DNA of 36,200 nucleotides from Clostridia bacterium. Lineage in GTDB: Bacteria > Bacillota_A > Clostridia > Christensenellales > Aristaeellaceae. A program made the translations under genes and the position numbers. Of this stretch, positions 1-36,200 are shown one piece after another. The notes beneath the pieces are model-generated. The model was not told the DNA's origin. It ran no database searches and saw nothing but the letters and a program-made list of their open reading frames with translations. The stretch spans positions 1 through 36,200 of the forward strand of contig JAFWUC010000006.1 in the NCBI GenBank assembly GCA_017518705.1. The letters run 5' to 3'. Numbering within the stretch: the first letter of the stretch is position 1; each line of letters opens with the position of its first letter.

Positions 1-1133
1 CCCTGCACGCCGAAGTTCCAGTAGAGGAAGCCCTCCTGGGTGTAGGCGTAATCCAGCACCTGCAGGCACAGCTTCATGGTCTCTTCGTCGGCGGTCTTGC
101 TGATCATGTAGGTATAGCCGCCGATGCCGCTGCCGCCGAAGATGGAGCTGATATTGCCCTCATCGTCGGTGGGATAGGGAATGCCGATCCAGACAGGCTC
201 ACGGCCCGCGGCAACTTCTTCCTTGTTCCAGTTGTTGAGCTGGCCCATGGAGGTCATGGAGATGCCGACCTTGTCGTCGTGTACCTTGGCTTTTATGGTG
301 GTATCGGTCAGGGAGAAGTTGTCCTGGTCGAACAGGCCTTCCTCGTTCAGCTTGCGCAGCCAGGATACGTAGGCGCGCCACTCTTCGGTGGTGTTGCCCA
401 GGCCGACTTCGCCGTCCTTAATGAACCAGGTGGCGTCAGAGGTGGCATAAGCGCCGAAAGCGCCTTCCAGGGAGCCCTCCTTGAAGCGGCTCCAGGCGAA
501 GGTGAACTGCGCGCCGTAGGCTTCGTTGAACACGCGGATCACGTTTTCAAACTCGGAGATGGTCTTGGGGATCTCCAGGTTCTGCTCTTCCAGCCAGTCG
601 GTGCGCACTACCGGGCCGCGGTAGGAGTCGTTCCAGCCGCCGTCCTCACGGAAGAAGCCGAAAGCGTAGTATTTGCCGTCGTCGGTCTTGAGCGCTTTGT
701 CGTAGGCGGGATTGGTGTGCAGGAAGGCGTAGTACGCGGGTGCATATTCGTCGATGTAGTCGGAGATGTCCCAGATGATGCCTTCGTCGATGTACATGGC
801 GGCATCGCTCATCTTGCTCACGCCCAGTATGTTGGGCAGGGTGGCGGGCTCGGCCAGCAGCGTGTTGGTGTAAGTGCCGCCGTCAGCGCCGGTGGTGGGG
901 AAAGACCAGTCGATCTTCACGCCGGTCCTTTCGCTCAGCCCGGTATGGAAGGGAGACTGCGTCCAGTCCGCGTAAACGTCATGCGGGCTAAGGCTGGCCT
1001 GCACGTACCAGGAGATAGTTGCGTCCGTGTCGATGGGATAGGTGTCGCCCGCCGGCAGCAGCTCAAGCGCGAAGGCTGAGGATACCGACAGCAACAGGCA
1101 CAGCGCCAGCACGATGGCCAATGCTTTTTTCAT
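1..1133 (-). CDS. Extracellular sugar-binding protein of an ABC importer, C-terminus beyond window
   Basis: The reading frame stays open from an ATG at 1133 to the window edge (377 codons), so the C-terminus is missing. AAGGAGG lies about 10 nt upstream of the start. The N-terminus is a type I signal peptide (two Lys, hydrophobic core, cleavage near AFA|LE at residue 23). The only early Cys is inside the core and is not a lipobox. The mature part (ISWYVQASLSPHDVY near residue 40, GPVVRTDWLEEQNLEIPKT in the middle) reads like the large LplA/YtcQ class of CUT1 oligosaccharide-binding proteins. Its permeases are probably to the left of the window. It is divergent from an AraC regulator, and its promoter carries a two-site operator, so it is probably induced by that regulator. 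The sugar cannot be told from sequence. Confidence 0.88.
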   Translation of the reverse strand, partial: MKKALAIVLALCLLLSVSSAFALELLPAGDTYPIDTDATISWYVQASLSPHDVYADWTQSPFHTGLSERTGVKIDWSFPTTGADGGTYTNTLLAEPATLPNILGVSKMSDAAMYIDEGIIWDISDYIDEYAPAYYAFLHTNPAYDKALKTDDGKYYAFGFFREDGGWNDSYRGPVVRTDWLEEQNLEIPKTISEFENVIRVFNEAYGAQFTFAWSRFKEGSLEGAFGAYATSDATWFIKDGEVGLGNTTEEWRAYVSWLRKLNEEGLFDQDNFSLTDTTIKAKVHDDKVGISMTSMGQLNNWNKEEVAAGREPVWIGIPYPTDDEGNISSIFGGSGIGGYTYMISKTADEETMKLCLQVLDYAYTQEGFLYWNFGVQ

Positions 1134-1225
1134 GATTGTGGTGCCTCCTTGTCATATTATCGCGGAACATTTGCGTGTTCCGAGAGGTTCAAACAGTAAA
1201 AAAACAATCTCTTAACCTAATGCTC

Positions 1226-1254
1226 ATTATAGACTCCCCCGCAGCCGGTGTCCA
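1226..1254 (-). promoter_or_regulatory. Promoter of the first sugar-binding protein
   Basis: Read on the minus strand, a TGGACA -35 box (1249-1254, 5/6 to consensus) is followed after exactly 17 bp by a perfect TATAAT -10 box (1226-1231). Transcription would start near 1218, giving a leader of about 85 nt. The -35 box overlaps the operator repeat by 2 bp. Confidence 0.75.
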
Positions 1255-1288
1255 TTGCAAAAATATCGGAATACATTGCAAAAATATC
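1253..1288. promoter_or_regulatory. Tandem operator, two identical 15-bp sites at 21-bp period
   Basis: CATTGCAAAAATATC occurs at 1253-1267 and again, without mismatch, at 1274-1288. The 21-bp period puts both copies on the same face of the helix, the usual arrangement for AraC-family activators whose two HTH units or two monomers bind side by side. The near copy abuts the -35 box of the divergent binding-protein gene, which is a class II activator position. The likely binder is the adjacent AraC regulator; this is inferred from position. Confidence 0.7.
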
Positions 1289-1394
1289 CGTGTCAGCAGG
1301 GTGTTGGCGTGAGTTGACCGCTTTACAGTGTACAAAATGTGCAACAGAAGCGTTATCTCAGGCAAAAAGCCGTTTATTTTTACAATCTTTTGAA

Positions 1395-1423
1395 TTGTGC
1401 TTTGCTCCCCGCTGTGGTATCAT
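1395..1423 (+). promoter_or_regulatory. Probable promoter of the AraC regulator
   Basis: TTGTGC (1395-1400, 3/6) and TATCAT (1418-1423, 5/6) are 17 bp apart and about 60 nt upstream of the regulator start. The rest of the 1134-1485 intergenic stretch holds the divergent promoter and operator; I see no small gene in it. Confidence 0.45.
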
Positions 1424-1485
1424 AAAGGCGCCGGAGCGGAGATACGCAGACGGCATATCAAAGCGGCTGGAGGTAGCGCCGGAGC

Positions 1486-2499
1486 ATGCACAAGGTTTTT
1501 TCGTCATCCATATACGGCGCGGCGCACGACATAAGCCATGTGCCCAGCGAAAACTTCCTTATACACAGCCACCCGTTCTACGAGCTGTATTATTTCGTGT
1601 CGGGCGACGTCAAGTTTCTTTATGACGGAGCGATATACAGTATGCAGCCCGACAGCTTCATCATAGTCGTGCCCAACGTGTTTCACGGCATACACGTGTT
1701 GAGCGACAAACCTTATGAGCGCTACACCCTGCATTTTACTGAAGACGTCATAAGGATGAACCGGCGCAAACTGCTAATGGGCGCGCTACCCACCCTGCAA
1801 AACCTGTACGGCGAGGGCGGAACGCTCAAACACTATACCCCCGACGCCAAAAAACTGAACCTGAAACCTCTGTTCGAGGAATTTGACCGCCTGTACGAAC
1901 TGCCCAAGTCCGCGCATCTCGCAGGTGTGGAAACGCTGACGGAAGCAATACTTTTGCGGCTGATGCTGTGCGCCGGCGCGGAGTCGCTGCCCGGAGATAC
2001 GCAGGTGTTCCATGCCGGGCTCAGAGACCTTGACGAGGTGCTCACCTATATACACCAGAACCTGACCAAAAAGCTCACGCTGGGAGACGTAGCCGGGCGT
2101 TTTTATGTATCAAAAGGCAAACTCAATCTGCGTTTCAGCCGGCAGACCGGTTATACCGTAATGGAATACGTGAACCGCTGCCGGCTAAAATACGCCCAGC
2201 AGCTGCTGCTGAACGGCCTGAGCGCCGCCGAAGCGTGCCAGGCATCGGGTTTCGGGGACTACACGGCGTTTTACCGTGCCTACGTGAAACAGCTGGGGCA
2301 TCCGCCGAGGCTCGACAAGAAGGAGCCCGCGGTCAAGCCCGCCCATCTAGCGGTCAAGGACAACCTGCCCTTCAGGGCGGTAGGCGCGTTTTCCGCCCTG
2401 CACGACGGCGGGCAGGCGGAGGTCGAGACCACCATCTGGGACAGCAACGGTTCGGTGAACATCTCGGCGCAGGATCCCGCGTTACTCCGGGACAACTGA
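1486..2499 (+). CDS. AraC-family transcription regulator with cupin sensor
   Basis: DNA-binding sugar-response regulator of 337 residues. The N-terminus has a cupin-like sensor (residues 25-75: HSHPFYELYYFVSG, then PNVFHGIHV). The C-terminal HTH_18 domain (about 183-276) shows both helix-turn-helix units (LTLGDVAGRFYVSKGKLNLRF, then SAAEACQASGFGDYTAFYRAY). ATG 1486 is supported by a GGAGG about 12 nt upstream. It is divergent from a sugar-binding protein and faces a 21-bp-spaced tandem operator, so it is probably a local activator of that importer. Unlike most members it continues about 60 residues beyond the HTH domain (277-337), a segment I do not recognise. The effector is unknown. Confidence 0.93.
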   Translation: MHKVFSSSIYGAAHDISHVPSENFLIHSHPFYELYYFVSGDVKFLYDGAIYSMQPDSFIIVVPNVFHGIHVLSDKPYERYTLHFTEDVIRMNRRKLLMGALPTLQNLYGEGGTLKHYTPDAKKLNLKPLFEEFDRLYELPKSAHLAGVETLTEAILLRLMLCAGAESLPGDTQVFHAGLRDLDEVLTYIHQNLTKKLTLGDVAGRFYVSKGKLNLRFSRQTGYTVMEYVNRCRLKYAQQLLLNGLSAAEACQASGFGDYTAFYRAYVKQLGHPPRLDKKEPAVKPAHLAVKDNLPFRAVGAFSALHDGGQAEVETTIWDSNGSVNISAQDPALLRDN

Positions 2500-2527
2500 C
2501 GTTTCAGATTTTCGCGCGCATATGACA

Positions 2528-2558
2528 CAGCGCCCGGACCGTACAGGTCCGGGCGCTG
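2528..2558. terminator. Hairpin between convergent genes, probably bidirectional terminator
   Basis: CAGCGCCCGGACC (2528-2540) pairs perfectly with 2546-2558 across a 5-nt loop. It lies between the stop codons of the AraC gene and the convergent dehydrogenase gene. The T-rich tail is poor on both sides, so termination is likely but not classic. Confidence 0.6.
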
Positions 2559-2588
2559 CGCTTTATCGCGGGGAAATGTCAGATTTTG

Positions 2589-3944
2589 TCAAACAAGCGG
2601 GTAGTCCTCAAGATACTTATCCTCAAGCCCGCATTCGCTTATGAGCTTGAACAGGGTGTAGCGCGTGCGGTAATCCTTGGCACAGCGCATGGAAGTGTTG
2701 AGCAGTTCCGTGTCTATACCCAGCTCTCCGGGCGTCATGGGCGCGCCCAGGCGGCGCATGGCGTCCTCTATCACGGAAACGGGCGGCATCTCGTCTATGC
2801 ACTGCTTTATTTCGCCGAACCGCGTCTGGGCCCGCTTTATGCGGCGCTCCTGCTCCTCCCAGGACAGGAAATCTCCCTCGTTTTCATCAATTATAGGCTG
2901 GGCAGCGGGACCGTAAGCCCTGTTCATCCACTCCACCCGCGCTTCGCGGCTGATCGCGCCTTTGCGCACGGCGTCCGGGTCCAGCAATGAAAGGTCCTCT
3001 TTGGCAAATCGTTTGAATACGGGCCATACCAGCAGCGTGGACACGCCTACCGACGCGCCGTGCCCGGGCGCAGGCTTGCCCCTGAACATCTGCATCATTT
3101 CCCAGTAGTGCGCCACGTTGTGTTCTACCGACGCCACCGCCCAGGTGTGCCCGATTATCATTATGGTCATGCCGGATAGCAGCAGCGCCTCGGTCAGCAG
3201 CCTTATACCCTTTTCGCTGCGCGCCTTGATCTCGTCTATATTATTCAGCAGGCGTTCCAGTGCGTCGGTGACTATCTCGCCGCACACGTCGCAGTAAACT
3301 TCGTCGTTTATCGCACGCCCTATCTTCCAGTCCGCCTTGGCGATATATTTGCCCAGCACGTCCCCCACTCCCGCGCACACCATGTCCATGGGCGCGGTCT
3401 TGAGTATGTCCGTATCGCAGATGATTATCTCGGGACACTTGCCCGGGCGGTGGATCTTCACCCCGCGGTAGGTCAGCGGGCAGATGGAAGAGGTGTAGCC
3501 GTCCATGGAAGGCGCGGTGCCTATGCACACCTGTGGCAGTTTGACTTTCGCCGCCACCACGCGGGTGGTGTCCGTTATGGAACCCGAGCCCACCGACACC
3601 AGAAAGTCCGTGTCCGGCTGAAGCGCCAGGAACACCTCGCCCACGGCAGTCTCGTCGGGTTCCAGACGCTCCTTGCGCTTAAGCACGCAGTCGTGCACAT
3701 TAAACCCAGCGGCCTTGAGCAGATCGCTCACTTTCTTTCCCGCGATGTCCCAGGTAATGTTGTCCGCCACCAGCACGCAGTTTTTGCCGTAAGCGCGCTT
3801 TTGTATGTACCCAGCGGTATTTTCGATTATGCCTCCGCCCACGTATATATCCTGGTCCGGCTTGTTGTGCACCGAACCGCAGGCGCACACTATATCGGAT
3901 ATGATCAAACGGTTGTCCTTGTCGTAGCTCATTTTGTAAGACAT
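2589..3944 (-). CDS. araM: sn-glycerol-1-phosphate dehydrogenase (AraM type)
   Basis: Iron-type alcohol dehydrogenase fold protein of 451 residues, like Bacillus AraM/EgsA, which reduces dihydroxyacetone phosphate to sn-glycerol-1-phosphate with NAD(P)H. Visible motifs are the nucleotide-binding SVGSGSITDTTR (117-128), TAPSMDGYTSS (143-153), and metal ligands expected at D195 (GVGDVLGKY), H275 (VEHNVAHYWE) and H295 (PGHGASVG). ATG 3944 follows AAGGAGG by about 8 nt. There is no signal peptide, so it is cytoplasmic. It is longer than Bacillus AraM (near 394 residues). In Bacillus subtilis araM is in the arabinose operon; here it has its own promoter beside sugar-import genes, so its link to them is only suggestive. 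The family is clear, the exact substrate less so. Confidence 0.85.
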   Translation of the reverse strand: MSYKMSYDKDNRLIISDIVCACGSVHNKPDQDIYVGGGIIENTAGYIQKRAYGKNCVLVADNITWDIAGKKVSDLLKAAGFNVHDCVLKRKERLEPDETAVGEVFLALQPDTDFLVSVGSGSITDTTRVVAAKVKLPQVCIGTAPSMDGYTSSICPLTYRGVKIHRPGKCPEIIICDTDILKTAPMDMVCAGVGDVLGKYIAKADWKIGRAINDEVYCDVCGEIVTDALERLLNNIDEIKARSEKGIRLLTEALLLSGMTIMIIGHTWAVASVEHNVAHYWEMMQMFRGKPAPGHGASVGVSTLLVWPVFKRFAKEDLSLLDPDAVRKGAISREARVEWMNRAYGPAAQPIIDENEGDFLSWEEQERRIKRAQTRFGEIKQCIDEMPPVSVIEDAMRRLGAPMTPGELGIDTELLNTSMRCAKDYRTRYTLFKLISECGLEDKYLEDYPLV

Positions 3945-4000
3945 CGCGGCAGCCTCCTTTTTTCGCTTGAGCGGGGACCGGGCGTTCCCGGTTCAGGATC

Positions 4001-4029
4001 ATTATAATGCCCCGCCGGTCTAAATGCAA
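4001..4029 (-). promoter_or_regulatory. Promoter of the glycerol-1-phosphate dehydrogenase gene
   Basis: On the minus strand TTGCAT (4024-4029, 3/6) and a perfect TATAAT (4001-4006) are 17 bp apart. The leader then contains a small hairpin (ACCGGG 3977-3982, CGTT loop, CCCGGT 3987-3992) before the ribosome site. Confidence 0.6.
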
Positions 4030-4067
4030 GCGCGAAAAACTTCCCCGCGGCGCAAGGCATACGCTTC

Positions 4068-4096
4068 TTGCCCGCCCAAGAGACTTATGATACAAT
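4068..4096 (+). promoter_or_regulatory. Promoter of the APH-like kinase gene
   Basis: TTGCCC (4068-4073, 4/6) and TACAAT (4091-4096, 5/6) are separated by 17 bp and lie about 45 nt upstream of the ATG at 4142. Confidence 0.6.
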
Positions 4097-4141
4097 AGCA
4101 TGCGACGGCACATACGGCTTATTTTCCTTCGGAGGACTCGC

Positions 4142-4933
4142 ATGAACCGCAAAAAGATAGTCATCGACCCCGCTTTATTCCCGGACGAGATCCGGCCTTT
4201 CGTCGCGAACGCCGACGTGTACGACAGCAGCTGCTCGGAGGCGGCGCGCGTGTATTATACCGAGGCGGAGGGCGGCCTGTTCCTGAAAAGGTGCGCCGCG
4301 GGTAGCCTGGAACGGGAAGCCGCCATGACCGGGTATTTCCATTCCCTGGGGCTGTCCGCCGAAGTTGTGGCGTATATCCGCAAAGACGACTGCGACTGGC
4401 TCGTCACCCGCAGGGTGCCCGGCGAGGACTGCACTCACCCGTCGCTCCTTGCCGAGCCCGAACGGCTCTGTGCCGTAATGGGCGAACAGTTAAGGCGTCT
4501 GCACGACAGCGATACCGGCGGCTGCCCGGTAAAGGACAGGCTTGACACGTACGATTCCGGCGTTGCCTCGGGGATCTCAAAAGGCATATACGAGCCCAAA
4601 CACATAAAAGAGATATATCCGTTTTCCTCTTTCGCTGAAGCCGGACAGTGGGCCGAAAAAGGTCTTAAGCTGCTCAAGGCGGACACGCTTATACACGGAG
4701 ATTTCTGCCTGCCCAACATCATCTTGGACGGCAAGGACTTCTCCGGCTTCATAGACCTGGGCAGCGCCGGCATCGCGGACAGGCATATAGACCTGTTCTG
4801 GGGCAGCTGGTCTCTCAACTATAACCTGCGCACTCCCCGCTACACGGACAGGTTCCTGGACGCCTACGGCAGGGACAGGGTCGAACCGGAACTCCTGCGC
4901 TGCGTGGCCGCCATGGAGACCGTGAGCGACTGA
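4142..4933 (+). CDS. APH(3')-like aminoglycoside phosphotransferase family kinase
   Basis: Small-molecule kinase of 263 residues with the APH fold, close in length to APH(3') enzymes (264-271). Key residues are visible: ATP-binding Lys in FLKR (K49) with partner Glu in REAAM (E59), catalytic Asp in HGDFCLPNI (D187), N192, and the metal-binding Asp of FIDLGSAGIADRHID (D205). This last block closely follows the APH(3')-II pattern. I chose ATG 4142 because GGAGG sits 8 nt before it; an in-frame ATG at 4100 lacks such a site. The gene has its own promoter and terminator and is convergent with GH29. It could confer kanamycin/neomycin-type resistance or phosphorylate another hydroxylated metabolite; sequence alone does not decide. 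Confidence 0.82.
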   Translation: MNRKKIVIDPALFPDEIRPFVANADVYDSSCSEAARVYYTEAEGGLFLKRCAAGSLEREAAMTGYFHSLGLSAEVVAYIRKDDCDWLVTRRVPGEDCTHPSLLAEPERLCAVMGEQLRRLHDSDTGGCPVKDRLDTYDSGVASGISKGIYEPKHIKEIYPFSSFAEAGQWAEKGLKLLKADTLIHGDFCLPNIILDGKDFSGFIDLGSAGIADRHIDLFWGSWSLNYNLRTPRYTDRFLDAYGRDRVEPELLRCVAAMETVSD

Positions 4934-4948
4934 GCCCCGACAGGCAGG

Positions 4949-4985
4949 GAAAAAGCGCCCCCGGAGGACGCTTTTTCTTTTTGCA
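4949..4985. terminator. Intrinsic terminator shared by the kinase gene and GH29
   Basis: AAAAAGCG (4950-4957) pairs with CGCTTTTT (4969-4976), followed by more T on the plus strand. The A-rich left arm gives a T run on the minus strand as well, so it can serve both convergent genes. Confidence 0.8.
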
Positions 4986-4990
4986 TATAA

Positions 4991-6463
4991 TTATAACCGT
5001 ATTTTCAGAACGTTGGCGCAGAACACGGGCAGCCTGTCCGGCAGCCTTACCAGCAGCACGCCGAACTCCTGTTTGTACTCCACTTGTCCGCAGCCCAGCA
5101 GCTCCACGGACCGGACCTCCTGATCGCCGAAACTGCGCACTGTCAGCGTCTCGCCGCCCTTTGCGCCCATCAGGAACGCGTACACGTGCCCGTCCTTCTG
5201 CACGAAGCGCAGGTCGCTTGGCGTCCAGTCGGTCTTGTCTTCCCTGAAACCCTCGATCTTCACGAAGGTCTCCCCCTCGCTGAACACGCGCCAGGGGCGG
5301 GTCGAGTACACCGCTTCACCGCACACTTTGAACCATTCGGCCAGCTTTTTAAGTATGAATTCCGCGTCGTCGTCTATGGTGCCGTCGGGGCGCTGCAGGA
5401 TATTGAGCAGCATGGTGCCGTTTTTGGATATGATGTCCGCCAGCATCTCGATTATCTGCTCCGGGCTCTTATACGGTTTCTGCACGTCGTAGAACCAGTT
5501 GCCTATGCATGTGTCCGTGTGCCAGGGTTCGGGCATTATGCCGGGCAGCTGGCTCTTCTCTATGTCCAGCGTACCCACACAGTAGATCTCCGGCCTTCTG
5601 TCCTTCTGAAGGTACACCGACTGGTTCTTCCCGTGCCTGGCGATGGAATTGTTGTACAGGTACGCCACCGCTTCCAGACCCAAAGCGTACTCGGAGGGGT
5701 CTATCCCGTCGGACTTCACGTCCCAGTTGCTGCCGAAAGGCAGGGAACCGTCGGAGTAGAGAATGTCCGGCTCAAACGTGTCTATCATCTCTTTCACTGC
5801 TCTGAGCCAGTAAGCCCTGAATGCGGGATCCGGAGTGTACCAGTGCGCGAACTTGGTCAGGTCTTCCGGTCCGTCGTTATAGTTATCGTGGTAGAAATCC
5901 CTGTACGCGGGATCGTTGCCGTCGTAGGGCACGCCCGCGTAAGGCCCGGTGGCGTCGCAGCCCTTGTTGACCCGCCACCACGAAAACGAGGCGCCCAGGT
6001 GCTCGGTCAGGCCGAAATACAGCCCCCGCTTCCGGGCGGCCGCCTGCCACATGGCGGCTATGTCCTTGCGCGGTCCCACGTTCACGCTGTTCATGCGGTT
6101 CACTTTGGATGCGTAGTTGAAAAAGTGGTCGTGATGGGTCGCCTGCGCCATAAAATACCTGGCGCCCGCCTTCACGTACTTGTCCATCAGCGACTCCGGG
6201 TCGTAGTTCTCCGCTTTCCACAGCTGCACCAGGTCCTTGTAGCCGAATTTGGAGGGATGCCCGTAATGACGGACGTGGTACTCGTACTGGGGCGTGCCCT
6301 GTATGTACATGTTGCGGGCGTACCAGTCTCCGAACATGGGCACGCTCTGGGGACCCCAGTGGCTCCAGATGCCGAACTTTGCATCCCTGAACCAGTCGGG
6401 CGCGGAATACTGTTTAAGTGACTCGAACGTGGGTTCAAAACGCTTCTGCATGCGGTCGCTCAT
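4991..6463 (-). CDS. GH29 alpha-L-fucosidase, cytoplasmic
   Basis: Glycoside hydrolase of 490 residues that should release terminal alpha-L-fucose by a retaining mechanism. Family signs are WFRDAKFGIWSHWGPQSVP (24-42), WYARNMY (47-53), the HHDHFF block (110-115) and the strand FEPDILYSDG, where D238 is the expected nucleophile. I start at ATG 6463 because AAGGAGG lies 5 nt upstream; an upstream in-frame codon at 6493 would place that site inside the gene. No signal peptide, so it acts on imported oligosaccharides, plausibly fucosylated xyloglucan given the GH31 and GH5 genes nearby. It is divergent from the GH10 gene. No convincing promoter was found for it. Confidence 0.92.
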   Translation of the reverse strand: MSDRMQKRFEPTFESLKQYSAPDWFRDAKFGIWSHWGPQSVPMFGDWYARNMYIQGTPQYEYHVRHYGHPSKFGYKDLVQLWKAENYDPESLMDKYVKAGARYFMAQATHHDHFFNYASKVNRMNSVNVGPRKDIAAMWQAAARKRGLYFGLTEHLGASFSWWRVNKGCDATGPYAGVPYDGNDPAYRDFYHDNYNDGPEDLTKFAHWYTPDPAFRAYWLRAVKEMIDTFEPDILYSDGSLPFGSNWDVKSDGIDPSEYALGLEAVAYLYNNSIARHGKNQSVYLQKDRRPEIYCVGTLDIEKSQLPGIMPEPWHTDTCIGNWFYDVQKPYKSPEQIIEMLADIISKNGTMLLNILQRPDGTIDDDAEFILKKLAEWFKVCGEAVYSTRPWRVFSEGETFVKIEGFREDKTDWTPSDLRFVQKDGHVYAFLMGAKGGETLTVRSFGDQEVRSVELLGCGQVEYKQEFGVLLVRLPDRLPVFCANVLKIRL

Positions 6464-6564
6464 ATAAGCCTCCTTCGGAAACGGAACGGTCATACGGCCT
6501 TATTGGGTACAGCTTACCACATACCCGCACAAAAAGCAACCAACCGGGTTTTTGATCCCCGTTG

Positions 6565-6593
6565 TAGACATAAAACGGAAATCACGTTATAAT
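6565..6593 (+). promoter_or_regulatory. Promoter of the GH10 xylanase gene
   Basis: TAGACA (6565-6570, 5/6) and a perfect TATAAT (6588-6593) are 17 bp apart, about 47 nt before the start codon. A short inverted repeat (CCGTT 6559-6563, AACGG 6574-6578) surrounds the -35 box and might be an operator. Confidence 0.72.
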
Positions 6594-6639
6594 ATGACCA
6601 TAGTTTACTCACTCCAAACGGAAAGGCGGACTCGGAAAA

Positions 6640-8208
6640 ATGAGAAACGGAACAAAACGGCTGCTGCGGGCGCTGTGCGCGCTCGTGGCGCTGACCATGC
6701 TGGGCGGCGCCGCTGCCGCTGCTGAAGGAGAAAACACGGTGTATGCATCTTCGTTCATAGCGGGCGTGGACGGCTGGTACGTCCGGGGCGCGCAGCAGGT
6801 GTACAGGACCACCGAGGCGACGCTCAGGGTGACCGGACGCGAAAGCGACTGGCACTCCCCCGGCCGCAATTTCGAGCTGGCTGCAGGCGCGCAGTACACC
6901 TTGAGCGCGGAAGTGTTCCAGGATGAAGCAGACAGCGCCGAGTTCCTTATCTCCGTCGCCCATTCCTCGGACGGCGTCGAGACCTACGAGAATCTCGCCC
7001 GGGGCACCGCAAAAAAGGGCGAATGGACCAGGATAGAGGGCACGTGGGTCGCGGGACAGTTCGATTCCTACGTGCTGTACGTCGAGACCCAGGGCGCGCC
7101 CGCGCTCAGCTTCGAAATGCGCGATTTCCGTGTCACTGCGCCCCTGGGCTCCCCCACTCCCCGGCCCACCGAGCCGCCCATGGTGGTAGAGGAAGTCAAG
7201 GACATCCCTTCCCTTAAGGAAGCGTACGCCGGGAAGTTCGACTTCGGCATGGCAGCCGGTCCCCGGGAACTTGGGAATCTTAAGCTCAGGAATCTTATGA
7301 TCCAACAGTGCGCGATACTCACCCCCGAAAACGAGCTGAAGCCCGACTCCGTGCTGGACGTGGTAGCTTCAAAAAAGCTTTCGGCCGATGACGAGACCGC
7401 CGTGGCCGTGAGGCTGGATTCCGCCAAAGCGCTGCTTTCCTTCGCCTCCAAGGAAGGCATAAAGGTGCACGGTCACGTGCTGGTGTGGCACAGCCAGACC
7501 CCCAAGGCGTTCTTCCGAGAAGGCTATGACGTAAACCGGCCCTATGTGAGCCGCGAGGTCATGCTCGCGAGGCTGGAAAACTACATCCGCCAGCTGCTGG
7601 AAGGGCTGGAAAAGGAATATCCCGGCGTGATAGTGTCCTGGGACGTGGTCAACGAAGCGATAGACGACGGCACCGGCCGGCTCAGGGATTCCGACTGGAA
7701 AAAGACCATAGGCAACGACTTCGTACGGCAGGCGTTCGCCTTTGCCCGCAAATACGCTCCCGAAGGCGTGAAACTCTACTACAACGACTACAACACCCCT
7801 GAAACACTGAAACTTAACGGCATCGTGCGCCTGCTGGAGGAGATCATCCCCGACGGCACCATCGACGGCTACGGCTTCCAGATGCACTACACCGTGGGCT
7901 ATCCTTCCCTGCTAAAGATCAACACCGCGCTTAAAAGGATCACGGACCTGGGCCTCAAGATACGCGTGAGCGAACTGGATATAGGCGTCACCTCCAACAC
8001 CCAGAGCGAGTTCGAAGCCCAGGCGCGCAGGTACGCCCAGATAATGAAGCTGCTGCTCAATTATTCCGACTCGCTCGAGGCGGTGCAGATATGGGGCATC
8101 ACCGACGCCAACAGCTGGCGCAGGAGCGAGTATCCCCTGCTGTTCACGTCCAAGTTCTATCCAAAGCCCGCGTTCTGGGCGGTGCTGGATCCCGACTCCG
8201 TAAAGTAA
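6640..8208 (+). CDS. Secreted CBM22-GH10 endo-1,4-beta-xylanase
   Basis: Exported xylan-cutting enzyme of 522 residues. A type I signal peptide ends near residue 28 (GAAAAAEG). Residues 32-166 form a CBM22-like xylan-binding domain (GWYVRG, TLRVTGRESDWHSPG). A Pro/Thr-rich linker (about 170-182) leads into a GH10 barrel (about 190-520). Catalytic residues are visible: acid/base E339 in SWDVVNEA and nucleophile E445 in VSELDIGV, with the family's HGHVLVWHSQTP at 277-288. No anchor, dockerin or SLH domain is present, so it is probably released. The ribosome site is only fair (AAAGGCGG about 12 nt upstream). It has its own strong promoter and a terminator immediately downstream. Confidence 0.95.
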   Translation: MRNGTKRLLRALCALVALTMLGGAAAAAEGENTVYASSFIAGVDGWYVRGAQQVYRTTEATLRVTGRESDWHSPGRNFELAAGAQYTLSAEVFQDEADSAEFLISVAHSSDGVETYENLARGTAKKGEWTRIEGTWVAGQFDSYVLYVETQGAPALSFEMRDFRVTAPLGSPTPRPTEPPMVVEEVKDIPSLKEAYAGKFDFGMAAGPRELGNLKLRNLMIQQCAILTPENELKPDSVLDVVASKKLSADDETAVAVRLDSAKALLSFASKEGIKVHGHVLVWHSQTPKAFFREGYDVNRPYVSREVMLARLENYIRQLLEGLEKEYPGVIVSWDVVNEAIDDGTGRLRDSDWKKTIGNDFVRQAFAFARKYAPEGVKLYYNDYNTPETLKLNGIVRLLEEIIPDGTIDGYGFQMHYTVGYPSLLKINTALKRITDLGLKIRVSELDIGVTSNTQSEFEAQARRYAQIMKLLLNYSDSLEAVQIWGITDANSWRRSEYPLLFTSKFYPKPAFWAVLDPDSVK

Positions 8209-8237
8209 AACGCTTTCCGCCCGACCGGCAAAACGAA

Positions 8238-8275
8238 ACCGGGGCGCGCTCATGTGAGCGCGCCCCGGTCTTTTA
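8238..8275. terminator. Bidirectional terminator, end of GH10 and of the large operon
   Basis: A perfect 15-bp inverted repeat (8238-8252 with 8255-8269) is followed by CTTTT on the plus strand. It lies between GH10 and the convergent 450-residue binding protein, and probably ends both transcripts. Confidence 0.82.
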
Positions 8276-8299
8276 GGTCACAGACCGTTTGGTACGGGA

Positions 8300-9652
8300 T
8301 CAGTTGAACAGCTGGTCCAGGTTGTCCTGCACGACCTGCTTGTACTGCTCCTGCAGCTGGGCGGGAGTATACTCGCCGTCCAGGAACTGACGGAACGGGA
8401 TGTCGTTGATGAAGATCTGGATGAAGTCGACCATGGTACGGGAGCCGTACTCCAGCATGACTTCGAAGTTCTCCTCCTGCAGATCGAACTTGTTGCTGGT
8501 GGAAACATAGTGCCACTCGAGCTCTTCGGGATCGTCACGCAGGGTGGTGTCGTCGTGGAACCAGTTCACATACTGACGCAGCACGTTGTACACCAGCTTG
8601 GGATCTTCCACGTTGGAGGGGATCAGCCAGTAGTTGCTGTTGGCCAGCTGGGTGGAATTGGTCTCCGCGTTGCCGCTGGGGCCGATGGGATAAGGAATGA
8701 ACACCATGTCGAAGTCCAGGTTGGGATCGGCTTCGGTGTAGTCCTTATAGTTGTCCATGATCCAGGTGGTGATGGTGCAGAAGGCGACCTTCTTATCCCT
8801 GTACAGGTAACGGCACACATCCCAGCCGTTCTCTTCGGGAGTGGGATAGGCTACCTTGTCGGTGATATACAGATCCTGGAGGAACTTGAGGGTCTCGCCC
8901 ACTTCGGGAGAGGAGAAGTTCTCGGTAGCGGTGGCCGCTACGTAGGTGCCGTTGGACATGAACCAGTAGGGCAGGAAATCGCCCAGCCATCCGCCGTAAC
9001 CGTACACGTCGATAACGCCGTCGCCGTCGATGTCACGGGTCAGCACCTGGCAGTACTCACGGAACTTGTCCCAGGTCCACTCGCCGCGGGCGACCAGGTC
9101 ACGGGGATCCTCAAGGTTGGCATCCTCGATCATCTGCAGGTTGAAGGCCAGGTTGTACACGTGGTCCACCTGGTTCTCGGCGCCCTTGGCGTACAGCAGG
9201 GACACGGCACCGTTGCTCAGGTCAACGAAGTTCAGGATGGGGTCGTCGTGGGTCAGCAGCGGATCGTCGGGATCGAGCACGTCCCTCAGGTCGCAGGCCA
9301 GGCCGTTCATAACGGCGGGCACGCCGAAGCCCAGCTCGGCGGTGTAGATGTCGAAGTCGGGCTCGCCGGCCAGGATGGAGTTGTTCAGGGAGTCGATGGT
9401 GCCGGCGTAAGTGGGATTGACGAACTCGAAGGTCACGTTGTAGGTGTCTTCGATGGTCTTCACGTTCTCAAATCTCATTATGTCGGTCTCTTTGCCGGTG
9501 GCGCCGGGGTTGGCTTCCCAGCTCTCGTCATCGGAATCGTAGTACATGTCCCACCACACGGCAAGGGTGATGTTGCGGGGCTCGTCGGCCAACGCGGACA
9601 GCATGGAAACAGCCATCAGCGCCACCAGAAGCAGGGCCAAAATGCGCTTCAT
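8300..9652 (-). CDS. Extracellular sugar-binding protein, last gene of the large operon
   Basis: Family 1 solute-binding protein of 450 residues, expected to deliver oligosaccharide to a CUT1 permease pair. The signal peptide is type I (MKRILALLLVALMAVSMLSA, cleavage near LADE at 23) and has no lipobox Cys. The mature part shows the binding-protein pattern FENVKTIEDTYNVTFEFV (61-78), ILAGEPDFDIY and a Ca-loop-like DIDGDGVID (207-215), also seen in large polysaccharide-binding members such as AlgQ2. AGGAGG precedes the ATG. It follows the repeat protein by 53 nt and is likely cotranscribed with the permeases at 11502-13408, which I take as its partners. Confidence 0.92.
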   Translation of the reverse strand: MKRILALLLVALMAVSMLSALADEPRNITLAVWWDMYYDSDDESWEANPGATGKETDIMRFENVKTIEDTYNVTFEFVNPTYAGTIDSLNNSILAGEPDFDIYTAELGFGVPAVMNGLACDLRDVLDPDDPLLTHDDPILNFVDLSNGAVSLLYAKGAENQVDHVYNLAFNLQMIEDANLEDPRDLVARGEWTWDKFREYCQVLTRDIDGDGVIDVYGYGGWLGDFLPYWFMSNGTYVAATATENFSSPEVGETLKFLQDLYITDKVAYPTPEENGWDVCRYLYRDKKVAFCTITTWIMDNYKDYTEADPNLDFDMVFIPYPIGPSGNAETNSTQLANSNYWLIPSNVEDPKLVYNVLRQYVNWFHDDTTLRDDPEELEWHYVSTSNKFDLQEENFEVMLEYGSRTMVDFIQIFINDIPFRQFLDGEYTPAQLQEQYKQVVQDNLDQLFN

Positions 9653-9705
9653 AAGTGTTATATCCTCCTATTGCTGTTATAGTAATATCGGACGCACGCC
9701 GATGC

Positions 9706-11436
9706 TTACATAGCCGTGCCTACGGCTACGCTGTAAACAGTCCAGGGCTGGGAGCCTTCGCACTCCAGCTTCACGTTCCAGGTGGCCTTGTCTTCGCCGC
9801 ACACTTCGACGATCTGCTCGTAGGTGATCTGCGCGATCTTGCCGTCACTTACAGCCTTTCCGTCGTTGCCTACACGGCTCCAGCCGGCTTCGGCCCAGGG
9901 CAGTACGATCCATACGTCGCCGCCTTCGCACTCGTAGGACACGGTGATCACGCTGCCGGGCACCAGGGCATCGATGAACTCCTGAGGCATCTCGAAGCCG
10001 CTCTGGCTCCAGGCGCCCGCGGAAGTGGCGAAGCCGGGGAATTCGACCAGGTTGGTCAGGCCGTAAAGCTCGGCCTTCTGGCCAACGCGCACGCTGTACA
10101 CGGTCCAGGGAGAGGAACCTTCGGCCTGGAGCATCACGTTCCAGGTAGCCTTGTCTTCGCCGCACACCGCTTCGATCTGCTCATAGGTGATATAGGCTCT
10201 GTCGCCGATGATGAGGGCTTCGTTCTGAGCTACGCGGCTCCAGCCCGCTTCGGCCCAGGGGAATACCAGCCAGATGTTGCCGTCTTCGGACTCGAAGGCG
10301 ACTTCGATCACGCTGCCGGGCACCAGGGCGTCGATGAACTCGGGAGTCATCTCGATGCCGGTCTGCGCCCAGGCGGCGCCGGACACGGTAAATCCGGGCA
10401 GCTCAACGGCGTTCTTCAGCACGATCTGGTTGGCTCTCTGGCCTACGCGCACGCCGTATACAGTCCACTCGCTGCCGGCTTCGCACTGCAGCATCACGTT
10501 CCAGGTGGCCTTGTCTTCGCCGCAGAACTGCTCGATCAACTCGTAGGGGATCTGGGCGATGGTGTGGCTGTTGTTGCGGGCGTCAACTCCGTTGCCGCAG
10601 CCGCCTACGCGCATCCAGCCCGCTTCGGCCCAGGGGAATACGATCCACATGGAGCCGTCGGCGCTCTCGTAATCCACTTCGATCACGCTGCCGGGAACCA
10701 GGGCATCAATGAACTCCTGAGGCATCTCAAAACCGGCCTGCGCCCAGGCGCCGGCAGAGGTCTTGAAGTTCGGGAACTCTACCACGTTGGTGAGGGCGAC
10801 CAGGTTGCTCAGGTCGCGCCCGCTGTCGGGAGCGACGTACTCGGCGGAGAGATCCAGCGCGATGGCGTTGCCTTCCGCGTCGAGGAACTTGATGTTGTCC
10901 AGGTAGAAGGCTACGGGTTCGCCGCCCGCCTGATCCTCACGGGAGATGGCAAAGAAGTTGCCGGCCTCGGGCAGGAACGCGCCTGCGAACTTGTGCACGA
11001 TGGTGCGTGGGTTCTTTTTGGCCAGATATACGGACCAGTCGGCGGAAGCTTCCGCGTTGTCCTCGCCGGTAAAGTCATAGAACTTTCCGGACACGGCGTG
11101 GAACTTGCCGTCAGAGGCCAGGTCCAGGGCGAAATCTACGCTCACCGCGGCCACGTCAGCCAGACGCTCGCCCAGCAGGCCTTCGATGTTGAAGGCTACG
11201 TAGGGGACCTTGGCGTCGGGAGAGAGAGTGACCTTGAGGGCTTTGGAACCGTTGAACTCAGCGACCTCGAGGGTGCTGGCGTCAGCGTTGGCCTTGCCCT
11301 TCCAGAGGCCAAGGAAACCGAACTCGCCGTCTTCGAAGTCGATGACGTCGACTGCGGCAGTTTCCTCTGCGCTCACCCAGGAGCACATGCCGAGCGCCAG
11401 AACGGCGACCAGCAGCCAGGAAACAAATTTCTTCAT
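9706..11436 (-). CDS. Secreted protein with three Trp-rich tandem repeats, putative glycan binder
   Basis: I do not recognise a named family. The 576-residue product has a signal peptide (cleavage near VSA|EE at 23), an N-terminal beta-rich domain (about 31-195, opening VDVIDFEDGEFG, like galactose-binding-fold modules) and three repeats at about 214-333, 339-453 and 459-574. Each repeat has six conserved Trp in the same order: GAW, W before IVFPW, FPW, EAGW, ATWNV, and WTVY (for example W231, W264, W269, W274, W312, W324). Each also shares EFIDALVPGSVI and CGEDKATWNV. There is no catalytic domain, LPXTG, SLH or dockerin; the protein stops at the end of repeat 3. AAGGAGG precedes ATG 11436. 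Lying between the permeases and a binding protein, it may capture glycan for import. The gene is certain, the role is inference. Confidence 0.85.
   Translation of the reverse strand: MKKFVSWLLVAVLALGMCSWVSAEETAAVDVIDFEDGEFGFLGLWKGKANADASTLEVAEFNGSKALKVTLSPDAKVPYVAFNIEGLLGERLADVAAVSVDFALDLASDGKFHAVSGKFYDFTGEDNAEASADWSVYLAKKNPRTIVHKFAGAFLPEAGNFFAISREDQAGGEPVAFYLDNIKFLDAEGNAIALDLSAEYVAPDSGRDLSNLVALTNVVEFPNFKTSAGAWAQAGFEMPQEFIDALVPGSVIEVDYESADGSMWIVFPWAEAGWMRVGGCGNGVDARNNSHTIAQIPYELIEQFCGEDKATWNVMLQCEAGSEWTVYGVRVGQRANQIVLKNAVELPGFTVSGAAWAQTGIEMTPEFIDALVPGSVIEVAFESEDGNIWLVFPWAEAGWSRVAQNEALIIGDRAYITYEQIEAVCGEDKATWNVMLQAEGSSPWTVYSVRVGQKAELYGLTNLVEFPGFATSAGAWSQSGFEMPQEFIDALVPGSVITVSYECEGGDVWIVLPWAEAGWSRVGNDGKAVSDGKIAQITYEQIVEVCGEDKATWNVKLECEGSQPWTVYSVAVGTAM
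9726..10800 (-). repeat. Three tandem coding repeats, periods 360 and 375 bp
   Basis: The segment beginning GATCACGCTGCCGGG on the plus strand recurs at 9946, 10306 and 10681. Stretches of about 45 bp around it differ by only a few bases, and most other parts remain alignable. The periods are whole numbers of codons (120 and 125), so the repeats are in-frame duplications inside the coding region. Confidence 0.85.
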
Positions 11437-11457
11437 GATGTACCTCCTTTATTATTA

Positions 11458-11473
11458 TGCCTGAATCAAGGCA
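11458..11473 (-). other. Small intercistronic hairpin before the repeat-protein gene
   Basis: TGCCT (11458-11462) and AGGCA (11469-11473) can pair across 6 nt in the 65-nt gap between the permease and the repeat protein. It has no T run and does not look like a terminator; it might limit decay or upstream readthrough. Confidence 0.3.
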
Positions 11474-11501
11474 CAATTAACTGTGTTGAATGCTGCGGCG
11501 T

Positions 11502-12470
11502 TTAACCGACTATGCCGCTGCGCTCCACGCCTTCTATGAAGCGGCGCTGCAGGATGATGTAGATCGCCACCACCGGGATCAGCACCAGCACCACGCCCGC
11601 GTTAAAGTACAGCTGCAGTTCCCTTAAGCTGTTTATCCTTTCGGCGTTCGCTATGACGTTGATCAGCGTGTCGAGCTTGCGGGTTATCAGAAGCGTGGAA
11701 GGCATGTTGAAAGTGTTCGCGAAGAAGGAGTCGTTGTACTGCCAGACGATGGAGAACACCGCCACGGTGATTATGGCAGGGGAAGCGTTGGGCATCATGA
11801 TCCTGAAGTAGGTGTACCAGCTGTTCGCGCCGTCCACCAGCGCCGCTTCCTCTATCTCCTTGGGCAGTCCGCGGAAGAACTGGGTGAAGATGTATATGTA
11901 CAGCCCACTCTTAAGCCCGCAGCCGAAGGCGGTGAGGATCAGCGTGGGCCACGCCGTCTTGTGCAGGTTCGTCACATGGCTGCCTATCCCGAAGTACCTG
12001 AAGGTCATATACAGCGGGAACTGTATGGTGTTGAGCGGCACGACTATCATCACCACGATGCAGGCGAACCACAGCTTCTTTAGCGGGAAATTGTACCTGG
12101 CAAAGCCGTAGCCCGCCATGGAGCAGATAAGCAGCTGCAGAAGCGTCACACCGCAGGTATACAGCAGCGTCCTTCCCAGTATGGGCAGGTAATCCATGTA
12201 CTTTATCGCCATGGCATACCTTTCCAGCGTGGGGTTTATGGGTATCGTGAACACCATGGGGTTTATGGAGTCCTGCGTGGAGAAAAACGAGTTGGAGATT
12301 ATGCCTATGACGGGCGCCAGTATCACATAGCTTATGCCTATGATGATGACCGTCCTGAACAGGCTTAAAACGAAGCCCTTTGCGGTATTGAACGCCTTGC
12401 TCTTTTTGTCATTATACAACGCCGAGGAGCGGAATCCCTGCAAAGACGCCGATATTTTCGAAGATAGCAT
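11502..12470 (-). CDS. CUT1 sugar ABC importer permease, MalG/AraQ type
   Basis: Inner membrane permease of 322 residues with about six transmembrane segments and a cytoplasmic N-terminus of about 35 residues. The EAA loop that docks the ATPase is at about 207-230 (EEAALVDGANSWYTYFRIMMP). A GGAGGG site lies 8 nt before ATG 12470. It starts 14 nt after the stop of its partner permease, so the two are co-translated neighbours. The likely substrate-binding partner is the 450-residue protein downstream. Sugar specificity is not visible. No ATPase gene follows. Confidence 0.94.
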   Translation of the reverse strand: MLSSKISASLQGFRSSALYNDKKSKAFNTAKGFVLSLFRTVIIIGISYVILAPVIGIISNSFFSTQDSINPMVFTIPINPTLERYAMAIKYMDYLPILGRTLLYTCGVTLLQLLICSMAGYGFARYNFPLKKLWFACIVVMIVVPLNTIQFPLYMTFRYFGIGSHVTNLHKTAWPTLILTAFGCGLKSGLYIYIFTQFFRGLPKEIEEAALVDGANSWYTYFRIMMPNASPAIITVAVFSIVWQYNDSFFANTFNMPSTLLITRKLDTLINVIANAERINSLRELQLYFNAGVVLVLIPVVAIYIILQRRFIEGVERSGIVG

Positions 12471-12484
12471 TCCCTTATCCCTCC

Positions 12485-13408
12485 TCAGTTGTAGTAGAAC
12501 GCCCGCTTGTTGAGCAGGTATACTATCAGTGCGAGTATAAGACAGGTGGCCAGGGTGGACGTGATGGAGAACACGGCGGACAGCCCGTAATTGTACTTCT
12601 GATACGTATCCGCGGCCAGGGTCACGATGTCGCTGGTGGTGAACTTATCCACCACGGTGTAAATGGTGTTGGTGATAATGTGGGGCATCACCATCGGTAT
12701 GGTGACCTTCCACAGCGTCTCGTAGCCGGTCGCGCCCTCGATCTTGGCCACCTCGTACAGTGAGCCGGGAATGGACTGGAGCGCCGCGATGAACAGTATT
12801 ATCTGCACGCCGGAGCTCTTGATTATGGACGCTATGCGGTTCACCGCATCCACCACGTACCCCAGCACGGACTGGGGCAGCGCCAGGTCTCCGAACAGCT
12901 GTATGTAGTAGGACACGGACACGCTGCCCGCCTCCGCTATCTCGGACGTGGACGAGGCTACGCCGGTGGCCATCAGCTGGGTCGCGCGGTTTATGGCGTC
13001 TCCCACGGCGGAGGAGCTCAGGATTATGGGCAGGAAGAATATGGCGCGCACCACCGCCCTGCCCTTGAACTTGCGGTTCAGCAGCAGCGCCACGAACAGG
13101 CTGAAGAAGATGATCATGGGCAGGTCGATCATCATGTTGATTATGGACGAGGTCAGCGTCTGCTTGAAGCTGGCGTGGGAGGTGAACGCGTCGATGTAGT
13201 TCTGGAACTTGACGAAAATGTCCTGCCTCACGCCTGTGCCGGCGTCGATCCTGATGTCCAGGAAACTGAACTGGCCCAGCTGCACCAGGCAACCCACATA
13301 GAAGACCAGAAAACCGATCAGCCACGGGAGTATGAAGGTGTATCCGCGCAGCGCGTTCTTTTGCTCATAGGTGAGCCTGAAGCGCTTTTTCCCCGCCGCT
13401 TTGTTCAC
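12485..13408 (-). CDS. CUT1 sugar ABC importer permease, MalF/LplB type
   Basis: Membrane permease of 307 residues, first of a pair. The EAA loop is at about 218-242 (YEVAKIEGATGYETLWKVTIP). Between the early and later membrane segments there is a longer loop (about 143-185, Ser/Ala/Glu-rich) than is common in this family. The start is GTG at 13408; its GTGA overlaps the TGA stop of the DUF5696-like gene by 4 bases, and GGGAGG lies just upstream, so translation is probably coupled to that gene. This links the unknown membrane protein directly to an importer. Confidence 0.93.
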   Translation of the reverse strand: MNKAAGKKRFRLTYEQKNALRGYTFILPWLIGFLVFYVGCLVQLGQFSFLDIRIDAGTGVRQDIFVKFQNYIDAFTSHASFKQTLTSSIINMMIDLPMIIFFSLFVALLLNRKFKGRAVVRAIFFLPIILSSSAVGDAINRATQLMATGVASSTSEIAEAGSVSVSYYIQLFGDLALPQSVLGYVVDAVNRIASIIKSSGVQIILFIAALQSIPGSLYEVAKIEGATGYETLWKVTIPMVMPHIITNTIYTVVDKFTTSDIVTLAADTYQKYNYGLSAVFSITSTLATCLILALIVYLLNKRAFYYN

Positions 13409-15996
13409 TTTTCCTCACCTCCCACTACCAGATAGTCCTTCGCCGGCACGCTGCGTCCGTCCGCCTGTGCCTCTTCTTCCGCGTAGTTTACGTATATCAC
13501 CGCACCGTTTGAGTAGCTGACCCTGGACAGGGTGTCCGAGAGCCTCTCGTAGGCGGTCATCCGGGCGCCTTTCACGTTCTTAAGCGCGCTGTTCACGTAT
13601 TCGTAGTCGCTGACCGCATCGTCCTTCCAGGCGGAGAAGGTCGTGGCGAAGTTTTCGTTCAGCCCCGTGTACTTCATTTCCGCTGAGTCTTTCCAGGTGA
13701 AGGTGTAATGCGGTGAAGCGCCGTACTCAACCAGGTGCAGCAGGTCGGCGCGTTTGTCGGAAGTCTGGCTCAGGTTGATCGCTTCCCCGCAGTATTCCGC
13801 CGAACCGTGGACGATCAGCTGCCACAGGGGTATCTCATCGTCAAGTATGGGATAGGGCGTGCGGCTCATTGGGGCGTTGATCACGTGCTCAGCGTAAGCC
13901 AGGGAATAATCGTTGCCGCCGGAGACCATCAGCTTCCGGTCTTCGCCCTTTATTATCCTGAACGCGTCCTTTACCAGGTCCAGCGCGGCTTCGCGGTTTA
14001 TCACGTTGGTGCGCCGCTTGTCCGCATGCACTTCGTTTGCCAGGTCCCTGAGGCTTAAGCTGTCAAGCCCCAGCCTGTCCGCGCCGGAAGCGAGGGATTC
14101 GGCGTATCTGGGCAGGAACTTGGGCGAAAGCAGCATGTACACCCGCTCCCTGTTGCCGACCACTCCGGTCCTGCGCAGGGTCACCGGGTTTATGACGCCC
14201 AGTTTCACCACGTAACCCTCCGCGTAATAGCGGGAGGCTTCCTGGCTGGGCTTGAAGTGCTTGGCTATGTCCGTCACCAGCTGTACCGCGGCGTCCGGGT
14301 AAACGGTCGCGCCTGCCTGCTCAGCCGTTTGGTTCAGCCGCTTAAGGCCGCTTTTGCCGCCCAGGGTGCCCAGCACGCTTATGTCCGACACCGGGTTATG
14401 GTAATACCCGCCGTTCATCCAGCCCTGCAGGTTTACCTTCTGATTGCTTATGCCCTGTTCCGCCAGCGTTTTTATAATCTCGCCCGCGTTTGCGAACGTG
14501 GTCATGGGCAGCACGCGCATGTACTGTATGCCCACGAAGTGCGCCGTCTCCTTTACGCCGCCGATCACGTCGTAATAGAAGGGTATGTTCCCCGTTTCAG
14601 CGGACAGGGCAAGCGCGCCTTCGTCGATGAGCCGCTGCCTGTAGGCGGCGGCGAGCCCGTTGTAGCCACTGTTTTCCTCGGTCAGCAGGGTGTACCTCAC
14701 GCGGCAGTCCACAGGATACAGGTCCTTCTCCGCCACGATGACCTCTTCGTTGGTGATCATGAGCGTATCGGTCCTGCGCAGGTTGAAGCTGAAGTACGCG
14801 AAGTTGTAGCTGTTGTTGCGGCCCGCCACGTCCGCCACCAGGTTCGCCAGGGAGGCTCCCCTCTCGCATGTGGCGAGTATGCCAGTCTTTTCGCGCATTA
14901 TGCCGAAGAGCGCCAGCCGGGCGGTCTCGGCGTACTGGATGGCGGTCAGGTCGCTGTCCACCAGGTCCATATCGTATACGCTCTTGTTATACTGCGGGAA
15001 AGAGCTCTTGCCGTTGTTGAAGCGCATCAGCGATCCGCTGCCGTCGGGAAGCACTATATAGCCGCTCTCCTGGCTGCCGGCAGCCCCGAAAAACGGCAGG
15101 AGCTGTATGACTCTGATCTTGCCGCCGCCGAACTCGCGTATGCCTTCGTAAGGTATGCAGACCTCGACTCCGTCGCCGGTGAGCCGCCATTCGAGGGCGA
15201 TGCTGAAGGACAGCGCTTCGCTTTTCTCTTCCTCGTCGTCAAGTATCCTGAGCGCCTGCATCTCCTCGTAGTCCTCCAGCGTGAAGCCGGCGGCCTGGGC
15301 GTCCTGGTCTATCATCTGCTTGTTCCTTAAGGTGACGCCCTGGCTCTTCAGGAGATACAGCCCGCTTTCCTCGTCAAGTTCGTACGCTTTCGCGGCCGCT
15401 TTGCGCCCTGTCTGTGAAAAGATGTCGTACCATTCCTTCGTCATCACGTCCGGCACAAGCAGGAGCTTTTCGTTGGAAAGGTTGTATACGACCCTCACGC
15501 CGCCCGGTATGGACTCCACCGCCATCTGGCCGTTGGCCACGGCTTTGGCGTAGCTGCTCCAAGCGGTGCCTTCCTTGGCGTTGGAGTCAAGGTAGCTGAG
15601 TATGAACTGGCTTTTCAGGTTTTCCTGGTTGGAGGTGCGGGCGATTGGGTCCTTGGACGCGTCCGGCGGATTGGAATACACCGTTTCGCCGTTGCGTTTG
15701 TCGAACACCGCCACTTCCGCCGTGTCGGGCTTTATGTACAGCGCCGCGCCCTCGTTTTCGGCGGCCAGCTTGTAGCCCGGCACCGCTTTCAGGCTATCGG
15801 CAAGAGGCTCGAAATCCTGACCATCGGCGTATTCTTCCGGAGCTTCGACTATGCTTTTATACGCCGTGTAGAAACGGTAGTTCGCCAAAAACCACCACAG
15901 GTAGCCGCCTCCGGCCAGGAGCGCGACCGCGAGGATCACGGCTATTATCCTTTTCGCCTTGGGGGAAAGCACCCTGGTCACTTCTTCGTTTTCCAT
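13405..15996 (-). CDS. Membrane-anchored DUF5696-like protein, putative TIM-barrel enzyme
   Basis: Product of 863 residues with one transmembrane segment (about 16-37) after a short cytoplasmic tail, so nearly all of it should face outside. Residues 80-460 look beta-rich (for example GYIVLPDGSGSLMRFNNGK at 312-330). Residues about 470-780 alternate strands and helices as in a TIM barrel, with acidic residues at strand ends (LDSLSLRDLANEVHAD 644-659, LMVSGGNDYSLAYAEHV 689-705, WQLIVHGSAEYCGEAIN 725-741). From memory this matches DUF5696, often found near sugar ABC importers; I could not check it. I start at ATG 15996, 14 nt after the previous stop and preceded by GGGAGGG. A glycosidase acting at the membrane is plausible but unproven. 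Confidence 0.8.
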   Translation of the reverse strand: MENEEVTRVLSPKAKRIIAVILAVALLAGGGYLWWFLANYRFYTAYKSIVEAPEEYADGQDFEPLADSLKAVPGYKLAAENEGAALYIKPDTAEVAVFDKRNGETVYSNPPDASKDPIARTSNQENLKSQFILSYLDSNAKEGTAWSSYAKAVANGQMAVESIPGGVRVVYNLSNEKLLLVPDVMTKEWYDIFSQTGRKAAAKAYELDEESGLYLLKSQGVTLRNKQMIDQDAQAAGFTLEDYEEMQALRILDDEEEKSEALSFSIALEWRLTGDGVEVCIPYEGIREFGGGKIRVIQLLPFFGAAGSQESGYIVLPDGSGSLMRFNNGKSSFPQYNKSVYDMDLVDSDLTAIQYAETARLALFGIMREKTGILATCERGASLANLVADVAGRNNSYNFAYFSFNLRRTDTLMITNEEVIVAEKDLYPVDCRVRYTLLTEENSGYNGLAAAYRQRLIDEGALALSAETGNIPFYYDVIGGVKETAHFVGIQYMRVLPMTTFANAGEIIKTLAEQGISNQKVNLQGWMNGGYYHNPVSDISVLGTLGGKSGLKRLNQTAEQAGATVYPDAAVQLVTDIAKHFKPSQEASRYYAEGYVVKLGVINPVTLRRTGVVGNRERVYMLLSPKFLPRYAESLASGADRLGLDSLSLRDLANEVHADKRRTNVINREAALDLVKDAFRIIKGEDRKLMVSGGNDYSLAYAEHVINAPMSRTPYPILDDEIPLWQLIVHGSAEYCGEAINLSQTSDKRADLLHLVEYGASPHYTFTWKDSAEMKYTGLNENFATTFSAWKDDAVSDYEYVNSALKNVKGARMTAYERLSDTLSRVSYSNGAVIYVNYAEEEAQADGRSVPAKDYLVVGGEEK

Positions 15997-16010
15997 AAAT
16001 GTCCCTCCCC

Positions 16011-18137
16011 TTAAGTGCGGAAGATGAGTTCCGTGTAGATGTTGCGCAGGAAGCTGTACACCTGGGTTATGAAGTTCAGCACCAGCATCGCCAGGAATAT
16101 GATTATGAATACCGCGACCACCGTGATGAACAGCGTTATCAGCGTTTTGCCCAGGGTGTAGTTGTGCACCTGCATTATGCCTATGAGCATCAGTATCAGG
16201 CTGTACGCCATGCCAAGGCCCATGAGTATGTAATAGAACGCTTCCTCGTTCTCCGCCACTCCCTGCGAGACCACGGTCGCCAGCACCGTGGTGCATATCA
16301 TGGGCACCAGCGAGTAGCCTATGGCGATCATTATGTCCTTAAAGCGGCCTTCGCCCTCCATAAGGCAGGTGACCGACCAGTTGCCCACGCACAGTATGAA
16401 GTACAGAAGCAGCACGCCCGCCATTTCGGCGATCATGTTCACCGAGCGCGGCTCGATGTCGTTCACCACGAAGCTGGAATAGATGCGGTTGCAGGAGAAC
16501 GCCACCGCGTACACTATCACCAGCAGCAGCGCTATCCACACGCTGCCCCGCTCCTGGTGGCGGATCCAGTAAAAGCCCTCATTTGGATGGAAAACCGTAT
16601 AGAACAGGTACTTCCAGCGTGCGTTCACGGGCAGTTCGCGCCTCGCCTTCTCGTTTGCGTCCTTTTTGGGCCGTTTGAGCAGTTTGGGCGACATGAGCTT
16701 TTTCCAGACGATGAAAAGCAGCACCAGCGCGACAACACCCGTCAGTATCCAGGAGAAATTGCTCCTTAATACCTCGTTCCTCCAGCGCTTGAACGCCACG
16801 GAGAAATACGTGCGGTTCATGCCACGGCGCAGGTACGTCATCGCCCTTGCGTTGTCCCCCGCGGAAAGATAGGCTTTGCCTATGCCCGCGTTGGCCAGTT
16901 CGTTGTTTTCGTCCAGACGCAGCACTTCCTGCCACATGGGCACGGCCAGGCTTTCGTCTCCGTCGTACCTTAAGCCCACCGCCCTGTTGATCAGAGAGCC
17001 GTACTCGGTCTCCGAGAACACGCTGATGTTGCCCTGCAGGTTGTCCAGCACCAGCAGCCGGCTGCCCTCCTGCTCTATCGCCACGGGAGCCCTGAAGGTG
17101 CCTTCCTGGGTGCCAATGCCGCCGAAAATGTACAGCAGGTTGCCTTCGTGGTCATATGTGAACACGCGTCCGCGGCGGGCGTCCAGCAGGGAGTAGATGC
17201 CGTGATCCCGGTACACCACGTCCACTATCTGGCTGGGTCCGGAATAATTGCCCACCTGACCGAACACCAGGTCGCCGCCCAGGTTCTCCTTTGAGCCGCG
17301 CAGTATCACGTCCTCGCCCTTGGGGTTCAGGCGCCGCACGGCCTGTATGCCGTCGGTATCCTTGTTGGAGGCGTAAATGAAGCCCTCAGAGTCCACGTCT
17401 ATGCCCGTAAACTCGGTGGGTATGAACAGCTGCTGCTTGGAACGCTCCGCCTTGGTGGACAGGCGGCGCCAGATCTTTTCCCACAGGCTGATCTTTACGT
17501 TTATGGTGCCGAAAAAGCCGGTAAAGTCGCCTTCCGAGGAGAATACCATTATGCCCTGGAAAGTGTTCTGCGCCACGCAGTACACCCTGTCCGCGTAATC
17601 CACGGACACCCTTAACGGCGTGAACACGAACTTCTCGTCCAGCACGTCACCCTTGGGATCCATCACATACTTGACGAAGCTGCCGTCCAGCTCCAGCACC
17701 ACTATCCTGTGGTTCTGGGAATCCGCAACGTACAGCTGCCCGTTCTGGGAGACCGCCACTCCGTAGGGGGAGCTGAAGGTCTGCGGGCCTTCCGGAGTCT
17801 CGAAGCCGTCGACTATGCCCAGCACGGTCTTAAGGTCTTCCGCCACCACCACTATGCGGTTGTTGCCGGTATCGGCTATGTACAGCTTGCCGTCATCCGC
17901 CACGCAGAAGTCCCTGGGCGCCTTAAGATCGCCCAGAGGCGCGCCCTGCCAGATCAGAGTGGCGCCCGACACGCTGAAGTCCAGCGTATAAGGAGAAGGC
18001 GTGTAGAGTATGTTGTTCCAGTAGTCGTAATTATAAGTATCGTAAGGCTGGCCGCCGTCCGCCAGCGCGCAGGGCAGAAGCACGCACACCAGAAGCGCGG
18101 CGCATATGATTCTTACCAAAGCCGAATTCTTTTTCAT
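16011..18137 (-). CDS. NHL-propeller and Yip1-like membrane fusion protein
   Basis: Product of 708 residues. A signal peptide (about 1-26) exports an NHL-type beta-propeller (about 60-375): repeats such as APRDFCVADDGKLYIADTGNNRIVV (73-97) and SPYGVAVSQNGQLYVADSQNHRIVV are plain. A TPR-like helical stretch follows (about 380-440). The first transmembrane segment (462-478) leads to a basic cytoplasmic stretch and a Yip1-like domain of about five more segments (533-690). The ribosome site GAGGAGG precedes ATG 18137, 13 nt after the permease stop. NHL propellers bind ligands or proteins; Yip1-like domains are of unknown bacterial role. Placed between two permease pairs, it may organise or sense the import machinery. 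The domain reading is fairly safe, the function is not known. Confidence 0.85.
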   Translation of the reverse strand: MKKNSALVRIICAALLVCVLLPCALADGGQPYDTYNYDYWNNILYTPSPYTLDFSVSGATLIWQGAPLGDLKAPRDFCVADDGKLYIADTGNNRIVVVAEDLKTVLGIVDGFETPEGPQTFSSPYGVAVSQNGQLYVADSQNHRIVVLELDGSFVKYVMDPKGDVLDEKFVFTPLRVSVDYADRVYCVAQNTFQGIMVFSSEGDFTGFFGTINVKISLWEKIWRRLSTKAERSKQQLFIPTEFTGIDVDSEGFIYASNKDTDGIQAVRRLNPKGEDVILRGSKENLGGDLVFGQVGNYSGPSQIVDVVYRDHGIYSLLDARRGRVFTYDHEGNLLYIFGGIGTQEGTFRAPVAIEQEGSRLLVLDNLQGNISVFSETEYGSLINRAVGLRYDGDESLAVPMWQEVLRLDENNELANAGIGKAYLSAGDNARAMTYLRRGMNRTYFSVAFKRWRNEVLRSNFSWILTGVVALVLLFIVWKKLMSPKLLKRPKKDANEKARRELPVNARWKYLFYTVFHPNEGFYWIRHQERGSVWIALLLVIVYAVAFSCNRIYSSFVVNDIEPRSVNMIAEMAGVLLLYFILCVGNWSVTCLMEGEGRFKDIMIAIGYSLVPMICTTVLATVVSQGVAENEEAFYYILMGLGMAYSLILMLIGIMQVHNYTLGKTLITLFITVVAVFIIIFLAMLVLNFITQVYSFLRNIYTELIFRT

Positions 18138-18149
18138 ATCCGCACCTCC

Positions 18150-19103
18150 TCAGTCCTTCATGCCCGAGGTGGTCATGGTCTCCAGTATGGAGCTCTGGCA
18201 GATCAGGAAGAACGCTATGGGTATCGCGGCGATTATGAACGTCACCGCGGCGCCCGCGCCGGCCCTGCTCACGCCGCCGGAAGTGATCTGCTGGAGGGCA
18301 TACTGCAGGGGCTTGAGCTCCTCGCTCCTTAAGAACATGCCGCCGGTATTGCCCCACATCTGCTGGAACTGGAATATGGCCAGCGTGAGCCACGCGGGAC
18401 GGACGTTCGGCATCACTATCCTCCAGAATATGATCCAGTCGCTGGCGCCCTGCAGCCGCGCGCTCTCCATAAGGGAATCGGGCAGCTGCTCCATGAACTG
18501 CTTCATGAGGTACAGTCCCATGCCGAAGCTCCAGGCGGGCAACACCAGCGCCAGATAGGTGTTGTTTATGCCCAGCCAGGAAATTATCAGATACTGGGGT
18601 ATCTGCGTGACGGTCCAGGAGAACATCAGCGACAGCACCACCATGGAAAACAGCAGTTTCTTGCCCGGGAACTTGTTTTTTGCCAGGGGGTACGCCGCCA
18701 GGGACGCCACCACCACGTGGCCCACCATGCCGCCCACGGTGATTATTATGGTGTTGAGCACGTACCTGGAAAACGGCACCCAGCTCTCGTTCATCAGCAC
18801 GAACAGGTCGCTGAAGTTGGTGAGCGAGGGATTGCGCACGAAGATACGGGGCGGGAACTGGTATATCTCGTCCAGCGGCTTTAAGGCGTTGTTGACTATC
18901 ATTACGAGCGGCAGCACCATGAACACGCCGCAGATGCCCATCAGCATGAACAGCAGGGTGTTTCCGGCCACGGAGCGGTTAAGCTTCTTTTCGCCGGACT
19001 TGCGCTTCATTTTACGTTCGAGCTTTTTGATCTTTTCGGGGCGGTTGTCCATGACTTTGCGCATGGAGACCTTCACGGTGGCGTTGGGATCCTTTTTCGC
19101 CAT
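18150..19103 (-). CDS. CUT1 sugar ABC importer permease, MalG/LacG type
   Basis: Membrane permease of 317 residues with an unusually basic, helical N-terminal tail (about 10-42, many Lys/Arg) before the first membrane segment. The EAA loop is near residue 211 (MESARLQGASDWIIFWRIVMP). I prefer ATG 19103, because AAGGGTGG is 9 nt upstream; GTG at 19112 is in frame but has almost no room for a ribosome site. The start follows the partner permease's TGA with one base between, so coupling is likely. It should pair with the permease at 19105-20040 and the 998-residue binding protein. Confidence 0.92.
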   Translation of the reverse strand: MAKKDPNATVKVSMRKVMDNRPEKIKKLERKMKRKSGEKKLNRSVAGNTLLFMLMGICGVFMVLPLVMIVNNALKPLDEIYQFPPRIFVRNPSLTNFSDLFVLMNESWVPFSRYVLNTIIITVGGMVGHVVVASLAAYPLAKNKFPGKKLLFSMVVLSLMFSWTVTQIPQYLIISWLGINNTYLALVLPAWSFGMGLYLMKQFMEQLPDSLMESARLQGASDWIIFWRIVMPNVRPAWLTLAIFQFQQMWGNTGGMFLRSEELKPLQYALQQITSGGVSRAGAGAAVTFIIAAIPIAFFLICQSSILETMTTSGMKD

Positions 19104-19104
19104 A

Positions 19105-20040
19105 TCACTCACCCACCCTTCTGAGCAGGCGCTGCACCAGCTGGTTGGTGCCCACCATAAGCAGGAACAGTATGGTCGCTATGGCGGATGCATAGCCCAT
19201 GTCCAGCCTCGTGGAGCCGTAGTCCAGCAGGTGCGTCACTATCGTGGCGCCAGAATAGTTTACGGACGGGTTGCCCGCCAGCCATATGGAGATGTCCGCA
19301 ACGGCGAAGGACTGGGTTATCTGCATGACCGCGCCGAAGAGCAGCTGCGGGCGCATGGCGGGCAGCGTCACATACCACAGCTCCTGCCACCTGTTCTTTA
19401 CGCCGTCTATCGCCGCCGCCTCGTACATGCCCTTGTCTATGGTCTGAAGACCCGCTATGAACGCCAGGAAGCCGGTGCCCAGGCTCAGCCACAGCTGCAC
19501 AATTATCAGCACGGGCATGACGTACTTTTCCGTCTGCATCCACAGTATCGGGTTGTTGATCAGGTCCAGCTTGAGCAGTATGCCGTTAAGGTAGCCGTAG
19601 CGGTCGCCGGTCAGGATCAGGTTCCAGACCATGTACGCGTTGCCGCAGATGGAGGGCGCGTAGAACACCAGCGTGAGCAGCGCCCTGACCTTGGGCTTGA
19701 ACTCGTTGATTATCCAGGCGAACAGCAGGCACAGCATGTAGCTTATGGGGCCCGTGATCACCGCGAACAAAAGCGTGTTGCGCAGGGAAATGGTGAATAT
19801 GTCGTCTTCCAGTATCAGCTTTACGTAGTTCGTCCAGCCTATCAGCCTGGGAGCCTCCAGCATGTTGAAGTAAGTGAACGAAAGGTATATGGACATCAGC
19901 ACGGGCACTACCGTAAACAGGAAAAACAGTATGAAATACGGCGCCATAAGCATGTATGAAGCCCGGTTTTTCCATATCTCGTGCCTGAGGCTGTAGCTGC
20001 GGCGCATGATGGCCGCACGTTCCTGAGTGATACTGCTCAT
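19105..20040 (-). CDS. CUT1 sugar ABC importer permease, MalF/UgpA type
   Basis: Membrane permease of 311 residues with six predicted segments. The EAA loop is at about 206-232 (YEAAAIDGVKNRWQELWYVTLP). The start ATG at 20040 follows the TAG stop of the large binding protein with one base between, and AGGAGGAGG lies about 10 nt upstream. This tight spacing makes the 998-residue protein its binding partner. It is one of two complete permease pairs in the same operon. Confidence 0.94.
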   Translation of the reverse strand: MSSITQERAAIMRRSYSLRHEIWKNRASYMLMAPYFILFFLFTVVPVLMSIYLSFTYFNMLEAPRLIGWTNYVKLILEDDIFTISLRNTLLFAVITGPISYMLCLLFAWIINEFKPKVRALLTLVFYAPSICGNAYMVWNLILTGDRYGYLNGILLKLDLINNPILWMQTEKYVMPVLIIVQLWLSLGTGFLAFIAGLQTIDKGMYEAAAIDGVKNRWQELWYVTLPAMRPQLLFGAVMQITQSFAVADISIWLAGNPSVNYSGATIVTHLLDYGSTRLDMGYASAIATILFLLMVGTNQLVQRLLRRVGE

Positions 20041-20041
20041 A

Positions 20042-23038
20042 CTAATCAGCCTCCTCCTTTTCCCCCGCCAGCGGCAGGCCGAATTCCGTGCGCTTGTAGT
20101 TGATCTCCGCGTTTATGTAGTAGATCTTGTCCATCAGTTCTTCCCTGGGGGTGTTGCCGGACTCGTTGCGCCCCTTGCTGGCGTTGTCGGTGGTCACGGC
20201 GTAGAAGGCGTTGTTCACGTTCCTCCAGGTGTAATATCCGCCGGGCACCTGGGGTATCCCCCTGACCTGCCTGAACTGCTCGGAGAGCACCTTGTAGTCC
20301 CTTACCGGCCAGGACAGGTTCGCCAGCGCTTCGATGTTGGCCGTAGCCACTCGGGCGGAGGAGCCCATCAGGGATTCCATCTCCCTGCCGTAGAGCGTCT
20401 GGGTCTCGGCGCTGGTCCACCACTTAAGGAATTCCCAGCTCGCCTCGGGCTCCTTAGTGGCGCTCATGATTATGTCCGCAAGGCCGCTGCAGCCGGTGGT
20501 GGTGTCCAGGCTGCCGTCCGCCTGCATGGTGCCGGGCACGTGGGTGAAGTCCCACAGGCCCCTGATGTCGGGAGCGGAGACCTGGAGGTTGTTGTAAGTG
20601 GTGTAGTCGGATATGATTATCGGGCACTCGCCGGTGCGGAAGCGTTCTTCCACGCTGGTGGCCTTGTCAAGACGGTAGTCCGTGTAGAACTCGCAGTAGC
20701 GCCTGAAGGTGTTTATGGCGATGTCGCTGTCCAGCGCGGACGCGTCGCCGTTTTCGGTGTAGTAGCTGCCTCCCGCCTGGTACAGAAGCATGGCGAAGGT
20801 CTGTTCGCCGGGCAGCATGCCGAACTCCATCTGGTTTTTGCTCAGCACGCTCATGGCCACCTTCACGTCGTCCCAGGTCTCGGGGACCTCCAGCCCTATC
20901 TCGGCCAGTATGTCCTTTCTGTAGAACATCATGGGGAAGGTCTGGGTGTCGGGCAGGGCGTACGTGGCGCCGTTGAACGAGAAGGGCACCAGGGCGCTGG
21001 ACATAAAGCGGGAAGAGATCTCGTCAAAGTCCTTAAACCTCGTCAGGTCCATAACGGCGTTGCGCAGACCGTAATTGACCGGGGTATCGTTTCCCGTGTT
21101 CATAACCGCGCCCGCAAGGCCGTTGGTGTTGGCCACCTGTATGGCTACGTCGGGGCCCTGTCCGGAAAGCGTGGCGCGCAGAAGCGTGTTCATATCCACC
21201 AGCTGCACGTTCACACTTATGCCCGTTTGGGGGGTGAAGCTGTCGTCGATCAGGGATTTTATTACGTTCGCCTGGTCGCGTCCGGTGCCGATCCACAGGG
21301 TGATGACCTTGTTTTCGCCGTCGTCTTTGGCGATGTTGCCCACCTGGTTATAGTCGATGATAAAGGAATTGTACAGCCTCTGGGACTCGTGGCCCAGCCC
21401 AGCGAAGAAGCCGCCCTTGTCGTTTTTGGGGTTTATATCAGTAGTGTGGATGTAGATCCTGTCTATCTGCAGGGGCTGGATGAGCACCTGGGTTATCCAG
21501 TTGCCGCAGGCGCGCACGTTGACCTTGTAGGAAGACAGCACCTTGGTAAAGCGCTCCTGGTCCTCTATCAGGTCCTCCAGCTGGTCGTTCATGGTCTTGA
21601 GCACGGTCAGTTTGTCGCTGGAGTGCCCTGCGGTCTTTTCCAGGGCGTCTATGGCGATCTCGAGTTCGCTCTTCACATGCTCCAGTTCCTGCTTGAGCCC
21701 CGGCAGGCTGCGCTCTATCTGATAGTCCCTGTACTGGTCGGGAGAGACGCCGGTGATGTACAGCACCTGGCGGTATATGCCGTTTAAGTCCAGCACGCAC
21801 TGCTGCACACGGCTGATGATCCCGGCCATGTCGCCCAGCACCACTTCCATGCGCAGAGTGTGCGCGCCCTGAGTCAGGTGGATCAGGTACGGATCACCGT
21901 CACTGTCGGAAGCGGTCTCCATGCGCCAGCCCTGGGAATACCCGAAGGGCAGGGCGTCAAACTCGCTGAACGGCACCGCGCCGTCTATGAATATCCTTCT
22001 GTATACGTCTATGCCGCGCACGAAGTTCTGCTTGTCGAAGAAGGTCACGCAGTAGTCCCCTTCTTCCGGCACTTCGAACGCCCACTCGATCCACTGGCCC
22101 GCCAGCCTCCAGGGATAACCACCAATGGTGTTGTTGAGCAGGTACCTGGCGGAAGCGGGGTACACGGAGGAGGACGCCTGGTCCTGCACCGGGTACAGCA
22201 TCTGGGAGGACGTGTACTGCGCGGTCTCCGCCTCTATCCTGACGCAGATGCCCTCCGGATTTGCCGATACCCGCTCCTGTTCGGAATACGGGGCGATGCG
22301 GGCGGAGTTTTTGAACACCAGCTTCCTTATCAGCATGGGCTCCCTCAAGGAGAGCATGCCCAGGGTGTGCTGCCCCTTTTCGAGATAGAAGCTCAGGCTC
22401 TCGGAGATATAGCCGTTGCTGTCGTACACGAACGACGTCAGCCACCCGGGAGTTTCCTGGGGCGAGGGCTTGATGTCGTTGCCCTGGTTGTCCTTTACCC
22501 AAGAGATCACATCCACTCCGTTTGCGTCCGTCACATGCTCGACGCCCGCGTTCCGGTCGTTGCGCCAGATGCGGGAGAAAGTGACCAGCGAAAGCTCGTT
22601 GTATGGCAGGCGTCCGTCCAGGAAAAACGCTCTCTGTATTTCCGAATTCTTGCCCGGATAGGGGTAGTACTCTATCTCCAGGTCGTACCAGCCTTCCGTT
22701 TCCACGTCGAATTCCCACTCCGCCAGCGCTTCCTCGCCCGTAAGCAGGGATCTTCCCGTGCTGCCGTCGTAGTCGGTCAGCACCGTAAGCGCATCGCTTC
22801 CGTCTTCGGAATACCTGACTGCGTCCGCCGCCTCTATTTCGATCTCTTCGCCCGGGCGAACGTCCGGATAGGCAGCCTTATACTGTTCGTAGGACGGGAT
22901 GCTCTTGTCTATGGAGTACGTGCTGACTATTTCCTCGTACTCCTTCATGGTCTTGTCCGTCACCGCGCCGGCGCTCATAAATGAGACCGCCAGTGCCGCC
23001 GTCAGTATGAAAAGCAGTATTTTCTTCATGCCCCGCAT
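20042..23038 (-). CDS. Large fusion: two CBM-like domains plus sugar-binding protein
   Basis: Exported protein of 998 residues, about twice the usual solute-binding protein. After a signal peptide (cleavage near residue 25) come two jelly-roll domains resembling CBM6/CBM35: about 64-245 (IEIEAADAVRYSEDG, WEFDVETEGWYDLEIEYY) and 264-420 (VRIEAETAQYTSS, IEWAFEVPEEGDYCVTFF). A helical linker (about 424-510, possibly coiled coil) precedes the family 1 binding domain (about 576-960: GQGPDVAIQVANTNG, YALPDTQTFPMMFYRKDIL, PETWDDV). It should hold polymer or long oligosaccharide near the permeases that follow. ATG 23038 is used; ATG 23029 is an equal alternative. No lipobox Cys is present, so how it stays at the cell is unclear. 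Confidence 0.9.
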   Translation of the reverse strand: MRGMKKILLFILTAALAVSFMSAGAVTDKTMKEYEEIVSTYSIDKSIPSYEQYKAAYPDVRPGEEIEIEAADAVRYSEDGSDALTVLTDYDGSTGRSLLTGEEALAEWEFDVETEGWYDLEIEYYPYPGKNSEIQRAFFLDGRLPYNELSLVTFSRIWRNDRNAGVEHVTDANGVDVISWVKDNQGNDIKPSPQETPGWLTSFVYDSNGYISESLSFYLEKGQHTLGMLSLREPMLIRKLVFKNSARIAPYSEQERVSANPEGICVRIEAETAQYTSSQMLYPVQDQASSSVYPASARYLLNNTIGGYPWRLAGQWIEWAFEVPEEGDYCVTFFDKQNFVRGIDVYRRIFIDGAVPFSEFDALPFGYSQGWRMETASDSDGDPYLIHLTQGAHTLRMEVVLGDMAGIISRVQQCVLDLNGIYRQVLYITGVSPDQYRDYQIERSLPGLKQELEHVKSELEIAIDALEKTAGHSSDKLTVLKTMNDQLEDLIEDQERFTKVLSSYKVNVRACGNWITQVLIQPLQIDRIYIHTTDINPKNDKGGFFAGLGHESQRLYNSFIIDYNQVGNIAKDDGENKVITLWIGTGRDQANVIKSLIDDSFTPQTGISVNVQLVDMNTLLRATLSGQGPDVAIQVANTNGLAGAVMNTGNDTPVNYGLRNAVMDLTRFKDFDEISSRFMSSALVPFSFNGATYALPDTQTFPMMFYRKDILAEIGLEVPETWDDVKVAMSVLSKNQMEFGMLPGEQTFAMLLYQAGGSYYTENGDASALDSDIAINTFRRYCEFYTDYRLDKATSVEERFRTGECPIIISDYTTYNNLQVSAPDIRGLWDFTHVPGTMQADGSLDTTTGCSGLADIIMSATKEPEASWEFLKWWTSAETQTLYGREMESLMGSSARVATANIEALANLSWPVRDYKVLSEQFRQVRGIPQVPGGYYTWRNVNNAFYAVTTDNASKGRNESGNTPREELMDKIYYINAEINYKRTEFGLPLAGEKEEAD

Positions 23039-23057
23039 CCCGCTCCCGTCATAGCAT

Positions 23058-23063
23058 ATTATA
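23058..23063 (-). promoter_or_regulatory. -10 box for the large operon
   Basis: A perfect TATAAT (minus strand) is 20 nt before the large binding-protein gene, within ACATATAATATG. I find no good -35 box at 16-18 bp, so an activator is probably needed. The leader is very short. No terminator is visible between the GH26 gene and this point on the minus strand, so some readthrough from GH26 is possible. Confidence 0.45.
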
Positions 23064-23096
23064 TGTAAGATCCAGAATGATAAGATAAAAAACGGA

Positions 23097-24557
23097 TCAG
23101 TCCCCGGACAGAAAATCCGGGATGTCCTTTCGGGTAATGACCCTTTCGTCCGTGTAGGTCTTTTTGAGCTGCCACGCTTCGGTATACTGTTCGCTGGGTT
23201 TGTTGTACTTGCTGTTCTTTAGCACGAACTCGCCGCTCCAGGTGCAGAACCCGCCCCAAATCGTGCCGTCACGGAAGATCTCCTCCGCGTCGGGCACGCA
23301 GCCGTTCTCGCTGATGACTATCATTTTGCGGGCGGAAGTGTAGTTTACGCATTCCAGGAACTTGGCGCTCTGGGAGGAATACACCCTTTCGCCGGGATAC
23401 AGGTCCTCGCCTATTATGTCCACCGTGTCGTCTCCGGGATACCAGGCGGGATCCTGCCCGTTCCAGACCCAGATAAGGTTATTGAGCTTGTGCTCGTAAG
23501 TGAGCTTTTCAAACAGCAGGTCCCACAGCTGCTTATAGGCGTCCGCGCCGGACGCGCCCCACCAGAACCAGCCGCCGCTGGCCTCGTGCAGGGGCCTGAA
23601 CAGCACGGGCACGCCCGCGTCCCTTAAGCGTTCGAGCTGCAGGGCGATGGCGTCTATGTCGCTCAAAAGCAGTTCGTACCCCCGGGGATCTTTCCCGCTC
23701 ATGACTTTGCCCAGGTCGAAAGTGGTGTACTGGGTGTAAAAGCCGGAGTACCACCTGTCTTTGCTCAGATATGGCGAAGGCGCGTTCCAGTGCCAGCAGA
23801 AAGTGACTATGCCGCCCTTGTTCCAGTAATCTATCGCCTGGTCAACCGAGTGTCCCACGGTGCCGTGTTCCACCCTGGAAGGCGAATAGTCCATGAGATC
23901 CAGGCCCAGTAACGCGGGATACAGCCCGCCCGTGGCGCGCCAGACGGCCTGGTTTTCCATGCCGAACATGCCGCCGTCGCAGTACTGGCCGGTGATCAGC
24001 TTTTTACCGTAGCATTCCTTAAGCCAGCTGTACAGCTTTACCGTCTCGCGGGAGGGATCCGGCGTCACCGGCATTTCGGCCACGTCGTACAGGTCCTCCG
24101 GCAGAGGATCGCTCGGACTGATCTTGAGGGCGTCGACCTTTATCCAGCCCCAGCTTGTGCCCACGGACACGGTATGCTCGCCCGCGGTCAGGTAAACATA
24201 GTCCAGCGAGACTTCGGTAAAGTCCTTCCCCGTCACCGCAACCTGTCCGGCGCTCGCGCCGTCCAGCAGCACGGGGTTGAGTTTATAGTCTCCAGACATG
24301 CTGGCCATTATGAGCGTGAGCCTGTACGCGCCTTCGTCCCGCACGTTCACGGTCCAGCTAAGTACGTCTTCCTGCCCTTTAAAGCCTTCGACCCAGCCCG
24401 CTGCGTCTGAGGAACGCTTTGTCAGCGCGCCGGACAGCAGACCGTCCTCCGCTTCCAGGCGAAGCACGCCGTCCTTCGTCACTTGGTTTTCGGCAAACGC
24501 GCAGAACAAAGCCGCGCACAAAAGCGCCGAAAGCAGCAGAGTGGTCAGTCTTTTCAC
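23097..24557 (-). CDS. Secreted CBM35-like GH26 beta-mannanase
   Basis: Exported enzyme of 486 residues expected to cut beta-1,4-mannan. The signal peptide ends near residue 22 (CAFA|EN). Residues about 31-146 form a CBM35-like domain (LRLEAEDGLLSG, YVYLTAGEHTVSV). The GH26 barrel covers about 170-475. Catalytic residues are visible: acid/base E325 in FRPLHEASGGWFWWG and nucleophile E417 in VISENGCVP; CWHWNAPSP (254-262) is also typical. I choose GTG 24557, because GAGGGGG lies 9 nt before it; a TTG at 24575 lies inside that site. It has its own promoter and is 58 nt before the large binding-protein gene. Some GH26 members act on mixed-linkage glucan or xylan, so mannan is likely, not certain. 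Confidence 0.93.
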   Translation of the reverse strand: MKRLTTLLLSALLCAALFCAFAENQVTKDGVLRLEAEDGLLSGALTKRSSDAAGWVEGFKGQEDVLSWTVNVRDEGAYRLTLIMASMSGDYKLNPVLLDGASAGQVAVTGKDFTEVSLDYVYLTAGEHTVSVGTSWGWIKVDALKISPSDPLPEDLYDVAEMPVTPDPSRETVKLYSWLKECYGKKLITGQYCDGGMFGMENQAVWRATGGLYPALLGLDLMDYSPSRVEHGTVGHSVDQAIDYWNKGGIVTFCWHWNAPSPYLSKDRWYSGFYTQYTTFDLGKVMSGKDPRGYELLLSDIDAIALQLERLRDAGVPVLFRPLHEASGGWFWWGASGADAYKQLWDLLFEKLTYEHKLNNLIWVWNGQDPAWYPGDDTVDIIGEDLYPGERVYSSQSAKFLECVNYTSARKMIVISENGCVPDAEEIFRDGTIWGGFCTWSGEFVLKNSKYNKPSEQYTEAWQLKKTYTDERVITRKDIPDFLSGD

Positions 24558-24612
24558 GTCGCGCAGCCCCCTCAAAACAAATATGCCTCCATAGTTAACA
24601 ATCGCTCATGTT

Positions 24613-24641
24613 ATTATAGCCTGTTTTCACAAAATCCGCAA
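24613..24641 (-). promoter_or_regulatory. Promoter of the GH26 gene
   Basis: On the minus strand TTGCGG (24636-24641, 3/6) and a perfect TATAAT (24613-24618) are 17 bp apart, about 55 nt before the GTG start. Confidence 0.6.
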
Positions 24642-24680
24642 GTGTTTCATGCATCAATTACATGCTATATGACAACAAAT

Positions 24681-24714
24681 AAGGACAGCCACAGCAAAAA
24701 CTGAGTCTGTCCTT
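24681..24714 (-). terminator. Terminator of the GH31-CE2-GH5 operon
   Basis: AAGGACAG (24681-24688) pairs with CTGTCCTT (24707-24714), with an inner CAG/CTG pair and an A-rich loop. On the minus strand the hairpin is followed by a T-rich stretch and lies 20 nt after the GH5 stop codon. Confidence 0.75.
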
Positions 24715-24733
24715 AACATAACCCCGTCCGGAT

Positions 24734-25936
24734 TTATTCCGCTTTGAATGCCGAATTGCGTATCATAGCTTCCACTATCTCCGGATAATACCATTTGCAA
24801 TTATAGCGGCGCAGCAGTCCGAAATTCTCCCCGTCCGTGTTGATGGCGTTGTTGTCCCACCAGCAGCAGGGTATGTTGCGGGATGTGGCGGCGGATACGT
24901 AGTATGCCGTGAACGCCACGCGGTCGCTTAAGTTGCCGCCCTTGTCGCGGGCGCCGAATTCCCCCACCACGACCGGTATGCCGTTTGACACGAACTTGCG
25001 GTAGAGGGAATTCAAAAAGCTGTCGATCTCACCGGTGAACCTTGTGGATTTGAAGCTGAACGTAGTGGTGCCGCCCGCGCTCAGGGCGAAATTGTAGGGC
25101 GTGTAGGCGTGAGCGGACACTATGATCCTGTTGTCCGCCGTATCTTCGGGCAGCACGAACAGGGCGGTCACCGCGTTGCCGGGATTGGCGGCGTTAGCGG
25201 GCACCATAAGGTAGCGCTCGGCGTTGTTCCCGCCGGAAGCGCGCACCGTGTCCACAAACACCTGGTTCAGCCGGTTTATGCAGTCCGCGGCGTCCCTGCA
25301 CTCGTCGGACCTGCCGTCGAAGTTCCATTCGTAGTCTCTGTTGCCCTTCAGGCGCGGCTCGTTCATTGACTCGAAAATCAGGTGGTCGTCATAGTCCCTG
25401 AAGCGCTCGCTCAGCTGCGACCAGACGGAGCGGATGTACTTTTCGGAAATTTCATAATGCTGTGAGTCCGGATAGAAGTACTGTTCGCCCTCGTCGTGGT
25501 GGATGTTGATTATCACATACATCCCGTACTTGAAGGCCCAGTCCACCACTTCCTGCACCCGGTCCAGCCACTGCTTGCTTATCACGAACTCATCGTCCAC
25601 ATGGTTGTGCCAGGACACGGGCAGCCTCAGGGTGGTGAAGCCCGCTTCCGCTACCGTCTTTATGATCTTCTCGGTGGTCTTGACGCCGTGCCACGCGGTC
25701 TCCATGTCCATTTCCTTGAACTTGGGCAGCGCGTCGTTGTAGGCGTCGAAGGTGTTGCCCAGGTTCCAGCCCACGCCCATCTTCCTCAGGAACGCCATGG
25801 CCTCGTTGTCCGGGATCTCAAACGTCTTTGCCTCTATGATCGGTATCTCCACGCTGTCCCCTTTCTGCTCCGCCAAAGCGGGCGCAAAGCTCATCAAAGC
25901 CAGTATCATCGCCAAAATGCCGCACAGTTTCCTCAT
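24734..25936 (-). CDS. Secreted GH5 endo-beta-glucanase, probably xyloglucanase-like
   Basis: Exported retaining glycosidase of 400 residues. The signal peptide ends near residue 22 (APALA|EQ). The pattern MGVGWNLGNTFDAY (53-66), TLRLPVSWHNHVD (102-114), IINIHHDEG (142-150) and acid/base E193 in ESMNEPR, with nucleophile E326 in VVVGEFGA, marks GH5, most like subfamily 4, which holds xyloglucanases and beta-glucanases. ATG 25936 is chosen because GGGGAGG is 8 nt upstream; the open frame extending to 26311 has no signal for a start and overlaps the esterase gene. It follows the CE2 gene by 2 nt and shares its operon with an alpha-xylosidase, which favours xyloglucan. Confidence 0.93.
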   Translation of the reverse strand: MRKLCGILAMILALMSFAPALAEQKGDSVEIPIIEAKTFEIPDNEAMAFLRKMGVGWNLGNTFDAYNDALPKFKEMDMETAWHGVKTTEKIIKTVAEAGFTTLRLPVSWHNHVDDEFVISKQWLDRVQEVVDWAFKYGMYVIINIHHDEGEQYFYPDSQHYEISEKYIRSVWSQLSERFRDYDDHLIFESMNEPRLKGNRDYEWNFDGRSDECRDAADCINRLNQVFVDTVRASGGNNAERYLMVPANAANPGNAVTALFVLPEDTADNRIIVSAHAYTPYNFALSAGGTTTFSFKSTRFTGEIDSFLNSLYRKFVSNGIPVVVGEFGARDKGGNLSDRVAFTAYYVSAATSRNIPCCWWDNNAINTDGENFGLLRRYNCKWYYPEIVEAMIRNSAFKAE

Positions 25937-25938
25937 TT

Positions 25939-26976
25939 TTACGCCTCCCCTGCCTGTCCGTTTTGCTTTATCCGTCCGATATACCCGCTTATTTCCTGCG
26001 CAGCCTTTAAGTGGGCGGCGCGGCTGGGATGCATGCGGGAGCCCAGGTCCCCGTTGCAGTCGCTCAGGCGCAGATATCCGACCTTTCCGTCCCCTTCCGC
26101 CTTCACCTGTTCGACGGCTTCCAGTATGTATCGTTCCATATCCGTGCCACACAGCCCGTACGCCCATATGATATACGCGTTTTTCTGATGCGAGCGCACG
26201 GTCCTTATCAGTTCCGCAGCGCGTTTCGTGAACGTCTTTTCGGCGGATAAGCGGTCCTCCTCCAGCTTTATGGCGTTGGAGTCGTTGGTGCCCAGGTTGA
26301 TCACCACCCAATCCGCCTGCCTGCCGTCAAATGCGTAAGGCACGTCCCCCGAAGCTATGGGTTCGCACAGCTTATCGTATATCAGTCCCAGGCGGTGGTT
26401 TTCGTCCCCGTCCCACGCCTTCCAGGCGCCCCAGCCGCTCATTGCGACCACGCGCCTTTCGGCGTCGAGCATCCTTGCCGTCTGATGCGGGAACGCACCC
26501 ACGCCGCTCATCCAGGCCATGCGCCAGTCGGTGGCGTAAACGGGGCCCGCGCAGCCTTCGCCCACGGTGAGGCTGTCGCCGATAAACTCGATCAGCTCTT
26601 TCTTGGGTTCTGAGGGTTTGAGCTCGCCGTCCGAAAACACCGCATGGATGACGGGCGGTTCGGTCTCGTCCAGCAGGGGCTGGCAGTCCCTGACTATGGC
26701 TATTTCATGGGTAAAGGCGGGATCCATTCCGGCAAGGGCGGTGTAGACCCGCCTGCCCTTTGCAAGGGGGAAGCGGGCGATAGCCGCGCCGCCCGCCGTC
26801 ACCGCCAGCCACACGGCATGCTCGGAAGCAAAACTTTCCGCTTCGATCTCCACCTGCGTGCACGCGGCGGTAAAGCTTATCCCGCTGCCCGTCCACCACA
26901 GGCGGCAGCTTTCGGGAGAAGTCTGCTGCCTGCCCAGACGGGTGAACGCGCGCGGATCAAAACACTTCATTTCCAT
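25939..26976 (-). CDS. CE2-type SGNH carbohydrate esterase, cytoplasmic
   Basis: Deacetylase of 345 residues expected to remove O-acetyl groups from hemicellulose oligosaccharides. An N-terminal beta domain (about 20-110) precedes the SGNH hydrolase domain: Ser135 in FIGDSLTVGEGC, Gly in SGWGAWKAW (180-188), Asn231 in INLGTND, and catalytic His316 in RMHPSRAAH. This two-domain order is that of family CE2. There is no signal peptide, so it acts after import, beside the cytoplasmic GH31 enzyme. The start is uncertain: ATG 26976 or ATG 26970, neither with a strong ribosome site. It ends 2 nt before the GH5 start. Confidence 0.88.
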   Translation of the reverse strand: MEMKCFDPRAFTRLGRQQTSPESCRLWWTGSGISFTAACTQVEIEAESFASEHAVWLAVTAGGAAIARFPLAKGRRVYTALAGMDPAFTHEIAIVRDCQPLLDETEPPVIHAVFSDGELKPSEPKKELIEFIGDSLTVGEGCAGPVYATDWRMAWMSGVGAFPHQTARMLDAERRVVAMSGWGAWKAWDGDENHRLGLIYDKLCEPIASGDVPYAFDGRQADWVVINLGTNDSNAIKLEEDRLSAEKTFTKRAAELIRTVRSHQKNAYIIWAYGLCGTDMERYILEAVEQVKAEGDGKVGYLRLSDCNGDLGSRMHPSRAAHLKAAQEISGYIGRIKQNGQAGEA

Positions 26977-26997
26977 ATTCCGTCCGATTCCTTTATT

Positions 26998-29247
26998 TCA
27001 TTCGTAGATTTTCACGCTGTACGGTCTGCCGCTCGTCGTGGTGACGCGCGCCTGTCCGCCGCACACCGACACTGTGAACACGTCCCGGTCACTTCCGTCA
27101 CGGGAAGGTATGCAAAGGGTGTATTCCTCCCTTTCTTTCAGCCCGTACGCCCTGAGCTCGACACCGTCGGCAAAGTCGTATTCGGTGGACGTGTCGCATT
27201 TGCCCACGGGCAGCACCGTGCCGCCCCTGACCAGTAGCGGCAGGCTCATGAATCCGTGCTTTTCGCAGCGCCACGCGCCGCCTTCCAGCTTTTCATCCGT
27301 GATCAGGCTGTACCAGTCGCCTTCGGGCAGGTAATAGTCCACCCGGCCCTCTTCGTCGAACACGGGCGCCACCAGCAGCCGGTCGCCCAGCATGTACTGC
27401 CTGTCCAGGTATTCGCAGGCCCTATCCTCCGGGAACTCCAGCAGCATGGGCCTGAGCATGGGCGCGCCGGTCTCGTGGGCTTCCGCCGCCATACCGTAAA
27501 GGTACGGCATCAGCCGGCACTTAAGGCGGGAGAAATACCTGACCACGTCCACGCTCTCCTCGTCGAACAGCCACGGCACCCGGTAACTGGAGGAGCCGTG
27601 CAGCCGGCTGTGGCTGGACAGCAGCCCGAAAGCCGCCCAGCGCTTGTAAACGTGGGCAGGCGCCGTGGACTCGAAGCCGGAAATGTCGTGGCTCCAGAAG
27701 CCGAAGCCGCTGTGGCTCATGCCGAGCCCCGCCCGCAGGGTCTCCGCCATGGACACGTAGGAAGCGCTGTTGTCGCCGCCCCAGTGCACGGGGAAGCGCT
27801 GGCCGCCCGCGGTGGCGCTGCGGGCGAAAAGCACCGCCTGTCCCCTGCCCTTTTCCTTTTCCAGCAGCTCGAAGACCATTTTGTTGTAAAGGAACGAGTA
27901 GTAATTGTGCATTTTCAGCGGGTCGGAGCCGTCGAAATAGCGGATGTTTCTTACGGGTATCCTTTCGCCGAAGTCCGTCTTCAGGCAGTCTATGCCCTGG
28001 TCAAGCACTTTTTTGAGCTTTTCGCAGTACCACCTGCGGGCTTCCGGGTTGGTCACGTCAAGTATCGCCATGCCTGCCTGCCACGCGTCCGTCTGCCACA
28101 CGGACCCGTCCGTCTTTTTCAGCAGATAGCCGCCCTGCATGCCTTCCGCGAACAGGGGCGACGCCTGGGCGATGTACGGGTTTATCCAGCAGCACAGCTT
28201 AAGGCCCATATCGTGATAGCTTTTCAGCATGCCCGCGGGGTCGGGGAACACCTCCGGATCCCACTCGAAATCGCACCAGTTGAAACCCCGCATCCAGTAA
28301 CAGTCGAAATGGAACACACTGAGCGGTATTCCCCTCTCCTTCATGCCGTATATCATGGAAGTGACCGTCTTCTGGTCGTAACTGGTGGTAAAGGACGTGG
28401 ACAGCCACAGCCCGAAGCTCCAGGCGGGCAAAAGCGGCGGTCTTCCCGTGAGCGCGGTGTACAGGCTGATTGTTTCCTTGGGCGTGCCGCCGTAGATGAC
28501 GTCGTAGGTGAGCCGCTCCCCAGGCACCGAGAACTGCACCCGCTCCACCTTTTCGCTGGCCACCTCGAAGGACACTTCGGTGGGGTCCTCCACGAACACG
28601 CCGTAGCCGCGGTTGGTCATGTAGAACGGGATGTTTTTGTACGCGCGCTCGCTGGCGGTGCCCCCGTCGGCGTTCCAGATGTCCACCGTCTGGCCGTTTT
28701 TGACGTAAGCAGTGAACCTTTCTCCCAGGCCGTACACGGTCTCGCCCACGGCCAGGTCCAGGGAATCTATCATGTAGGACGGCCCCGTCTTCTGTATGGA
28801 CGCGGTCTCCCCCTCTTCCTTTACCGCGTGGGCCATTGCGCGGAAGCCGCTGGAGGTGATCACCCTGCCGCTTTCGTCAAGAAAATCCAGCTTCCAGCCG
28901 CCCTCCGCCATGCACGCGCGGGCGGAAAGAGCTCCGCTGGTGAACATGGTGCAGCTTTCGCCAAACTCGATCTCCGGCTCGGTGTTTTCGCCGAACGTCT
29001 CAAAGCGGGGCGGTCTGTCCGGTTCTCCCTCAAAATGAGTGACGGACACCCTTATTATGTTTTCGCGGGGCGCGCTTAAGCGCACCGTGAGCGCCGGGCA
29101 GCCTATGGCTTCTCCCCTGTTGTGCACGGGTCTGCACGCGACCAGCAGCTTGAGAGCGCTTTCTTCCGCTTCCCTGCGCACGCAGTGGGACGCGTAGTCC
29201 ATGCGGTATTCGGGTCTCGTGAGCCAGTATCCGTTGGTAAATTTCAT
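26998..29247 (-). CDS. GH31 alpha-xylosidase, YicI-like, cytoplasmic
   Basis: Enzyme of 749 residues, close to the size of Escherichia coli YicI (772), expected to release alpha-1,6-xylose from the non-reducing end of xyloglucan oligosaccharides. It opens with MKFTNGYWLTRP, as YicI-type enzymes do. The barrel shows VFHFDCYWMRGFNWCDFEWD (311-330), nucleophile D425 in CLKTDFGERIP and acid/base D492 in VHWGGDNSASY. The KTDFGER motif favours alpha-xylosidase over alpha-glucosidase. ATG 29247 is used; the ribosome site is weak. No signal peptide. First gene of the GH31-CE2-GH5 operon, 21 nt before CE2. Confidence 0.93.
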   Translation of the reverse strand: MKFTNGYWLTRPEYRMDYASHCVRREAEESALKLLVACRPVHNRGEAIGCPALTVRLSAPRENIIRVSVTHFEGEPDRPPRFETFGENTEPEIEFGESCTMFTSGALSARACMAEGGWKLDFLDESGRVITSSGFRAMAHAVKEEGETASIQKTGPSYMIDSLDLAVGETVYGLGERFTAYVKNGQTVDIWNADGGTASERAYKNIPFYMTNRGYGVFVEDPTEVSFEVASEKVERVQFSVPGERLTYDVIYGGTPKETISLYTALTGRPPLLPAWSFGLWLSTSFTTSYDQKTVTSMIYGMKERGIPLSVFHFDCYWMRGFNWCDFEWDPEVFPDPAGMLKSYHDMGLKLCCWINPYIAQASPLFAEGMQGGYLLKKTDGSVWQTDAWQAGMAILDVTNPEARRWYCEKLKKVLDQGIDCLKTDFGERIPVRNIRYFDGSDPLKMHNYYSFLYNKMVFELLEKEKGRGQAVLFARSATAGGQRFPVHWGGDNSASYVSMAETLRAGLGMSHSGFGFWSHDISGFESTAPAHVYKRWAAFGLLSSHSRLHGSSSYRVPWLFDEESVDVVRYFSRLKCRLMPYLYGMAAEAHETGAPMLRPMLLEFPEDRACEYLDRQYMLGDRLLVAPVFDEEGRVDYYLPEGDWYSLITDEKLEGGAWRCEKHGFMSLPLLVRGGTVLPVGKCDTSTEYDFADGVELRAYGLKEREEYTLCIPSRDGSDRDVFTVSVCGGQARVTTTSGRPYSVKIYE

Positions 29248-29279
29248 ATCATGACCCCGCAAGAGATTTTTTCCGTATG

Positions 29280-29309
29280 ATTATAACACCCGCGCCACGG
29301 ATTATGCAA
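29280..29309 (-). promoter_or_regulatory. Promoter of the GH31-CE2-GH5 operon
   Basis: On the minus strand TTGCAT (29304-29309, 3/6) and a perfect TATAAT (29280-29285) are 18 bp apart, about 35 nt before the GH31 start. A near-palindrome GGTTTTAAAAACC (29311-29323) lies just upstream of the -35 box and could be an operator. Confidence 0.55.
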
Positions 29310-29384
29310 CGGTTTTAAAAACCTTCCGGCACGGGAACGATATGTCTTATTCGGGTATATGCTTAAAGAAATGTGCAAAGGCGC

Positions 29385-30266
29385 TCACAGCTGCTTTTTC
29401 TGCTGCAGCATCTCCCTGTAAACGCTGGGAGAAACGCCCTCCATTTTATTGAATATGCGCAGGAAATTGGAATAGTCGTTGAAGCCGCACTGAAAAGCAA
29501 TGGTGTTGAGGGATGCGCCGCTCCTCATAAGCTGCTTTGCCAGCGCCACGCGGCAGTACAGAATGTATTCGTAAACGCTGCGGCGGGTGAGCCGGGTGAA
29601 TTCCCGGGAAAGATAGCTCACGCTCACGCCGAAGCGCTTGGCGAGCTCGCCTATCTTGATCTGCTGTGTGTAATTGGCGTTTAGGTATACGAGCACTTCC
29701 TGTATCACGCTTTTGGAAATGCTCAGGTCTTTTATCATGCGGGATTTGCGCATGCAGGAGCAAACGGTCTCTATGAAACGGTTGATCTCGTTGTATGCAT
29801 GGTAAAGGTCCATGCCGGTCAGCGGCCCGGACACGCTTTTGAGCGCCTTTATGCAGTTTACGCAGGTCTCGGCTTCCATGGGGTCCAGCTGGAAGGTGAA
29901 ATTCAGCCGGTCGACGTAGGTGCGGAACAGCTTGTCCAGGTCCGCCCGTCCGTAGCCCAGCGCGGTGAGCGCCTCCGTGGATACGTTCAGGTAGGCGCGC
30001 TCGTAGTCCCTGAGTTCCCCTTCGAAGCTCAGCCCGTGCATTATCCCGGGAGGGATGATGAACAGCTGATTGGGCAGCAGTTTGTACATCTTTTCGCCTA
30101 TGCCGTAATACTGCCCCCCGCGTATGTGTATATAGAACTCATAATAGTCGTGGCAGTGGTAGTCTCCGCCCGTGAGCACTTCCGTGTAATTGCAGAACGC
30201 CTCAAAGCCCCTGTCCGAATCGCTTATCGTGGTGGGGCTCAGCTGTTTGACTGAATTACGGTTCAT
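29385..30266 (-). CDS. AraC-family transcription regulator with cupin sensor
   Basis: Regulator of 293 residues. The cupin-like sensor covers about 33-85 (YHCHDYYEFYIHIRGG, FIIPPGIMHGL). The HTH_18 domain covers about 186-290, with IKIGELAKRFGVSVSYLSREF and LNTIAFQCGFNDYSNFLRIFNK as its two units. ATG 30266 has GGAGG 8-9 nt upstream. It follows the 530-residue binding protein on the same strand after a 125-nt gap with a GC-rich hairpin, and precedes the GH31 operon. It is the likely regulator of the 31-bp-spaced repeat upstream of the importer and perhaps of the GH31 promoter; both are inferences from position. Confidence 0.92.
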   Translation of the reverse strand: MNRNSVKQLSPTTISDSDRGFEAFCNYTEVLTGGDYHCHDYYEFYIHIRGGQYYGIGEKMYKLLPNQLFIIPPGIMHGLSFEGELRDYERAYLNVSTEALTALGYGRADLDKLFRTYVDRLNFTFQLDPMEAETCVNCIKALKSVSGPLTGMDLYHAYNEINRFIETVCSCMRKSRMIKDLSISKSVIQEVLVYLNANYTQQIKIGELAKRFGVSVSYLSREFTRLTRRSVYEYILYCRVALAKQLMRSGASLNTIAFQCGFNDYSNFLRIFNKMEGVSPSVYREMLQQKKQL

Positions 30267-30347
30267 ATCCTGTTCCTCCGTGGTCTTGTACTAAGCGGTC
30301 TTGTCACGGATACGGTGAACGGAAGCATCGCGGGATGCCTTAAAGCC

Positions 30348-30371
30348 GGGCGCCGGCAAAAGCCGGCGCCC
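30348..30371 (-). terminator. GC-rich hairpin after the 530-residue binding-protein gene
   Basis: GGGCGCCGGC (30348-30357) pairs perfectly with 30362-30371 across an AAAA loop. The T tract on the minus strand is short (GGCTTTAA), so it may be a partial terminator that lowers transcription into the AraC gene, or protect the upstream mRNA end. Confidence 0.55.
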
Positions 30372-30391
30372 AATGGAAGAAGATTTACGAA

Positions 30392-31984
30392 TTACAGGTT
30401 GCCGGGGAACTCGCCGCGGTAGTTGCCGGCCTGGTAAGCGGCACGGTAGCCTTCGATCATTTCGGCGGCGCCGGAAGCGAGGATGTCCTGAATGCCGGCG
30501 TCAAACACGGAGTCGAACTCGGCGGGATCGCAGGATACCACGGCAGCCAGGAACTCGCCCTGCTTGCTCTTTACGGTGGCGTCATAGTCGGTCTCGGCCT
30601 TGACCGTCTCGGTGAAGCTGATCTGGGTCCAGGCATCGGTCAGGGAGTCTACGTAGGAAGCCACAACGTCCTCTTCATATCCCTTGAATGGCAACGCCAG
30701 GGCGGCGGAGTTCTTCGCGTCGTCGCCGTAGAAATAGCCGTTGGAGATGAAGCAGATGTCGCCAGCATGGATCTTGTTCTCGTTGGGCACGGCGTCAGCG
30801 CTCTTCACGCCGTAGGGGATGCCCAGCACGGGATCGATGCCCTCGTAGTTGATGCCTTCGACGCCGTTCTGCATCGCGAACATGTTTTCGGGCTCGGCCA
30901 TCCAGTCAAGGTACTTGATGGCGGCGATGGCGGTGGCTTCGTCGGCGGTCTTGGGGATGATGATGCTCAGTCCGTTGGCGGCGTACTTGTCATGCAGGTA
31001 CTTGCCCAGGCTCTCGTTGTAGAAGCAGTTCACGGTCACCCAGTGTCCTTCGGGAACGTTCTTCTCGAGTTCGATCTGGTAGTTCTTGTCGGTGCGCCAG
31101 GGCTGGTCGGGCTGCTGGGAGAAGAAGCCGTTGTAGCCCATGATCAGCGCAGTGTCGTTGGCCTTGTCGTTGTCGGTCAGCGCGAAGGTCTCGGGCAGCA
31201 GGCCCTCGTGATACAGGCTGTTCAGCCAGCGGAAGCCTTCCTTGGCGCCGGGCAGCATCTCGGGGTTGGCGGAATAGGCGAACCAGTCTTCCTCGGTCAC
31301 TTCGTTGAAATCAACGAACGCGTCGGTGAAGCGGCGCACGTTGAACATGGGGTTGGATGCGAAGATGCCGAAGGAGAAGGGCATGGTGTTCTCGCCTGCC
31401 AGAGCCGCATCCTTGGCGGCGCGGAGGTAATCGGTGAACTCATCCACGGTGGTGGGTTTTTCCATATCCAGCGCTTCCAGCCAGTCGGCGCGGATAAAGT
31501 TGCCTACGTTGGCGACGCTGATGCGGCGGGCGGGAATGAACCACTGCTCCTTGACGCCGTCGCCGTCGTGGTCGGACTGGCCGTAGGTGAGCAGCTGCTC
31601 ACTTAAGAAAGCCACGAGGTTGGGGGCATACTCTTCGATGAACTCGTCCAGCTGCCAGATGCCTTCCTTGTCGATGCACTGCTGCACCAGGGCTCCGCCG
31701 TAGGTCATGCACAAGTCGGGAGCGGTGCCGCCGGCAAGGGCGTTGGTCAGCAGGTCGCCTTCGGTCCAGCGGGCGAAGGATACGAACTCAAGCTTGATGT
31801 GATTGGGATCGCCGAAATGCTCCTGCGCATAGTGGAGCTGCCAGCAGTCTGTCACGTCGAGACCGGTGACATCACGGTCGAAGCACTCAACGCGCAGAGT
31901 GATCCAATCGTCTTCCGCGGATACCGCGCCGAACATGCCCAGTGCGAGCACGAGCGCCAGCATGATAGCCAGGATCTTCTTCAT
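30392..31984 (-). CDS. Extracellular sugar-binding protein, LplA type
   Basis: Solute-binding protein of 530 residues, the length of LplA/YtcQ-type CUT1 binding proteins. The type I signal peptide ends near residue 23 (GAVSA|ED) and has no lipobox Cys. DHDGDGVKE (138-146) is a Ca-loop-like motif common in large oligosaccharide binders. Later blocks such as VGNFIRADWLEALDMEKPT and KTADEATAIAAIKYLDWMAEPEN are typical of this type. AAAGGAG lies about 9 nt before ATG 31984. It follows its two permeases and precedes an AraC regulator. Specificity is unknown; the neighbouring GH31 operon suggests xyloglucan-derived sugars. Confidence 0.93.
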   Translation of the reverse strand: MKKILAIMLALVLALGMFGAVSAEDDWITLRVECFDRDVTGLDVTDCWQLHYAQEHFGDPNHIKLEFVSFARWTEGDLLTNALAGGTAPDLCMTYGGALVQQCIDKEGIWQLDEFIEEYAPNLVAFLSEQLLTYGQSDHDGDGVKEQWFIPARRISVANVGNFIRADWLEALDMEKPTTVDEFTDYLRAAKDAALAGENTMPFSFGIFASNPMFNVRRFTDAFVDFNEVTEEDWFAYSANPEMLPGAKEGFRWLNSLYHEGLLPETFALTDNDKANDTALIMGYNGFFSQQPDQPWRTDKNYQIELEKNVPEGHWVTVNCFYNESLGKYLHDKYAANGLSIIIPKTADEATAIAAIKYLDWMAEPENMFAMQNGVEGINYEGIDPVLGIPYGVKSADAVPNENKIHAGDICFISNGYFYGDDAKNSAALALPFKGYEEDVVASYVDSLTDAWTQISFTETVKAETDYDATVKSKQGEFLAAVVSCDPAEFDSVFDAGIQDILASGAAEMIEGYRAAYQAGNYRGEFPGNL

Positions 31985-32012
31985 GGTTGTCTCTCCTTTG
32001 ATGATATATTTG

Positions 32013-32028
32013 ACCGCCTTCGGGCGGT
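32013..32028 (-). other. Intercistronic tetraloop hairpin before the binding-protein gene
   Basis: ACCGCC (32013-32018) and GGCGGT (32023-32028) pair across a 4-nt loop (CGAA in the minus-strand RNA) in the 68-nt gap between permease and binding-protein genes. With no T run it is not a terminator; such hairpins can protect the downstream mRNA and raise binding-protein levels above permease levels. Confidence 0.4.
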
Positions 32029-32052
32029 TAGGTACGTGTCCGTGCGCTTCGT

Positions 32053-32967
32053 TTAGCCCTTTACGGCGCCGATGGTGACGCCTTTAACGAAGTAGCGCTG
32101 CACGAAGGGATACACCACCAGTATGGGAAGCGTGGCGAATATGATGGTGGCGGGCTGTATGGACTCGCTTATCTCGGTGGCCATGGTGGACGTGCCGCCT
32201 TCCATCTGGGCGATGTCTACCGCCTGTGAACCCTTGATTATGTGGTACAGCTTGAGCTGCAGGGGCTGGTATGCCTTGGTCTGTATGTAGTACAGCGCGT
32301 CCTGGAAGCTGTTCCACTTGCCTACGGCGTAGAACAGGGTCAGCGTGGCGAGCGACGCCATCGACAGGGGCAGGTATATCTTGATAAGCACCAGGAAGTC
32401 GTTCGCGCCGTCTATTATGGCCGCTTCCTCCAGTTCCCCGGGCAGGGCGGAAAAGAAGCTTTTGAGGATTATCATGTTGTAGGTCGAGAGCATGCCGGGC
32501 AGTATCAGCGACCAGGGCGTATCCAGAAAGCCCAGCTGCTTGATGTTAAGGTAGATCGGTATCGTGCCGCCGGAAAAATACATGGTGAACAGCGCCATGG
32601 TGTTGAAAAACCTGCGGCCCGCCAGGCGCTTCTTGGTGAGCGGATACGCCATCAGCACCGTCATCACCATGGAAAACACGGTATACACCACCGTTACGAA
32701 TACGGTGTAGAACAGGCTCCTCACCATGGCCGGGTCGGAGAAGATCGCCTTGTAGGCGTTAAAGTCCCAGCCCACGGGCCAGAATGAGACCTTGCCCGAC
32801 AGTATGGCCGACTTGGTGCTCAGGGAATTCGCCGCCACGTTCACGAACGGCAGCAGGCAGGTAAGGCTTATAAGCACTATTACCAGCGTGAGCGCCACCT
32901 GGTAGCCCGTCCAGATGCTCTTTTCCTTTTTCGCCTTTACCGGCTGCAAAGCTTCGGATTTGATCAT
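32053..32967 (-). CDS. CUT1 sugar ABC importer permease, LplC type
   Basis: Membrane permease of 304 residues with six predicted segments. The EAA loop is at about 180-202 (EEAAIIDGANDFLVLIKIYLP). The C-terminal ending FVQRYFVKGVTIGAVKG is characteristic of LplC/YtcP permeases. AAGGAGG precedes ATG 32967, and the gene starts 12 nt after the partner permease stop. Works with the LplB-type permease upstream and the 530-residue binding protein downstream. Confidence 0.95.
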   Translation of the reverse strand: MIKSEALQPVKAKKEKSIWTGYQVALTLVIVLISLTCLLPFVNVAANSLSTKSAILSGKVSFWPVGWDFNAYKAIFSDPAMVRSLFYTVFVTVVYTVFSMVMTVLMAYPLTKKRLAGRRFFNTMALFTMYFSGGTIPIYLNIKQLGFLDTPWSLILPGMLSTYNMIILKSFFSALPGELEEAAIIDGANDFLVLIKIYLPLSMASLATLTLFYAVGKWNSFQDALYYIQTKAYQPLQLKLYHIIKGSQAVDIAQMEGGTSTMATEISESIQPATIIFATLPILVVYPFVQRYFVKGVTIGAVKG

Positions 32968-32979
32968 GTTTCCGCCTCC

Positions 32980-33915
32980 TTACCAGATGCCCTCTTCGCC
33001 CAGCTTGGTGGACACGAAGTTGGCGGATGAGATCAGTATCAGCCCGACCGCCGACTGGAACAGGCCTATGGCGGTGGCTCTGGCGAACTGGGAGTTGGTT
33101 ATGCCGGTGCGGTATACGAACGTGGAGAGCACGTCGCAGTATTTGCGCACCTGGGGATTGCCCAGTATCTGGGGCCGGTCGAAGCTTATGTTCATCATCT
33201 GGCCCACATTGAGTATCAGCAGCACCACTATGGTGGAGCGGATGCCGGGCAGCGTCACGTGCCAGATCTGCTGCATCTTGTTGGCGCCGTCTATCTTGGC
33301 GGCCTCGAACAGCTCCATATTGATGCCGGTTATGGCGGACAGGTACAGTATCGTACCCCAGCCCATGCCCTGCCATACGCCTACCAGCGTATAGGTGATC
33401 TGCCAGTGGGTGCCCTCGGTAAGGAACGGTATGCCCGTCTTTACCCAGCCCCATTTGAGCAGGGTGGAGTTTATTATGCCGGTGCTGGGAGAAAAGATCT
33501 GCAGCACCATGCCGCCGATGATTATCCAGCTTAAAAAGTGCGGCAGGTACAGAAGCGTCTGCGATATCTTTTTAATGGCCATGGAGCGCATTTCGTTGAG
33601 CATTATGGCCAGTATGATCGGTATCGGGAAGCCGCACACGAGACCCATGAAGTTGAGCCACAGGGTGTTTATCAGCGCGTAGGAGAAATCCGGCATGCCC
33701 ATTGAGAAACGGAAGTTTTCCAGCCCTATCCACTGGCTGCCCCACATCCCCTTGAACATGTTGAAATCCTGGAAGCCGATGATTATGCCCACCATGGGTT
33801 TGTAACAGAAAAGCAGGTAAAAAGATATGGGCAGGATAAGCATCACGTAAAGTCGCCAGTCCTGCAGCCAGGACCTGCGGCGCTTCTTTTTGCTTCCGAC
33901 AGCGGTCACGGTCAT
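32980..33915 (-). CDS. CUT1 sugar ABC importer permease, LplB type
   Basis: Membrane permease of 311 residues, first gene of the permease-permease-binding protein-regulator unit. It shows the LplB/YteP pattern: a basic N-terminus, LYVMLILPISFYLLFCYKPM, GIIIGFQDFN, and the EAA loop FEAAKIDGANKMQQIWHVTLP. I use ATG 33915, with AAGGGG 9 nt upstream; an in-frame GTG at 33924 leaves almost no room for that site. The promoter upstream has a strong -10, a weak -35 and a tandem repeat, so expression is probably activator-dependent. Confidence 0.94.
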   Translation of the reverse strand: MTVTAVGSKKKRRRSWLQDWRLYVMLILPISFYLLFCYKPMVGIIIGFQDFNMFKGMWGSQWIGLENFRFSMGMPDFSYALINTLWLNFMGLVCGFPIPIILAIMLNEMRSMAIKKISQTLLYLPHFLSWIIIGGMVLQIFSPSTGIINSTLLKWGWVKTGIPFLTEGTHWQITYTLVGVWQGMGWGTILYLSAITGINMELFEAAKIDGANKMQQIWHVTLPGIRSTIVVLLILNVGQMMNISFDRPQILGNPQVRKYCDVLSTFVYRTGITNSQFARATAIGLFQSAVGLILISSANFVSTKLGEEGIW

Positions 33916-33971
33916 AGAGCCCACCCCTTACAGTACGGAATTTATATACTCATTTTCTACCGAATGTGTAT

Positions 33972-34000
33972 ATTATAACCCCATATAAGCGGAATTGCTA
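33972..34000 (-). promoter_or_regulatory. Promoter of the LplB-LplC-binding protein operon
   Basis: On the minus strand a perfect TATAAT (33972-33977) is preceded, 17 bp away, by TAGCAA (33995-34000, 3/6). The poor -35 lies inside the first operator repeat, as in activator-dependent promoters. Confidence 0.55.
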
Positions 34001-34047
34001 TGCATATCTTACACAATTTATTGCTTTGATATGCATTTATTACACGA
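33995..34047. promoter_or_regulatory. Tandem operator, two 22-bp sites at 31-bp period
   Basis: The segments 33995-34016 and 34026-34047 match at 18 of 22 positions in direct orientation; both contain ATGCAT followed by TTACAC. The 31-bp period is close to three helix turns. The proximal site covers the -35 region of the importer promoter. The AraC regulator at the end of the same operon is the likely binder, by position only. Confidence 0.6.
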
Positions 34048-34235
34048 TATTAACACTTTCACCTATCTACCTCCCTGCCCCGTCTCCGGGGCGATCCGCA
34101 TCCCGGCAGAGGGAGCACAGGCGGCGCGACTTAAAACTTAACACGCCCGGGGCAGGAACATTTGCGCCCGGCGTTCCGTCAGACAGCATGTGACTTGAAC
34201 GAGTTCACCATTTTATATAAAGGACGGAACATACG

Positions 34236-34937
34236 ATGAAAAAGCTTATCGCCGCGATACTGGCCCTGTGCCTGGCTTTATCCCTCTCCCTGGCGGTCGC
34301 CGAGAGCAGGATCAGCGTGTCCGGCTCGGGCGAGACCCGCATCAGCGCGGACACCGCCGTGATCTCCCTGGGCGTGAACGCCCGCGACAAGAACGTGTTA
34401 AAGGCGCAGCAGAAGGTCAACGAAGCCATCGCCGCCATCCGCAAGGCGCTCATAGAGCAGGGCGTGCCCGAGGAAAACATCACCACCGACTACATCAACA
34501 TCAGCCCCATATACGACTACTCCTTCGACCTGGCCCGCCTTACCGCCTACAGCGCCAGCACCGCCCTGGCGATCAGGGTCAATGAAATGGACAAAGTGGG
34601 CGCGCTGATAGACGCCGCTTTCCAGGCGGGCGCCAACGACTTAAACGGCATCACCTTCTCCGCTTCAGACACAAATGAAGCCAAAGCCGAAGCCCTCAAG
34701 CTCGCCGTGGAGGACGCCAGGCAGAAGGCCGAGATCCTCGCGGCTGCGGCGGGGCTGAAGATAACCGGCATAGAGCTTATATCAGAAGGCGGCGTGTACA
34801 GCTACTCCAACACCGTGGGCAACATGTACGCCCGGGACATGAAGGCGGAGGCAGCCTACGGCGACGCGGCTACCGTGGTGCAGGCCGCTAAGCTCATCGT
34901 GAGCGCAAGCGTCAATATAACATTTACCGTCGAATAA
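34236..34937 (+). CDS. Secreted SIMPL-domain (DUF541) protein
   Basis: Exported protein of 233 residues. The signal peptide ends near residue 22 (LAVA|ES). The rest is one SIMPL domain: ISVSGSGETRISADTAVISLGV at 26-47, the alternating NITTDYINISPIYDY (81-95) and the C-terminal VVQAAKLIVSASVNITFTVE. The family (oxidative-stress-related or periplasmic/exported proteins in many bacteria) has no agreed biochemical role. The start is supported by AAAGGACGG upstream. It is followed by another exported protein after 49 nt and is not obviously tied to sugar use. Confidence 0.9.
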   Translation: MKKLIAAILALCLALSLSLAVAESRISVSGSGETRISADTAVISLGVNARDKNVLKAQQKVNEAIAAIRKALIEQGVPEENITTDYINISPIYDYSFDLARLTAYSASTALAIRVNEMDKVGALIDAAFQAGANDLNGITFSASDTNEAKAEALKLAVEDARQKAEILAAAAGLKITGIELISEGGVYSYSNTVGNMYARDMKAEAAYGDAATVVQAAKLIVSASVNITFTVE

Positions 34938-34986
34938 ACACATAAATCAGCCCCTGCGGGGCATCGGAAAGGAACGACCCTATATT

Positions 34987-36000
34987 ATGAAGAAAATCAT
35001 CGCGATAATCATCACCCTGTCCCTCGTTTTCTCCGCCTGCGCTTTCGCGGAAGCGACACAGCCCGACTTCGCCATGTTCGAAGGCATGGAGTGGAGCTTC
35101 TCAAGCGGCGCCGGCGCCTGGTCCACCGACATGCGCATACTCCCGGACGGCTCCTTCTGGGGCGAGTACCACGACAGCGAAATGGGCGAAACCGGCGAAA
35201 ACTACCCGGACGGCACCATCTACTGCTGCTCCTTCTACGGCACCATGTCCTTTGCGGGGCAGGCTGACGAAAACTCCTGGAACTATGTCTTCGACTCCCT
35301 GACCGTGAACGAGACCGTCGGGGAAGAGACCGTCACCGAAGGCCTCCGTTTCGTGACCGTCGAACCCTACGGCATCAGCGCGGGCGACACCATGCGTTTG
35401 TACCGCCCCGGCACGCCCGTGAGCGCGCTTGATGAGGACATGTACGTCTGGGCGCACGTTTACACCGAAAGCGGCGCGGCGGAAGAACTGGAAGACTGGT
35501 TCCTGTGCAGCGAAAAGAACGAGTCCGGTTTTGTGGGATACCTGCTCTCGGACGATATCGAGATGGAGAACCCCTGGCTCGAGCTTGACGCGGAAGAGCT
35601 CATGCAGGTCTCCGGGCTGGAGTTTGCCCTGCCCGAAGGCGCCGAAGACGTTATATACCGCTATCTGCCCGAAGAAGATCTGGCCGAGATGCAGTTCACC
35701 CTGGACGGCGACGAGTTCTGCGCCCGCATACAGCCCGCCGCGCTGGAAAACGGCCAGCTGATGAACATTTCCGGCATCTTCCTGCCCCTGGAAAACGAAG
35801 AAGAGATCACCGTGAAGCACTGTTACGGCATGATCGGCCAGTCCCAGACCGGCAGCGAGGATTGGGTTGAGCTCTGCCTGTGGTACGACATCGTGCCGGG
35901 GCTCATGTATTCCCTCTCCGTCTACAGCACCGACCTTGACGGGCTTGACCTCACCGCCGTGGCGGAGCAGGTGTACGTGCCCGCACAGGGCGACGCCTGA
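34987..36000 (+). CDS. Exported protein of unknown function
   Basis: I do not recognise this 337-residue protein. It has a short N-terminal signal (MKKIIAIIITLSLVFSACAF). FSAC resembles a weak lipobox with Cys18, so it may be a lipoprotein; alternatively it is cleaved at AFA|EA. The mature part is acidic and beta-rich, opening with FEGMEWSFSSGAGAWSTDM, then GSFWGEYHDSEMGE. It looks like two halves: about 30-135 and 140-335. The ribosome site is weak (AAAGGAA about 12-14 nt upstream). It follows the SIMPL gene closely and ends just before a clear terminator, so the two may be cotranscribed. Confidence 0.82.
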   Translation: MKKIIAIIITLSLVFSACAFAEATQPDFAMFEGMEWSFSSGAGAWSTDMRILPDGSFWGEYHDSEMGETGENYPDGTIYCCSFYGTMSFAGQADENSWNYVFDSLTVNETVGEETVTEGLRFVTVEPYGISAGDTMRLYRPGTPVSALDEDMYVWAHVYTESGAAEELEDWFLCSEKNESGFVGYLLSDDIEMENPWLELDAEELMQVSGLEFALPEGAEDVIYRYLPEEDLAEMQFTLDGDEFCARIQPAALENGQLMNISGIFLPLENEEEITVKHCYGMIGQSQTGSEDWVELCLWYDIVPGLMYSLSVYSTDLDGLDLTAVAEQVYVPAQGDA

Positions 36001-36025
36001 CCTTCAAACCCAACATTCTGCGCTT

Positions 36026-36050
36026 CCCCCGCTTTCGCGGGGGCTTTTTT
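36026..36050 (+). terminator. Intrinsic terminator after the SIMPL/unknown gene pair
   Basis: CCCCCGC (36026-36032), loop TTTC, GCGGGGG (36037-36043), then C and six T (to 36050). A textbook rho-independent terminator 25 nt after the stop codon. Confidence 0.92.
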
Positions 36051-36133
36051 ATGCGCGTCGACACTGCTGCATCGCCGATTCATTTTTTCTGCATAAGTCT
36101 ATGCAAAATGTTAGCGCAATGTTAACCAAAGAA

Positions 36134-36160
36134 TTAGCACTCACCTATTGACAGCGCTAA
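36134..36160 (+). promoter_or_regulatory. CIRCE operator (HrcA site)
   Basis: TTAGCACTC (36134-36142), a 9-nt spacer, then CAGCGCTAA (36152-36160). The known CIRCE consensus is TTAGCACTC-N9-GAGTGCTAA: the left arm is perfect, the right arm matches 7 of 9, and the spacer length is exact. It overlaps the -35 box of the promoter, as expected for repression by HrcA. The controlled gene, probably of the groESL or hrcA-grpE-dnaK type, starts just beyond the window. Confidence 0.88.
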
Positions 36161-36175
36161 CAAAATGAGTATAAT
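36148..36175 (+). promoter_or_regulatory. Consensus sigma-A promoter at the right edge
   Basis: Perfect TTGACA (36148-36153) and perfect TATAAT (36170-36175) with a 16-bp spacer. AAAGGGAAAGGA at 36187-36198 looks like a ribosome site for a start codon just past 36200. Confidence 0.88.
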
Positions 36176-36200
36176 ATAAGGCGAACAAAGGGAAAGGACC

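Follow-up and report, generated by a model that had tools for sequence, protein, structure and literature searches.

The 36,200-nucleotide stretch of DNA analysed here (the window) carries a block of nine minus-strand open reading frames at 8300-23038. In the direction of transcription it starts with SBP2 (20042..23038), a secreted protein of 998 amino acids with two CBM6/CBM35-like beta-sandwiches, a helical stretch and a solute-binding domain (Pfam SBP_bac_8/SBP_bac_1). The CUT1-type permeases P2a (19105..20040) and P2b (18150..19112) follow, then an NHL-TPR-TM-Yip1 fusion protein of 708 amino acids (16011..18137), a DUF5696 protein of 863 amino acids (13405..15996; Pfam DUF5696, 641 bits) and a second pair of CUT1-type permeases, P1a (12485..13408) and P1b (11502..12470). 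The block ends with two accessory genes, one for an exported protein with three CBM65 modules (9706..11436) and one for the solute-binding protein SBP1 (8300..9652; Pfam SBP_bac_1). Open reading frame coordinates and Pfam thus bear out the nine genes, the single strand and the order that the first-pass annotation had given, and the same order is found in close relatives (see below).

The spacing is as tight as had been claimed. According to the coordinates, the genes are separated by 1 nt (SBP2/P2a), 12 nt (P2b/NHL-Yip1), 14 nt (NHL-Yip1/DUF5696 and P1a/P1b), 65 nt (P1b/CBM65) and 53 nt (CBM65/SBP1), or overlap by 8 nt (P2a/P2b) and 4 nt (DUF5696/P1a). The DUF5696 gene was read from 15996; a start at its first ATG (16296) would make it run into the upstream gene. 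Downstream of SBP1, a hairpin of 14 pairs, 12 of them G-C (8238..8269, minus strand), is a good terminator candidate because it is followed by the tail TTCGTTTT on the minus strand and lies between convergent genes. The claim that no terminator interrupts the block from the box at 23058 to this hairpin agrees with the terminator scan, which gave only weak minus-strand sites within the block, at 13319 and 13288; the entire scanned stretch had 10 terminator-like sites, both strands counted, where shuffled sequence gave a mean of 14.1. The perfect TATAAT at 23058..23063 (minus strand), a -10-like box 19 nt upstream of the SBP2 start, has no good -35 and is absent from the consensus-scan list. Since the same-strand run extends upstream, with a GH26 gene ending 58 nt before SBP2, the box may serve as an internal promoter or not be a promoter at all.

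The run upstream, all on the minus strand, comprises genes for a mannanase-like GH26 with CBM35 (23097..24575; nearest to mannanase-CBM35), a GH5 endoglucanase, a CE2-like GDSL esterase (25939..26976) and a GH31 protein (26998..29262). The likely true extent of the GH5 gene is 24734..25936, from comparison with the relative L002, while the listed frame runs to 26311. The GH31 protein is close to the alpha-xylosidase YicI of E. coli. On the other side of the block lie a convergent gene for a GH10 with CBM4/9 (6640..8208, plus strand) and an alpha-L-fucosidase-like GH29 gene (4991..6493, minus strand). The accessible part of PMC5320581 describes a gpPUL as a degradative enzyme together with a carbohydrate transport system and a regulator; all are present at this locus, namely the enzymes GH26, GH5 and GH31, the importers and an AraC regulator at 29385-30266. 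Glucomannan and xyloglucan fragments are the most likely substrates in the source genome.

Several modules could capture such fragments, as the first-pass annotation had proposed: the three CBM65 domains in one protein and the CBM6/35-like domains on SBP2. The former make up the "Trp-repeat protein" of that annotation, which is therefore not of unknown kind (Pfam CBM65_1, 200.6 bits, three stretches). CBM65 is reported to prefer xyloglucan over linear beta-glucan (PMC10992016, seen in part). A comparison of the CBM65 protein with solved structures gave no match at E 1, and NCBIfam gave none at E 0.001 for SBP1, SBP2, the CBM65 protein or the DUF5696 protein. Foldseek matched SBP2 to CBM6/CBM35 domains and solute-binding proteins, with Lin1841 as the nearest solved binding protein. 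Its AF2 model is confident in the N-terminal part (mean pLDDT 69 overall); the pocket was left unread because the solute-binding half has low pLDDT. For SBP1 the nearest solved structure is the arabino-oligosaccharide-binding protein AbnE, a weak match. Neither SBP1 nor SBP2 of the window has a lipobox. Missing lipidation as the cause of lipobox-free binding proteins in the clade was rejected, since Lgt is present in 4/4 related genomes.

Each importer has two BPD_transp_1 permeases with an EAA loop (four of four), and SBP1 and SBP2 supply the solute-binding proteins of the CUT1 type. When a final Pro is required, the EAA pattern misses 53 of the 73 close P1b proteins. The aligned P1b relatives keep the whole EAA core, that Pro being the sole difference. 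Pfam found no ATPase among the nine proteins of the block. An MsmX/UgpC-type ATPase scored above cut-off in all eight carrier genomes tested, which do not include the source genome of the window. An annotated operon of Paenibacillus cellulosilyticus has ugpC immediately upstream of the gene set. Carrier names and this operon also support the link that the first-pass annotation drew between DUF5696 or Yip1-type genes and importers in Paenibacillus-like genomes.

The arrangement is strongly conserved. Neighbourhoods were examined for 80 of 149 relatives and for 38 of 57 places with strong DUF5696 matches. All 80 close relatives examined have the same gene order as far as each sequence extends, which argues for an order beyond chance; 61 have all nine genes, and one has an additional SBP2-like match. 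Among 398 genomes, strong scores identified 37 carriers of DUF5696, 38 of NHL and 40 of SBP2; all three matched in 37/37 genomes, a co-occurrence whose statistics ignore kinship between genomes. DUF5696 was matched in 46 genomes at E 0.001 and in 39 above the Pfam cut-off, of which 37 were counted. For NHL a cut of 200 bits was used, which dropped 55 of 93 matching genomes with weak scores (best 72.7 bits, NHL repeats). G310 and G333 (26 bits) were dropped as DUF5696 carriers because, among the neighbourhoods, L169 has no DUF5696 match and L170 reaches 21 bits. In the one genome with NHL alone (G251), the matching frame lies at a contig end, also matches ETF_alpha and is probably a chimera. 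Three genomes have SBP2 only (G112, G162, G088), on contigs of 3.1-4.3 kb in which P2a or P2b runs to the contig end.

NHL(-Yip1), DUF5696, P1a and P1b occur together in 40/40 loci. Of the 140 gaps between them, 134 do not exceed 100 nt, and the longest measures 302 nt. In L172, the NHL gene comes after P1b and not ahead of DUF5696. The proposed co-occurrence of these proteins with two CUT1 pairs was found across genomes, and the conserved neighbourhood whose absence had been named as refuting is present in both data sets. We propose, with a probability of roughly one half, that the block exemplifies a gene set conserved in Bacillota, which imports oligosaccharides by the scaffold mechanism outlined below. 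The SBP2-P2a-P2b trio is adjacent in 32 of the 40 loci (27 upstream, 5 downstream) and absent from the examined stretch in eight, three of which (L133, L142, L145) are on short contigs; two trios (L178, L179) have no NHL or DUF5696 within 20 kb. NHL-Yip1 and DUF5696 therefore go with the permease pair P1, and the trio is usually, not always, adjacent. An SBP1-like match lies within 2 kb after P1b in only 17/40 loci, so that a second full binding-protein set is outside the common core; the idea of two full sets holds as one conserved neighbourhood but not in this respect.

A possible, if somewhat doubtful, explanation is that two ordinary, independent CUT1 importers share an operon with co-regulated accessory proteins for one substrate class and form no composite machine. 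The own EAA loop of each permease, the trios that stand alone, the NHL-DUF5696-P1 sets with no trio nearby and the 17 loci with an SBP1-like match are in line with this, and the first two kinds of locus mean that a single two-channel complex is not obligatory. However, the remaining 23 loci have no such match within 2 kb after P1b, where other binding proteins may lie elsewhere, and the matching presence of DUF5696, NHL and SBP2 in all 37 genomes, together with the retention of the set across distant genomes while the adjoining enzymes change, exceeds what a shared substrate would require.

The DUF5696 protein has an N-terminal transmembrane anchor (17-35, by hydropathy). Its AF2 model (pLDDT 90.6) consists of a beta-sandwich, a TIM barrel and a C-terminal beta domain, a GH129-like fold with Foldseek/VIA matches to DagB and NagBb. 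Pfam GH129 was not matched by the window protein at E up to 1, DUF5696 being the only match. The GH129 catalytic pair in NagBb is Asp435 and Glu478. It was mapped by alignments alone, not by superposition, and the hhalign output is two residues off at the nucleophile. On this mapping, 106 of 115 sequences have N and none has Glu at the acid/base position 695; at the nucleophile position 651, 91 have D, two have E and 22 have no acidic residue, differing by lineage. The GH129 pair thus appears not to be kept. It is rather unlikely that DUF5696 is an active membrane-anchored glycosidase which trims bound chains before import, the "trim" step of the first-pass annotation: the fold would suit it, but the acid/base Glu is lacking throughout, the nucleophile position varies, and one subunit occurs in loci with very different enzymes, unlike a single-linkage exo-glycosidase. 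Catalysis of another kind is possible because D719 and E757 are nearly invariant in the same alignment. GH129/GH101 and DagB-type glycosidases (5wzn, 5opq) resemble DUF5696 in domain layout and fold, as far as the available text of PMC5698469 and PMC8106489 goes, but DUF5696 differs by its membrane anchor, a catalytic pair that is apparently not kept and its place in importer operons. A search of open-licence papers found none on DUF5696 and none on PF18952, DUF5057 or PF16479.

Pfam (NHL 59.7 bits, Yip1 66.2 bits) and hydropathy give the NHL-Yip1 protein a signal peptide, an NHL propeller, a TPR region, one transmembrane helix and a five-helix Yip1 domain; TPR_19 scores 16.6 bits, under the Pfam cut-off. 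We take the propeller and TPR to be extracellular. The fusion joins what 77/80 close relatives encode as two separate genes; the separate Yip1 frames of relatives were confirmed as Yip1 in 5/5 tested. Because the two parts are fused in 19 and split in 20 of the 40 loci (one is cut), we regard this as a sign of linked function. A glycan sensor made of NHL-TPR-Yip1 and DUF5696, signalling occupancy rather than serving transport, would fit a membrane protein that carries an NHL propeller and TPR but no enzymatic signature, and the AraC or two-component regulators close to some sets, but is improbable given that Pfam finds no signalling domain in either protein and that P1a/P1b are always alongside in the 40 loci.

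In the oligosaccharide importer that we favour, secreted enzymes (GH26-CBM35, GH10 and perhaps GH5) would, together with the triple CBM65 protein, cut and hold hemicellulose at the cell surface, and SBP2 would capture fragments via its CBM-like domains and solute-binding lobe. Membrane-fixed DUF5696, with its glycosidase-like cleft outside, would bind glycan chains and not cut them. The NHL/TPR head might serve as a dock for the extracellular parts. The Yip1 domain might hold the permeases together, as reported for YknW, a Yip1-family membrane protein said to modulate assembly of the ABC exporter YknXYZ (PMC4887032, seen in part). A shared MsmX/UgpC-type ATPase would power each permease pair. 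The P1 pair would be the partner of NHL-Yip1 and DUF5696, and SBP2-P2a-P2b a second, usually linked importer.

Known systems share parts of this arrangement. YknWXYZ, as far as that source goes, likewise links a Yip1 protein to an ABC transporter, but is a MacB-type exporter, whereas the ABC parts of the window are CUT1-type importers, and an NHL-TPR ectodomain is either fused with Yip1 or linked to it; Pfam matched no MacB-type permease and no HlyD-type family among the nine proteins. The mannan loci MULL/MULS of Roseburia intestinalis also combine a binding protein and two ABC permeases with GH26 and other enzymes. MULL differs in having one binding protein and two permeases, and the available parts of both papers do not mention NHL, Yip1 or DUF5696 partners (PMC6385246, PMC5320581). 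The same excerpts of PMC5320581 report that SusC/SusD homologues are absent from R. intestinalis XB6B4.

The gene set occurs in cultured Butyrivibrio and Paenibacillus, with Peribacillus as a further carrier genus; Butyrivibrio fibrisolvens D1 has a GH43-linked set on pNP243. It recurs many times within certain genomes, some copies adjoining different enzymes. Some sets adjoin non-glycan genes, namely flavin oxidoreductases, which counts against the proposed role in oligosaccharide import. SusCD serves glycan uptake in Bacteroidota by an outer-membrane porin with a lid. The block resembles it by working analogy only, in the repeated copies beside different enzymes, and has ABC permeases in place of porin and lid; Pfam matched neither SusC nor SusD among the nine proteins. 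Tentatively, we speculate that Bacillota have, across the phylum, a modular docking importer in which a glycosidase-fold protein without catalysis and the NHL-TPR-Yip1 scaffold would form a fixed glycan platform for two ABC channels. With more than ten copies in some genomes and specialised by swapped enzymes and accessory binding proteins, it would be a monoderm counterpart of SusCD.

The set was not recognised in the available text of any open-licence paper on Yip1/NHL, sugar-importer, gpPUL, tandem-ABC or pseudo-glycosidase topics, which leaves its absence from the literature unproven. How glycan fragments are held and handed over at monoderm membranes is less well understood than SusCD, and conserved, often repeated importer subunits in cultured carriers make this question testable. 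One system label for many unassigned sugar loci would follow. Our findings suggest a general, undescribed machine for the uptake of complex-carbohydrate pieces that is kept in many Gram-positive bacteria beside different fibre-digesting enzymes.

The nine genes of the block lie on the minus strand from 23038 down to 8300, separated by 1-65 nt or overlapping. The first-pass annotation had read them as one operon, and both the TATAAT box (23063-23058) and the terminator (8238-8269) that it placed at the two ends were borne out in the window sequence. According to Pfam, the set begins with the binding protein SBP2 (998 aa, solute-binding domain at 594-883) and the permeases P2a and P2b, followed by a protein of 708 aa that combines NHL repeats with a Yip1 domain at the C-terminus and whose TPR match stays under the cut-off, and a DUF5696 protein (641 bits) that most likely starts at 15996, giving 863 aa. 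Next come the permeases P1a and P1b and a protein of 576 aa that contains three CBM65 domains; a second binding protein, SBP1, completes the set. The signal peptides of SBP1 and the CBM65 protein (8300-11436) have no canonical lipobox; many of their relatives have one, and Lgt was found in 4/4 related genomes.

Scanning genome contigs with the NHL-Yip1 protein yielded 149 relatives, and the best 80 of them, labelled as Clostridia and many from gut and rumen metagenomes, were kept. In 79 of these 80, the matches to the nine genes are contiguous, with order and strand unchanged; L015 has an extra, second SBP2-like match alongside the set. The full complement is present in 61, and in the remaining 19 only terminal genes are missing, the outermost recognised gene lying at most 230 nt from the sequence end. 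Loss of a middle gene was not found among the 80. In 77 of them, NHL and Yip1 are encoded by separate ORFs; two (L001, L002) share the fusion seen in the window.

The DUF5696, NHL and SBP2 profiles were each searched over the same 398 genomes of the phylum. DUF5696 exceeds the Pfam cut-off in 39 genomes and reaches at least 480 bits in 37 of those, at 57 places, and all 37 also have strong NHL and SBP2 matches. Among the 398, a strong NHL match without the others occurs in G251 alone and SBP2 without the others in G112, G162 and G088, all four located at the end of a contig or on a short contig (3-4 kb). The hypergeometric probabilities of the overlaps (2e-51 and 5e-49) ignore kinship among the genomes and are indicative only. 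Three proteins of ~600 aa above the DUF5696 cut-off (L092, L093, L094) resemble GH129-type enzymes; the one in L093 scores 513 bits to NagBb and has the YLD and SSEE motifs, which are absent from full DUF5696 proteins.

Gene order was compared in 40 distant stretches of up to 20 kb each, representing 38 of the 57 DUF5696 places and two paralogues. NHL(-Yip1), DUF5696, P1a and P1b are consecutive among the recognised genes in 40/40, with gaps of at most 100 nt in 134/140 cases and a maximum of 302 nt. The SBP2-P2a-P2b trio lies directly upstream in 27, downstream in five and is absent from the stretch in eight. A fusion of NHL with Yip1 occurs in 19 stretches and a split pair in 20, with one further case cut; five of the split Yip1 ORFs were confirmed by Pfam. 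None of the 40 stretches has a CBM65 match, and an SBP1-like match follows P1b within 2 kb in only 17 of them, so the CBM65 protein and SBP1 are accessory members. Outside these 40, L172, in a genome with ten strong DUF5696 matches, has the rearranged order DUF5696-P1a-P1b-NHL, and in L178 and L179 the trio occurs in a 20-kb stretch that contains neither NHL nor DUF5696, both being encoded elsewhere in those genomes.

Upstream of SBP2 on the same strand are genes for GH26-CBM35, GH5, a CE2-like esterase and GH31. The closest match of known structure to the GH26 is a mannanase-CBM35, the GH5 matches a beta-1,3-1,4-glucanase best, with several xyloglucanases ranking lower, and the GH31 matches YicI (905 bits). 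CBM65 is described as preferring xyloglucan over linear beta-glucan (PMC10992016). These matches and this preference point to glucomannan and xyloglucan as the probable substrates of the window set. Of the 60 close-relative loci with enough room, 53 have GH26 no more than 1.5 kb upstream of SBP2; in two of the seven misses it overlaps SBP2 by a few bases. Also upstream on the same strand are an AraC regulator (29385-30266) and a third importer, whose binding-protein-like ORF (30392-31984) has a signal peptide without canonical lipobox and no Pfam match at E 0.01, and whose permeases lie at 32053-32967 and 32980-33924. An APH-family phosphotransferase-like gene (4100-4933) sits between an Fe-ADH-like gene and a GH29 gene, and a SIMPL (DUF541) family gene (34236-34937) is on the plus strand.

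The neighbouring context varies and the gene set itself is retained. Flanking proteins picked from a longer list (9, 10, 10, 10 and 10) were examined with Pfam and included GH30, GH106 with pectic acid lyase, GH31 with GH29 and GH42, an apiosidase-like protein, GH3, GH43, GH10-GH43, alginate lyase, a GH35-like with a glucoamylase-like protein, and Omp85/POTRA; many others were housekeeping, regulatory or without match. GH26 matches occur in L128, L130, L139, L141 and L149. GH3 adjoins the set in L156-L158 (L156 and L157 tested, L158 by clustering) and AnmK in L157, which suggests that these genomes import muropeptides or aminosugars. Due to the Omp85/POTRA gene near the set in L154, a diderm member of the phylum may also carry it. 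Several genomes hold multiple DUF5696 matches, some of them fragments: 22 in G090, 11 in G070, 11 in G048, 10 in G143 and 8 in G173, of which 13, 10, 5, 8 and 8 reach at least 550 bits. Within G070, one set adjoins GH106 and pectic acid lyase (L134), another GH31, GH29 and GH42 (L135), and two adjoin GH43 (L171, L172). Only two plasmid records matched, both annotated and from cultured organisms. Plasmid pNP243 of Butyrivibrio fibrisolvens D1 has the same order downstream of GH43; Paenibacillus cellulosilyticus (L181) also has it, in an unusual context with ugpC first and several LLM flavin-dependent oxidoreductases after. Among the names attached to DUF5696 homologues are Paenibacillus, Cohnella and Gorillibacterium, along with Bacillaceae, for example Peribacillus and Halobacillus.

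YknW, a Yip1 protein, reportedly modulates how the ABC exporter YknXYZ assembles (PMC4887032), and Yip1 genes are described alongside bacteriocin ABC transporters (PMC10707071). By analogy with these, Yip1 could be an assembly subunit associated with the permeases, with NHL-TPR as its extracellular docking part and DUF5696 as a subunit that binds glycans. The analysis shows the conserved linkage, the co-occurrence, the GH129-like fold of DUF5696 and, by alignment, its loss of the GH129 catalytic Asp/Glu pair; composite CUT1 importer is the most fitting term for the gene set.
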